From: Argopecten irradians
Taxonomy: Eukaryota > Mollusca > Bivalvia > Pectinida > Pectinidae
Direction: 5' to 3'
Assembly (NCBI RefSeq): GCF_041381155.1
Contig: NC_091137.1
Coordinates: forward strand, 18,335,655 to 18,399,654
Length of the DNA stretch: 64,000 bases
Shown: positions 1 to 64,000 of the stretch, piece by piece
How positions within the stretch are numbered: the first letter of the stretch is position 1
Layout of the letters: every line of letters starts with the position of its first letter
Translations under genes and position numbers: made by a program
The notes under the pieces: generated by a model
Seen by the model: only the letters and a program-made list of their open reading frames with translations
What the model was told of the DNA's origin: nothing
The model's database searches: none

Positions 1-1244
1 TATTAATCTGGTCCCTTGCTGTTTGAGTTATATGGAATCAACTGTATTTCTCTGTCAAAAATGGATATAAAATGCTGAATGACAAGAAACTTTTGTATGG
101 ACTGTGTAAGTATACTTGTACACATATTTGGTTGCAAATCTAGATCCTTTAATATATGAATTATGAATAAATATACACTACAGTATTGTAAATGGCAAAT
201 ATAATTTGACATTCTAAAAGAACTAACACTATCCATGTTATTTATACGATACTCAGACCTGAATACGATGAAGATCTCTATAATAATAGTAACAGTTAAC
301 ACTAACATGTAGTGTACTGTGTCTACCTGTAGTATATATTTTGTGCACCCCGTGTCTACCTACCATAGCTGAATCTTGTGCAAAACGTGTCTACCTGTAG
401 TCTAAGTATACTAGTGCAATACTGCATTCCATGTGCACCATAGTGCATTTTGTGTGCTCAAGGGTTAATTACCTTTTCCACAAACTGTACATTAATACTA
501 TTATTAAAGTCCCACTACCTTTCTGGAATAGGCTCCTTAAAGGTTTCTTAAAACCAATAGTTACATTTACAACAGAAGTAAATACATATAGATGGCCTAA
601 GATGAAAAATAATACCACCAAACACATGCAAGATTTCCTTCCTGATATGATAACTATGGTGTTTCATTTCGCTGTTTTATGAAAATTAACATTTTAATTA
701 TTTTAATTAATTTGTTTAGAAGATGATGATGAATGTTGTATTAATGGTACCCGGTAAGTTAGTAAATTTTACGACTCTACAAAATTATTGATCTCGGTTT
801 GCATTCCCATTTTAAAAACTAAAAGCCATTTCGGAGAGGTAGTGGGCCTTTAAATTGACAATATTACATGTACATCAAACTCCTGTGGTTATTTAAAAAG
901 AATTACACTGAGCAGTTTTATCATAAATTTGAAATTGTATATATCATATGACTTCAACTCTAAAATTAAATGTCTCAATTTTTCCAAAGAAATATTTTAA
1001 ATAAAAATTAAGAAATCAGTGTGCTTGTATCATTGAATGGTGCGCTAGCTGACTGTATCAATTTAGTACAACTTTAAGTTGGTGGTTTTCCTGTGCATTA
1101 TCTTTTTGGATTTTTTTTGTAAAAATAGTTTATGTTGTGATTTCGGTACAAATGTCAACAAATTAAAATGAAAGTAGAATATGTTTTACAAATGTCAAAA
1201 CAGATTGTTAAGTGACAATAGAACGGAGTCTCTTAGTTACTTAC
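1..1244. other. AT-rich intron of the PPT2-like gene
   Basis: This is the start of intron 1 of the minus-strand PPT2-like gene. It is AT-rich with only short, unconvincing reading frames. A short repeat of the phrase 'gtgtctacctgtag' occurs near 318-400. No further exon was recognised on either strand. Confidence 0.6.
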
Positions 1245-1376
1245 CTTTTCAATAAAGCCGGCGAGTGGTTTGATCTCATCAGCCGAAGCAAGGATCCCAT
1301 GCATATAAATGACGGGTTTGTAGCAAAGACAAACGCTAAATGCATGAAATAACGTCATGAACAGTAGATATGTCAT
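1245..1376 (-). CDS. PPT2: PPT2-like palmitoyl-protein thioesterase, first coding exon (partial gene)
   Basis: The exon encodes 44 residues: a hydrophobic leader MTYLLFMTLFHAFSVCLC that looks like a signal peptide, then YKPVIYMHGILASADEIKPL. The KPVI-x-x-HG core matches the first beta strand and HG oxyanion region of lysosomal thioesterase PPT2 (human: YKPVIVVHG). PPT2 is known to cleave thioester-linked acyl groups in the lysosome; the catalytic Ser, Asp and His would lie in later exons. The start is chosen because an in-frame TAG lies five codons upstream. The exon ends in AAG followed by donor GTAAGT, phase 0. No second exon was found in the remaining 1244 bases to the left, so the gene leaves the window. 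A transposon (1517-3895) sits about 130 bp upstream of the start codon. PPT1 is less likely because the leader/KPVI/HG spacing fits PPT2 better. Confidence 0.8.
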
Positions 1377-1667
1377 GTTGGCCGGCTGCTACGCTAACCC
1401 AGATCATGTGGTAGTAACAGCGTCATTCAGACGCTTAAACAAAATGGATCAACGTCAATTGCAGGCTTTGTAGTATTTTCGCGGGAAATTATCGATCCAG
1501 TTTGTAGTGTAGAGTACATCCTCGATACTCCAGGGGTTCCGATCACTTATGATCTCTACACCCCTGGACTATACTATCTCATAGTGAAATTGAAGGCAGT
1601 TCAGTAAAAACATTTGACCAATCAGAGAGCGACGCCTCACATCAAAGCCACACAGTCAACCACAGTG

Positions 1668-2755
1668 CAGTGGCGTAGGAAGATGAAACGTCATGGGGGG
1701 GGGGGGGGCAAAGATCCTCATCCTCAATATTTTGTACCCCCCCCCCCCCCGCCGCCGCACCTACAGGAGGAGATTAATTCAACTCCCAACCATGTATGCT
1801 TTATATACATTTTTCATATATCACTAAATTTAATCCTTGTACACATTTATAGACAATGGAGTCGCTAAAAGGAAATTAACGAATACGCAAATTGGCCAAA
1901 TTAGCGTGTGAGCGTCGAAGGTGCGAGATTTTGGTGTTTTATTAGGGGTCTGAGGGTGACCCCCGGGATGAGTTTTATGTATTTTGATAATTTTGCGATC
2001 GCCCGAAAGCGCGAGATTTTGGTGTTTTGGGGGTCCGGGGGTCCTCCCCTGGGAAAAAATTACGATTTAGAATGGCTTAGATGAGTTTTACGATGCATTT
2101 TGATGTATTTGCGAGCGCCCAAAGGCGCGAGAATTTGGTGTTAGGGGGGTTCGGGGGGTCTCCCCCGGGAAAAAAATTACGATTTAGAATGGCTGAGATG
2201 AGTTTTACGATAAATTTTAATGATTATAAAGCGTTCTTAACATGGTAATTTTTCGATTTAAAGCTACCTGCATTTAGAAATGATAATTGTGTCGTCATAA
2301 CATTATGCAACCCTACTCGATCTGAATATACCGGCATCACACCATCGGCACATTGTTGTGTAACATAAAAAAATGAATTAATTGTCTCGCTAAGACATAT
2401 AAACAAATTGATCTTTTAAGAGACATTTTTTTAAAATAGTACATAGAATCCCTTGATGGACATTTTTAGTCTAGTTTGTGTGTATTGAATTTTTACTATT
2501 TAAGGTTTGACATTATGTGCTTGAACGTTTTAAGAAATGCGCCGCGCAGCGGAAAATTTTCTAGAATGAAGTACGAAAAATATGCAGGAGGACCCTTTTT
2601 TCATTCAAATAAGCACTTTTAGAAAATTTCAGTCGGCGAAAATGGGGGGGGGGGGGGGGGGGCAAAAAGACATGTTTGCCCCCCCGTCCTGGGGAACGGG
2701 GGGGGGGCAGTTGCCCCCCCCCCTCCCCCCCCCCCCCCCGCTTCCTACGCCCCTG
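1668..2755. mobile_element. hAT-like non-autonomous element with G/C homopolymer tracts
   Basis: Ends are CAGTGGCGTAGGAAG and the complement of CAGGGGCGTAGGAAG. They are flanked on both sides by CAGTG (1663-1667 and 2756-2760). The sister element at 27376-27831 shows the empty site as a single ACAGTGTA, so the duplication is 5 bp. Such TIRs with a 5-bp duplication resemble the hAT5 group. Inside are three copies of an 88-115 bp unit (about 1921-2230, keyed by GCGAGATTTTGGTG or close variants) and long runs of G and C near both ends (1695-1750, 2643-2740). The proline- and glycine-rich frames here are products of these tracts. Confidence 0.75.
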
Positions 2756-2811
2756 CAGTGTATTGTTATACGGCTCTTTTGATGAACATCAAAGGACTAA
2801 ATTACCTGTTA

Positions 2812-3832
2812 TGTTATGAAGGGTTATCAAGTTTGTTCAAATGAATGACCTTGATCTTCATTCAAGGTCACAGGGGTCAAAAAGGCTAATATCTTTAAAC
2901 AACTTCTTCTCAAGAACCAAAAGGCCCATGATACTCATATTGGGCCTGCAGCATACAGGGATGAAGTGCTACCAAGTTTGTTCAAATTAATGACCTTGAC
3001 CTTCATTCAAGGTCACAGAGGACAAAAAGGCTAAAATCTTTAAACGACTTCTTCCCAAGAACCGAAAGGCCCAGGATACTCATATTGGGCCTGCAGCATG
3101 CTGGGATGAAATGCTACCAAGTTTGTTCAAATTAATGACCTTGACCTTCATTCAAGGTCACAGAGGACAAAAAGGCTAAAATCTTTAAACGACTTCTTCC
3201 CAAGAACCGAAAGGCCCAGGATACTCATATTGGGCCTGCAGCATGCTGGGATGAAATGCTACCAAGTTTGTTCAAATTAATGACCTTGACCTTCATTCAA
3301 GGTCACAGAGGTCAAAAAGGCTAAAATCTTTAAACGACTTCTTCTCAAGAACCGAAAGGCCCAGGATACTCATATTGGGCCTGCAGCATGCTGGGATGAA
3401 ATGCTACCAAATTTGTTCAAATTAATTACCTTGACCTTCATTCAAGGTCACAGGGGTCAAATAGGCTAAAAACCTTTAAACAACTTCTTATGAATAACAA
3501 AGAGGCCTAGAGACCTGATATTGAGCCTGTGACATGCTTGGATGAAGGGCTATCAAGTTTGTTCAAATGAATGACCTTGATCCTCATTGAAGGTCACAGA
3601 GGCCAAATTGACTAAAATATTTTAAACTACTTCTTGAGAATAACTAGGAGGTATAGAGACCTGATATTGGGCCTGTGACATGCTGGGATGAAGGGCTACC
3701 AAGTTTGTTCAAATGAATGACCTTGATCTTCATTCAAGGTCACAGAGGTCAAATATGCTAAAATCTTTAAACGACTACGTTGTATTGTGCTAATAGTCAG
3801 ATGACCGTTAAGGCCCATGGGCCTCTTGTTTA
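2812..3832 (-). mobile_element. Tandem-core (pearl/Helentron-like) element with ~165-bp units
   Basis: Six or so tandem units of about 160-165 bp carry the phrase TGACCTTGACCTTCATTCAA followed by GGTCA. The right end, read on the minus strand, is AAACAAGAGGCCCATGGGCC followed by TTAACGGTCATCTGA. The same terminal module caps other tandem-core elements in this window (31943, 54826). Comparison with 27376-27831 shows the element is inserted into the Mutator-like backbone. Bivalve pearl elements are known for about 160-bp core repeats between conserved ends; the link to Helentrons is inferred from the 3' hairpins of the sister copies. Confidence 0.7.
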
Positions 3833-3904
3833 CTATGAGATAGTCCAGGGGCGTAGAGATCGTAGGTGATCGGAACCCCTGGAGTATCGAGGATGTGTAC
3901 AGTA

Positions 3905-6900
3905 CAGCACGTTCGATTTGTTTTGCGCGAGTTTAAACACAAGGACCTTAAGGAAGAAGTTAAATGTTGGTGGATGACAATAGTAATTGAAGCACAGCAG
4001 ACAACATTTTGTTGTTGAAAATCTGGACATGGCAAGAACGGCTATCCCAAGAGAAAATTTGATCTTGGGATGATGCGTGGCATACGTAATATATCTATAC
4101 AAAAAAAAATATAGGTAACCGGTCACTTGCGTCTTTTTTTAAATATTATTTTCCTACTTTCCACGTTATAACATATATAAAATGGCATAAATTTTTCGAT
4201 GTAATTGTCTGATTTTATATAAAACCGTATTTCCGATATGGAACTAGAGTTTGGAAGAAGAAAATAATTGATACAATGATAACAAAATGTATTTTTGACG
4301 ATTTAAAAATAATTAGGCCTAGCGGAAATATGTGCTAGATGACCAACTAAGCACTGGTAGGATGATCATCTCTGGTAAGTTTTCTATTTGTCTTAGAACT
4401 TGAATTTAGCTTTACCTATTCTATTTGTGAACACGCGACATTGTTATATCATGCCTTGTAGATTATAATGCTATTCTCAATCCCGGTTGCTTCATATGCT
4501 TTGTTATTAGCTTTAACTTTTTTTGTCGCAATAATTGCTCCTGAATTTTACTGCCCTTATCCGATAATTTGATAATTCCGCTTTGTTTTCAAAATGCCAT
4601 AGTAATTAGTTATACTTTTAATTAATATTTTGTAGTATTCTCGTGTTTCTGTTGATCATTTATTTTCATAAACATAAATACGCAAATGATGATTGTATTT
4701 CATGCAAAAAAAGTTTATCATGAAAGTCGTTTTTGTATCAGTCTTCAGATCTGCTGATTTTTCATAAAGAGTAATTTTTGTATAAGGCCGCAGAACTAAT
4801 TCTTTATAAGTACTAATTGTTTATACATAGTAGGTTTTGTACATAAGTCTTGTTGTATGTTTGTTTGTTTGTTTGTCAGATGGTGGGCTAATCAAATCGA
4901 CACTCGTCCGTCCGTCCTTCCATCCGTTTACAATTCTTGCCGACAAGCAGCCAGCTTGGATTTTGATAGTTGAAGTGAAGTTTGTTACTGGTATTTCTTA
5001 GAGAGAAGCAAAGGTTCTGTCTCAAATATCATTTTGTAGGTTTCTCTATAGGGCCGTAGTTGTGCATATTGCATTTGGGATCCGACCTGTCTACAAGGTA
5101 GCAAACAGGAATCTTGGAATTTAATAGTTGAAGTTTCGCACCCCAACTTTTCAGAACTATTGATTGTTTTTATGCAAAGTAGTTTTTGTTTATGTATTGT
5201 ATAAGTCACCAGACTTTTTTATTGTTTTATACAAAACAGTTTTTGTATGAGTCATCAGAAATATTGATTGTTTTTTATACAATGTAGTTTTGTATTAGTC
5301 CTCGGAACTATTTTTATTTGTATGTCTTCAGAACATTAAATTGATGTTTTTTAACACAAAAATTAACTCTATAAAAACATCCATCCTGTGTACAAACAAA
5401 AAGATTTACTTTACGAAAAAAAAACATCCATCCGATGTACATATACAACAAATCTACAAAAATTAACTCTACCAAAAAACATCCATAAGGTGTACAGACA
5501 AATCTACAAAAATAATTACCAAAGCATATATATATATATAATCATCTGTTTTCCCGCTATGGTCAAGGTGCTCGTCTGTATAGTAGGGATTATAGGGTCA
5601 GTATGTAGGACACGTATATACTGTTCCTATTTCTGTTCCGTACAAAAGCCCATTTGTTCTACTTTCATTCGCCTTCAAAGCCGACGTATTGAATACACTA
5701 GTATTAAGACTGTTGTATCCGTCCCATTTCCGATATTCACTTCACTTCCGTAACTTGTACCATTTACATTAAATATCCAAAAATCCACGTGATTCATATA
5801 TTACACGTTCAAACTTTTCATTGATGTTTCCTTAGTAATGTTTGTATTTTTGTCTCAATTAAAAATAATAAGTTCGATCTTAAATTAGATATTTTTTTGT
5901 TTTTAAGTAGTCGAATTAATTTTATACCTATTCAAATTAACCAAACATTATATTCGTTTATTCCATCGCTTATAGCTTCTTGTGTGTGATCGCAGCAGCT
6001 TGGATCATATAAGGACAATACTCAGTGATACAAATCATGATAGCATGGGAAAAGATAGCAACATATGGGCCCGATGACAAATAATGTAAATAGTAGTAGC
6101 CACTGTGGGTGGAAGTCAATTACAAGAAGAGTCAATTAAGTCAATCAGGGAAGTTTTAAAACATGTATTAAGGAAGCACTGACAACCAGGATGTAATGAC
6201 AACAGGTGTCAAAATACCAACAGCCAGAATCGTCTTAGGATGGTGTCAAGAGACGCATACAGTCATGATCAGGATACTTTATAAACATGCACCAATAGCC
6301 AGGATATTTTATAAGAAAGGTGTTAAAAGACAAATTCATTAAGGTTCATCATGTTATCAAGAAAACATCGACGGTCAGTATTTAACCTGACTCTAGCTTT
6401 TCGTGTTCCCTGGGGTATCGAGAAATCCAACAATCGGTCTCTGACGGAATATATTCTGATGTCCCCATATAGTCGTAATGTCTTATCCTACAAATAGCAC
6501 AGTGTTGCTTATATGAAATAGACACAGGCGGTCACGTGGGGATATGATTGAAATGTACAAAATACTTTCTGGAAAATACGATAAAGATGTTCAAATGTTG
6601 TTCAGTCTAGGACAGTTAAGCAATTTGAATATGAACTCGATTCACATTGGAAAAATCAGCCACTAAAGTATTTATACACTGAAAAAATAAATCCGTGAAT
6701 TTCTAAGAGCTGACTATTATAGGATTATAAAAAATCCTGTACATGTTAACATGTATGTTGTCAGAATAAATCTATGTATGTATCTATGATAATCCCACGT
6801 TGAATTGGTTATGTATTCAGTAGAATTCCCTAGCTATGTGTTGTCCTCATAAGGAAGATACTTGACTAAGTGGGTACATTCCTTGATATAAGTAGTAAAT

Positions 6901-7080
6901 GTCGTATGTATTCTTAATGAGAAGACTATTTGTAAACCGAATTCAGGTCCAGTATTTAATGACGTCACACAACATCCACTGTCTTGAGTGTTCTGGCGAC
7001 ATCATCTTCACATGTGAAAATTCAGGTCAGAGGTTATTATGTATGGAAACAAAACACGACAATAAGGCAAGAAAAATAAT
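3905..7080. other. Intergenic spacer between the PPT2-like gene and the GPCR
   Basis: No gene was recognised. The stretch 3910-4090 has a more even base composition and a short frame opening MARTAIPREN but no continuation. A repeat related to 42840-43905 lies at about 4865-5130, starting with a CAGATGGTGGGCTAATCAAA phrase. The rest is AT-rich. Confidence 0.5.
4715..5560. repeat. Degenerate ~60-65 bp tandem repeats
   Basis: The phrase 'TTTTTGTAT-A-GTC--CAGAA' recurs about every 60 bases from 4715 to 5345, interrupted by the dispersed repeat at 4865-5130. A second short array keyed by AACATCCATCC and TCTACAAAAAT follows at 5345-5520. Both are worn. A 121-aa frame at 5388-5753 runs through the second array and is not taken as a gene. 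Confidence 0.55.
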
Positions 7081-7288
7081 ATGTCTGTTTAGGGTTACTC
7101 GACCAACCCTAACTTTTTACCTCCGACCCTAATTTCTTTTCTACTTTTCCAGGAATAAAAATTAGTCGGGATTCCGATCTCGGATTCCGGTTCCGGCCAT
7201 TATTTTAGCGTGAAAGACACTAAAAACAAAAAAAATCCTCCCGACCTGCCGACCCTATTTTTCTGCCAATCTAACCCTAAACAGACAT
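7081..7288. mobile_element. Short MITE, 208 bp
   Basis: Inverted ends ATGTCTGTTTAGGGTTA and TAACCCTAAACAGACAT lie 208 bp apart. The middle is rich in CCGACCCTA phrases on both arms. There is no coding capacity, and the target duplication is uncertain because the flanks are AT-only. Confidence 0.65.
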
Positions 7289-7837
7289 AATTTTTGTTGG
7301 TCTAAATGCTCTTTAACAATTGGTGAATTTTACAGTACGATCACCCGCTAAAATGGTGTACAGTGTGCCATGTGTTTTACTTAAACATTGCAAGAAACAA
7401 ATAGATGCTATTTAAAAGCAGAAAGAGACCTTTTAACATCGTCTTGATTTACTTGTTTGATTTCCCCCCTTAATATTTGCCCAATTAATCTCGTACTATT
7501 TCATTGCATATCGCCTACTTGCCACCAATTGATGTTATCAGGAGATATCACTCGGAAAATGAAGATGATGATATTCTTACTTACAGTCAGTGTCAATCCG
7601 TATTTGGTCAAATACAAAAAAAAATGTTTTTATACCTATAGGTAGATATTGGGTGGTTTGTAATGGCTAAAACAATTAAGGTGTCTGAAATAAGTGATAT
7701 TTACAAAAAGAGAGTTTGGACAGTGTAACCGAGTTTGATGATTGCTGGTATACCTAATTGTTATATCTCTCGGTTGTCTTGTAACCTTATTATACAGCAG
7801 CTTTTCATTGGCGATATTCTTATGCACGAGTAAAACG

Positions 7838-7845
7838 TATATAAG
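7838..7845 (+). promoter_or_regulatory. Possible TATA box of the GPCR gene
   Basis: TATATAAG followed by AAGAGACGCG lies 318 bp upstream of the GPCR start codon, the only good TATA-like match in the preceding few hundred bases with a plausible leader length. No initiator was proven. Confidence 0.3.
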
Positions 7846-8162
7846 AAGAGACGCGTCACTTTAAGATGTATTGTCCAGTCGTGTATCCATACCAACTGCT
7901 ATGTTAAAGTGGGACACTAGTCCGTGCTTGTACACTTCAGCCTCAGAAAGCCACGGAGTATCATCTATACACGTACAGTATCTACAATATTACACGGATC
8001 ACTACGCGAGGATGTTTACCGAACAGTAGCGGCAGAGAAGATATGTGATTATCAACTAATATATGAATTATATTAATTTCTCCCGTGTCCTATTTTCAAA
8101 TTGTCTACATGAACCGATTGTTATTAGTAGTATTGTTATAAGCGAAATTATCTTACTCCGAA

Positions 8163-8345
8163 ATGGAAGAAGAACTCGATCCTATATTTCAACTGATTAT
8201 TAGCCGGGAGGTGGAGAAAGGCTATGTGAATTTCAGCACGGACGATCTGCTGAGCAGCCCATTGGAAAACTACCCTGTCCAGTCCATAATGTTCCTGGTG
8301 GCTCTTGTCATGTCCTGTATTGTGGGGATAGTAGGAAACACACTG
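8163..8345 (+). CDS. GPCR exon 1: N-terminus and TM1
   Basis: It codes for 61 residues, from MEEELDPIF to IVGIVGNTL. The donor CTG/GTAAGT gives phase 0. The acidic N-tail carries one N-glycosylation site and no signal peptide. Confidence 0.9.
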
Positions 8346-11300
8346 GTAAGTTTTCATTTATAATACTCTATCAACACGCAGTTGAACTATAGTTTTGTAA
8401 AACGTTCCTAAATCAACCTTAACTTCTCCATAAAAGGAAAACATTACAGAATCCCACCATTCCCACCATTTCTTGTTATTGTAAACTGTCTTTCGCGGCT
8501 ACTAAATTTCACGATTTTAGTTTCAAAGCTAACTCTTGGAGATTAATTTTCGCGGATTGAAAAGCTATTTGAATTTCCCTTCAATATTATGATACTAGTA
8601 CATCTAGTGAAAACATTCTTTCCCCGACCAGGTTACTCAAATATATTTTTATGAAGTTCATAACGATCAATGTTTTTAACGAAGTGATTTCCTTGGCCCC
8701 CATATGTTGGTGGTATCGATGTTATACTATATATTTATTGGTGGAGATAAACGTTCGCCTATTCACTCCGGTGGCGAAATTCGCAAAAATAGATAATACG
8801 CGAAAGAAAGTTTGTTTATAGAAATAAAATCCATAAAAGCAAAATGTATTGGTGATGTCAGATTGTATGCCAGATAAGTGTTTATTATATGAATTGGGGT
8901 TATGTCTCGATTACTGAATTAACCTGGTAAGTGATACATGGACGTCTTGCTAGACCTTGTTACATTCTTTATCAAGCTGTTGAGCAACCCACAAATGCAC
9001 ATGTACATGCAGTTTTTTATATTTTGCTTAAATTGTGTGTAAGTTAATGTTCTTTCTGTGAGTGTTATTTTCCGTTCTTTTAATATCAAGTCGTCCAAAT
9101 TGTAAACAATTGAATACATTCAAGTATTATTCACATGTCTATTTTAGATATATATACTCAATAAAGCGGATGTACTCGTCTTTATCTACTAATGATTACC
9201 AACAACATATGAGAATATATATTACATATCATGATATGTTCCAAAATATTAAACGGTGTGTAGAGATGGAAACACGGGTGAGAGGGGAGTATGGTATTGA
9301 ACACCCTTGGATATAGTTATCTATTGCTCTCAGCAAGCCAAGATGTTTTGCAAGGATAAACAAAAAAAGTAGCAACAAATTGCATTGCCAAGCAAATATG
9401 GCAAAGTAAGGATGAAAATTGATATAAATAAACCAATAAAAAGTTATTGGCAAGCGATGATGAAATTTTTAGTATGGAATGGGAATTTAGTTTGAAATTC
9501 CATTTAGTTTGAAATTCCCTTGCGGTGCGAAGATGACAAAGTACAGACAGGATGAAATGAAAATGAAGCATGAAATATCAATGGTCAAACAAAGTTGATT
9601 TGAGATTTTAGCATTAAGTACCGTTAGCAGGCGGAGGTGAAGAATATATAATGACAGTTTAATGTAGCAATAAAATTTCCATGGGAAAAATATGATAAAA
9701 TGAGAATTTAGTATTAAACACTACTGACAGCCTGAGGTGGGGAAAAGGTGAAGATTGGATGTAGCAATAAAAACCCATTGGAAATAGTATACATGTTGAG
9801 ATGGCGATAAAATGAGAATATAATATTAAATATCTTGCTTCCTGAGATAGGAAAAAGGCGAAGGTTAGATGTAGCAAAACCTCGGGAAGAGGAGATGGTG
9901 AGATGATAAGAGAATACCCCGTAATGAACAGATTGTTTTCATAGAACACCTTTGGCAAAGAAAGTAAAGAAATAAAATGGGAAGTTCAGTAAACGAATAT
10001 GTGATATACATACTCTATAATGATGAAGAAATAAAGCCTTATAGAATACCATTGGCTAGCAAAAATGGAGTAATAAACCACGGCAATATAGTACATGTAT
10101 TAAATAGCCTTGGCAAACGAAGAACGGAACCAAAAGAAAAAGAAACATTGTGGTTATCAGTTCTTGCCATAAAATTTTAAAGATGCTCCACCGCTGACAA
10201 AAAATATTTTTCTCAATCAAAAACAGGAACAGACATAGTATATATCTCCAGGTACAAAAGTTATTTACTTTACACCATTACCACCATTGAAAAGTTTGAG
10301 CTTACCATTGTCCTTCAAGATAAAAATATTGAAAAATAATTAATTGCATCCCGAAAAAATTTCGTGCTTCTATATCCTATATGGAATGAAATACTGATTG
10401 CACATGCACCCAAAGCAAAATGAATTATCTTATATTAATTTTTGTGTTATTTAGACATATAAATACACAATTAAACACCATTTATTGTTCAAATGATAGG
10501 TATCGTTTTTGCTCTGTCGGCGGTAGAGCATCTTTTAAGTCTTAACATATTGCATCAAAAGTGTTGGATGGGATGTCATCTATCTGACGGAAATAATAGT
10601 GAGAAAATATATTATTTCAGCAGTACTTGACTGAATGACGCATATAATTCAAGTACTACGAGACAATGTTTACAGTATCATATATGTTATTGACACGACA
10701 CAGCGGAGGTGTGAATCTATTTATCCTATTATGTATCACGTCTGAATCTGTTAGGTCATGCTAAAGTAAGTTAGAGTAAAGTGTCCCTATTTACATCCTC
10801 ATATAACAATCGTGTAGTTCCCCTCTCCCCATCCTCATGCACTTTCGTCAAGTCTCCCCCACTTCATTGTTGATAATCTTATAATAAAACACAAGCCATC
10901 CACTAACAAAACTTCCTTTTTGTAATTTCATCAGAAGTGATATTTTTGATGTACTTCCTGGAGTAAAAATAAACTATGCGTCATATTTCGAAGAATATAA
11001 ACTGTCCTGTTTTCATTCATAAGAAACTGTTCCATGAAGTGATTCAAGTACCTATGATATAATTGCCGATTTTCAGACATGCTCTTAAAATTTAAGCGAT
11101 GTTCGCGTTTCAGATATTCTTTCTGTCTTTACCCACTATGTTATCTTTGTGGGATTTCAGATTCGAAAGTCTAATGATGATGCATTATTTTTGTTGAAAT
11201 CTATCCAAATCTTTATACGTTGACGTACCATTGTCAAGTTTCATACATTCTATCGAAGTCTTCACAAACTGTTGCCGTGTTGATTAGGGTTTAGATATAC

Positions 11301-14300
11301 GATCAAAATGTTTTGATATTTTATATTTATGTTACATTTATTTTGACAATTCTTGATATGATATCCACTGAAGATATTGTATGGTGAACAAAGCATCACT
11401 CCATGGTTTTAGCAGATTTTGTTTTATTCTAACTCAATTCTGATGAACCAATTGTATATAAAGAACAATTCTTTATCTATAGATATTGAATTATTTCAAA
11501 AATTTATCTAACCTTGTAATTTTATGGAGATCGAATGGAAATATTTGTTGATGTATATGAAAGACAAAGACATATTATATTCGTTATTTACAGAAAAAAA
11601 GACAATTCATTACTTTACTATCGATTGATAGCAAGAACGCGCCCATTTAAAATGTCTGTTCTAAAACTGACTTGACAAATGACAGAAATTCCCATAAGCA
11701 ACTCTGCTTTTCATAAATGGTATAAAATGTTTCCAGTCTATAAATTACGATGACAAATCTTTATAAACAAAGAATTATATGTATATTGAAATAACAAATC
11801 ATTTCAACAAGTCTGCTATATATACAAATGACTCCATGCAATTAAAGATTGCGGTCTATACGTACAATTGTAACAAGTATATTTAAGGAATAGATTTTTT
11901 ACTTTGTTGAGGTTATGATGGTATAATGATAATGGAGCCCGTGTAAATTATCTAGTCCCTATATTTACAGTTTTTCACGTAAATGAATATTATTTATTCT
12001 CGCGGCAGTTGCATATTTTTTTTCATTAAATTACCCATATTTTTTCTCTCCCGTCATCGCCAACGAATTCGATTGAAGAGCTGATTGGAATCGAGTCATT
12101 CATATATTCCCACCAAAAGTGGGGTTGTGACCCCACGTTGCTACGCCAGCGACTATTCCCGTAACAATAGAATCGCTGCACGTGTTGTGCTATCATTATA
12201 CACTGATAATGATAATACATGTACTAGAAAGCATGGTTGTTGAGTCCATGTCAGTGCAAACTGTAAATATTTCTTTTTCATGCTATAACTAATTATATTG
12301 ATTTCTAGGTAATTGGTGCTGTGATTGTGAGTAAGCGACTAAGAACAACGGGGAATATGTTTATTGTGAATCTGGCCGTGGCTGACCTCATAATCGTCAC
12401 CATAGTGGAGCCCTTCAACATATTGGGTAAGTAGTCATACTGCGTAAGCTAGCATACTGGGTAAGTCAGCTTACTTAGTAAGTATACTGAGTAAGTCAGC
12501 ATATTAGGTAAGTCAACGTACTGGGTAAGTCGTCATACTAGGTAAGTCAACGTACTGGGTAAGTCGGCATGCTAGGTAAGTCAACGTACTAGTTAGACCA
12601 GCATACTGAGTAAGTCTCAGCATATTGAGACAGCATACTGAGTAAGTCAGCAAACTGAGTAAGTATACTGAGTAAGTGATTATAGTACATAATGTGATAT
12701 TATATGGTGTTATCGACGGTCCGTATTTCTTTGTCCAGAATGACAAATTTATGTGATATTTTATGGTGTTATCGACGTTCCGTATTTCTTTGTCAAGGAA
12801 TAACAAATTGATGTGATATCGGTGGTCCGTTTTGTCCGGAATAACAAATCAGTGTGATTTTTACAGGTGTTATCGATGGTCCGTATTTCTTTGTCCGGAA
12901 CGTCTGGTGGTGCCACACCCTGTCTGTCGTCTGCGTTATGTCATGTTCCTCGTCCATGATGAATCTTGCCGCCATTGCTGTGAACAGGTAAGTTTCGTTC
13001 AAATTTTCGGTTTCTGTCTGTGATAATTGCTTGTATAAGATACTCTAATTTGAATTTCTTCTCGCTCTGACAGCTGACTTTGAAACTGTCAAGATGTTAC
13101 TAAAAATCATGGTCCTTCATTATTTCCGGCTCTGTTGACAGTGTAAGACAATGTTGAGTTTCAACTGTTTAGTGTTACGTGTTTGAACCGTAAATTTTAC
13201 GTTTGAGAAATAACATAGGTATTGGTGAAAAAAGTCTTTCTGTTTGCCATTCCTGTATTCGCTTGTATTTAATCGAATTAAAGAAGTACGCCAGGTATGA
13301 AATCCATTTCACCCTATCTTATACGTCCATTTCACCCTATCTTGTATGTCCATTTCACCCTATCTTGTATGTCCATTTCACCCTATCTTGTATGCCCGTT
13401 TCACCCTATCTTGTATGTCCATTTCACCCTATCTTGTATGTCCATTTCACCCTATCTTGTATGTCCATTTCACCCTATCTTGTATGTCCATTTCACCCTA
13501 TCTTGTATGTCCATTTCACCCTATCTTGTATGTCCATTTCACCCTATCTTGTATGTCCATTTCACCCTATCTTGTATGTCCATTTCACCCTATCTTGTAT
13601 CCTTCCCTACTTGTATGTCCATTTCACCCTATCTTGTATGTCCATTTCACCCTATCTTGTATTCATTCACCTATCTTGTATGTCCATTTCACCAATCTTG
13701 TATGTCCTTTCACACCTAATCTTGTATGTCCATTTCACCCTATTCTTGTATGTCCATTTCACCATAATCTTGTATGTCCATTTCACCCTATCTTGTATGT
13801 CCATTTCACCCTATCTTGTATGTCCATTTCACCCTATCTTGTATGTCCATTTCACCCTTTCTTGTATGTCCATTTCACCATAATCTTGTATGTCCGTTTC
13901 ACCCTATCTTGTATGTCCATTTCACCCTATCTTGTATGTCCATTTCACCCTATCTTGTATGCCCATTTCGCCCTATCTTGTATGTCCATTTCACCCTATC
14001 TTGTATGCCATTTCACCCTATCTTGTATGTCCATTCACCCTATCTTGTATGTCCATTTCACCTATCTTGTATGTATATCGTATTTCACCATAATCTTGTA
14101 TGTCCTTTCGCCCTATCTGGTATGTCCATTTCACCCTATCTTGTATGCCCATTTCGCCCTATCTTGTATGTCCATTTCACCCTATCTTGTATGTCCATTT
14201 CACCCATCTTGCATGCCATTTCACCCTATCTTGTATGTGATCGTATGAGTAGAGTATGCATTCTCTTGTATGTTATAGAACCCTTACTTTCTTACATGTT

Positions 14301-17300
14301 TTAGGACAAACACTATCGTGTGTAGTAGCGCATGCATTGACTTGAATGTAAAACACGCACTCTCTTGTATGTTATAGAACCCTTACTTTCTTACATGTTT
14401 TAGGACAAACACTATCGTGTGTAGTAGCGCATGCATTGACTTGAATGTAAAACACGCACTCTCGTGTATGTTATAGAACATTCTTTTCCTGTATGTAATA
14501 TAACCAGAACTCTCGTTTGTAGAAGAACCCATACTTTCTTGTAGTTACAGAACCCTCTTTTCTTTATATCATCTTACCAACACTCTCGTACTAAGTATAA
14601 CCCATACTTTCTTGTATGTTAAGTACCCATATTTTCTTGTATGTTGTAGAACCCGTGTATATTATATGACCCTCCTGTAGGTTATATAAACTGCACTCTT
14701 TTGTGTAATACGACCAACACTCTCGTATGGAATAGAAACCATAATTTCTTGTACATAATCGTAACCATGCTCTTGTATTGTTATACTGTATGAAGTATCC
14801 GCCTCTGTAAAGTATAAATGTCCCGACCGATTTGCCGTTGTACTTACCATCTCATACTCTGTATGCTAAAACTGCACTCATTCTATATTACCTGTCCCGT
14901 CTCTGAATCCCGTGATAATTAACTTTGTGATGGAAAGGAATTATTTGCTACAGTATCTCAGGGACTAAGGACAAATTATAAGCCTAAGGTTTATGTAATA
15001 TATAATGTGTTAATACATTGACCGTGAGTTTGGAGTGTCTGCCAAATCCCTGTGTTCGGAAGTAGTCTTCTAGTTAATTGGTTTGTGTCTTATCTCTGGC
15101 GAGCGAGAGCTACCACAGGTGGTTGACGTAATGTTGTTATTTAGAGATATTTTATCGCTGTACATGTCATGAAAGATCCATTACGATGAATGTCAGTTTA
15201 TCAGTCAACTAAATTAATGAAATTTAATAATAGCATCAGAAGGATGAAATCCTGTAAACAATTCTACAGATACAGACGAATAAAAAAAACCTCTAGATTG
15301 GTCCTTTTTAAGCTATTTAAGGATATTTAATGATAGATTTCTAGTAGATTGTAATATACCATCGATTGGAGAGACAAGTGACAAGCTACATATATGTTTG
15401 ATTATTTGAACGTACATTCGCTTTCTGGCTCCAGGATCACGAAACAATCTTAGATTAAGTTAAACCTTAGCCAATCATTAATGAGGTAACTTTTTGTGAT
15501 GCCATCTTTGATTGGCTAAGTCTATGCTTAAGACAGTTTTAGTTTGATGATCCTTAGGCATGGATGACAATAGTTATTGTCATTTTGGCGGGTAATTCTT
15601 TATTCCGCTCATCTGTGCCTAATTACGTTACTTTGTGGAAAGTTTGTTTTTATGTCAGAAGAATGTTTACTATTAAATTATAATTTTTATGTAGATTTAT
15701 GTTTTTAAAGAAAATTGAATAAACGCGGTCATTTCAATCAGAGTTAAAGTATTGAGTATATGGTCTAGTGATGTCGACATATCTATCATCTCTTGTATTT
15801 CACATTCTAGACATTTTGTAAGAGGGGTGTACATGATGATCAAATCTAGAAATTTCTATAATTTTGCAGGTGGCGGACATAAGGTTATTTGAAATGAATC
15901 ATAGAGGAGATATTGTATATATCTAGATATTGGATAACTTGTTGTGAGAATGTGATAGGAGTGCTTTAAAATGTATCTCATCAGACAGTATTTCCGTTAA
16001 TAAGATACGAAGTTCACGGGACCAGCAGGCTTAGGTCGGTGTTGAGCGTCATTCTCCGAGTGTTCTCTTCCGATGGGAATCCAGAATCTAGAGCGTGTTT
16101 GTTTACTGACAATGACACACACATGGACGTGTCCTATATATTGTTTCACTCGCCATCAAGGAAGGTCAGGTCACATCTGTATTGGGGGTATAGCCGTAAT
16201 ATGTGTTTTGATAAGGAAGTACAGGTCAAATCGAGTTTTCCTTATTGTATCGCCTCACAATAGGATAGTTTTCCGACGGGCGTCGTCGTCAACGTGTAGG
16301 TTTTGCGTTTAGCTCTGTTTCTGAAACAGTAAAAGCAAACCAAATACCAAAATTTGAACATGAATTTATTAGGTCGAGTATCTGAGCTTTATTCACTAAA
16401 CAGCATATAATTTAACCATATTAGTCTAAATAAATCCTCAAAACACAATAATATAGTAATTGAGGTCAGTTAAGGTGTTCGAACTTGAAACCAATATAGA
16501 CCCATCTCGAGTCCAATACCTGATACTGACGGTAAATCGATGTTTTTTTTCCCTCTGGTACTCAGGTTTTCATCCTCTCAAACTGGCACTGTTACTGTAA
16601 CATAAAACAAAATTGACTTTAACTCAGAACAAAACAATGCAATGTTTTTTGGTTCTTTTTTTAATTTCCGTCAGTTTAGACAAAGGTTTGGTTTGGTTTG
16701 ATTTTTTATGTCCTATTAACAGCCAGGGTCTTACAAGAACTCATTTTTGTGTAATTTTAGGTAAAAAGTCACATTTTTCGATATTTCAATATAGGTTTTC
16801 TTTTGTTTTTACAGATACATCATGATCAACAAAAACCACTATTACAACCAGATTTTCACCAAAGGGAAAACACTCCTTCTCTGTGTTCTCGTCTGGTTCG
16901 TTGCGTTTCTCATCGAGCTGCCAAATCTGGCCGGATGGGGAGGACACACGTTTGATCTGAAAACCTTAGGATGCTCTTTCGACAGGCTTATCTCCCTTTC
17001 CTATACGATATTCCTTAGTGTGATGGCGCTGTGGCTGCCACTGATGGTCATCATGTTTTGCTATCTTAAGATTTATTTTTACGTGAAGAAATCAAGATTA
17101 CAGATGGAGAAACAGATGAAAACACAAACGAAAAAGGAAAAGAAGAAAAGTAAAAGACAACGCGATAATGTCAACTTAGCTAGGACATTTTTCATCGTTT
17201 TTCTTACTTTCCTAATCTGTTGGACGCCATATGACTTGACATTGTTTTTTGATCGTGGTGATCGCTGGCCGTCATGGCTGTACACATTATTTCTCCAAAT

Positions 17301-17529
17301 TGGCCATTTTAACAGCTCTCTGAACAGCATACTCTACGGGGCCACTAACAGGAACTTTCGCGAAGGTTACAAACAATTTCTGAGAAAGATCTGTTGTACA
17401 TGCAAGGTGACCATTGTAGTCAAGATAAGCGGAGACAAAAAGAACTCTTTGACGGACTCGAGTTCTGGATATTCAAGTACTACTGACAACGCACATCACA
17501 AAATTTATCCTGCCTCTCATTATGTCTGA
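8163..17529 (+). CDS. Class A GPCR, melatonin receptor-like (whole gene, four exons)
   Basis: Joining 8163-8345, 12309-12426, 12867-12987 and 16815-17529 gives one frame of 378 aa with seven membrane segments. Visible marks are an N-glycosylation site NFS at residue 23, GN in TM1, LAVAD in TM2, a Trp-Trp-Cys at the start of TM3, NRY (140-142) in place of DRY, a lysine-rich third loop (about 231-259), CWTPY in TM6 (276-280) and NSILYG (from 311) in place of NPxxY. A CC-x-C cluster follows helix 8. NRY with N-[AS]-x-x-Y-G and NFRE-Y after TM7 is the pattern of melatonin receptors, so a small-molecule, Gi-type receptor at the plasma membrane is likely; the ligand is not proven. A moody/Tre1-type orphan receptor is the main alternative. 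All introns have GT-AG ends. The length is normal for the family. Confidence 0.9.
8477..8825. mobile_element. Worn MITE in GPCR intron 1
   Basis: TAAACTGTCTTTCGCGGCTA on the left is mirrored by CGCGAAAGAAAGTTTGTTTA on the right, with CACGAT/GCGAAATTCGC blocks just inside. The inverted match is imperfect, so this is an old copy. Confidence 0.45.
9310..10170. repeat. Degenerate ~90-bp tandem repeat in GPCR intron 1
   Basis: The phrases GATAAAATGAGAATTTAGTA, TAGCAATAAAA and GGAAAAGGTGAAGATTGGAT recur with drift across this stretch. The frames of 60-100 aa here on both strands have no recognisable domain. Confidence 0.5.
10181..10533. mobile_element. TTAA-target MITE, copy 1 (GPCR intron 1)
   Basis: The ends are AGATGCTCCACCGC and its complement with one change, next to TTAA on the left and TTTAA on the right. 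The full length is alignable in reverse orientation to 62611-62966, which makes it a family. It has no coding capacity. A TTAA target points to piggyBac- or Kolobok-type mobilisation (inferred). Confidence 0.75.
10534..12308. other. Rest of GPCR intron 1
   Basis: AT-rich sequence with no repeat structure or conserved frame that I could recognise, up to the acceptor at 12307-12308. Confidence 0.5.
12309..12426 (+). CDS. GPCR exon 2: end of TM1, loop 1 and TM2
   Basis: After TTTCTAG the frame reads VIGAVIVSKRLRTTGNMF and then NLAVADLIIV, the TM2 signature with its conserved Asp. It ends one base into a Gly codon at G/GTAAGT (phase 1). An array of extra donors starts immediately downstream. Confidence 0.93.
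12427..12680 (+). repeat. Donor-site minisatellite at the start of GPCR intron 2
   Basis: Units of about 17 bp (catactGGGTAAGTcag and variants) begin at the authentic donor and continue for some 250 bp. GTAAGT occurs 13 times including the real donor, often preceded by G or AG, so most copies match the U1 consensus as well as the real site does. Confidence 0.85.
12706..12866 (+). repeat. Partial copies of the start of GPCR exon 3 inside intron 2
   Basis: GGTGTTATCGACGGTCCG at 12706 and GGTGTTATCGACGTTCCG at 12765 each continue into TATTTCTTTGTC, like exon 3 (GGTGTTATCGATGGTCCG at 12866). A third, shorter copy (GGTGGTCCGTTTTGTC) lies at 12821. They are separated by AACAAATTGATGTGATAT-type spacers and lack a good polypyrimidine/AG acceptor, so they are probably not used as exons. 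Confidence 0.85.
12867..12987 (+). CDS. GPCR exon 3: TM3 to the NR of NRY
   Basis: The acceptor TTTTTACAG precedes GTGTTATCGATGG. The exon codes for VIDGPYFFVRNVWWCHTL and on to NLAAIAVNR, with the TM3 Cys that should bond to extracellular loop 2. It ends at AAC AG/GTAAGT (phase 2). Partial copies of its 5' part lie just upstream in intron 2. Confidence 0.93.
13303..14245 (+). repeat. 23-bp minisatellite, about 40 copies, GPCR intron 3
   Basis: The unit is CATTTCACCCTATCTTGTATGTC. Because 23 is not a multiple of three and the unit has no stop in any plus frame, long frames of 140-300 aa with a 23-residue period appear in all three frames; they are artefacts. Units near 13600-13760 and 14000-14230 carry small indels. 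Confidence 0.95.
14262..14870 (+). repeat. 99-bp direct repeat and degenerate tail
   Basis: A 99-bp unit beginning TCTCTTGTATGTTATAGAAC is present at 14262 and 14361 nearly unchanged, with a partial third at 14460. Looser copies of 'ACCCATACTTTCTTGTATGT' continue to about 14870. It may share ancestry with the CTTGTATGT core of the neighbouring 23-bp array. Confidence 0.75.
15432..15556. mobile_element. 125-bp MITE in GPCR intron 3
   Basis: CAGGATCACGAAACAATCTTAG on the left mirrors the right end near TTTGATGATCCTTA. Inner arms CTTAGCCAATCA and TGATTGGCTAAG are perfect complements. A second copy lies at 27431-27563, inside another element. Confidence 0.75.
16815..17529 (+). CDS. GPCR exon 4: TM4 to C-terminus
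   Basis: The acceptor TTTTTACAG completes NRY. The exon carries TM4 (VLVWFVAFLIELPNLAGW), the loop-2 Cys, TM5, a basic third loop, TM6 with CWTPY, TM7 with NSILYG and an 80-residue tail that is Ser/Thr-rich (SLTDSSSGYSSTTD), a likely kinase and arrestin target. Confidence 0.95.
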
Positions 17530-17873
17530 ATTCTGTGAGGGGCATAATTTGAGTCTTAAGGCTCTGTTTAGAGAACAGGTTGTTTACTTTATAACAACCA
17601 TTTTGTTTGGGTGGCGGAGTGAAGGTTTAAGCGCAGCAGAATGATTCAGAGGACGGATTTTAAGTGCTGAAGACGGCATGTGGTCATTGATTCCAGCTCT
17701 GATCCGTTAGGAAGGTGGACTGTAGGTCCAAACACAGTAGGGTAATTCATCGTATGGATTTATGTTTCGTTACCATTTGAATCTAGCCAGTTTTTGAAAC
17801 TTTGGCCAGTAACACGATTAATTGTTCATGGATAAGTTATTTATATGTGATTGTTCGCTGAAAAATTATATGA

Positions 17874-17903
17874 AATAAAATGTATATTGTATGTGAAAAT
17901 AAA
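17874..17903 (+). promoter_or_regulatory. Polyadenylation signals of the GPCR gene
   Basis: Two AATAAA hexamers, 17874-17879 and 17898-17903, lie about 345-375 bp after the stop codon, followed by a TG/T-rich stretch. Confidence 0.55.
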
Positions 17904-18261
17904 ATATGGTTTTCCAGTTTAAAAACGTCATTTGAAGCATTTGTTAATTTATTGAAAATGTGATAATATTTTAGCACATGTCGTATTTTACAGAGAAAGA
18001 GCAATGAAATGTTCGAAAGGTGTTAAAATGATGCTCACATGGATAAGGAACCTAAGGATAAAATCGTATAGAACTAAGATCAATAAAGATGGCTGACATC
18101 CCAAATTTTAAAAGACGTTTGTGTAATAAGCAGAATTTTACAAACCATGCTGAAGAATAACTTTGTGAAATATAACATTAATTGGAAAGGTCTAACTTCT
18201 TAATTAACAATTACTTGAACGGTTGGTAGTTAGTGTTTAAGCAAACCTCGAAACAGTATAA

Positions 18262-18783
18262 CAATAAAACACTCTTTCATATTTACATGTGGATATGAAG
18301 GATAGGGATTTTCTGCCCAAGGGTCACAAAATGTTGTAAACCCCGAGGCTTGTCGAGGATTTTGCAACATTTTGTGTTCCCGAGTGTAGAATATCACTAT
18401 CCTTCATATCTACGTATGAAAGAGTATTTTTCTCTCATATCTCGACGTTTTATCGCAATTTAACTTCTTTCGGTTGTTCACCATTTTAAAGTAAAATCGA
18501 AAAATTGCGACTGCAAGTTAATTCTCCATGCATGACAATTGTATGATATTTTCAATGCAAATCCCGTTACGTTGTTTGTATCTTTTAAAGTAAATTCAGT
18601 CTAGTTTCTGAAATAAAATGTTAAAATTGTACCAACAACATAGTAATTTTGTTGACGCTGTGAAGTCACAAGGCTTTATTGAATGTGTACTGTAGCTATG
18701 CAATACAGCCTCCGGTGACATGAGTGTATTTCCTTAGACCAGCCAGTATTACACGTGTAAGTATGAGAGAAAACAAATTATTG
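18262..18783. mobile_element. Foldback MITE with internal palindrome
   Basis: The arm CTCTTTCATATTTACATGTG with GGATATGAAGGATAGGGAT is mirrored nearby at 18395-18428 by ATCCTTCATATCTACGTATG and AAAGAG. It is mirrored again, more weakly, at the far end (ACACGTGTAAGTATGAGAGA). The loop contains mirrored ACAAAATGTTG and CAACATTTTGTG. It carries no gene. Confidence 0.6.
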
Positions 18784-21456
18784 TCCTAGTTGGAGGGAGA
18801 CATGCCTTTGGAAAGCAAAATGTTATGTCTGCCTACAGCCAGGGTAATACATGCAAAATGTCTTCATACTGGTTAGGAGGGTAGAATATTGCCCCAATGT
18901 ATCCTCAATGATTTGAACATTACGATAGATTGATGCCAAACACAGTTACCCTGAACTAAGCATCAAACATTCCTTAACGATAAGAAAATTTCCATTACTA
19001 TCTGTAATGCTTTCCTGTTGAGAATTTGGAGTAACGGAATTCCTTAAAGTTCAGGAATGTTGGTGAAACGGAGCCCATATGTTTGTATTTGGCTGGTTAC
19101 CATCTGGCTATCGGCAGTCACAACAAACATAGACGTTTTCAACAATTACATTTGGAAATGTGTCAGAATTGTGTTCATAATTTAAGATTCCTAACTTTCT
19201 TGGTATTTTAAAGTAGAAGTTATGATTACAGAAAATCTATATTATATTGTTGACTTTTGTTTTCGTCCATTTTTGTATGTTCATCGTATTAATCGTTATG
19301 ATACGATACAGGATGAGGTTTGACATGTCGATATCCTTCTGTAAGTGAGACATATTATTGATGTTAAGGAATTCTCAAACAGAACATTTTTACTTTGGTG
19401 ACCTTATAGAATTTCAGTATTTCTGAAATCAATTCTTACATATATATTATAACATGGGACAAAGAAGTAATTCCAGCCGTGTGGACAAAATAGGCTGTCG
19501 AATTTTCAAGGCAGTCTATCTCTTTATCAAGACACACATAAAACAAACACGGTAACATGAAATATAATTAACAATAAAAGACAACACAAGACAAAGGAAA
19601 CGAATGTAAAATAAATTACAGTTTAGCGCAATAAACCTTTCGGAGAGTGGAGGCCGAATAAGGGATATCAAAATTGTTATCATTTTAAAACCTTCAGTGT
19701 CATATTTGATAAAAAAAAATAAACATTGTACCAGTTTTATCTTCGACGAAAATTTACACGGCAGCCATCTTTGTGACTGGAATTACATGTTCCTTTGTCT
19801 TCTTTCTTGTCGTGAGAGCATTTTCAAAGATCAATGCTACACCTCCGACGAAATGTATATTCTATTAACAAGAAAAGTACTAATTTGTAATTTTTGAAAC
19901 GAGGGGTATCAATTTGGTCCGTTTTTCGAACACTCATTGATAAGCAAAATACATTGTTGCATATTGTATGCTATTCAGATTTTTTCTGGGCCTAAAACTA
20001 TAGCTAGTTTGCACTTTTGGAAACTCGCTGTGAAGTGCCCATAGTATGATAGCCATTTACATCGTATGTTGAATGTTTGTGCACAAACTCACGAATATCA
20101 AATTTACTTGTATGGAATTATGTTAATATTGTGGAATGCTTTCATGTTCCCCTTTTATTTTGCATTGTGATACAAATAGAAAAATTCGTGACAAATACTG
20201 GTGTTATTTGGTGAACAATTTTGGATTAGAGTTCATGTCATCGCTTCATAATTTATCATATTTTGATTTATGTAATACCTTGTTGGGTAAAGAATTATAT
20301 GCATAGACTTCTGAAATCATGTGATTTGTATAGTTACGATTAGATCTCAACTGATTACTAATCATAAGAGTTTAACTTGTACATATTTTGTAAATATCTA
20401 TTTGAGGTTGTATATTGTTTTTCATGTTAAATGTTATTTTTATGTAATCTTCAATTTTGGAGGAAATGAAGAAAACACATGTAATGGTAAGTTTTGAGGT
20501 TTCAATTTCTAGCAATTTTTGATGCTGTGAAACAGCAATCATAGGTACGCTAAGCAAGCCTGAGCACATCAAAACAACAATAATAATCCGCGATGAAAAT
20601 TAAATGCTGTTTTGTTACTTTCACACCCTAATTGAAGGTATAAAATAATAAAACACACACATATAATAATTGTCACAACGATAATCGATGTGTACAATTA
20701 CGCAATCAGTGATGTTTTCCAATGTTTACTTAGAACTATTTCGTTTTGATCTTGGTTCAGATCTTGTGTATTCCCGAAAATCACACACAACGCCTTCTTA
20801 ATTTATTCATCCGCAGTAGATTTTCTTTGTTTATCTATCTAGGTAAATGGTACAAAATTGATGCTATAAATGATGATAAATTATGTTTGCTTTAATGATT
20901 TATACAAAAAATAAGATTTAAATGTGTTTGCAAAAGTCTTTTGTTTAGTTGACGTTGCGAACTATATCTTTAAATTACTACGTTCTCTTCCATCTAGAGA
21001 TGTGAAATCTCGAGTTGCCTCACTTTAAACGTCATTGCTATTAGGCCTTTCATTGCAGGAATTAATTATTTGTAGCTACCTTTTAATTATTTTACTAAGA
21101 TCAATTCAAACAAATACATATAGAAATTATACATGTGGTGTCAATTTCTAGTCAACATTAATTCCATTTGATGAAGATGTGAAAGCTCGAGTTGCCTCCC
21201 TTTAAACCTCAATACTATATTATCGTAGTGAAAGTGCACTGCATAACACTTGCTGTTCTATTTGTTCAAGCCGTGTTTAAACAAAGATACACAACATATT
21301 TGCAACAATGTTCCATAACATCAAAGGCTTGTTGTAAAAGGTAACCAAATTATGACTTTTTATTTGACAAAAGTATCTGGCCATGATTTATAAGTCAAAA
21401 GTCGGCAAAGCAAAGTGGTAAACAAGGAAATCGCAATATATTTCTGTTGTTATTAA
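18784..21456. other. Intergenic DNA, nothing recognised
   Basis: AT-rich sequence. The only structure noted is a direct repeat of the phrase 'GATGTGAAA-CTCGAGTTGCCTC-CTTTAAAC' at about 20999 and 21177. Confidence 0.5.
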
Positions 21457-24400
21457 AGCGAATAGTCGGGCAAGTGACTGTAAAATCGGTAAAAATGGTA
21501 TTAATATATCCGGTATAATTTCTTATGAATAAGAAAAATAAAACTTTCCGTCAAAATCGCTGTACATGCGAAGAAAATAATAATATCTATGGGAATCCTA
21601 AAAGTCCTCCCGACCGGCTATAAGTGCAGTTCAACCTTAACGCATGCGCAACATCCACCACTGTCCGTAGTAAACAAAGCATGGCTACCGTAGTTTTGAA
21701 CCAAAAGGTTTCCGCCAAAACAACCAACTGACTCACCTAAAATGCGAAAGGAAAGGCAATGGAGCAGCGACAATCCCAACAACTGACTTGGTAAACATTA
21801 CGACGCATGGAGAGTGTTAATACAACTTGTTATAGTGAAGAGAACAGTTCAAACGAGCACGCGGCTCCGGACCGCTACTGTACGTACCTAGGCCTACTAC
21901 CCGGTACTCCCTGCTCAGCTGATAGTGAGTGAGTCTTCGTATTTTGATCATTATGTAAATAGTCCCTAGCAGTATTTTTTCATAAATGAGTGGTCACATA
22001 TGGTCACATGTTTCATACCTGTTCCCCAATCGCGTAAAACGTAACCCTGGGGTAAATAGCGGTTCTTTCGTGGGGCCTCTTTAGGGGTAATGAGTGCCCT
22101 GTATATGTACAGTTAGAATGTAACCGCTAGTGCATTATCAAGCTAAGATTTGTTTCAATTAATCTATAATATTATGCTACCGGTAAATACATACAGTTCT
22201 GATGTATATATTAATAGATTTTTAATTTGTAAATTTTTGTTTTGTACATGTTCTGGTAGTGTTATACACATACATTGTATATAAGATTTACATTGTAGGT
22301 TAATTGGTAAAATTGTATTGTATATGTTCTGATATACACATATACATATGTACATGTAGGTTTTAGCTTGTTCTTTAGATATATTTGGAGGACACATACA
22401 GTATTATTTCTGGTCATAATAATAAATAGTGTTTGTATATTTATTACAACTGTACCTGGTTCATGTGTATATGACAAACTTTACAGAGTTGAAATGTACT
22501 GCAGCCATGTATCATTTATAATTATTCTGAATTTTTGTTGGAACTATAGATAATGAATTTTGTATCTTTTTTGAAACAATATTTGATTCTATCAAATGCA
22601 TCAGTGACACATTCACAACTTATAAAATGTTTTCTCTAAAATAAAAAAAAAACCTGTAGAATGAACCTACATTTATTCATTTATATATATTTGAAATTGA
22701 TCATTTCAATTTTTGTCATATTCAACAGATATAAAAAATTGTTGGTTCTTTTTTCAGGCACCATGCATGCATAGTGACATGAATACAGAAAGTTCATCCC
22801 TTGGACCTGTATACAAGTGTATGTATACATATACATACAATTAGCATCATATGAAGACTGAAGAATGTTGATATGAGTGCTCTTGAAAGTAAACTTTTCC
22901 AATATGGACCTAGAAGATCATGAACAGAACATTTAAACAGTATTAATTTATTAAATGTTCCTTTCAACTGTAATCATTAAATAAAATTATGATGCAATAC
23001 TTTTTCATTGTTTAACTTTGTAGAAATATTTGTTTATATTAGTCCTCTAGATCCAGTGATTATAATTCTTGCATCCATATGCCTGCCCATTTGTTTGTCA
23101 GGGCTTGTGAGATAGCTTTTCAATTACTTTTAAAATATAAGGATTTTTTTTACATATAGCAATATAGATACCATTGTCTTAGGATTTCTAAATTCTACTT
23201 TACAAGAGAGTAGACTCAACATATAAATAAAACCATAAAACTAGCAAGTTATCTGAAATGTTACAAATCTTTTTTGTCTGAACCAAATTTCACATTTATT
23301 GTCTATGTGTAACTTGTACATAGACCATTTATGTATTAATACTGTAGTAACAGTGATTACAAACACATAGACTAAAATGTAGTATGTAGTACTATGTACA
23401 TCTGTCTTTGATTTGAGTTCTAAACAAAAAAGTGGTACCTATTGGGAAGTTGTGACTTGGGCGGGGGGTGAAATACAGAAGAAATAGCTACACATGGGAA
23501 AAAAATAAAGATATACAGTACCATATGGATTCAAAGTTGCTCCAAAATCAATGAGACTAAATAACAAAAAAAAAGCCATGTAAACCCCAAATATCCAATG
23601 ACCAGATCAATGATAAAGCACCATTCCACTTCCAGTTATCTGTAGCTATTTCTTCTATATTTCAACCCCCCACTCAAGTTACAACTTCCCAACCTCATGA
23701 TTCTTGTCTTTTAGCCCCCCACCCCCCCCAACACACACATACCTGATTGATTTTCATGTTATTTCAGGTTCCTATTCAGGTATTATTCCTAAAAACCAAA
23801 AAGGGTATACACACTGTGTACTCTCAAAGGAGGGGAACCACTTCATTCAAAAATGTAATTTACAATTTCATCTTAATTTTGAAATTTTCAATTTAATTAT
23901 TAATTACTGGACTATTAAAACAGTATAGAACCCCTCGGCTACAGACAAAGTACTGTGGTACACATTTCTCTTAATTAATTACTTTTCTTCAACTCAATCA
24001 TCTTTTTCTCCAGAGCACAAAAAAGAACAGGAAACAACAGAAAAGGAAAGTAACATACATGTAGGCCTATATGTTTTCTGGAAATATATATGATGTGTTA
24101 ATTCTCACAGCATAGGCCTACATGAATGTGAAGAATTAAATATTATCAATGTTTGAGAGAATTTCCTAGTTGTAATTCTATAGCAGCTACATGGAATGTA
24201 CGTTTACATATATACATTGTACGATACATATACATCATAAAAGTTTCTTTCCTTCCAGCTGGACATTCATGTCATCTCTCTCCAGAACTCAAATATTGTT
24301 TACAAAAAAAAAAAAAAAAACAACCAGAGACATAGATAATTAATTAAATCTTTGCAAAAAACTACACGAATAACTGAACACATATATTGTACTTGTAAAA

Positions 24401-24990
24401 TATCTATGTATGAGCTAATTTATTTTCACATCTTTGACAGCTACACGCATGGACGTTCTATGGAACGTTTTCGTGTGGTTTTAAATGGGAAATTATGTTA
24501 CGATTATTTGTATTTAACCTTCATGATTCGGTTGATGTAAAATACGACGAATGCGATGCTGCAATAATTGCCCCTTGCCGGGGCCCCATCTCTGCATCGG
24601 CCGAATATTTGTGTCGATTTCCATGTACAAGATGCTTTTATCGAAAAATTATTACAAAGCATTGTCATTAATGTAAGAATACTTCATTTGCATCAAATGT
24701 ATCATCTCAAAACAACAATTTGCATACCGCATTAGTGGTTTATCACACGAAACGAAACCGACACGACTGAGAAACACATGTCCATGTTGACATTTCCACG
24801 CAGCCTCGTTTTCAAAGAGTTTGGCGAATTTATATTTAGAACTGTGCTAAATTTACACGGGGCTTCCCCAAAATTTCAATGGTGAAAACTGGACACCGCA
24901 AGCAGAACTTGACCATCATTATGGTATACAATGACTTTTGGAAGGCCAAAGAACGCATTTAGACTGGTTTCCTTTGCCCGACTATTCACT
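21457..24990. mobile_element. TTAA-flanked DNA transposon, 3.5 kb, non-coding copy
   Basis: TTAA (21453-21456) is followed by AGCGAATAGTCGGGCAA. At the other end TTGCCCGACTATTCACT is followed by TTAA (24991-24994). Only one base differs between the two 17-bp ends. TTAA targets are typical of piggyBac and Kolobok elements. No transposase frame was found, only short frames. The left part (21600-21900) is richer in G and C and looks like a former promoter or leader. A smaller hairpin element is nested at 23442-23692. Confidence 0.65.
23442..23692. mobile_element. Hairpin element nested in the TTAA transposon
   Basis: TTGGGAAGTTGTGACTTG near the left and CAAGTTACAACTTCCCAA at the right are inverted copies. 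GAAATACAGAAGAAATAGCT continues the left arm and is mirrored before the right arm. Arms are about 60 bp with a 130-bp centre. Confidence 0.65.
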
Positions 24991-27366
24991 TTAACTTTTA
25001 GTATATTAATTAACTCATTTTCTTTTCTTTTAAAGAGACATTGATGAAATTGACAATTTCAGTAATTAGTATGTGTACTAGTATATAGATTACTTACACG
25101 CATTAAACGAAAATGGCACTCGGATTTTTACCAGATTTATTGGGTTAATAAATCTACTTATTTCAGAAATAAGAAATTTTAATATATAAAATAGATTTCA
25201 GTCATTTCAGGAAAAAAAAAACCTATTTAACTTGTGGTGGTTGAATCAACTTTGTTTAACTCAAAAATTCAACATTGTACATTATATAAGTACAATGTTC
25301 TACAACATGTTAACTAAATTTAATATAAATGATAAACCAATTCTTTTATTCCTTTTTTGAGTCCTTCAGTCACAGCATCTATGAGTGGCCTTGGCACTTT
25401 GATTTTTGTTCTTTTATCAATTAAATGAATTTAAAAATAACAAATGACTATCGAATGGTTTTGGTCACTGTTTTAGTTAGAATACTAAATATATCAAAAC
25501 ATATATAAGGAAAACACTTCAGGAAATAGATGCATGACACCTACCCACGATGAGATACAAAACGATTTGTAACTAATCAAATTTTAACTAAGTTATTGTT
25601 AAATCATAGTTAGAAGCACAAGAAAAATCAATAAGTAAAAACAGATGATGTTTATATGTTTTGAAATATGTTAGTAGCTCTGACAAATTCTATCGTAAAC
25701 TTAAAGATATTCAAGTTGGGTTCTCTGTTACAAACATGACAACCAGATAAAGTATTTCAAAGTTAAAGTGGTTATAAGTAAAATTGGGATAATTTGTTTT
25801 GAAGAGCTATTCGTTATTCATCATACTTCGTACATGAGATGAATACCAAATATACACATTGGTGATTTTGTTAAATGATCTTATAAGAGGTCAAAGTTTA
25901 AGTTGCTACAGCAATATCCTTAATTGACATATCAGAATGTTGTCTTTCCTGTTGCCTGAATTATGGTACTTTGTACTAATGCGCTGATTTAGAGGGTATT
26001 TTAAATTGGGTAATAGAGGTGATATTGGTTAGGTCAAATCTTCGTGAAAGTTCATTATATTCTTACAAGGTTTTTTAAAGTGAAACTACTAGTATAAATA
26101 TTACATCCATACGGAGGCACAGAGGTGACACAAAAACAATTTTTAATGTAGGACAAAAAATATTTATTTTATGAAGTGTTGATTTTTTTTCTTTAACATG
26201 CTCACGTTAAAAATTTTGTGCAAGGCAATTTTTCATGCATGGTGAAAAAATGTATTATTTTATGTTAGACGAGAATTAGTTTTTTTATTTAATAAGTGTG
26301 AAAAATATATATTTTTTTAAGTGCTCACTTAGAACTTATTGTGTGCTCACGATGAGTCTATGTTTTTAGGCCTTGTACCAAGTGTATCCTTTCCAAGTTC
26401 AAAGTTTATAATGTAATGTTCCTTTACAGTGATAAATGGTCAAACAAAGTGTGAAAATTGATGTTTTTATTGTTAAATTCCCAAGTAATTAAATATTATT
26501 GTTTTGTGAATTTCAGTTCTGAAAAGGATGACAAATTAAAGAATTGAAGAATTAGGATATAGTGATCTGTTAATGTTAAGCATTTGTTCTATTCCGCATG
26601 AAAACTTTGCTGGCAACTAAACTTGGAATCTTAATCTTGTGACTACCTGGATTACAATACTTTCATTGTCAATCATTTCCTAGCATGGGGTTGATGTTTA
26701 GCACTCCATGTGGATCATGGTATGATCTGCTTAAGATGGATGCATCCTAGGGTGACATGAGCTGGGTACCAAGATAACTTAGATATTTTAGACATAGTCA
26801 ATGGGTCAATGATTGGTTAATGGTTGTTAAGCAAGTTTCTTCTCGGGCTTCACTGATTATAACAGGGTTTTCAGTTATTTAAAATGTTTCTTTATGAGAA
26901 AATCACCAGCAACACCTACACTGCAATTAGGATGAAAGAATTGCGAATGCTGATGATCGTTAGACGAACCATTCATTGAATATGACCTAATCTATACCAG
27001 TCACCCAGTCCATGTGACGTTATGACGTAATCATCTTAACCAAGATCCACATGCAGTACTTAACATCGATCTCAAGCTATCAAATCGTCGTAAAATGAAA
27101 GTTTCCAGCAAACTCATTCAAGATTTAATGTCAAAATAATAGAATTGCTTAAATTGGTCACTGTGACGTACTTCAATTTGTCATCATTTTTTTTCTGAAC
27201 TGAAATTCACCAACCCATGAATTACTGGCAAAAACTGCAAACATTATTATTTCTACTATTCATTAGATCTTAAACAATGAAAAATTAATTTTCACCTTTT
27301 GACCTTTGAAATTACCATGAAAATAATAGATGTTATGAATAGCATACAATATGCAGTTGACTGTAA
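24991..27366. other. Intergenic DNA, nothing recognised
   Basis: AT-rich spacer without a convincing exon, tandem array or inverted repeat on either strand. Confidence 0.5.
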
Positions 27367-27375
27367 GGCATCATC

Positions 27376-27831
27376 CATCCTCAATACTCCAGGGCTTCCG
27401 ATCACTTACGATCTCTACACCCCTTGGATACAGGATCACGAAAGAATTTTAGACTAAAGTTTTGGTTTAGCCAATCATTCATGACGTAACTTTTTGTAAC
27501 GTTATCTTTGATTGGCTAATCGTCTAAACTTAGGACGGTTTTGGATTTAAGATTATTTTATGGTCCTATCTCATTGTAAAACTGAAAGCAGCTCAGGGAA
27601 GAAAATTTGAACCAATCACAGGCCTGCAAAGATTTCCTTTGAAGACTACAGAGAGGGTGACGCCCAACTTCAAAGCCACACAGTCAACCACAGTGTACCA
27701 TTATACAGCACTTTTAATGTACATCAAAGGACTTAAATTACCTATTGTGTTCTGTTGCCTCCAGTTTTACTATGAGATAGTCCAGGGTGTAAAGATCGCA
27801 AATGATTGGAACCCTTGAAGTATCAAGGATG
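27376..27831. mobile_element. Short sister copy of the Mutator-like TIR element
   Basis: The ends CATCCTCAATACTCCAGGG and its complement match 1517-3895, as does the backbone (AACCACAGTGTAC, ACATCAAAGGACT). The flanks GGCATCATC (27367-27375) and GGCATAATA (27832-27840) agree at 7 of 9 positions, a second independent 9-bp duplication. It lacks the hAT-like and tandem-core insertions of the large copy but carries its own MITE in the left TIR. Confidence 0.8.
27431..27563. mobile_element. MITE nested in the left TIR of the Mutator-like copy
   Basis: CAGGATCACGAAAGAATTTT, then mirrored TTTAGCCAATCA and TGATTGGCTAA arms, match the MITE at 15432-15556. It splits the CCCCTGGA/CTATCTCAT part of the host TIR, so it arrived later. 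Confidence 0.7.
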
Positions 27832-28084
27832 GGCATAATAATGCAAACTATTTTGCTTATCACTGTGTGGCCATAAAATGACCCAAAATGATATCCCTTC
27901 TTTAAGTTAACTTGGTTACATTTAAGGAACATGCTACAGATCCAATATAATCTATATCCCTTAGTTTATTGACAAGAAGTTTTTTAGCCTATTTATACCA
28001 TTGTAACGTTGGATGAAGCCTGAACGTTATCACTGACAGATTGACATGTAAATGTATGTATTTTAGAATATCAAAAGAAATAAT

Positions 28085-28640
28085 TTTGAATTGAAATGAC
28101 AAGAAGTCATTTAAAGATTTTAGTCTATTTGATCCCCATGAACTTAAATGAAGGTCAATGCCATTTATTTGAAGTCCTTCATCCCAGCATGCTATAGGTC
28201 CAATATCAGGTCTTCAGGCCTCTTGTTTATTGACAAGAGGTTATCTAAATTTGTATAGCTTATTTGAATACTTTTACCTTGAATAAAGATAATTCATTTG
28301 AACAAATTTGGTAGCCCTTCAGTCAAGCATGCCACATGCCCAATATCAGGTATCTAGGCATCTTGGTTATTGACAAGACTCGTTTTTAAGATTTCAGCCT
28401 ATTTGACCCCTGTAGCCTTGAAAGAAGGTCAAAATCATTCATTTGAACAAATTTGGTAGCTCTTCATCCTAGCATGCTATAGACTCAATATTAGGTCACT
28501 GTACCTCTTGATTATTGACGAGAAGTTGTTTTAAAGACTTTAGCCTATTTTATCCCTGCAACCTTGAATATCAATATGATTCTTTTGAAGAAACCTTGTA
28601 GTCTTTTATCATAGCGTGCTGCAGGACCAATATGAGTACT
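28085..28640 (-). repeat. Worn tandem-core repeat, ~140-bp units
   Basis: Four degenerate units carry TTTAGCCTATTTGA-CCC, AATGAAGGTCA, ATTTGAACAAATTTGGTAG and CATCC-AGCATGCTA, in the opposite reading to the units at 2812-3790. Terminal modules were not clear. Confidence 0.6.
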
Positions 28641-29046
28641 CCAGGCCTTTTGATCAAGTTTACAGACAGCAGATGACAAAGGACGATCTTTGATGACAAT
28701 AAATCCTCCTGTTCCTGAAAACTTATTATTCAATAACAAAACAACAATTGTATCTTAATAGTATTTAATAATAGTTCAGAATTTGTTTCATTGTAACAAT
28801 TTATTTTTTCTGTTTAGTTTTGTTACTGTGAAATGGATTATATCTTATCCCTGAATAAATACTCGTTTTTGAAAAGCCGATGAAATTTCAATATGACATT
28901 GATGTGTTATCTCAAAAACTTAACTCATGATATTTGTTTCATGAAACTGTGAAAACGTTTAAGCAAATTGAGAATATTGTCCAAGGAAACTTTACATACA
29001 GCTCCATGCTGTCAGAGTTAAAATGTCTTTTTTCTGTGTGAACCTT

Positions 29047-29167
29047 CTAACTTTTCGCTGCTGCTTTCACTTGAGCTTGTTGAAGTTGCTGTTGATATTT
29101 TGCTAAACTTTCACGACAGGTTTCTTGTTTTTTCTCAAAATCTTTTATTGAAGCTTCATGTCTTTTT
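29047..29167 (-). CDS. PFDN6: PFDN6 exon 4: C-terminal helix and stop
   Basis: It codes for KRHEASIKDFEKKQETCRES and a Gln-rich end, LAKYQQQLQQAQVKAAAKS, then TAG. The acceptor is CTTTTTTTCAG. A possible AATAAA lies on the minus strand at 28800-28805. Confidence 0.95.
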
Positions 29168-32100
29168 CTGAAAAAAAGACAAACATATATTATCTACAAA
29201 TTATCTCTGATTACTTGTTTATAACAGAAATGTTTTGAGGACATAAATACCTCTCATGTGACTGTCTGCTGACCATTCTGTTTTCTGACTGGTCTTTAAA
29301 TAAAACTCTACAGAGGGGATAAGGACAAACGTGCATTATCTGCAAATCATCTCTGATTATTATACTTGTTTATAACAGAATTGGGGGAGGGAGTCCATCG
29401 CATAAATTAGAAGAATGTAAAATCATACTATTTGAGAAATAATGGTACATAATTGCATCGTTCTGTAAACTATATATATATATCAAAAGTGATATTTAGT
29501 CTAAGTCAAACAGTGCATGTTGGACTCAAGTGTCTGATAAAGTTAATGTCTTTTAGCTAAAACTAAAACTTACAGTTCACCAGTAATGTAGTCTATTCTT
29601 TTCTGTACATTTTGCTTGGCTTCTGGTATAGACTGTTTGACAAGGACGGGCCCAATCATCTTATATACATTGGCTCCCTCTTCTAAACGTGCAAATTCCT
29701 AAAAGGAAAATTAATTTGTGTTTGATATCATCATATAAATCCATTTATGAAAGACACAGATATTACAGGCATATAAGAGATCCCAAACGGCCTTGGCACC
29801 CACCACTGAATGATCTACCGGCACATCCGTGAAAAGAAAGAGGGATCTTTTCTCTCCTTTTCACTTCCTTCCCTTTTCCTTTGAAGCATTAAGCATAACT
29901 ATGGAAGGTTAGAATTGAAAATTATCCTTTCCAGATATTCTGAGAAATAGCAATAACAAGAGGCCCAGAGGGCCTGTATCGCTCATCTGGTTTGTTATGC
30001 CAAGTAATGATCTGAATACAGGTTCATTGTTTCTTTTCTGAAGGAATTTTAATATTAACCTCTAAATCCCCTATTGGGCCCCAACCCTACTGCCCCCAGG
30101 GGGTCAGAGCCAAAATTTATACAAGTTCTGTTCCCCTTCCCCCAAGGATGTTTATGGCCAAATTTGGTCACAATCCAAGCAAAACTTCAGGACAAGTAGC
30201 GATTTATAGGATTGACCTCTATTTCCCCTATTGGGCCCCAGCCCGTCCTGCCCCCGGGGGACCAGAGCCAAAATTTATACAAGTTCTGTTCCCCTTCCCC
30301 AAAGGATGTTTGTGGCCCAATTTGGTTACAATTCATGTAGAACTCTATGACTAGTAGGGATTCAAAGTAATTATCTATTTCCCCTATTGGGCCCCGCCCC
30401 TCCAGCCCCCGGGGGGGCCAGAGCCAATATTTATACAAGTTCTGTTCCCCTTCCCCCAAGGATGTTTGTGGCCAAATTTGGTTACAATCCATTCAGAACT
30501 CTATGACAAGTAGTGATATAAAGGATTTACCTCTATTTCCCCTATTGGGCCCCGCCCCTCCTGCCCCTGGGGGACCAGAGCCAAAATTTATACAAGTTCT
30601 GTTCCCCTTCCCCCAAGGATGTTTGTGGCCAAATTTGGTTACATTCCATTCAGAACTCTATGACAAGTAGCGATATAAAGGATTTACCTCTATTTCCCCT
30701 ATTGGTCCCCGCCCCTCCTGCCTCCAGGGGACCGGAGCCGAAATTTATACAAGTTCTGTTCCCCTTCCCCCAAGGATGTTTGTGACCAAATTTGGTTACA
30801 TTCCATTCAGAACTCTATGACTAGTAGAGATTTAAAGGATTTACCTCTATTTCCCCTATTGGGCCCCGCCCCTCCTCCCCCTGGGGGATCAGAGCCAAAA
30901 TTTATACAAGTTCTGTTCCCTTTCCTCCAAGGATGTTTATGGTTTAAATTTGGTTACATTCCATTCAGAACTCTATGACTAGTAGCAATTGAAAGGATTT
31001 ACCTCTATTTCCCTTATTGGGCCCCGCTCCTCCTGCCCCCAGGGGACCAAAGCCAAAATTTATACAAGTTCTGTTCCCCTTCCCCCAAGGATGTTTGTAG
31101 CCAAATTTGGTTACATTCCATTCAGAACTCTATGACTAGTAGTGATTTAAAGGATTTACCTCTATTTCCCCTATTTGGCCCCGCCCCTCCTGCCCCTGGG
31201 AGGTCAGAGCCAAAATTTATACAAGTTCTGTTCCCCTTCCCCAAGGATGTTTGTGGCTAACTTTGGTTACAATCCATGCAGAACTCTAGGACAAGTAGCG
31301 ATTTAAAGGATTTACCTTTATTTCCCCTATAGGGCCCCGCCCCTCCTGGCCCCGGGGGGGTCAGAGCCCAAATTTATACAAGTGCTGTTTCCCTTCCCTA
31401 AAGGATGTTTGTGGCCAAATTTGGTTACAATTCATGTAGAACTCTATGACTAGTAGCGATTTAAAGGATTAACCTCTTTTTAACCTATTGGGCCCCGCCC
31501 CTCCTGCCCCTGGGGGATCAGAGCCAAAATTAATACAAGTTCTGTTCCCCCTCCCCCAAGGATGTTTGTGGCCAAATTTGGTTACAATCCACATGCAGAA
31601 CTCTATGACTAGTAGCGATTTAAAGGAAATGTTGACGGACAGACGGACGGACGAACGGACGGACGGACGACATACGCCGCACCATGACATAAGCTCCCCG
31701 GAGCCATCATGGAGGTTCAGATGGAAAGGGAGATAGATGAACAGTTATTGATGGACAATTGACCACGGATTACTACTGTGGATGAAAGGCGATTTGAGTT
31801 GCCAACCATCGTCATATGGTGGGCTAAAGATATTTATTTATAAAATGAATAAGCAATATTAACGAAATGTTGGTTTGCAGAAGCTAAGTAATGATTTTTA
31901 TGAAACCTTTTATTCATGTACATTGTACACAAGGAATTGACACAAGAGGCCCATGGGCCTTAACGGTCACCTGATTTAGAATATATAATGAAACAAATAA
32001 TGAAACAAATTAAAGACATATAAACACTATATACTGGGCCGTGAAGTTGGTCAGTGATTAATAAATTTGACTTTTTAGACTATGAAGAGTATTTGCTTCC

Positions 32101-35100
32101 ATCAAACCTGTGAACCTAGAAGTATTTTTTGAAATTTTAATCATTTTGACCCTGTTTGGTCCTGCCCCTCTGGTCCCCCAGGGGGTCATCAAGGACTGAT
32201 ATGGATGTTAAAATGCTATCTCAGGCTAATAATTCTTACCAAGTTTGACTAATTTCCTATGAAAATTGAGCAAAAAAATGCTCATTTATGTGTTTTTCAT
32301 ATATAAACTAAAGTAAACTTGACCCCCTCCCCAAGGGGAAACATGAGACCCCAGGGTCATATAATTCACAATTTTTGTAAAGGCCCTTAAGACCTTTCTA
32401 TCTATGAAAAGTATTTGATTCTACCATTTCCAGAATTTCAGAAGAAGATTTTTGAAGTTTTAGCCTATTAAACCCCTTTTGACCCCGCCCCTAAAGCCCC
32501 TGGGGGTCAGTCATAGAAAAATTGTTAATAGAAATTAATGGCCATCTTATACTGATAATTCTGACAACATTTGACTCATTTCCAATAACAAATGACCAAA
32601 TAGTGTTCAAAAATGTGTTTTCCCTATATAAACTATAGCAAACTTAACCCCCTCCCCAGGGGGAAACTAGAGACCCCAGGGTCATATAATTCACAAATTT
32701 GTAAAGGACCTTAAGACCTTTCTATCTATGAAAAGTATTTGATTCTACCATTTCCAAAATTTCAGAAGAAGACTTTTGAAGTTTTAGCCTATTAAACCCC
32801 TTTTGACCCCGCCCCTAAAGCCCCTGGGGGTCAGTCATAGAAAAATTGTTAATAGGATTTAATGGCCATCTCATACTGACAATTCTGACAACGTTAACAT
32901 TTGACTCATTTCTTATTACAAATGACCAAATAATGTTCAAAAATGTGTTTTCCCTATATAGTTTTACTATAGTAAACTTAACCCCCTCCCCAGGGGGAAA
33001 CTAGAGATCCCAGGGTCATATAATTCACAATTTTTGTAAAGGACCTTAAGACCTTTCTATCAATGAAGAGTATTTGATTCTACCATATCTGTGAGTAGAG
33101 AAGAAGATTTTTGAAATTTTACTCAATTTTACCCCTTTTGGCCCCTCCCACAGCCCCCTGGAGGGTGGGGACCATATAATTCACAATTTTGATTGGCCTT
33201 ATGCCTTAGAAGGTTTGTGCACAATTTCATTGAAATTGCTTCAGCAGTTTTGGAGAAGAAGTCGAAAATGTAAATTGTTTACGGACATACGACGCACGAC
33301 GACAGACAAAAGGCGATTAGAATAGGTCACTTGAGACTTCGTCTCAGGTGACCTAAAAACTGAGCCTTTCGAAAAAAAAGGATTTTCTTATTAGCACCAA
33401 ATAGCACCAATGATGTTCTGCTATAGAAATAAACATATTATACTGATGTAGATTTCAATTGCTATAACAGAACAGAACACATGTAGCTTTCAAGAGAATC
33501 TGGTATTACATTAATCTTACACTAGCAATCATCCACAAATAATCTTTATTTCAATTTTTTTTTGTATTTAAGCTAAACGAGATTTAAATAATTTGTCTCT
33601 TTAGTATTAAATCTCCACTGAACACAAGTTGTGATGGCCCAGTGGTTAAGGTGTTCAGACATATTACCACTAGCTCTCCACCTCAATATTTAAATTTCAA
33701 ATTGGTCAGTTACAAGATTTAATGTAATGACTGCAGATTTGTGGTTTTTTTCTGCAAGTACCATGTACTCCAGCTACTATGAATTGGGTTAATCATCATC
33801 AACGACCAGGTAGCTCAGTCGATAGAGCATCCAGCTAGACTTTGTCATCATTGTTCAAAGGTCTCGGGTTTGAGTCCGGTCTGGCTACTACATTTTCTCC
33901 TCTCCTTTCAGTGATTTTTAGGTACATTTGGGACTGAAAAAAGCCCCCTTGGCCCTTCCCCTAGAGAAATTATGCTGGTTTTTTTCCAATTTTATGTAAA
34001 TATTTTCCCAAATAAAGAAAAATCTTTCTAAAATAAACATTTTCGAGAAAAATACAACATTTGTTTTTCCTTAATGAAGAGGTACAGACCCCTGAAATTA
34101 TTGAGTAAGAAAATCACTGCCTTTTGCAGTACTTGGCTCTACTGATCATAAACTCACCTCTTTTACTAGTGTATTCTCATTGAGCTGGCCATCAAGTTGC
34201 TGTCTCTGACTTACAACTTTCTGATAATCTGTAAAATATAAACACATAATACATATATAATGCAATACATTAATATCTCTTAATGTTCAACAATGCTTTA
34301 TGCATTGGTGTATCCACATCTGGAAAAAATTCTTCTTCTTAATTTTTCAATTGCTGTCAATCAAAACATCCGGGTACTGCATGTGACTTTGCATTTTGTA
34401 TCTTTGTGTATACTACACCATTTATGTGTACTAAGACTTTAAACACATGCTTTTGCAATCTTTTTTAGTGACCAGGCTGATAGCCAGGCCATGTTATTAT
34501 ATAAGTATGGTAAAGATACTATCATAAATGATGTCTGTTGCAGCCATTGCTAGCAGTAGGTAGAATTTATAGGATGGTAAACTAACGAGCCACATAATTA
34601 GTGCTGTCTTGAAGTGTCATATTTTAAATTTTAGCAGGAATATCAGAGTAAATTGATCATTTCAAATCAATGTATTTGTGTAGATATTGTAGTGCTTTCA
34701 GTTCCTCTTTTTTATAACCATATATATTCAATCAGCAATATACGCTTCAAAGGTCAGTGCTCTCCTTAGCCTAGTGCTGCAATGATAAAATGTGGGACAA
34801 TATATCACGGTATAAACTACGTACATAGTTCGGTTCACAGTATGTTTTTTTCCCTATATCATGGTACGCCCCACCATGCAATTTCCAGATTGGGCAAAAT
34901 CAGGGTTTTTTGAGCGTTTATCAGTACTTGCTACCAAAGATATTCGCCATTGATGCACATCATTTCTGTGTTATTCTAAATCAATACAATCACTAACTAA
35001 AGCATCTATGTAAGGCATTTAAAGTTTCAAATATGTTTATTTATGAACTTAACATATCTATACTTCACAATCAGTTGGAGAAACCATTCTTTATATTTTG

Positions 35101-37221
35101 GCCACCATGATGCGATTTTGTTTACGGTATAGCCGCAAGTTTTGTATTTTACTGTGGATACAAAAAATACTTTCTACAGTGTTTTAATGCAGTTAATACT
35201 TGTATTAATCTTTGAAATATTATCAGGCTTTTGTCATATCAATAACAATACGGATCAAATTCACAAACACGACCCAGTGTGAAAGTGTGAAAGCAAATGT
35301 ACTAAATTTACAAGAGCAGTGGTCAAGTGCATTTTCAACTTACAATAATTCTACTGCGACAGAAATATAATTCCACAGACCTTGCCGGGAATGGAATGGA
35401 GGCAGGTTATGATTACATGAAAAGTTTAAGTATTCACAAAACATGTACAAGTGAAAAGCTGTCAATGTCTTCAGTACAGGTAAAACTCCAACCAGTAGTC
35501 GTGATGGAACAGTTGTCATGGTTGTGTGCATATTCTACTGAATATTCTACTGTTTTGTGAGATTCAAACAATTAAATTTTACCTAAATCATGACTACTGT
35601 TCCTTCACAATTACTGGTTAGGTCCCAGTACGCTTCTCATGATCGGACGATAGATTTGAATCAAAGGTGGGAATGGATATAGCTTGTTTTGGCAGTTCTG
35701 TGTTGTGAAAACATCGTTGCTGGTTTACCCAAGTTAATTTTGCATAGTAAAGTATGCTCCCATAACTTTTTTCATCAGATGTTACTTTGTTGACTTTTGA
35801 CACAAAGTCGTACTTATACCTCTAACATTGTTTTTGGACCTCTCTACCAGCATTCAGTATAATCAGTTGACTAAACAGGCTGAGGACTCTCCCGTTTATG
35901 CAGGATAGTCCTGCATTTGAAAAATAGTCCTGTATTTTAGAGATAATTTTGTTACACAAATGCAGGATTCTGTGAAATGAAAATACATAAAATTGTTTTA
36001 AAAATTTGTATAAAAAAGGGCGTCATAATTTTCAGATAGCCATATAACTAATTGAAGACTTTATGTTTTTGTGTATGAACAATTGAATTCTATTATCTAA
36101 CTTTGTAATAAAGTGACAATTTATATGCTCTCCATAGACTACAGTGTACAGCCATAAGAGAAATTTAGTGTAAATGTCATGGTTGATTGACTTTTGCCTG
36201 TGTTCTATTTTTAGCCCCATAGTAAGCAATAAAGGTGTTTGTGACTTTTTACAAACATTTAGATAATGAATTTTGTTTCCATTTGAGTAATGATGTGGAA
36301 AGTTGCATTAGCTAGTGATGATGCCATATAAAAATTATGACGCCCTTTTTTGCTAACAATGTTTAAAACAACTTTATCAGTTTTCATAATACAGAATCCT
36401 GCATTTGCGTATTAAAATTATCCCTAAAATACAGGACTGTTACTCAAATGCAGGATTATCCTGCATATACGGGAGTGTCCCCAACCTGCTAAAAACGGAA
36501 GTTATGGAGGTACCGTTTCTTTGAGTTTTTTCTCAAATTGGGATGGGGGCGAAAGATAGAGAGTGGGGTATCGTAGATACTACATGAACAAAAAATAAAC
36601 CAACTAAAAATAAGCCGGCTCCGGTTGTTATTTCAAATTCAATATTTTTCACATTGCATAAATTCTGCCAATTTGTATTTGGCCTCTAAAATATTTGGTT
36701 GTGCCATTGAAGGCATTGTCTACACATATATTTGGGATGAGAATATGAAGACAAAAATGTCTGCTAGCTGCCTATATCACTAATATGCGTCTACTCGTTT
36801 CCATGATAAAGCATGTCGCCATGTAATCTCTATTGAGATTCCTCTTCTAGACTCTTTTATATTCGGACGTTTGAAGATGTCTGTCAGACGAGAGACATCT
36901 TCAAACGTCCGAATATAAAAGAGTCTAGAGGAGGAATCTTCTGACAGACATCTTCAAACGTCCGAATGTAAAAGAGTCTAGAGGAGGAATCTCAATAGGG
37001 ATTAGTCGCTTTGCAGCCATGTGCCACACGTTACAACAAGTTTCGTCCAATGATGATTAAGGAAGTTTATGAAAGTAAATACAAATAAAACAATGTACAT
37101 GCTTTAAAGTTTTGTTTGTCTTTATCGGTAACGTATAAAAATAATTGAAATTGGTGTTACCTTTTTGTAATTGTTGATATTTCTCTATGTCAGTCTGCAG
37201 TTTCTTCTGTATGTCGGCCAT
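29047..37221 (-). CDS. PFDN6: Prefoldin subunit 6 (whole gene, four exons)
   Basis: Joining 37161-37221, 34158-34228, 29574-29698 and 29047-29167 on the minus strand gives 125 aa, close to the 129 aa of human PFDN6. It starts MADIQKKLQTDIEKYQQLQK (human MAELIQKKLQGEVEKYQQLQK) and contains VYKMIGPVLVKQ (human VFKLLGPVLVKQ) and KRIDYITGELKRHE. The N- and C-terminal thirds are coiled-coil helices and the middle is the beta-type prefoldin hairpin. Prefoldin is the cytosolic hexamer that hands unfolded actin and tubulin to the CCT chaperonin; subunit 6 is one of its four beta subunits. Splice phases are 1, 0 and 2, all GT-AG. The introns hold large tandem-core elements, so an 8-kb gene codes for 378 bases including the stop codon. 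Confidence 0.96.
29574..29698 (-). CDS. PFDN6: PFDN6 exon 3: beta hairpin core
   Basis: It codes for EFARLEEGANVYKMIGPVLV and on to KRIDYITGEL, the conserved hairpin of the beta-type subunits. The acceptor is CCTTTTAG and the donor CT/GTAAGT, phase 2. Confidence 0.96.
29953..31703 (+). mobile_element. Tandem-core (pearl-like) element, ten ~157-bp units, PFDN6 intron 2
   Basis: The 5' end AACAAGAGGCCCAGAGGGCC is followed by TGTATCGCTCATCTGG. Ten units of 156-158 bp come next, each with CCCCTATTGGGCCCCGCCCC and TTATACAAGTTCTGTTCCCC. Then comes a (GACG)n-type microsatellite (31630-31672) and the 3' phrase CACCATGACATAAGCTC. Tandem core plus ACGG microsatellite plus fixed ends is the known layout of bivalve pearl elements. 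Frames of 70-100 aa within it are repeat products. Confidence 0.8.
31943..33356 (+). mobile_element. Tandem-core element with ~320-bp units and 3' hairpin, PFDN6 intron 2
   Basis: It starts ACAAGAGGCCCATGGGCCTT then AACGGTCACCTGA. About three units of roughly 320 bp carry AAGACCTTTCTATCTATGAA and GACCCCGCCCCTAAAGCCCC. The 3' end is a hairpin, GGTCACTTGAGAC/GTCTCAGGTGACC around TTC, then TAAAA, like Helitron-type 3' ends. A fragment of the same unit occurs in the hemicentin gene at about 57090-57330. Confidence 0.75.
33635..33890 (+). repeat. tRNA-derived SINE pieces, PFDN6 intron 2
   Basis: GATGGCCCAGTGGTTAAGG at 33640 resembles a tRNA-Ser/Leu A box, without a clear B box. At 33804 GACCAGGTAGCTCAGTCGAT has a full A box and is followed by GGGTTTGAGTCC (B box) and a short GACCAG/CTGG-type pairing. 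The anticodon arm is not tRNA-like, so these are SINE heads, not tRNA genes. Confidence 0.55.
34158..34228 (-). CDS. PFDN6: PFDN6 exon 2
   Basis: It codes for DYQKVVSQRQQLDGQLNENT and then LVKE. The acceptor is TTTTACAG and the donor GAG/GTGAGT, phase 0. It continues the first helix and leads into the beta hairpin. Confidence 0.95.
35884..36480. mobile_element. MITE with ~150-bp inverted ends, PFDN6 intron 1
   Basis: GGACTCTCCCGTTTATGCAG at the left and the complement of GGACACTCCCGTATATGCAG at the right are followed inward by mirrored TCCTGCATTTG, GTCCTGTATTTTA and GGGCGTCATAAT blocks. It has no gene. The target duplication is unclear. Confidence 0.7.
36825..37003. repeat. Hairpin with a duplicated right arm, PFDN6 intron 1
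   Basis: The left arm 36825-36887 (CTAGACTCTTTTATATTCGG and flanks) is complementary to two successive right arms, 36893-36940 and 36941-37003. The second right arm matches the left arm over nearly its whole length. Confidence 0.85.
37161..37221 (-). CDS. PFDN6: PFDN6 exon 1: N-terminal helix
   Basis: It codes for 20 residues, MADIQKKLQTDIEKYQQLQK, plus one base; donor CAAAAAG/GTAACA. The start lies in CAAGATGGCCGA, close to the TISU/YY1 consensus of housekeeping genes with very short leaders. Confidence 0.95.
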
Positions 37222-37397
37222 CTTGAATCAGTCTTTTTTACTATGTATGGTAACGTCTGATTGGTTGATACTAATAAAACGGCCAATGAACAGTCGTGTA
37301 ACACTTTGGTACAGTTGGTGTACTAAACATGACTTTATTTTGAAGAGCTATAATACTAGCAGAAGAAAGTTTATCCTCAACAACACAAGTTATCAAG
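37222..37397. promoter_or_regulatory. Shared promoter between PFDN6 and the SURF1-like gene
   Basis: Only 176 bp separate the PFDN6 start (minus) from the proposed SURF1-like start (plus). ATTGG at 37260-37264 and CCAAT at 37283-37287 point in opposite directions, as NF-Y sites often do in bidirectional housekeeping promoters. There is no TATA box on the PFDN6 side. Confidence 0.55.
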
Positions 37398-37427
37398 ATG
37401 AATAAGATTCGTAATATTCTTATTTTG
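37398..37427 (+). CDS. SURF1-like candidate exon 1
   Basis: It encodes MNKIRNILIL and ends TTTTG/GTAAGT in phase 0, which joins in frame to exon 2. The position 176 bp from the PFDN6 start supports a shared promoter. No homology can be tested on ten residues; exon 2 has its own Met. Confidence 0.45.
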
Positions 37428-40400
37428 GTAAGTTGCGTATACAAAGAGAACACATTCCTTTGGTCTTATAGATTTTGCAACTTTTAAGGAAACGGCATTG
37501 TACAGTGGAACCTCCCAAAACCGAACCTTCTCAAAACCGATCACCTCTAGAAACCGAACATGGATGTCATGTACGGAATGAATTCCTCTTTATTAATAGT
37601 ATATAAAACTTCCCAAAACCGATCCCTCCCAATTCCGAATACCGGACCGATTTTGAGATAGGAATAGTCAAATGTAACTAAAATACACTTCCGAAAACCG
37701 GCCTTACCTGAGCGACACCGATAGATTGCATTGAGGTCTGATCAACCGACCGTGAAATACACACATACCTGTACCATAGTTGTTGCATGCCATGTCCTTG
37801 GGCATGTATACCGATGGGAAGGCTATAGGTACACAGTAATTATACCCGAGATGGTGGTGTAATTATTTAATCATGCCTATTGTTGAATTTTCGGTCACAC
37901 TTAATAACGACAACAAACGACAACAAACGACAAGAAACGACAACACGTTAAATACAAGGAAAAGTTAGTGACAACACAAGATATGTTATTCAGTACATTA
38001 AAATGAATATTTCTACCAAGTTTTATGAAGATTGGTGCAAAAATGAAGGAATTAGAGCGATTTTAATATTCTGAAATCGGCCGCTGGTCAACGATAGATC
38101 GAGTGACAAGAGGTTTGCCGTGACGGTATACCGACAACACGTTGTAACATCGAAAATGTTTTAAAAACCTAACGACAACAGAAGATGTGTTATTTGTCAT
38201 ACTATAATGCATCTATGTATACAAAATTTCATTAAGATTGGAATAAAAATGAAGACTTTATACCTGTTTTAATGTTACGAGATCGGCGACTGGTCAGATT
38301 TATATCGCGAGTGTGTATGTTCAGTATTACCGACAACACATCATAGCATTAAAAAAATTAGAAAAACCTAACGACAACATAAGATATGTTGTTTGTCATA
38401 CCATAATGCATCTCTGTACAAAAATTCATTAAGATTGGAGTAAAAATACCGGAGTAATGACGATTTCAAATATGAAGAGACGCAGAGTGTATACATGTGT
38501 GTAAGCCAAGCTTACATGTAGAGATCTAGATCCGACCGACAACACAAATTATTTTACGAAATTACGCAGTAATGTTACCGCAAATAATAATATATGTAAC
38601 CTATATCTAAAGAAAGTAATTCATGTCAATTGCAATGACTATTGATGAAGATTTGAATGAGTAATGGTCATTGAAACGTCTACGACGGCTTGCATACAGT
38701 ATACATAGAAGAAGCACACACGTGTGTATATTATCAGAGTGATTACAGTTCGCGATTGTATTTATTGTTATGTAAACATATGGTGTGTATATATACTTCC
38801 CATATGTTATCTTAAGGAATACATTATTATATGTTTTTGTTTTATTGTACATTTTTGTATAAAATATTTGCGTATATTTTCGGGAGCATGAATGAACGAC
38901 AAAGAAAAAGCGCCGATAATGTCGTCTATCTTTGGCGAGGATGGACTGATCAATTTGGATACTATCAAAGAATTTGATTCAGTATCAAGCAAAATCGACG
39001 ATATGTATGGTGAACGTATGGGTACATATTGGTCTGAAAAAACTTTACCAACTATCCGGCGCAGGGTGGTTGAGGCCCGAGTACGATGCCCCCATATACC
39101 CAAAGGCTGGAAAAACAACAATTGCGAATCAATGAATGACATCATAAAGCTTGTTGGTGACTGGAAAATTTTTCGAAAAACGATTAGAGCACATACAAAA
39201 CACGCAGTACAACCACGTGCGCAGATCGCGTCACGGAATAGGAGAGTACGAATTAGCTCCGCATGCGCAACATTTAAAAATAAGTTCAGTATTTTGGAGA
39301 GAACTGCCCGTTGTAGAAAGTGCACAAGTTTTTGAAACTTGTGAAGCAGAAAAAGGAACTTATATCTTCCACTAATGGAATGCTAACTATTACAAAAACA
39401 TCAGCCATCGCGAAAAAACCGGATACACGAAAACGTGTACGTGGAAATGAACAGAATCGCACGGTCCATCTAAACAGAAAAAATGTCTTAGCGAAATCTT
39501 GTGTGCCCGCAGGACGGGGTTCAAGATATTTAAGGATTGTGTTTCTCTTAAACATTTAGACTTTAAACGATAAGTTTGCGAAATTATCAGTTGGACATTT
39601 TACGATATGTTTGCGAAATATCTTGTGTGCCCGCAAGACGGGATTCAAGATGTTGTAACAGTTAAAATTCGTTGACCTTCTAATACTTTTCAAATGAATT
39701 ACACGTATGTATGTGTCAGTAAAAATCATTCAATAAATAAAATGTGTAAGTTCAGTAATAAAAAGTGTTAAATAAACGTAATATTCGTAAGCTTCCCGAA
39801 ATTAAAACTTACGATACGCAAGCGAAATCTTGTGTGCCCGCAAGACGGGATTCAAGATATTTAAACTTAATCTTTCAAATAAAACGTATTAAAAAGTTAC
39901 CGCGTTAATAAAAAAAGTGAATTAATATAAAAATATTTACGCAGCTAAAAATACACACACACACAAAAAAACTAACGTGACGCTACCCAATTTGGAACGC
40001 TACCCAAAATGAAACACTTTTAAAATATGTGATACAGAATTTTCAGTTTGCAATCTAAACTAACAATAACAGTCCTGAACAAAAACTAAGGTGCTGACTA
40101 TTTTGTGACAATTTTCTTTCCAGTTGCTTATTATCTGTGTTTAAAAATAATGAAATTTTGAAAAACTCCGGGAAACGACGTCGTGCGACACCCCTAAAAA
40201 CACCATATATTTTAAAATGAGAAAATAAATGCTGAATGGAATATTTTTGAAAGACATGTGCCCTGAATAAACTAAAATATGTTTGAACTTTCTTTAAATG
40301 AATTCAAACTTTTTTTTTCATGCCTGGACATTTATTAATCAAACTTTAATTATTTAGGAGGTGTTCCATTTTGGGTACTCAAATCTGCTGAAACACAGGG

Positions 40401-43400
40401 CTGACAAGTAAACAAATCATGAAATTATTAATAAAAGCATCTATTTGTGGAATGTTAAGAAAAAAATCTGGATTCAACCACATGTAAGATTTTTTTTACA
40501 ATTATCTTCAGAAGTGTTCGTGTATTGAGTATGGCCTAGAGTTCTACACCGACTATAATGATGTTTACACAATAATGGCTTAGACAAACAGTATCGAGAC
40601 CCTATGCACTCGTACACACGCGTGTACAGGCGTGTGTGAGTCGTCGATCTGTTGTCGGTAGTAAATCTGACCAGTCGCCGATCTCGTAACATTAAAACAG
40701 GTATAAAGTCTTCATTTTTTTTCCAATCTTAATGAAATTTTGTACATATATGCAATATAGTATGACAAATAAAATATCTTCTGTTGTCGTTAGGTTTTTA
40801 AAACATTTTCGATGTTTCAACGTGTTGTCGGTATACCGTCACGGCAAACCTCTTGTCACTCGATTTATCGTTGACCAGCGGCCGATTTCAGAATATTAAA
40901 ATCGCTCTAATTCCTTCATTTTTGCTCCAATCTTCATAAAACTTGGTAGAAATATTCATTTTAATGTACTGAATGACATATCTTGTGTTGTCACTAACTT
41001 TTCCTTATATTTAACGTGTTGTCGTTTGTTGTCGTTTCTTGTCGTTTGTTGTCGTTATTAAGTGTGACCCCTCAGATGAGCTGTTTACATATCTAACGAA
41101 GGTCTACCATGTGCACGCGGTTTGTTTACTGTAGGAAAACAAACAGAGCTAGTAATAAAGAGAAAGTTTCGTATTCAAATCACACGTTTTTTTTTTTATT
41201 TACATATGTAGTTGTCGGATAACGTAAATTATCTGTATGAAGAAGCCGAAGCCATGTATTGTTTTAGAAAATGACTATGTCATATAATGACCGGCATCGA
41301 CTGATCATCGTGTAATTAGACCATATAATTTGATTCTTGACGTAACTGGAAGCGATCGGTCGTATGTAGGTTGCAGACGAGAACATCCCAAAGAACATTC
41401 ACGCAACTAAATAACTAAACTTTTAAACGTATGATTCTCTCTTTTGTGATAACATTCACATTAACAATCAATATCGGTCGGTTTTAACAAACACTAGGCA
41501 TACATGCGGTGCACTAATGTAAAAAACGACTTCCGATCGATTAAATCCGGATCGTGATGATCGGTATTCGGTTCACTTCTCCAAACCGAACCCTCTCTAA
41601 ACCGGCCGAAATTATATGCACCGACCATGATGGGTTTCGGGAGGTTCCACTGTAATAAAATCTATTTTATGGAACAGGAACAATTTGACTTTCCAACTCC
41701 TTCTTGTTACTAAGTCATGTAATGTAAGCGTCAGTCATATGGTACAAAGCTCAGAAAAACAATTAATACCACAGTGGAAATCTTTACCACCAGATATAGC
41801 AACAAAACCTTCTTTCAAATCCTCTATCTGCACACTCAGTCTATCAATTATCAACTATGTCATGTACCAGCCTATAGGCACACACTAAACTTAAAGGCCC
41901 AATATCCGTATCTTTCTTATTTTTTCATGATTTAGAAGAATGTTGAAAACAAATCCTGTTGTAAATCATGTGTCCAAGAACGTCATGTGACTACCGTAAC
42001 TACGTAACGTCTGTTCGAACTCTTCCGAAAACGGGTCATGAACTTTCCGACTTCCGTTAGGCAATAATCGTAACTTCTATGGTGACCCGTGTAAAATGAA
42101 GGCATGTTTACATGTATCGACTTTCAACAACTGCTGTACCAAAGCTATTAAAAAAAACCCATTTGAAATATTCTTTAATATATCTTAATTTCAACTACAT
42201 CTACAAATACTAACAATATCAGAGTCGAATTTAACTTGAATTTTTGTTGATAGTTACGTATAGTGTGGCTTTAAAATTGTATCTTCATCTTTAATGGAGT
42301 AGGCAAGTACATGGTAGAAGTAGAAGTAGAAATACTCCTGTATTATTTGCAGGGACATAATGGGTATTTTCTAGCACTGCACTGTATGAACTTGAAATTG
42401 AAAGAATTTTTTTTTTTTTACATTTCAGTGGAGAAAAATGGAAAACCACCCTAAAGTTGAAAGTATTAGAAGTTTACAAAGCACTCCAAGAAAAACCCAA
42501 TCAAACATGGGATGGTGGTCCATTGTATCTGATGCATCTATGGTGGTAAGTAAAACAGCTCTAACACTTTGGTATTGACCATACCTATAATATACAGGTA
42601 GATTATATTCATAGAAATTATTTAAAGATCAAGTTGTATTTAATTTGAAAAAGCAATATGATAGACAAAAAGCCATCTTTGAGTTATAATTATCACTAAT
42701 ATTCATGGAAGAGAACTGGCCGAATTTATTCCCCAAATTACACATTAATGGTTTACTTTGTCTTTTAACTCTCATATCCATTTGATTTTGAATTTGATCT
42801 CGAAATCAGTTATAGTATACGATTGGAAAGCAGCAATGTATTTTATTAGTCCACATCATCAGATGGAGTTGATGATGGGCTATTCAAATCGCCTTTTGTC
42901 CATCGTTCGTAGTCTCTCGTCTGATAGTAAACAATATGCTTTTTTGAGAAGTACTTCACGGATATTTCTAGAATTTTACATGCAGAGTATGACTATCATG
43001 TTGATTTTGAGGCTGCATGATTGGATAAATAATATGGCCCCAAGGCAGCCATCTTTAATTTGGGCAGTTGATGTTTCAGGGATTTCCCGGATGCAGGTTT
43101 TCTGTGTCTCTGAATTGAAAATGAAAATTTCAGGTCAATAAGATGAAGTAAAAGCAATAATTGTCTATTTTTTCAAAAGCATATACAGTTATAACAGTAC
43201 AAGATATATTTTCTGGTTCATCATAGAAAGTGTTATAAGATCTTCAGTAAATTTTAGCAAAAAGACTCAAATGTTTTTATAAGGTACTCGCAAACTTCAA
43301 ACCTTGCTAGGAGTCCCTGAGACTCCCAAAGTTAAAATGGGAGGGAAATCCCTGTGTTTGTTATTGTATTTCTCGAGAAGTGCTACACAGATATTTCTCA

Positions 43401-46400
43401 AATTTTACATGTATGAGTACTTTGGTCCCAAGGCGTGTCATGCTGATTTTGAGACTGATCAGAAAAACAAATGGCCGCCAGGCAGCCATCTCAGATTTTG
43501 ATTGTTAAAGCTTATTACTGCTGTTTCTCAGAACGTTTTGAAGGGATCTTTCTCAAATTTCATATTATATGTATAGGTTCCCCTAAGGACCTTTGGCATA
43601 TTGTATTTTGGGCAGATCGGTCAACAAGATGGCCGCCAGGCAGCCATCTTGGAATTTGATAGTTTAAGTTTGTTACCGCTGCTTCTCATAAAGTACTAGA
43701 GGGATCTTTCTCAAATATCGTATTATATGTAGGTTCCCCTAGGGCCCTTGTTGTACATATTGCAGTTTGGGCAGATCGGTCAACAAGATGGCTATCAGGC
43801 AGCCATCTTGGATTTTGATAGTTTAAGTTTGTTACCGCGTTTTATCAGAAAGTGCTAAAGCGAAGTGTACTGAAGGAAACCTTCTGAAATTTGATACCAG
43901 TATTTGAATCAATAAAGTTGTATGTACATGTAATTTTGATATTGATTAGAAACCAAGATGAGCTTGCAGACTGCTAAAATGGAAGGCATTTTTAAAGAAC
44001 AAAACAAGATGGTAAAAATATAATGCAACCATCTTTGATTTTGACAATTTAAGTTTGTTGCTGTTATTTTTGTTAGCATAGTAAATATATAATATTGGGA
44101 CACTCAGATTGCAGGTAAAAGAAAAAACACAAAACAGAGCTAATTGGCTGGCTTCATTGCTTTTGTTAGAATTTTGGTTATCAAAGTTACTTAAGTCATA
44201 GATTTCTGCATGTATTTTAACCAAATTTGGCCACAAATATCATTGAGAGAAGTCCTGGGGGAACAGGAATATAGTTTATGTATAAATCTTGGCTATGACA
44301 CCTCTGGGGCAGAAGGGCAGAAGAGATGGGCCCAATAGGGGGAAATTGCGGTAAATCCTTTAGATTGCAACTGGTGATCATGGAGCTCTGCTTGGAATGT
44401 ATCCAAATTTGGCCATAAACATCCTATGGGGAAGGTAAAATTAGTTTGTATCAATTTTGACTCTCACCCCCTCCCTAGGGCAGGAGGGTTGGGGCCCAAT
44501 AGTGGAATATAGGCAAAACCTTTCAATGTTTTGTATCCACATTTTGCTTGGCTTTACATACCAGGTGATCAGCAATACAGGCCCTCTGGGCCTATTGTTT
44601 AATCTCTTTGTAGACTATAATATATATTAAGACTTAGGTTTAGTATGTTATTGATTGATTATGTTGAGACAAAATGGAAAAACAAAGAATAAAGTAGAGG
44701 AACAACTCAAATGGTCTTTTATTTGACTGATATATCTTAATTACTTAATTAGAAGACATTTTGAAAGTAAAGATACTTTTTTAGATATACACTTATATAT
44801 GCCCAGGAGGGCTGAAAACGTTAGCGACGAAATACTTATGTCATGAAGGTTATAATATATGTGTATATATAGAAAAAACAAAACTAAAACAAATCTGCGA
44901 TTGATCTCTAACGTTTTCCCAGCTGCCGTTGTTCTTCAGGAGATGTTTATTGATGTTGATAAGGCAACAACACAAATAATAAGGATTGATGACGTCATAG
45001 CAAACAATACACTATGACGTCATAAGATACACATATTAGAAGTCACACTTACAAATTAAACTGAACTATTTAGACCTGGTTTTAATAAAGCTATTAAATT
45101 CTTTTCCTTCTCTCTCAACAACATTCTCAGTAGATTGATAAATAGGAATAACATTAAAAACATCACTTGCACATGTATGAATGTGTTAACTGACATGAAG
45201 AAATCTTAAAGTGTCTGTCTTAATTTGTTGTCTGTGTACAGTAATCCGTTGCCGCAACTCATTACCAGTTTCCCCAATGTAGAACTCAGAACATTTACCA
45301 CATACAAGTGCATATATAACATTTTTTGATCGACAATTCATGTTTGATTTAATTTTTTGTGTGTGTATATATATATATACAAAGTATTTCAATTATATTT
45401 CTTCTTAAAAATTTGGTTGTTGTAGGCTGCTCCTGCTGTGCTGTGTCTAGGAACAATGTATTTTTATAATGACATGCAAAATGAGGAAAAGTTTTTAGAG
45501 GAACAAGTAAAAAAAGATCCAATTCCACTTCCTGCAAAGTAAGATATGTTTTCATTGTTAATTTTATAAAACATAATTTGCTTTTATATGTTGAATCTTG
45601 TACAAAATTCAGATCAAGTATATGTCTTAGTTAAGACCTCCATTCTCATCAGCAATGATCTTGAAATGTTATCAAAATTATTTTCTTTCCAATATATAGG
45701 TGTTTGGTGATTCACCATCATCTTATTCTAGCTTTTAGTGGTGGTGGTGGTGAACTGGTGATACATTACCTGGTGATGAACTGGTGACACAATTGTCTGA
45801 CCATCTAGATGGTGGTGAACTGGTGACACAACTGTCTGACCATCTAGGTGGTGGTGGTGAACTGGTGACACAACTGTCTGACCATCTAGGTGGTGGTGGT
45901 GAACTGATGACACAATTGTCTGGTGATGAACTGATGACTCAATTGTCTGACCACCTAGATGGTGAACTGGTGACTCAATTGTTTGACCATCTAAGTGGTG
46001 ACTGATAGTGAACTGGTGACACATCTGTCTGACCATCTAGATGGTGGTGGTGAACTGATGATACAATTGTCTGACCATCTAGATGGTGGTGAACTGGTGA
46101 CACAATTGTCTGACCATCTAGATGGTGGTGGTGAACTGGTGACACAATTTTCTGACCATCTAGATGGTGGTGGTGAACTGATGACACAATTGTCTGACCA
46201 TCTAGATGGTGGTGGTGAACTGGTGACACAATTGTCTGACCATCTAGATGGTGGTGGTGAACTGATGACACAATTGTCTGACCATCTAGATGGTGGTGGT
46301 GAACTGCTGACTCAATTGTCTGACCATCTAGATGGTGGTGGTGAACTGGTGACACAATTGTCTGACCATCTAGATGGTGGTGAACTGGTGACACAATTGT

Positions 46401-49400
46401 CTGACCATCTAGATGGTGGTGGTGAACTGGTGACACAATTGTCTGACCATCTAGATGGTGGTGGTGAACTGATGACACAATTGTCTGACCATCTAGATGG
46501 TGGTGGTGAACTGGTGACACAACTGTCTGACCATCTAGATGGTGGTGGTGAACTGATGATAGAATTGTCTGACCATCTAAGTGGTGCTGGTGATACAATT
46601 ATGTGACCATCTAGATGGTGGTGAACTGGTGACACAATTATCTGACCATCTAGGTGGTGGTGGTGAACTGATGACACAATTGTCTGACCATCTAGATGGT
46701 GGTGGTGAACTGGTGACACAATTGTCTGACCATCTAGATGGTGGTGGTGAACTGATGACACAATTGTCTGACCATCTAGATGGTGGTGAACTGGTGACAC
46801 AATTGTCTGACCATCTAGATGGTGGTGGTGAACTGGTGAAACAATTATCTGACCATCTAGATGGTGGTGGTGAACTGGTGACACAATTGTCTGACCATCT
46901 AGATGGTGGTGGTGAACTGGTGACACAATTGTCTGACCATCTAGGTGGTGGTGTGGTTGGTGACACAATTGTCTGACCATCTAGATGGTGGTGGTGAACT
47001 GGTGACACAATTGTCTGACCATCTAGATGGTGGTGGTGAACTGGTGACACAATTGTCTGACCATCTAGATGGTGGTGGTGAACTGATGACACAATTGTCT
47101 GACCATCTAGATGGTGGTGGTGAACTGATGACACAATTGTCTGACCATCTAGATGGTGGTGGTGAACTGGTGACACAATTGTCTGACCATCTAGATGGTG
47201 GTGGTGAACTGATGACACAATTGTCTGACCATCTAGATGGTGGTGAACTGGTGACTCAATTGTCTGACCATCTAGATGGTGGTGGTGAACTGATGACACA
47301 ATTGTCTGACCATCTAGGTGGTGGTGAACTGGTGACACAATTGTCTGACCATCTAGATGGTGGTGGTGAACTGATGACACAATTGTCTGACCATCTAGAT
47401 GGTGGTGAACTGATGACACAATTGTCTGACCATCTAGGTGGTGGTGAACTAGTGACACAATTGTCTGACCATCTAGATGGTGGTGAACTGATGACACAAT
47501 TGTCTGACCATCTAGGTGGTGGTGAACTGGTGACACAATTGTCTGACCATCTAGATGGTGGTGAACTGGTGACACACTTTTCTGACCATCTAATTTGTGT
47601 ATGATTGGTGATACAATTGCCTGACTATCTAGATGGTGTTTAATTTGTGATACAATTTTCTGACCATCTAGATGGTGTTTGATTGGTGATACAATTGTCT
47701 GACCATCTAAGCAAAGGGAGGACAGTCCACAGATGACCTTACACTTTTATGCATTTTTCCAAATAAATGTAACAAAGAGGCACTGAGATGTAGGATATAT
47801 CATTAGGGGTTGTCTCCTAGGAAAAGGTAATATTGTCCTTTGTGTTGGTAATCTGCTTTAGAATGCTGCATGAAGCTCTTAGTCTCATATTTATGTTAAT
47901 ATACAAACCAGTGTAGGATTTCTATAGACTAGTAAGGTGACAGTATTTGTACTGTATAACTGCTGAGATAGACCAGAGAGAAAAAAACGACCTTAAATCT
48001 GTTTTCATATTTCAGTACACAGCACCTTAATAATGAAGAAATGAGGTTCAGACGTATAAAAGTGATTGGCAAGTTTGATCATACCATGGAAAGATACATT
48101 GGTCCAAGAAGATATCTAAAATCAATAAAAAAAGATTATAGAATCATAAAAAAGACTGAAGGACTAGGGATGTTGGTTGTTACCCCTTTTACTATTAAAG
48201 ACACTGGGTAAGTTGTAATGACCATCACTTGGTAGAATACCAATGGATTTTGAAGAAATTAATTAAAAATTTTAACTGATTAAAGAGAAGACGCTATTAA
48301 GCAGATTCCATTCAAAACATTTTAAAAATTTGACTAAAATTTTAAATGTTCTCAACATAAAGAAATGTTGAAAAGATGATACCTGACAGTTGATAATAGT
48401 TTTCCATTTTGAAAAGACAATACCTTACAGTTGGTATAATAAGAGGTCATATCTTTTACCCGAGACCTCTTCAATTAGATAGAATTTTTACTATAGGTTT
48501 GAGTACCATTGAATCCCTTGTGGAGTGACAGTGTTATCCCTATTAATCAGGTATACAATCTGATACCTCTATTATGATTATAGAACTAAATTAATTGACT
48601 CTCTTTCCAGACAAAGGATTTTGATTAACAGAGGTTGGGTATCATCTGACCGACAGAATTCCAACTCACGATTGGAAGGACAGGTAACAGTTTTTAGCTC
48701 ACCTGGCCCGAAGATCTGGTGAGCTTATTGTCATGGTGCAGTGTTCGTTGTCCTTCCGTCAGGCAACATTTCCTTTAAATTTGGCAAAAAATTTCTTGTG
48801 GAAAGTGGAACAGAGTTTGTGTAAATTTTGGCTCCGACTCCATGGGGGCAGGATTGGCAGGGCCCAATAGGGAAATAGAGGTAAATCTGAAAATCGCTTC
48901 TAGTCATAGAGTTCTGTATGGATTTTAACCAAATTTTGACAGAAACATCCTCTGGGGAAGGGGAACAGAGTTTGTATAATTTTTGGCTCTGACCCACGGA
49001 GGCAGGAGGGGTGGGTCCAATAGGGGTATTAAAGGTAAATCTTTAAATCGCTACTAGTCATAGAGTTCTGCGTCATTGTAACCAAATTTGGCCAGAAACA
49101 TCCTCTGAGGAAGGGGAACAGAATTTGAATAAATTTTGTCTGTGATCCCCTGGAGCAGAATGCGGTGCCCAATAGGGAAATCAGAGGTAACCATTTAATT
49201 TAAATTCCTTCAGAAAAGAAACAATAAACCTGTATACCTTGGCATTACAAACCAGGGGAGCGATACTTATTACAATACAAAGGTAATATTTCTTCATGTG
49301 AAATTCACATGAAGGCCATTTCATGTGAATTGTATGTCACATTCACGTGAAGAAATATTGCCTGTATAGGGGTACAGGCTTAAAGGGATGGTTATCTTTT

Positions 49401-52400
49401 GGCATGGGCTTAAAAAGATTGTAAGCTTTTAAGATACTGGTATGCTTAAAAGGAATTTTAGCTTTAAGGACATGCCTAAAGTCATTTTTAGCATAAAGTG
49501 ATATAAAGCTTTTTGGTTTGAAGACATATTTAGATTTTAGGATTGCCTTAAAGGGATATATTTAGGTTTTAGCAGGGAACAATAAAAGCTTTAAATGGTT
49601 TTTAGTCTTTGTCCAATGAAACTAGAGGGGATTATTGTGTTAGTCTCCATCTGTCTATCTGTATGTATTTTTATCTGTCTGGATGTCTGGATGTCTGGAT
49701 GTTACCGTAGTTTCCTGATGATAACTTCAGAACGGCTGAATAGATTTTGTTGAAACTTCATACAACGGTAGCTTATGAGGCAACACAGCTTGGGATGGAA
49801 TTCTGAAAAGCTGTCTTTGATTTCCATGATATTCTCTGCACAGCTTGTAGCTACAAAGGATTTGGGGCTAGTTGGAGTCAAGATTAAAATTACTGTTCAT
49901 ATTCGTAATAGCTGGCGGGTCAACAGGGAACATGTATTGCTTCAGCAATACTCGGGTATTACTGAGAAAGCTTGTTTTGTGATAGTTAATGCTGTACCAC
50001 ATATTCAATAAAATTATGAAAATGTTTTCTTCCCAATGAAGCACACTATTGCTGTCTAGATTGTGCTGTTTTTTATTGTCAGATTACAGATGAGGTGGAA
50101 ATTACAGGTGTTTTTATTCAAAACTCTGAGCCGGTAAGTTCTCAAATTGTATCTTTGTTTTAATCTATCAGCCGAGTCCTTATATATCTGTAAATATGCC
50201 AATTTTAAAGGCATTTGCCAAATTAAAAACGAATAATTTCTAGGAAAATTTAAACTATATGGCATAGATTTTGAAGATTTTAATTTTTAAAACATATTAC
50301 AGATTCTTGAATGTTGTGGTGAAAAGTGCTATATCCACTTGGAGTAAATTATGTAGAAATATGACAATACTATAACTATAATATTATGTATATACTTAAC
50401 ATTATGCTTTTATTGATATTTATTGAGATAAAGTGTATGATTCATATTCTAAGATTGAAATGTTTTGAAGATTTGTGTTGTAAATTTTCCTTCAAACACT
50501 AGGTATATAAAAGACAATGTTTTTGGTTTGGTAGGATATGAGTTTGATCTCTCGGGCACAAGACAGTAATCCCAATGTATTTTCTAAACGAGACTTAGAT
50601 GGCCTAGCACAGTCTACTAATAGCTCACCCATCTATCTGGATGCAGATTCTGGTAAGCATGGTAGTAGGAATGTTTCTCTCAGCAAAGGTATAGTTAATA
50701 TCAATGTGGGATTACATCAAAAGGCACGGGTGTACTACTACTCGGACATGGGAAGTTACTGTGAACATGACAGTACTTATTCTGAATTAGATAATAGTCT
50801 GATCAGCTTTAAAAGATGATCAGGTTATCATTTAACTTAAGGGAAACCAAGAAACTAAGTTTTAATCTGAGTAAGGTAGATTGACAGTCCTTTATTACCT
50901 TATAGAGAAGGGAAATCGAGGAACTAAGTTTTAATCTGAGTAAGGTAGATTGACAGTCCTTTATTACTTTATAGAGAAGGGAAGTCGAGGAACTAAGTCT
51001 TAGTCTGAATAAGGTAGATTGACAGTCCTTTATTACCTAATAGAGAAGGGAAATCGAGGAACTAAGTTTTAATCTGAGTAAGGTAGATTGACAGTCCTTT
51101 AGAGAAGGAAAATCGAGGAACTAAGTTTTAGTCTGAGTAAGGTAGATTGACAGTCCTTTATTACCTTATAGAGAAGGGAAATCGAGGAACTAAGTTTTAA
51201 TCTGAGTAAGGTAGATTGACAGTCCTTTATTACTTTATAGAGAAGGGAAATCGAGGAACTAAGTCTTAGTCTGAGTAAGGTAGATTGACAGTCCTTTATT
51301 ACTTTATAGAGAAGGGAAGTCGAGGAACTAAGTCTTAGTCTGAATAAGGTAGATTGACAGTCCTTTATTACCTAATAGAGAAGGGAAATCGAGGAACTAA
51401 GTTTTAATCTGAGTAAGGTAGATTGACAGTCCTTTAGAGAAGGGAAATCGAGGAACTAAGTTTTAGTCTGAGTAAGGTAGATTGACAGTCCTTTATTACT
51501 TTATAGAGAAGGGAAGTCAAGGAACTAAGTTTTAGTCTGAGTAAGGTAGATTGACAGTCCTTTATTACCTTATAGAGAAGGGAAATCGAGGAACTAAGTT
51601 TTAATCTGAGTAAGGTAGATTGACAGTCCTTTATTACTTTATAGAGAAGGGAAGTCGAGGAACTAAGTTTTAATCTGAGTAAGGTAGATTGACAGTCCTT
51701 TATTACTTTATAGAGAAGGGAAGTCAAGGAACTAAGTCTTAGTCTGAGTAAGGTAGATTGACAGTCCTTTATTACTTTATAGAGAAGGGAAGTCAAGGAA
51801 CTAAGTCTTAGTCTGAGTAAGGTAGATTGACAGTCCTTTATTACTTTATAGAGAAGGGAAGTCGAGGAACTAAGTTTTAATCTGAGTAAGGTAGATTGAC
51901 AGTCCTTTATTACTTTATAGAGAAGGGAAGTCAAGGAACTAAGTTTTAGTCTGAGTAAGGTAGATTGACAGTCCTTGATCACTTTATAGAGAAGGGAAGT
52001 CAAGGAACTAAGTTTTAGTCTGAGTAAGGTAGATTGACAATCCTTTTTACATCATAGAGAAGAGAAATCAAGATCTTATATTAAGTATACTACACCAACA
52101 TTGACATCGAGAAGATAGTTAGAATGAGTAAAAATTATGTACCTGCCCCACTTTTTTTTGGTTGACAACAACAAAATCTGTCAAAAAGTCTTTGGAGCTA
52201 CAAAATTGCAACTATGGAGAAATTATACTATACCAACATTTCCATATATAAAAAGGCTATTTGAGGTAAATAAGGTTATACTTAGGCAGGATCCTTTGGT
52301 GATGAAAAATACATTATTAAGGATTACTTTTTTAATGTTGGAACAATCAAACATGTTAGATTATCACATTTGTTTATGCTATTTTTACAGCCAGCACAGT

Positions 52401-53179
52401 TGAAGGTGGACCAATTGGCGGCCAAACGACTACTGATGTTAAACCATGGTCTTCATTTGGTCTCACAATGTTGTAAGTATGTTATGTTATATCAATTAGA
52501 TATTTCATTATACTATAAACAAAGACATTTCCGTGGTAATGATATCGTAGTGTTCTTAATGGTAGTATATTTTAGCCTGATCTGCTGAACTAAGTGTAAC
52601 TACGCTAGTTATAGTTTACTCCCATACAAAGTAAGTCTATGGAAAATCTGTTCTCCTATCCCTAAGATAGTTCTTGACTACATTTAATTAAAATCCATCT
52701 TGTACTTTATGACTAGTAGGGATTTAAAAGCATTGACTTTATCACATTTGCCTCAACCTTTGGGTGCCTTTAATGCAAAATTGATGTTTGTCAAAATGTT
52801 CATGTATGTGTATAAAGAATATACAGTGTACTTACTTTAAGTAGTAGGACATTTTTTTAATTTTTACTAAAAAAAGTTATTATTCAATATCACATGTTGA
52901 ATATATTACAGTGTTCCTTCAAGTAGTAGTAGGACTTAGACTTTCTATGCTTGGTTAAATGATAAAGCCAATTCTGTTTTGTCTGGAATAAAAGTATTTC
53001 ATTATGATCAATATCTTACATGGTGTAACATATATTCACTATTTCCAAGTTTGATTAAAGTACATTTTTGAATTTTATTTCCTTTCAGGTTTGCAGTTTT
53101 TATGCCGTTTTATTTGGTTCAAATGAGGAAAAGAAAAGCTGCTGCAGCAGACAATAAGATCACTGGCTTATTTTCTTAG
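37398..53179 (+). CDS. SURF1-family protein, divergent (whole gene, nine exons)
   Basis: Joining 37398-37427, 42429-42545, 45426-45538, 48016-48207, 48611-48683, 50083-50133, 50535-50652, 52391-52472 and 53089-53179 gives one frame of 288 aa (275 if it starts at the Met at 42438). The middle follows SURF1 closely: IPLPANTQHLNNEE, then IKVIGKFDHTMERYIGPR, VVTPFTIKDTGQRILINRGW, RDLDGLA and STVEGGPIGGQT. SURF1 is an inner-mitochondrial-membrane assembly factor for cytochrome c oxidase with one membrane segment at each end. Here the N-terminal segment has LGTMYFYNDM instead of LGTWQVQRRKW, and the usual RNEHLQYIVTWYG is replaced by DVKPWSSFGLTMLFAVFMPF. So it may be a fast-evolving SURF1 or a paralogue with another role. 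The first exon is the weakest call. Confidence 0.85.
38892..39559 (+). pseudogene. Decayed MULE-type transposase tail
   Basis: The frame at 38892-39335 contains RCPHIPKGWKNNNCESMND then IIKLVGDWK. NN-x-x-ES-x-N is the region of the third catalytic acid of MULE transposases. The C-terminal part (HVRRSRHGIGEYELAP) has slipped to the frame of 39151-39375, and a basic tail (KKPDTRKRVRG) to a third frame at 39320-39559. The N-terminal DNA-binding and first catalytic parts are absent. The copy cannot be active. Confidence 0.6.
39496..39858 (+). repeat. Three dispersed copies of a 32-nt hairpin in the MULE-like element
   Basis: Copies lie at 39496-39527, 39620-39651 and 39827-39858. Each has an outer stem ATCTTG/CAAGAT and an inner stem CCCG/CGGG around a five-base loop; the loop changes between copies while all stem bases are kept. 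Each is preceded by GCGAAAT. Confidence 0.85.
41655..42428. other. Rest of SURF1-like intron 1 to the exon 2 acceptor
   Basis: No exon was recognised. The stretch 41890-42260 has mirrored AAAGGCCCAATATCCGTA and ACGTATAGTGTGGCTTTAAA phrases that may be ends of another short element. Confidence 0.35.
42429..42545 (+). CDS. SURF1-like exon 2
   Basis: The acceptor ACATTTCAG is followed by WRK and then MENHPKVESIRSLQ to GWWSIVSDASMV; the donor is GTG/GTAAGT, phase 0. The Met at 42438 is an alternative start. The final part begins the first membrane segment. Confidence 0.75.
42840..43905 (+). repeat. Dispersed repeat with ~180-bp tandem units, SURF1-like intron 2
   Basis: It begins with a hairpin, CATCATCAGATGGAGTTGAT then GATGGGC, followed by units keyed by GGCCGCCAGGCAGCCATCTT, AGTTTAAGTTTGTTACCGCT and CTCAAAT-TCGTATTATATG. 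A partial copy is at 4865-5130. Three frames of 60-127 aa here have no conserved domain. Confidence 0.65.
44195..44601 (-). mobile_element. Tandem-core (pearl-like) element, short copy
   Basis: Two to three units of ~150 bp (AACCAAATTTGGCC, GGGCCCAATAGGGG) end on the right in ACAGGCCCTCTGGGCCTATTG, the complement of the usual 5' module. Confidence 0.65.
44790..45345 (-). mobile_element. Penelope-like element remnant with GIY-YIG endonuclease piece
   Basis: On the minus strand, 45190-45345 encodes NVIYALVCGKCSEFYIGETG and NELRQRITVHRQQI, the GIY-YIG endonuclease seen at the C-terminus of Penelope-like retroelements. Downstream, to about 44905, is a tail with CTGAAGAACAACGGCAGCTG and GAAAACGTTAGAG, typical of the ends of such elements. 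A similar GAAAACGTTAGCG tail on the plus strand at about 44815 suggests a second fragment. The reverse transcriptase part was not seen; it is an old, short fossil. Confidence 0.6.
45426..45538 (+). CDS. SURF1-like exon 3: first membrane segment
   Basis: It encodes AAPAVLCLGTMYFYNDMQNE and ends KKDPIPLPA in phase 2 (AA/GTAAGA). The IPLPA motif aligns with VPLPAD of human SURF1. The W-x-x-x-R-R/K-x-W signature is missing. Confidence 0.88.
45738..47710 (+). repeat. 39/42-bp minisatellite, ~50 copies, SURF1-like intron 3
   Basis: The unit reads GACCATCTAGATGGTGGTGG then TGAACTGGTGACACAATTGTCT. Copies differ by one GGT (39 or 42 bp) and by a few substitutions (CTGGTG/CTGATG, AGATGG/AGGTGG). The period is a multiple of three, so frames of up to 219 aa on plus and 332 aa on minus run through it. 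It lies between two well-supported exons and is taken as intronic. Confidence 0.93.
48016..48207 (+). CDS. SURF1-like exon 4: core
   Basis: It encodes TQHLNNEEMRFRRIKVIGKF, DHTMERYIGPRRYL and on to GMLVVTPFTIKDTG. The [KR]V-x-G-x-FDH and VVTPF motifs are the family hallmark. The donor is GG/GTAAGT. Confidence 0.93.
48611..48683 (+). CDS. SURF1-like exon 5
   Basis: It encodes QRILINRGWVSSDRQNSNSR then LEGQ. ILINRGWV equals ILVNRGFV of human SURF1. The donor is CAG/GTAACA; a tandem-core element begins about 7 bp further on. Confidence 0.93.
48691..49267 (-). mobile_element. Tandem-core element abutting a splice donor, SURF1-like intron 5
   Basis: Read on the minus strand, about three units (GTTCCCCTTCC, TAGAGGTAAATC complement) lead to CACCATGACAATAAGCTCAC and a terminal hairpin AGCTCACC/GGTGAGCT, then AAAA. 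The hairpin end lies about 7 bp from the donor of exon 5. The 5' end at about 49240-49267 is degenerate. Confidence 0.7.
49282..49612. repeat. Palindrome cluster and degenerate tandem repeat
   Basis: GGTAATATTTCTTCATGTGA at 49282 is mirrored by TTCACGTGAAGAAATATTGC at 49349; between them lie further TTCACATGAA/TTCATGTGAA arms. From 49370 to 49612 a roughly 55-bp unit (AGGCTTAAAGGGAT, TTAGCTTTTAAG) repeats with much drift. Confidence 0.65.
50083..50133 (+). CDS. SURF1-like exon 6
   Basis: Seventeen residues, ITDEVEITGVFIQNSEP, corresponding to the human VDLIGMVRLTETRQP strand. Phase 0 on both sides; donor CCG/GTAAGT. Confidence 0.85.
50535..50652 (+). CDS. SURF1-like exon 7
   Basis: It encodes DMSLISRAQDSNPNVFSKRD, LDGLAQ and SSPIYLDADS. 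RDLDGLA aligns with YRDLEAMA and PIYLDAD with PIFIDAN of human SURF1. The donor is TCT G/GTAAGC. Confidence 0.9.
50830..52065 (+). repeat. 69-bp minisatellite, ~18 copies, SURF1-like intron 7
   Basis: The unit contains GAGAAGGGAAATCGAGGAAC, CTGAGTAAGGTAGATTGACA and GTCCTTTATTACTTTATA. Two variants lack the TTATTACTTTATA part (near 51100 and 51435). The minus-strand frame of 189 aa with a 23-residue period is a by-product of the 69-bp period. Confidence 0.93.
52391..52472 (+). CDS. SURF1-like exon 8
   Basis: It encodes STVEGGPIGGQTTTDVKPWS and SFGLTM. STV-x-GGPIGGQT is the strictly conserved SURF1 loop. What follows departs from the family. The donor is ATG TT/GTAAGT. Confidence 0.9.
53089..53179 (+). 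CDS. SURF1-like exon 9: second membrane segment and stop
   Basis: It encodes FAVFMPFYLVQMRKRKAAAA and DNKITGLFS, then TAG. A hydrophobic stretch is followed by a basic stop-transfer patch, as expected for a C-terminal membrane anchor. An AATAAA lies at 53577-53582. Confidence 0.82.
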
Positions 53180-56100
53180 ATTTAAATGGTGCTTTTTTTT
53201 ATATAAAATGCTGAATGATTATGGTGTTGATATCACATTCAAGTTGATCATATTTTACACCGTCTCATTTAAACTTTCAAATATAAGAACATATCAGTGA
53301 TGTTGCAAAAAACTGTCGCAAAAATCTAGTGTCATGAGTTTCGGCTAATGGAAATCGGTCCAGGATATATATTTTACACTAGTGACATATGCAATATTAC
53401 AGGTTCACTGGATATCAGGTAGTTATGTGATAAATCAGAATGTCAGATAGATATACATGTGTGAAGTGTGATTGAAAGAAAAAATGTGAGAATGTTGTGT
53501 ATATAAATAAGTAACAAAGTATGTCTGCTACTTGAGGATGTCACAGCATCCACCTTTGAATGATCTTTATCAGTCAAATAAAAGATAGATCCTATCATTT
53601 GCTTCCTCTTCTTTACTTTTCCATTAAACATAAGCCAAAACCAGTCTTTGTCAAATTTCAAGATGGCAGGTAAACCATCTTATTTTCAGTGACATAATTT
53701 GGCATATTCATGCCCAACAACTTTTTCTTGAATATCTGATTTTGGGATTTATAAATTCAAACACTATAATTGTACTCAAGTTACGTTTCTGCGATGGTTT
53801 ATTTTTGTGTTTCTGTGAAATACCCGAAAATCAGTTGGTTTAAAGTATCTGCCAATCTGTTGAGCAAGGAGTATCTGCCAATCTGTTGAGCAAGGAACCA
53901 AAACACATTATTCTAGAAAGATCCAAACATTTCTTTCTGGGGTGAAAAAAACCCCCAAAAACAAAACGATAAGATATCAATTGAAAAAATCCAAGATGGG
54001 TGCTTGCAACAAAAGTATGCGGTATGTTTTGAGCTCACCTGTCCGTCCGGCTTCAACTTCCATTTAAACAACTCCTCCAAAACTTGGAGACCTAGAGTCC
54101 TGAAATTTGACTTATAGCATGTTGGAATAAAGGACAACAAAGTTTGTTCGAATAAATGACCTGGACCTTCATTCAAGGTCACAGGGGTCAAATAGGCTTA
54201 AAACTTTAAACGGCTTCTTCTTAATAACCAAGAGACCTGATATTGGGCCGGTAACATGATGGGATGAAGGGCTACAAAGTTTGTTCAAATGAATGACCTT
54301 GACTTTCATTCAAGGTCATGGGGGTCAAATAGGCTAATATCTTTAAACAACTTCTTCTTAATAACAAAGAGGCCTAGGGACCTGATACTAGGCCTGTGAC
54401 ATGCTGAGATCATAAAAGGGGGGGGGCTACAAAGTTTGTTCAAAATGAATGACCTTGACCATTCGTTCAAGGTCAAATGAATGACCTTGACCTTCGTTCA
54501 AGGTCACAGGAGTCATATAGGCAAAAATCTTTAAACAACTTCTTAATAATCAAGAGGCCTAAGGAACTGATATTGGACCCGTGACATGCTGGGATCAAAG
54601 GCTACAAAGTTTGTTCAAATGAATGACCTTGACCTTCATTCAAGGTCACAGGGTCATACAGGCAAAAATCTTTAAACAAATTCTTAATAACCAAGAGCAA
54701 AGGGGCCTCTAATGTGCTTAGGCATGATATAAATTCTTATTTAGTCTCCTATTTGTTATGTATGAACCATGCATGATTACCAGATAGCAGGTGAGCGATT
54801 CAGGCCCATTGAGCCCTTGTTATACCCTTGTTTTCTGGTTTTTTTTTATCTGACCCGGATTTTAATATATATAACTAGGAATCATGGGGAATTTGCTGAA
54901 TAATTACTCCAAAATGACTTACAGTATCGAAATACAATACAGATAAAAGTAAAACAAAATAGATTTATTCATTAAATTTATTTCCTTGACACATGGAAAA
55001 TATTGAAAAAGTCATCTCCAATGAAATGTTACAAATACTTGTGATAATTGATTAAATACATTATGTCCTAATATTGATGATTAATCAATGTGATGTGGTT
55101 AAAACAGCTAATATGATAACAATGAATGGAATTATGTAATATCTCCAGTGCAATTTCAACTATTATTAATTCATGTGAGTGTATGATTTTCTTTCATCAA
55201 TCTTTCATACATTCGTACCTCCATTGTCACATACAAGAAAAATAAATATGTACAACATTCAAGTGATTCTCATTAGATCGACATTTCAGATGAGATCCAT
55301 TGACTTCATGAAATGCAGTGTGTCACTGAAAATCACTTCATTGTGTGCTTTAAATGAAAAAATAACAAAGCGTTCATTAGGAAAGATACCTTTGAGGATG
55401 TACATTTGAGAAGTCAAAATTTTCCAGAGTTTTTTCAAAATAAATTTGGGAAACACTAGTTCATACCACAGAAGAAAGTGAAATCCTTTTTGACGATCAT
55501 AATTTTACGATATTTAATTGGCATAATGGTATAAGTTTATATGGTGTTTACCTAAGGGAAAGTCTGATATGTACTGGTACTTGCATGAATGTTAAAAGCT
55601 TTGGCCATACAATAATGTTTTCTTTAAATAATTAGCTGTTGAATTTGATAAATGCTTTGACCTAAGTCCATTGGCAAATTTAATGAGTTTCAAACCTCAG
55701 AAAAATACATCCTTTAAGCACTTCCTGTTTCAGCTTCCTTGCTTACTTGTATCATCATAATGAAGTACATGTTTTAATAGATATATAATCTGCAAATATT
55801 TATAACTGAATTTATCTGTAGATATAATACAATCATGTCTAAGCCTGATGTATTCAAGCTCCGTTATTGCCTATAAAACAGAAAATTTTACAAAAACACA
55901 TATTTAAATTTTTCAATTCGATTTCATCAAGCAAAGACAGAACAAAAATTTATAAACTTTAATGTGAATATAATATTAATATTTAAATGGTTTCTGTGAC
56001 ATATGCTAGAGGCTCCTAGGGGCTTATTTAACTGCTGTGGCATATACCATACTAGGGCTTATTTCAGTGGTTTCTGTGACATATCCTGAAGGCTTATTTC

Positions 56101-56483
56101 AGCAATTTCTGTGACATCTGCTAGGGGCTTATTTTAGTGTTTTTGTGACATATCCAAAAGGCTTATTTTTGTAGTTTTTGTGACAGATCATGGGGGCTTG
56201 TGTTAGAGGTTTCTTAGACATGTCCTTGAGGCTAATTTTAGTCCCTTCCACATCTCAAGGGCATCTATTCTATGGCAGATTTTAAGGACTTATTTCAATG
56301 ATAACTATGCTATACTGATAACTACTATCATGGTGGAAGTCGGTCAAAAATTTGAATGCATCAAAATAATCATGTATATAGTAATACTGGTAAATGTTGA
56401 AATCCATGATACACCAATGTATATATTAACCATAGAAACATTTACAAAAATCATTAGAAAAATCATTAGAACTAGTGATGGTA
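53180..56483. other. Tail-to-tail spacer between the SURF1-like and hemicentin genes
   Basis: The SURF1-like 3' UTR with AATAAA at 53577 comes first, then a tandem-core element (54027-54826), then AT-rich DNA without recognised exons, and a degenerate ~50-bp repeat at 55990-56255 keyed by TTTCTGTGACATAT and GGGGCTTATTT. Confidence 0.5.
54027..54826 (-). mobile_element. Tandem-core (pearl-like) element, ~150-bp units
   Basis: Units carry AATGACCTTGACCTTCATTC and AAGGTCACAGGGGTCAAATA as in 2812-3790. On the minus strand the 5' end is AACAAGGGCTCAATGGGCCT then GAATCGCTCACCTG. The 3' end is ACGGACAGGTGAGCTCAAAA. Confidence 0.7.
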
Positions 56484-56862
56484 TTAATAAGGGAAAGCTG
56501 ATACTGATATATGTATGATGAATGTTGTCTGATATTGAATGTTCTCACGCTCATTGTCATAAGACTTAGCTCGCACAGTTATTTTGTAAAGTTCCGTCTC
56601 CTCTAGCTGAGACAAGGGATAAACAATACCAGTTCCATCCTCGAGTCTTATTTCAAAGTTCACATTAACATCATTCATCAGAATTGTAAAGTCTGTCTTT
56701 GGAAGTTTAACATCATTTTGATCAAATGCGATGAGGCGAATGAGATCCTGGTACGCTAGAATACCACTGGGAAGAGCAACCGTCCTGAACTCGATTACAT
56801 CAGCATATCTGGCTCCAGACGGACACGGCACATCCGACAGAGAGCATTCCAAAACACAGTAC
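56484..56862 (-). CDS. HMCN1: Hemicentin terminal exon: fibulin-type module
   Basis: It encodes [53 protein letters not shown] and [18 protein letters not shown], then TAA. The acceptor TGTTTTACAG fixes the start. The module mediates assembly contacts in fibulins. Confidence 0.97.
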
Positions 56863-59800
56863 CTGTAAAACAGAAAATTACAACCACATATATCATTCAT
56901 CACAACATTCCAACATATATATATTAGTCTAAAGTTGATCTTTGACTTATAGCATGCTAAATACTTATGTTTTAAACCTAAGTTTGATATATTGTTATGA
57001 CAAAATCACTGTTTGACTTTAGTTATAATGGTCTTCTGAGTTCGGTTACAGAATAAAACAAAGCGATATTAACATAATATATATTGGCCCATCAGGCTCT
57101 TTTAGTCATTTTGACCCATTTTGGCCCCTGGGGGTCAGCAAGGACCAATATGGATATGATGCTAAATGCTATCCCCAAGGGAAAATCTGTGATCCTAGGG
57201 TCATAAAATTCACAATTTGTGTAGAGGGCCTTAAGACCTTTCAATCTATGAAGGGTATTTGATTCTACCATATCTACATGGAGAAAAGATTTTGGAATTT
57301 CATTCAAATTTATCCCTTTTGGCCATGTTACATAAAATTCCAAGGAAAAGATATAGATTTCTAACTTACCCTGACCTAGGATTACGCTGGTAGTTAGGAG
57401 GACATGGTGTCGGTATACACTGATGACTGCCCCGAGTGTTAAAACACATCTGGTCTGGTCCACAGTCAATTCTTAGTGCTGAGCACTCATTGATATCTAC
57501 AACAAAAACGCCCACATACATATCTGAAACAACTTGGAATCTAATCACAAGATGTTGGCCCTAATGTCCTGAATTACACAATCATTTAAAGCACCTATCA
57601 AATTCTACCAATATTGGTTAAGAAGAAAATCTACATTTACTATTCTAAGATCAAAGACTAGGAATTTATACATAGTGATCAAACTACTGACAATAAAAAT
57701 GAAATGATGAAATACAAAATCCTTACAGATATTATGACCATGATGTGCAAAGTGGTTATGAAGTGGACAGAAACATTAAAGTATACAAAATAATGTACAA
57801 TCAAAGCAACAATGTGCAATGTGTTGTAAAGGGCCCATAAATCAAAATATTCAAATTCAAAATCTGACTTTTATATTTGATATCTGAATTGATAACTTTA
57901 ATGAAATCTTCACAATACCTATACATTTTCGTCCGTTACGTGAGACCTTGTAGCCTTCAGGACATGTGCACTTAAAACTGCCTTGTGTATTAATACATTT
58001 GTGTTGGCATATGCCTGGATCATCTGTACATTCATCAACATCTGTAAGGGAGATAAACCATAATTATCAAACATACGCAATCTGTACATTCATCAATATA
58101 TGCAAAGGGAGATAATCCAGTTACCAAAAACATTTACATGGATCATCTATATTCATCAACATCTCTTGACATGAAAAAATGTTTTAGACCAGAAAAGACA
58201 ATATCATCAATTTTGTCGAAAAAACTCTTTTTATTTCTAAAGTCCAAACGTGAATACTAATTTGTGTACATGTAATGGCTGAGATTGAATGGCAATACAC
58301 ATGTAGTTGAATGAGTTTAAGAATCAAACCATAAAAATTTTAACTCCAGGACCTTCTGATGACCTTGACTCATGTGCTGGTGCTTACCTATACACGTGTG
58401 TTGAGAAGGGACATAATTCATGCCTAAAGGACACACTCCACGTTTATGACGTCGTCGCAGGGAATGTCTATATAAGGAAGAACAATGGTGGCTAAGACCA
58501 CAGGGTGGAACCCCCCTCCTTGGTACCCCCATATCACTCTGAGGCTGCTGACGGGAACCAACTGAGAGCACCTGACTTGGTTCTATGAATTCTAGGCCTA
58601 AAAGACAAAAATAAAACTGCCATTCAGAATGGAATGCTTTCTTTTTCTCTTAATTTTAGTTATTTTTAATCATTTCTTTCCAAAGAGTAAGTCCTATTCG
58701 TAGAGTTGTTAGTATAGTAATAGAATAAATTTGATGCATAAGCATGTTAATTTTGAGACAAAATTTTTGTAAGCTATAGACATTGAATTAAAATGAATTA
58801 AAAAAGTTATGTTTGAAAAGCGGTGCTCTGCAGTTAGTATACATTTATCTGATGTAGTTGGATATAGGGAAGCTTTAAGCAAAGTAAAGGTATGTACCAG
58901 CACATGATTTTCTGTCAGCCAGTCGAATTTGTCCTGGAGGACAGATGCATTCAAATCCACCGAAGGTGTTCTGACACCTGAATGTACACACCCTGGGCTG
59001 ATTAACACATTCGTCCACATCTGAAACAAATGCTTTTATCTTCAGCTCATCTGACTAAAATGTCTGTTACATTTTTTAAGTGGAGAAAAAACCCAATGTA
59101 AATGAGTTAAGAATATAAGTTTCTTGATTAAGGTAGTGAAAATAAAGATTTTAACAACTGGAAATAAGTATTGAAGTACATGTATTGTTAAAACTGTTTA
59201 TCATGAAAATATGCAGTCAGAATGTAGAATTGTTAACCCTGCATTCAGCAATATAAGACCATGGCAATCATGTACCCTAAATAACATCATCCATTGATCA
59301 GTTCATCACTAATACACTAACCTCAGCCATTTACACTAATAAGGTACTGTACATGTTGGCACACAGATGCATGGTAACCAAGTGTTGCTTTGAACATTGA
59401 TCTTGACTTTCAGGAAGATTTGACCTTAAATGTGAAGTCTAGATTTGGTACATGGGTTTATTTATATAATGAGGGCCTTGACCCTGAATGTTAAGTCTGA
59501 ATTAAACTATATTACATGGCCCCTTTATACATGGATGACCTTAACATACCTCTACATAAATCATGAAAACTGGATTACATACAAACATACGACTTACGTT
59601 TACACATAACTATGGCCCTAGACATGAAGCAGGGTTTCCTTGATATCTGGGATGTCAACCCTAGGTCATATAAACATATACATAACCTACCTGTGCATAG
59701 ATAACCTTGACCTTTGGGATGTCAAACCTAGGTCACATATACATGTGGAACCTGGACCAGCCTCATGGGGATGTCAACCTTGGTACATCAAATTACAACC

Positions 59801-61648
59801 ATGGATGACCTTTGGGACCCTTGCATGGTCAAATATAACATACTGTTGACCTTGGTCATGACTACCTGTCATTATGATGGATGACCTTGACCTCTGGGAA
59901 TGTCGACCCTTGGTCATGCAAACAAATACATGACTTCCATATACATGGATGACCTTGACCTCTGGGATGTCAACCCTTGGTCATGCAAACAAATACATGA
60001 CTTACATATACATGGATGACTTTGACAAATGGGATGTCAATCCTTGGTCATACACACAAATACATGTCTTACATAAAACTTTACATGAATGACCTTGACC
60101 TGTGGGGTGTAAACCTTTGGTCATACAAACAAATACATATCCTACCTGTGCATGGATGACCTTGACCCCTGGATGTGAAGCCTGCATCACACACACACTG
60201 ATAGCTGCCCTCTGTGTTTACACATCTCTGGTTGGCATAACACTGATTCAGATTTTCCCGGCATTCATCTATATCTGTCAAATTTAAATTGTATGTAACT
60301 AATGTTGTTGAAATTCCTTATGCTGCTAAGCAGGAGTAGTGCGGATAGAAAATAGTCAAACGTGCCTTGTCGACCACCTTAAATAAAGTAACCTGCCTTA
60401 TGCAGTCCGTGTATCATGTCCTCCCAATGAAAACAAGTTGATTGAACTCTTATTTAGTGGTCAACTAAATGCACTGAAATTATGTCCTAAAATTATCGTT
60501 TTCTAAAAACTGCGGTTAGTCACCAATTTTTATCACTTACTGATCACCTGGCTATGTCTTTGTAGGTGCAGTCATATCAAATTTTACAATTAGAGATTGA
60601 AAACTATGTTTACATATTATGCATATTTCGTAAATCTCACATTTTGTGTACTTATATTTGGCACAACATTAGAAATAGAGTACATTTGAGCTAGTGAAAA
60701 ATACATTTGTATCTCTTTATTCATATTAGTCATAGAATTTGACCCATCCTTGATTAAACACATGTCACCTGTCATAAGCACCTAATATATTGTTTGTCAA
60801 TTGAGTGGCTGCTTAATGCTGTATGATACCTGGGTGTGCTAAACTATAATACGGGTTCGACTGTACATGATACCTGGGTGTGCTAAAACTTAATACAGGT
60901 TTGACTGTACATGATACCTGGGTGTGCTAAAACTTAATACAGGTTTGACTGTACATGGTACCTGGGTGTGCTAAAACTAATAATACAGGTTGTGACTATA
61001 TACATGGATGGTGTGTGCTAAAACTTAATACAGGTTTGACTGTACATGGTACCTGGGTGTGCTAAAACTTAATACAGGTTTGACTGTACATGATACCTGG
61101 GTGTGCTAAAACTTAATACAGGTTTGACTGTACATGGTACCTGGGTGTGCTAAAACTTAATACAGGTTTGACTGTACATGATACCTGGGTGTGCTAAAAC
61201 TTAATACAGGTTTGACTGTACATGATACCTGGGTGTGCTAAAACTTAATACAGGTTTGACTGTACATGGTACCTGGGTGTGCTAAAACTTAATACAGGTT
61301 TGACTGTACATGATACCTGGGTGTGCTAAAACTTAATACAGGTTTGACTGTACATGGTACCTGGGTGTGCTAAAACTTAATACAGGTTTGACTGTACATG
61401 ATACCTGGGTGTGCTAAACTTACTACAGGTTTGACTGTACATAATACTTGAGTATACTAAAACTCTTTATAACTGCAATATTACCAAAAGCACAAACTGT
61501 GGTGAGATTTTCTTACCACGACATTGTCCTGGACCAGTGGATCTATAACCATCAGGACATAACTGTATACACTTATAGCTGCCTTCTGAGTTAACACACT
61601 TCTCATCACCACGGCATCTATTGCTCCCCTCACTGCATTCATTTATAT
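56484..61648 (-). CDS. HMCN1: Hemicentin-1 (fibulin-6), last seven exons
   Basis: Joining 61517-61648, 60146-60274, 58898-59020, 58388-58597, 57919-58041, 57370-57496 and 56484-56862 on the minus strand gives 406 aa in one frame, open at its 5' end. The order is EGF, EGF, EGF, basic linker, EGF, EGF, fibulin-type C-terminal module. The end matches human HMCN1: [20 protein letters not shown] and [14 protein letters not shown] (human [34 protein letters not shown]), [14 protein letters not shown], and the terminus ISVSAFPY (human IAVSAYPY). Most EGF modules begin D-[IV]-[DN]-E-C, the calcium-binding type. Hemicentin is a huge secreted matrix protein that links tissues across basement membranes; the VWA and Ig arrays would lie to the right of the window. 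Introns are phase 1 except the last (phase 2). Confidence 0.95.
57085..57330 (+). repeat. Fragment of the ~320-bp tandem-core unit in a hemicentin intron
   Basis: GGCCTTAAGACCTTTCAATC, ATTTGATTCTACCATATCTA and TTGGCCCCTGGGGGTCAGCA match the units at 31943-33356. One worn unit, without clear end modules; a 125-aa minus frame runs through it and is not a gene. Confidence 0.6.
57370..57496 (-). CDS. HMCN1: Hemicentin exon: last EGF module
   Basis: It encodes (D)[39 protein letters not shown] then RS, the best-conserved stretch with human HMCN1. The donor is TCA GG/GTAAGT (phase 2). Confidence 0.97.
57919..58041 (-). CDS. HMCN1: Hemicentin exon: calcium-binding EGF module
   Basis: It encodes (D)[19 protein letters not shown] then [20 protein letters not shown] and I. 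The cysteine spacing and N-T-x-G-S-[FY] are those of cbEGF; donor ATAG/GTATTG. Confidence 0.95.
58388..58597 (-). CDS. HMCN1: Hemicentin exon: basic linker with possible furin site
   Basis: Seventy residues starting (G)[19 protein letters not shown], passing [19 protein letters not shown] and ending PSQHTCI. It takes the place of the long linker in human HMCN1 that begins AGLERLPNYG and ends with SRTRRTIRKTCPEG. RHKR fits the R-x-[KR]-R furin pattern. Confidence 0.9.
58898..59020 (-). CDS. HMCN1: Hemicentin exon: calcium-binding EGF module
   Basis: It encodes (D)[19 protein letters not shown] then [20 protein letters not shown] and A. It aligns with human DINECEQVPKPCAHQCSNT; the human module also ends C-A-G-L-E across the same exon junction. 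Confidence 0.94.
59600..60145 (+). repeat. HMCN1: ~68-bp array seeded from a hemicentin exon end
   Basis: About eight units carry CATGGATGACCTTGACCTCT then GGGATGTCAACCCTTGGTCA and TACATGACTTACATATA. The first part is homologous to the 3' end of exon 60146-60274 (CATGGATGACCTTGACCCCT on the plus strand). The unit at 59687 also keeps CCTACCTGTGCAT, the donor region. Confidence 0.85.
60146..60274 (-). CDS. HMCN1: Hemicentin exon: calcium-binding EGF module
   Basis: It encodes (D)[20 protein letters not shown] then [20 protein letters not shown] and CT. The donor is ACAG/GTAGGA. The 3' end of this exon and its donor are the template-like part of the array in the following intron. Confidence 0.93.
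60823..61435 (+). repeat. 44-bp minisatellite, 14 units, hemicentin intron
   Basis: The unit contains GTACCTGGGTGTGCTAAAAC then TTAATACAGGTTTGACTGTACATG. Units differ mainly at one base, GATACC or GGTACC, in the order A A A G (worn) G A G A A G A G A. The fifth unit is damaged. Confidence 0.92.
61517..61648 (-). CDS. HMCN1: Hemicentin exon: calcium-binding EGF module
   Basis: It encodes (D)[20 protein letters not shown] then [20 protein letters not shown] and QCR. Six cysteines in EGF spacing with the N-x-x-G-S-Y core; acceptor ATTCTAG, donor CGTG/GTAAGA. Confidence 0.92.
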
Positions 61649-61722
61649 CTAGAATGTAACAAAATAGAACATTACACTACAGCCTAGACAATCGATCAAA
61701 ATGTAGCAACAGAGTACTTTAA

Positions 61723-63717
61723 CCCTTTCTGTGCCACGGCAAATTTCGAGAGTGCCAACGTCGCGGTGATTGTGACGTCAGAGAAAGATTGATGTAGCGC
61801 TGGTGACTTTTGACGTCGAAAACTGTACTGTATTTTAGCGCGTGTTGACGATACCGTTCTATGCATTATTGGGTTGGTTCCTTGGTCGATCACAGCCAGA
61901 ATGCTCTATTATCATTTTGCTGACATGATAAGTAAAACTTGTATGATAAGTTAAGCTAGTTACATGTCATTTTAGATGCTTTTACTACACAGCATAACAA
62001 CAACTTTCAACGAACTAATGTTCTTACACTCCCTTATGAATCACATGTCAACTCTGTATGTCAAAATCCCCTTATTCAGGCTGATGCGTATCGCTTGATA
62101 ATTACATTATAGATTATACCATTTGACTTCGAATTCATTTGGTGATTTCTGACGATTGTTTGCAGTATGTTATCTCACATTGTTATACATAAGTTATGTC
62201 TAATACATACTTATGGAGAGCAGAGTTGTTATTTCGCATTTTCCCCTCTTAATCTCTACATAATGAACAACAGCGACGCACGATATACATACACAAACAG
62301 AAATACTTTTGCCATTTTTATTTCAACTGACAGTATTAGTGTACTTTTTGGTAATAAAGAATGTACATGTGTATGTAACCGATATACACAGGAACAGTAT
62401 TACAGTGTCGGATATTCTTATATAAGTCCTGTGGTGTTAAGACAAATACATGTTGTACGTAATCATGTTTGTAGATGGTAAAAGTAATAACTAATCTATA
62501 CGTGTTTAGATATTAGATATGAAACAAAAGCAAATTATATTCACAATGCAGTTTAGATTAGGGAGATAAAGCATTTTAAGCATTTCTAAACACCCACACT
62601 ATTGCATTAAAGATGCTCCACCGCCGACAGACCATAAATGATACTCATCATTTGAACAACAATTGGTGTTTAATCGTGTATGCATATGTCTAATTAACAC
62701 AAAAAATAACATAAAATAATTTATTTTGCTTTTGGTGCATGCGCAGTCAGAACTTCATTCTATATAGAACATAGTGCCACAGTATTTTTTCGGGATGCAA
62801 TAAATTATTTCTAATATTTTTATCTTGAAGTAAAATTAAAAGCTCAAACTTTTCAATGTTGGTAATGGTGTAAAGTAAGTATCATTTGTAACTGAAAATA
62901 ATACCAAATCGTCTTATCCTGTTTTTGATAGTGAAAAAAATATCATTTGTCAGCGGTGGAGCATCTTTAAAATCTGCTGTTAGAAGACCAATTCCGACTT
63001 CTGTAATACCAATAACGATTCGTTATGCATGTATTTATGTCGTACAGTCTCTATGTTTAGAACAAAAATTTTCTGTATTCTTTATTTTTGTTATTAGAAG
63101 TAAAGGCAGATTCCTTGGTTTATTTTTTGATCCCTATATTTCTTCTGAAAAAGCTTCGCCTTTTACAACCGATTTGTATGTAGTAATAGTTTCTACATGT
63201 GTAATGGTCACAATTTCTAAACAAATCTAATTAAGAAAAGTCCAAGAAATGCTATGTATTCGATCCTTTGTCAGTATTTTACATTATTTTGTGAGTCAAA
63301 TTTTTATAAAAGACGGAAAATCTTTCAACTTAACCTATTTGTCAAAATTCAACATTGTTTGGAATACAATGCTAGATCGCTGTTTTTTTTATATATATTA
63401 ATTTTTTATCCTCAATTTTAGAAAGCATGCATAAACTTTGCATGTGTCTATATCTACTGCAATGAACACTATATACATATATCCATGTATTGCTGTAAGA
63501 TGGAGTGGCAATGGAAAGTGCGATATCGCTGCACTGTAGCCTCAGAGGCTGATACCCTCTCACGAAAATGACGTTGCATTCGACGTCATATTTTCACGAC
63601 AGCTTCCAAAAGTGCGATGTCGATATTTGAAGCACCTGCATCGGCTCAAAATCGGCTTTTGAGCACTGAACGTAGATGTTCAGTCGGCTCAAAATCGGCT
63701 CTTTGGCACAGAAGTGG
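61723..63717. mobile_element. Worn piggyBac-like TIR element, 2 kb
   Basis: TTAA is followed by CCCTTTCTGTGCCACGG on the left. The right end is TTTGGCACAGAAGTGG then TAAA. CCC(T)TT ends on TTAA are characteristic of piggyBac, but the right end and target are changed and no transposase frame was found. The flanks share a 23-bp direct repeat starting AAAATGTAGCAA (61698 and 63719; about 20 of 23 positions). A younger MITE is nested at 62611-62966. Confidence 0.45.
62611..62966. mobile_element. TTAA-target MITE, copy 2
   Basis: The ends AGATGCTCCACCGCCGACA and TGTCAGCGGTGGAGCATCT are exact complements, flanked by TTAA on both sides (62607-62610 and 62967-62970). The inside aligns in reverse with 10181-10533. 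The perfect ends suggest a fairly recent insertion. Confidence 0.82.
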
Positions 63718-64000
63718 TAAAATGTAGCAAAGGAACACTTTCCAGAAATTAATATTGGCTGCTTGTGCAGAAGAATCACCAAACCAATTTTTACCAATCA
63801 GTAACCTCCATTTTATTACCATGGAAACAGTTATCTAGACATGTAATATGTCACAAAGTAGGCAACAAGTTACAGCAAGTGACCAAGTTTGAACAAATTT
63901 GATTCATGGATTCAGTTGTTGGCCATTTCACAAATCTTGTATCAATATAGTGACCTGTTATATGTACTATGGTAACCACAATTTTTAGGAAAAATTCTTC
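63718..64000. other. Hemicentin intron at the right edge
   Basis: No further EGF exon was found between 61649 and the right edge. This last stretch has no repeat or exon that I recognise. Confidence 0.45.

What the first reader, a model, noticed from the sequence alone, without database searches (positions are those of the whole stretch)
12421..12680. Thirteen tandem U1-type splice donors at one exon end
The minisatellite that opens GPCR intron 2 is built from the donor itself: GTAAGT occurs 13 times, the first being the authentic site. If the later copies compete, they would extend exon 2. If not, they show that exon definition tolerates a dozen strong decoys. Either outcome tells something about 5' splice site choice.
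Basis: partly seen in the sequence, partly recalled or inferred. Interest (0 to 1): 0.75.

Follow-up and report, generated by a model that had tools for sequence, protein, structure and literature searches.

The report
Intron made from its own edges
A short intron in a receptor gene of an unnamed animal has grown by stuttering copies of both of its own exon edges, leaving a dozen extra "cut here" signals that would wreck the protein if used; similar structures were described before in lancelets and one human gene.

Summary
In detail: 13 GTAAGT lie in 12427-12677, the first being the donor of intron 2 of a melatonin-receptor-like GPCR gene. The 17-bp unit spans the junction: 12 exonic nt plus the donor. 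The 3' part of the intron holds three copies of the acceptor edge, each with about 30 nt of exon 3 but without its AG. About 426 of 440 intron bases are junction sequence or copies of it.

The intron is old: three paralogs share its place and phase. Both arrays are local. This is secondary expansion, not intron birth. All 12 extra donors would keep a TAG at 12432-12434 and give a 102-aa product, a likely NMD target. Best reading: the first donor is used, the rest are tolerated or leak into NMD. No transcript could be examined.

The structure matches amphioxus "mirages" (PMC3087553), reported not to disturb splicing, and resembles human IFI6: a new member of a known kind. Such arrays recur here: 6 of 69 junctions tested, 2 of 56 outside the window, including an EGF exon followed by 21 further donors. 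In three acceptor arrays the nearest copy has lost its AG.

The parts
8163..8345 (+). GPCR exon 1 coding part (ATG to phase-0 donor GTAAGT at 8346)
   Evidence: open frame and join
12309..12426 (+). GPCR exon 2, phase-1 end; last 12 nt (12415-12426) are copy 1 of the donor array
   Evidence: same exon end in paralogs
12427..12432 (+). authentic donor GTAAGT of intron 2 (first of 13)
12432..12434 (+). in-frame TAG retained if any later donor is used
12415..12677 (+). donor-edge array: 16 units, 13 of them 17 bp (TCAGCATACTGGGTAAG); 13 of 15 downstream units keep GTAAG, 12 keep GTAAGT
12692..12852 (+). acceptor-edge array: three copies carrying 29-34 nt of exon 3, two of them with the preceding intron end; AG replaced by TG, TG and a deletion
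12840..12866 (+). likely working 3' splice site: branch-like AATAAC (A at 12844, 22 nt before the intron end), then TTTTTACAG; AG at 12865-12866
   Evidence: branch point is inference
12427..12866 (+). intron 2, 440 bp, phase 1
12867..12987 (+). GPCR exon 3 (ends ...AVN plus two bases of R), source of the acceptor-edge copies
16815..17529 (+). GPCR exon 4 (to stop)

Best explanation
Intron 2 is an old intron that has been rebuilt by local tandem duplication of both of its own exon-intron edges, a 'mirage'. A 17-bp segment straddling the donor was copied some 15 times into the intron, and a segment of about 59 bp straddling the acceptor was copied three times. Splicing most likely still joins 12426 to 12867. 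The first donor is favoured because it adjoins exon 2 and its enhancers, and also has the strongest U1 pairing in the array. The downstream donors are mostly ignored, and any use of them gives a stop-bearing mRNA destroyed by NMD. On the acceptor side the upstream copies are harmless because they no longer carry an AG at the old splice position. Shown: anatomy, shared intron position, locality, the stop codon, the AG loss. Inferred: which donor is used, exonic enhancers, NMD, and selection against upstream AGs.
For: 13 GTAAGT, units in register. Exonic 12 nt belong to the repeat. Three acceptor-edge copies without AG. The same phase-1 intron in three paralogs, whose 8 junctions tested show no such arrays. 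Unit words found elsewhere no more than by chance: 4 of 8 genome hits for a 16-mer are here, the other 4 single, against 7 for the reversed control; 3 of 3 hits for a 21-mer are here. Every downstream donor gives a 102-aa frame. Amphioxus mirages are reported not to disturb splicing (PMC3087553, section 16 read; PMC3902484, one passage).
Against: No RNA evidence at all. Three decoys (12508, 12542, 12576) match the 9-nt donor consensus better than the authentic site. In the human IFI6 gene, two downstream repeat donors are actually used (PMC4526556, passage), so decoy silence cannot be assumed. SRSF1 is reported to favour intron-proximal sites when donors compete (PMC5585400, passages), which would favour the last decoy. 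For the age of the intron: many more distant GPCR matches in this genome cover the position in one open frame, i.e. without an intron there (e.g. C11:14699290 and C10:35651427, both scoring above the C12 paralog), so intron presence is not universal.
Confidence: 0.75

Rival explanations
1. Functional decoy array: several donors compete, and the share of transcripts diverted to the stop codon sets receptor output through NMD, so array length tunes expression.
For: 3 of 12 decoys match the U1 consensus better than the authentic site and 3 equal it. Every decoy gives the same NMD-type product. GTAAG is the best-kept part of the unit (0.95 v 0.79). IFI6 precedent for real use of repeat donors.
Against: GTAAG being best kept is only the best of 17 possible five-column windows of the unit (my reading of the column values), weak on its own. 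The authentic site has the best duplex energy. Amphioxus cases are reported without aberrant mRNA. No RNA data.
Confidence: 0.15
2. Intron birth or recent gain by tandem genomic duplication of coding sequence (Rogers model).
For: Nearly the whole intron is made of edge sequence and its copies. Many more distant GPCR matches in the genome lack an intron at this position.
Against: The two best-scoring paralogs (C9, C5) and a third (C12) have the intron at the same codon and phase, so the position predates the arrays.
Confidence: 0.03
3. Chance: in a genome full of minisatellites one containing GTAAGT happened to abut a donor.
For: GTAAGT triplets are common in this genome: 54,874 places, against 20,638 to 51,697 for seven other hexamers of the same composition, so GTAAGT arrays are not special.
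Against: The exonic 12 nt belong to the unit, unit words occur elsewhere no more than by chance, and the acceptor edge is copied too. The array grew from the junction; it did not land beside it.
Confidence: 0.05
4. Assembly or sequencing artefact.
For: No second allele of intron 2 was found in the assembly to confirm it; the haplotype-like contig C900 diverges at window 11822.
Against: Copies differ from each other, and the longest exact repeat is 28 bp. Independent boundary arrays occur at other junctions.
Confidence: 0.02

Closest known systems
Amphioxus 'mirages' (Adh3, globins BflGb6/BflGb9, TnC, PGBD5)
   Same: Minisatellite-like tandem duplication of exon-intron boundaries, at 5' or 3' edges; copies diverged (81-100% identity in BflGb6); many but not all copies keep AG/GT; units from 10 to 160 bp (PMC3087553 section 16). 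PGBD5 has repeats at both 5' and 3' splice sites (PMC3902484 passage).
   Different: Different gene and very probably a different phylum (recalled grounds). Here copies of the two edges of one intron fill nearly all of it; whether any amphioxus case does so was not seen. No copy in the acceptor array keeps its AG. RNA evidence exists there, not here.
Human IFI6 (G1P3, 6-16) minisatellite with multiple splice donors (Turri, Cuin, Porter 1995; not held, title seen in reference lists)
   Same: A minisatellite at an exon end that supplies several splice donors (unit size and copy number recalled, not read).
   Different: In IFI6 two downstream repeat donors are used and encode isoforms (PMC4526556 passage); here every downstream donor gives a stop.
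[quoted passage not shown] review PMC3443670, passages)
   Same: Tandem duplication across an intron-exon boundary that carries splice signals with it.
   Different: There a new intron results; here an old intron grows and the predicted coding sequence is unchanged.

Membership tests
Mirage (boundary-derived minisatellite) | tandem repeats whose unit spans an exon-intron boundary | tested here: met
   (local alignment scores 29 and 57; 0 of 200 shuffles reach either)
Mirage (boundary-derived minisatellite) | many but not all copies keep GT/AG | tested here: met
   13 of 15 downstream donor copies keep GTAAG; 0 of 3 acceptor copies keep AG
Mirage (boundary-derived minisatellite) | regular splicing not disturbed | not testable with these tools
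   no transcripts available
Mirage (boundary-derived minisatellite) | length instability between haplotypes or individuals | not testable with these tools
   no second allele of intron 2 found: one genome match; the part of C900 read covers window 3096-11822 only
IFI6-type multiple-donor minisatellite | downstream donors encode alternative protein isoforms | tested here: not met
   all 12 downstream donors retain TAG, 102-aa product
Intron gain by tandem duplication | intron absent from close relatives | tested here: not met
   same phase-1 intron in 3 of 3 intron-bearing paralogs examined, including the two best-scoring; more distant matches without an intron there exist and were not examined further
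Rhodopsin-type GPCR (host gene) | 7tm_1 domain above curated cut-off | tested here: met
   159.8 bits v cut-off 30.5; best solved relative is melatonin receptor type 1A, E 3.6e-43

The most novel reading that the evidence does not exclude
Edge-derived arrays are a widespread, ongoing class of mutation in this genome, and their decay is directional. Upstream acceptor copies are purged of AG (nearest copy in 3 of 3 arrays; 2 of 8 copies keep AG), while downstream donor copies often stay intact (13 of 15, 2 of 5 placed, and 21 GTAAGT in an array of about 25.6 copies). That is the mark expected if 3' sites are chosen by scanning to the first AG and 5' sites by the exon. Some arrays could add protein repeats: at C4:8156650-8157773 the 45-bp unit is open in frame, and 7 downstream donors in register with the first precede the first stop, so each could add multiples of 15 residues to an EGF protein.
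Probability: 0.3. Interest if true: 0.75.

Novelty: new member of a known kind. Interest (0 to 1): 0.5.

Why it matters
These arrays are natural splice-site competition experiments: near-identical donor modules placed mostly 17 or 45 nt apart in an endogenous gene, with (for this gene) an all-or-none readout, receptor or stop. If their splicing is clean, exon context overrides a dozen decoys, some of them equal or better by consensus. If not, repeat length becomes an expression dial. Their recurrence here suggests that 'mirages' may not be an amphioxus oddity but a more general route by which introns grow and new splice sites are tried.

Tried and rejected
GTAAGT-specific seeding of minisatellites: not supported. 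GTAAGT triplet arrays (54,874 places) are the most frequent of 8 hexamers of the same composition but lie close to the next ones: 51,697 GTGTAA, 50,842 TGTAGA, 38,540 TGGTAA, 37,777 AATGGT, 36,337 AGATGT, 33,331 AATGTG, 20,638 TGAATG (both strands summed, overlapping starts counted).

Dispersed satellite insertion: rejected. Intron birth in this gene: rejected. Second allele: not found; C900 is 98.5-99.3% identical to window 3096-11822, then without a match to the rest of the window over the 20 kb read of its 24.4 kb.

Junction survey: a 40-nt block over each junction was aligned to up to 1500 nt or 800 nt of its own intron and compared with 200 shuffles in blocks of two bases. At the cut (at most 1 of 200 as good, at least 12 exonic nt aligned) 7 of 69 junctions pass. 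One, the acceptor at C4:8156523, was dropped because its 'copy' is the start of a neighbouring EGF coding stretch, leaving 6. Near misses not counted: GPCR intron 3 acceptor (2 of 200), EGF 60274 acceptor (1 of 200 over 1500 nt but 184 of 200 over 800 nt, which is the one counted), C12:14969250 donor (1 of 200 but only 6 exonic nt). EGF exon ends were called automatically and some may be wrong; junctions without a recognised site were skipped: 1 donor in the window, 3 donors in C10, 4 donors in C12, 1 acceptor in C4:8.15 Mb.

An exon 2 stretch (12397-12408, seen) resembles the array unit, but residues there are shared with the C9 paralog without length change, so no duplication inside the exon is claimed.

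Full report
WHAT IS THERE. The window holds a four-exon rhodopsin-type GPCR gene (coding exons 8163-8345, 12309-12426, 12867-12987, 16815-17529; 378 aa), Pfam 7tm_1, nearest solved relative melatonin receptor type 1A. GTAAGT occurs 13 times at the stated place. Cut at GTAAG, the array is 16 units, 13 of them 17 bp, consensus TCAGCATACTGGGTAAG; 13 of the 15 units downstream of the authentic one keep GTAAG and 12 keep GTAAGT. The first unit is the end of exon 2 itself: its 12 exonic nt match the consensus at 10 of 12, which 5 of 63,677 other + strand positions of the window do.

THE OTHER HALF. The 3' part of the intron (12692-12866) consists of the opposite edge and copies of it. Three copies (12693-12740, 12752-12794, 12813-12841) carry 29-34 nt of exon 3 (around GTGTTATCGAYGGTCCGTATTTCTTTGTCC, shortened in the third) and, in two of them, the preceding intron end. 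At the splice position the real site has AG; the copies have TG, TG and a deletion. Together the two stretches make up about 426 of 440 bp (12427-12677 and 12692-12866; both figures include the working sites themselves). A local alignment test of each junction against its own intron gives 0 of 200 shuffles as good for both ends of intron 2, but not for the four ends of introns 1 and 3 (the intron 3 acceptor is a near miss, 2 of 200).

ORIGIN. Three paralogs on contigs C5, C9 and C12 have an intron at the same codon and phase, with donors GTAAGT, GTGAGT and GTAAGT; none of their 8 junctions tested shows edge copies. C9 and C5 are the two best-scoring paralogs in the genome. Many more distant GPCR matches lack an intron there, as single-exon GPCRs do, but sharing by the closest ones means the intron is older than the arrays. 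A 16-nt unit word has 8 places in the genome, 4 here and 4 single ones, against 7 for the reversed control. A 21-nt word of the acceptor unit has 3 places, all here. So the arrays are local duplications of the junctions.

CONSEQUENCE OF DECOY USE. The frame runs G|GT AAG TAG, so each of the 12 downstream donors would leave a stop at 12432-12434, a 102-aa product and a stop 147-358 nt before the last exon junction. By established NMD rules these would be degraded (inference). Against the consensus CAG|GTAAGT the authentic site has 7 matches, 3 decoys have 8, 3 have 7 and 6 have 6. By duplex energy with the U1 5' end the authentic site is best (-11.9 v -10.5 kcal/mol for the best decoys). The authentic donor is the intron-distal one; SRSF1 is reported to favour intron-proximal and hnRNP A1 intron-distal donors (PMC5585400, passages), so clean use of 12427 would need the exon context to win.

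HOW COMMON. In the same window an EGF gene on the minus strand has two more edge arrays: the donor edge of the exon ending at 60146 is copied downstream (one copy, 59743-59672, keeps GCACAG|GTAGGT), and the acceptor edge of the exon starting at 58041 is copied upstream (nearest copy with AG lost). Over all junctions tested, 6 of 69 are accepted: GPCR gene 2 of 6, window EGF gene 2 of 7, GPCR paralogs 0 of 8, EGF exons on C10 0 of 17, on C12 0 of 18, at C4:8.15 Mb 2 of 13. The window was picked because it holds one, so the fairer figure is 2 of 56 outside it. One of those two, C4:8156650-8157773, has 22 GTAAGT in a 45-bp array after an EGF exon. Of the 21 downstream sites, 20 read CAG|GTAAGT (perfect consensus) while the first reads CAA|GTAAGT; the exon's frame runs on to a stop at 8157279, with 7 downstream donors in register with the first and 4 out of register before it. 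GTAAGT arrays as such are not special in this genome.

DIRECTION. In the three acceptor arrays the nearest upstream copy has lost AG each time (a deletion in the GPCR, AT at EGF 58041, CA at C4); over all copies 2 of 8 keep it, the farthest copy in two of the arrays. Donor copies keep GT in 13 of 15 (GPCR), 2 of 5 that could be placed (EGF), and at 21 downstream GTAAGT in the C4 array of about 25.6 copies. Copies within an array are not independent, and the EGF donor array goes against the trend, so this is a hypothesis: AG scanning would punish upstream acceptor copies, while exon-anchored donor choice would spare downstream donors.

KNOWN KIND. Tandem repeats spanning exon-intron boundaries are known as 'mirages' in amphioxus Adh3, globins, TnC and PGBD5, and are reported not to disturb splicing although many copies keep splice signals (PMC3087553 section 16; PMC3902484 passage; the original 2002 paper is not held). 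Human IFI6 has a donor minisatellite whose downstream donors are used (PMC4526556 passage; the 1995 paper is not held). In ten literature searches no listing showed such arrays in a mollusc, but only titles and abstract starts were seen for most hits, and only one search named bivalves and one molluscs.

THE ORGANISM is not established. The genome is 845.8 Mb with contigs up to at least 73.6 Mb and at least 150 C1q domains above the cut-off (150 of 241 candidates scored). From recalled knowledge this suits a bivalve and does not suit amphioxus.

Noticed in passing
L070 / G000:C4:8156650-8157773: EGF exon end followed by a 45-bp array with 22 GTAAGT; 20 of the 21 downstream donors are perfect CAG|GTAAGT while the presumed authentic one is CAA|GTAAGT; frame open to 8157279. 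A stronger test case than the finding itself.
   Followed up: partly
L070 / G000:C4:8160482-8160676: Acceptor-edge array upstream of an EGF exon; the nearest copy is 29 of 31 identical to the real edge, the two differences replacing AG by CA.
   Followed up: partly
59672-60197 (minus strand): Donor-edge array of an EGF_CA exon (60274-60146) in the same window; one copy keeps an intact CACAG|GTAGGT.
   Followed up: yes
58022-58164 (minus strand): Acceptor-edge copies upstream of the EGF_CA exon starting at 58041, nearest copy with AG lost.
   Followed up: yes
13303-14238: 41-copy, 23-bp minisatellite in intron 3 of the same GPCR gene (TCCATTTCACCCTATCTTGTATG).
   Followed up: no
3096-11822 v G000:C900: Haplotype-like contig 98.5-99.3% identical up to about 490 bp before exon 2, then no further match to the window in the part read: a structural variant or partial gene copy.
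   Followed up: partly
window, 37 TRF rows: The region is very rich in tandem arrays (periods 4-335 bp), e.g. 45921-47709 (42 bp) and 50839-52069 (69 bp).
   Followed up: no
G000:C3:57813258-57822366: Seven EGF_CA hits of nearly equal score spaced about 1,498 bp, apparently a tandem exon amplification.
   Followed up: no
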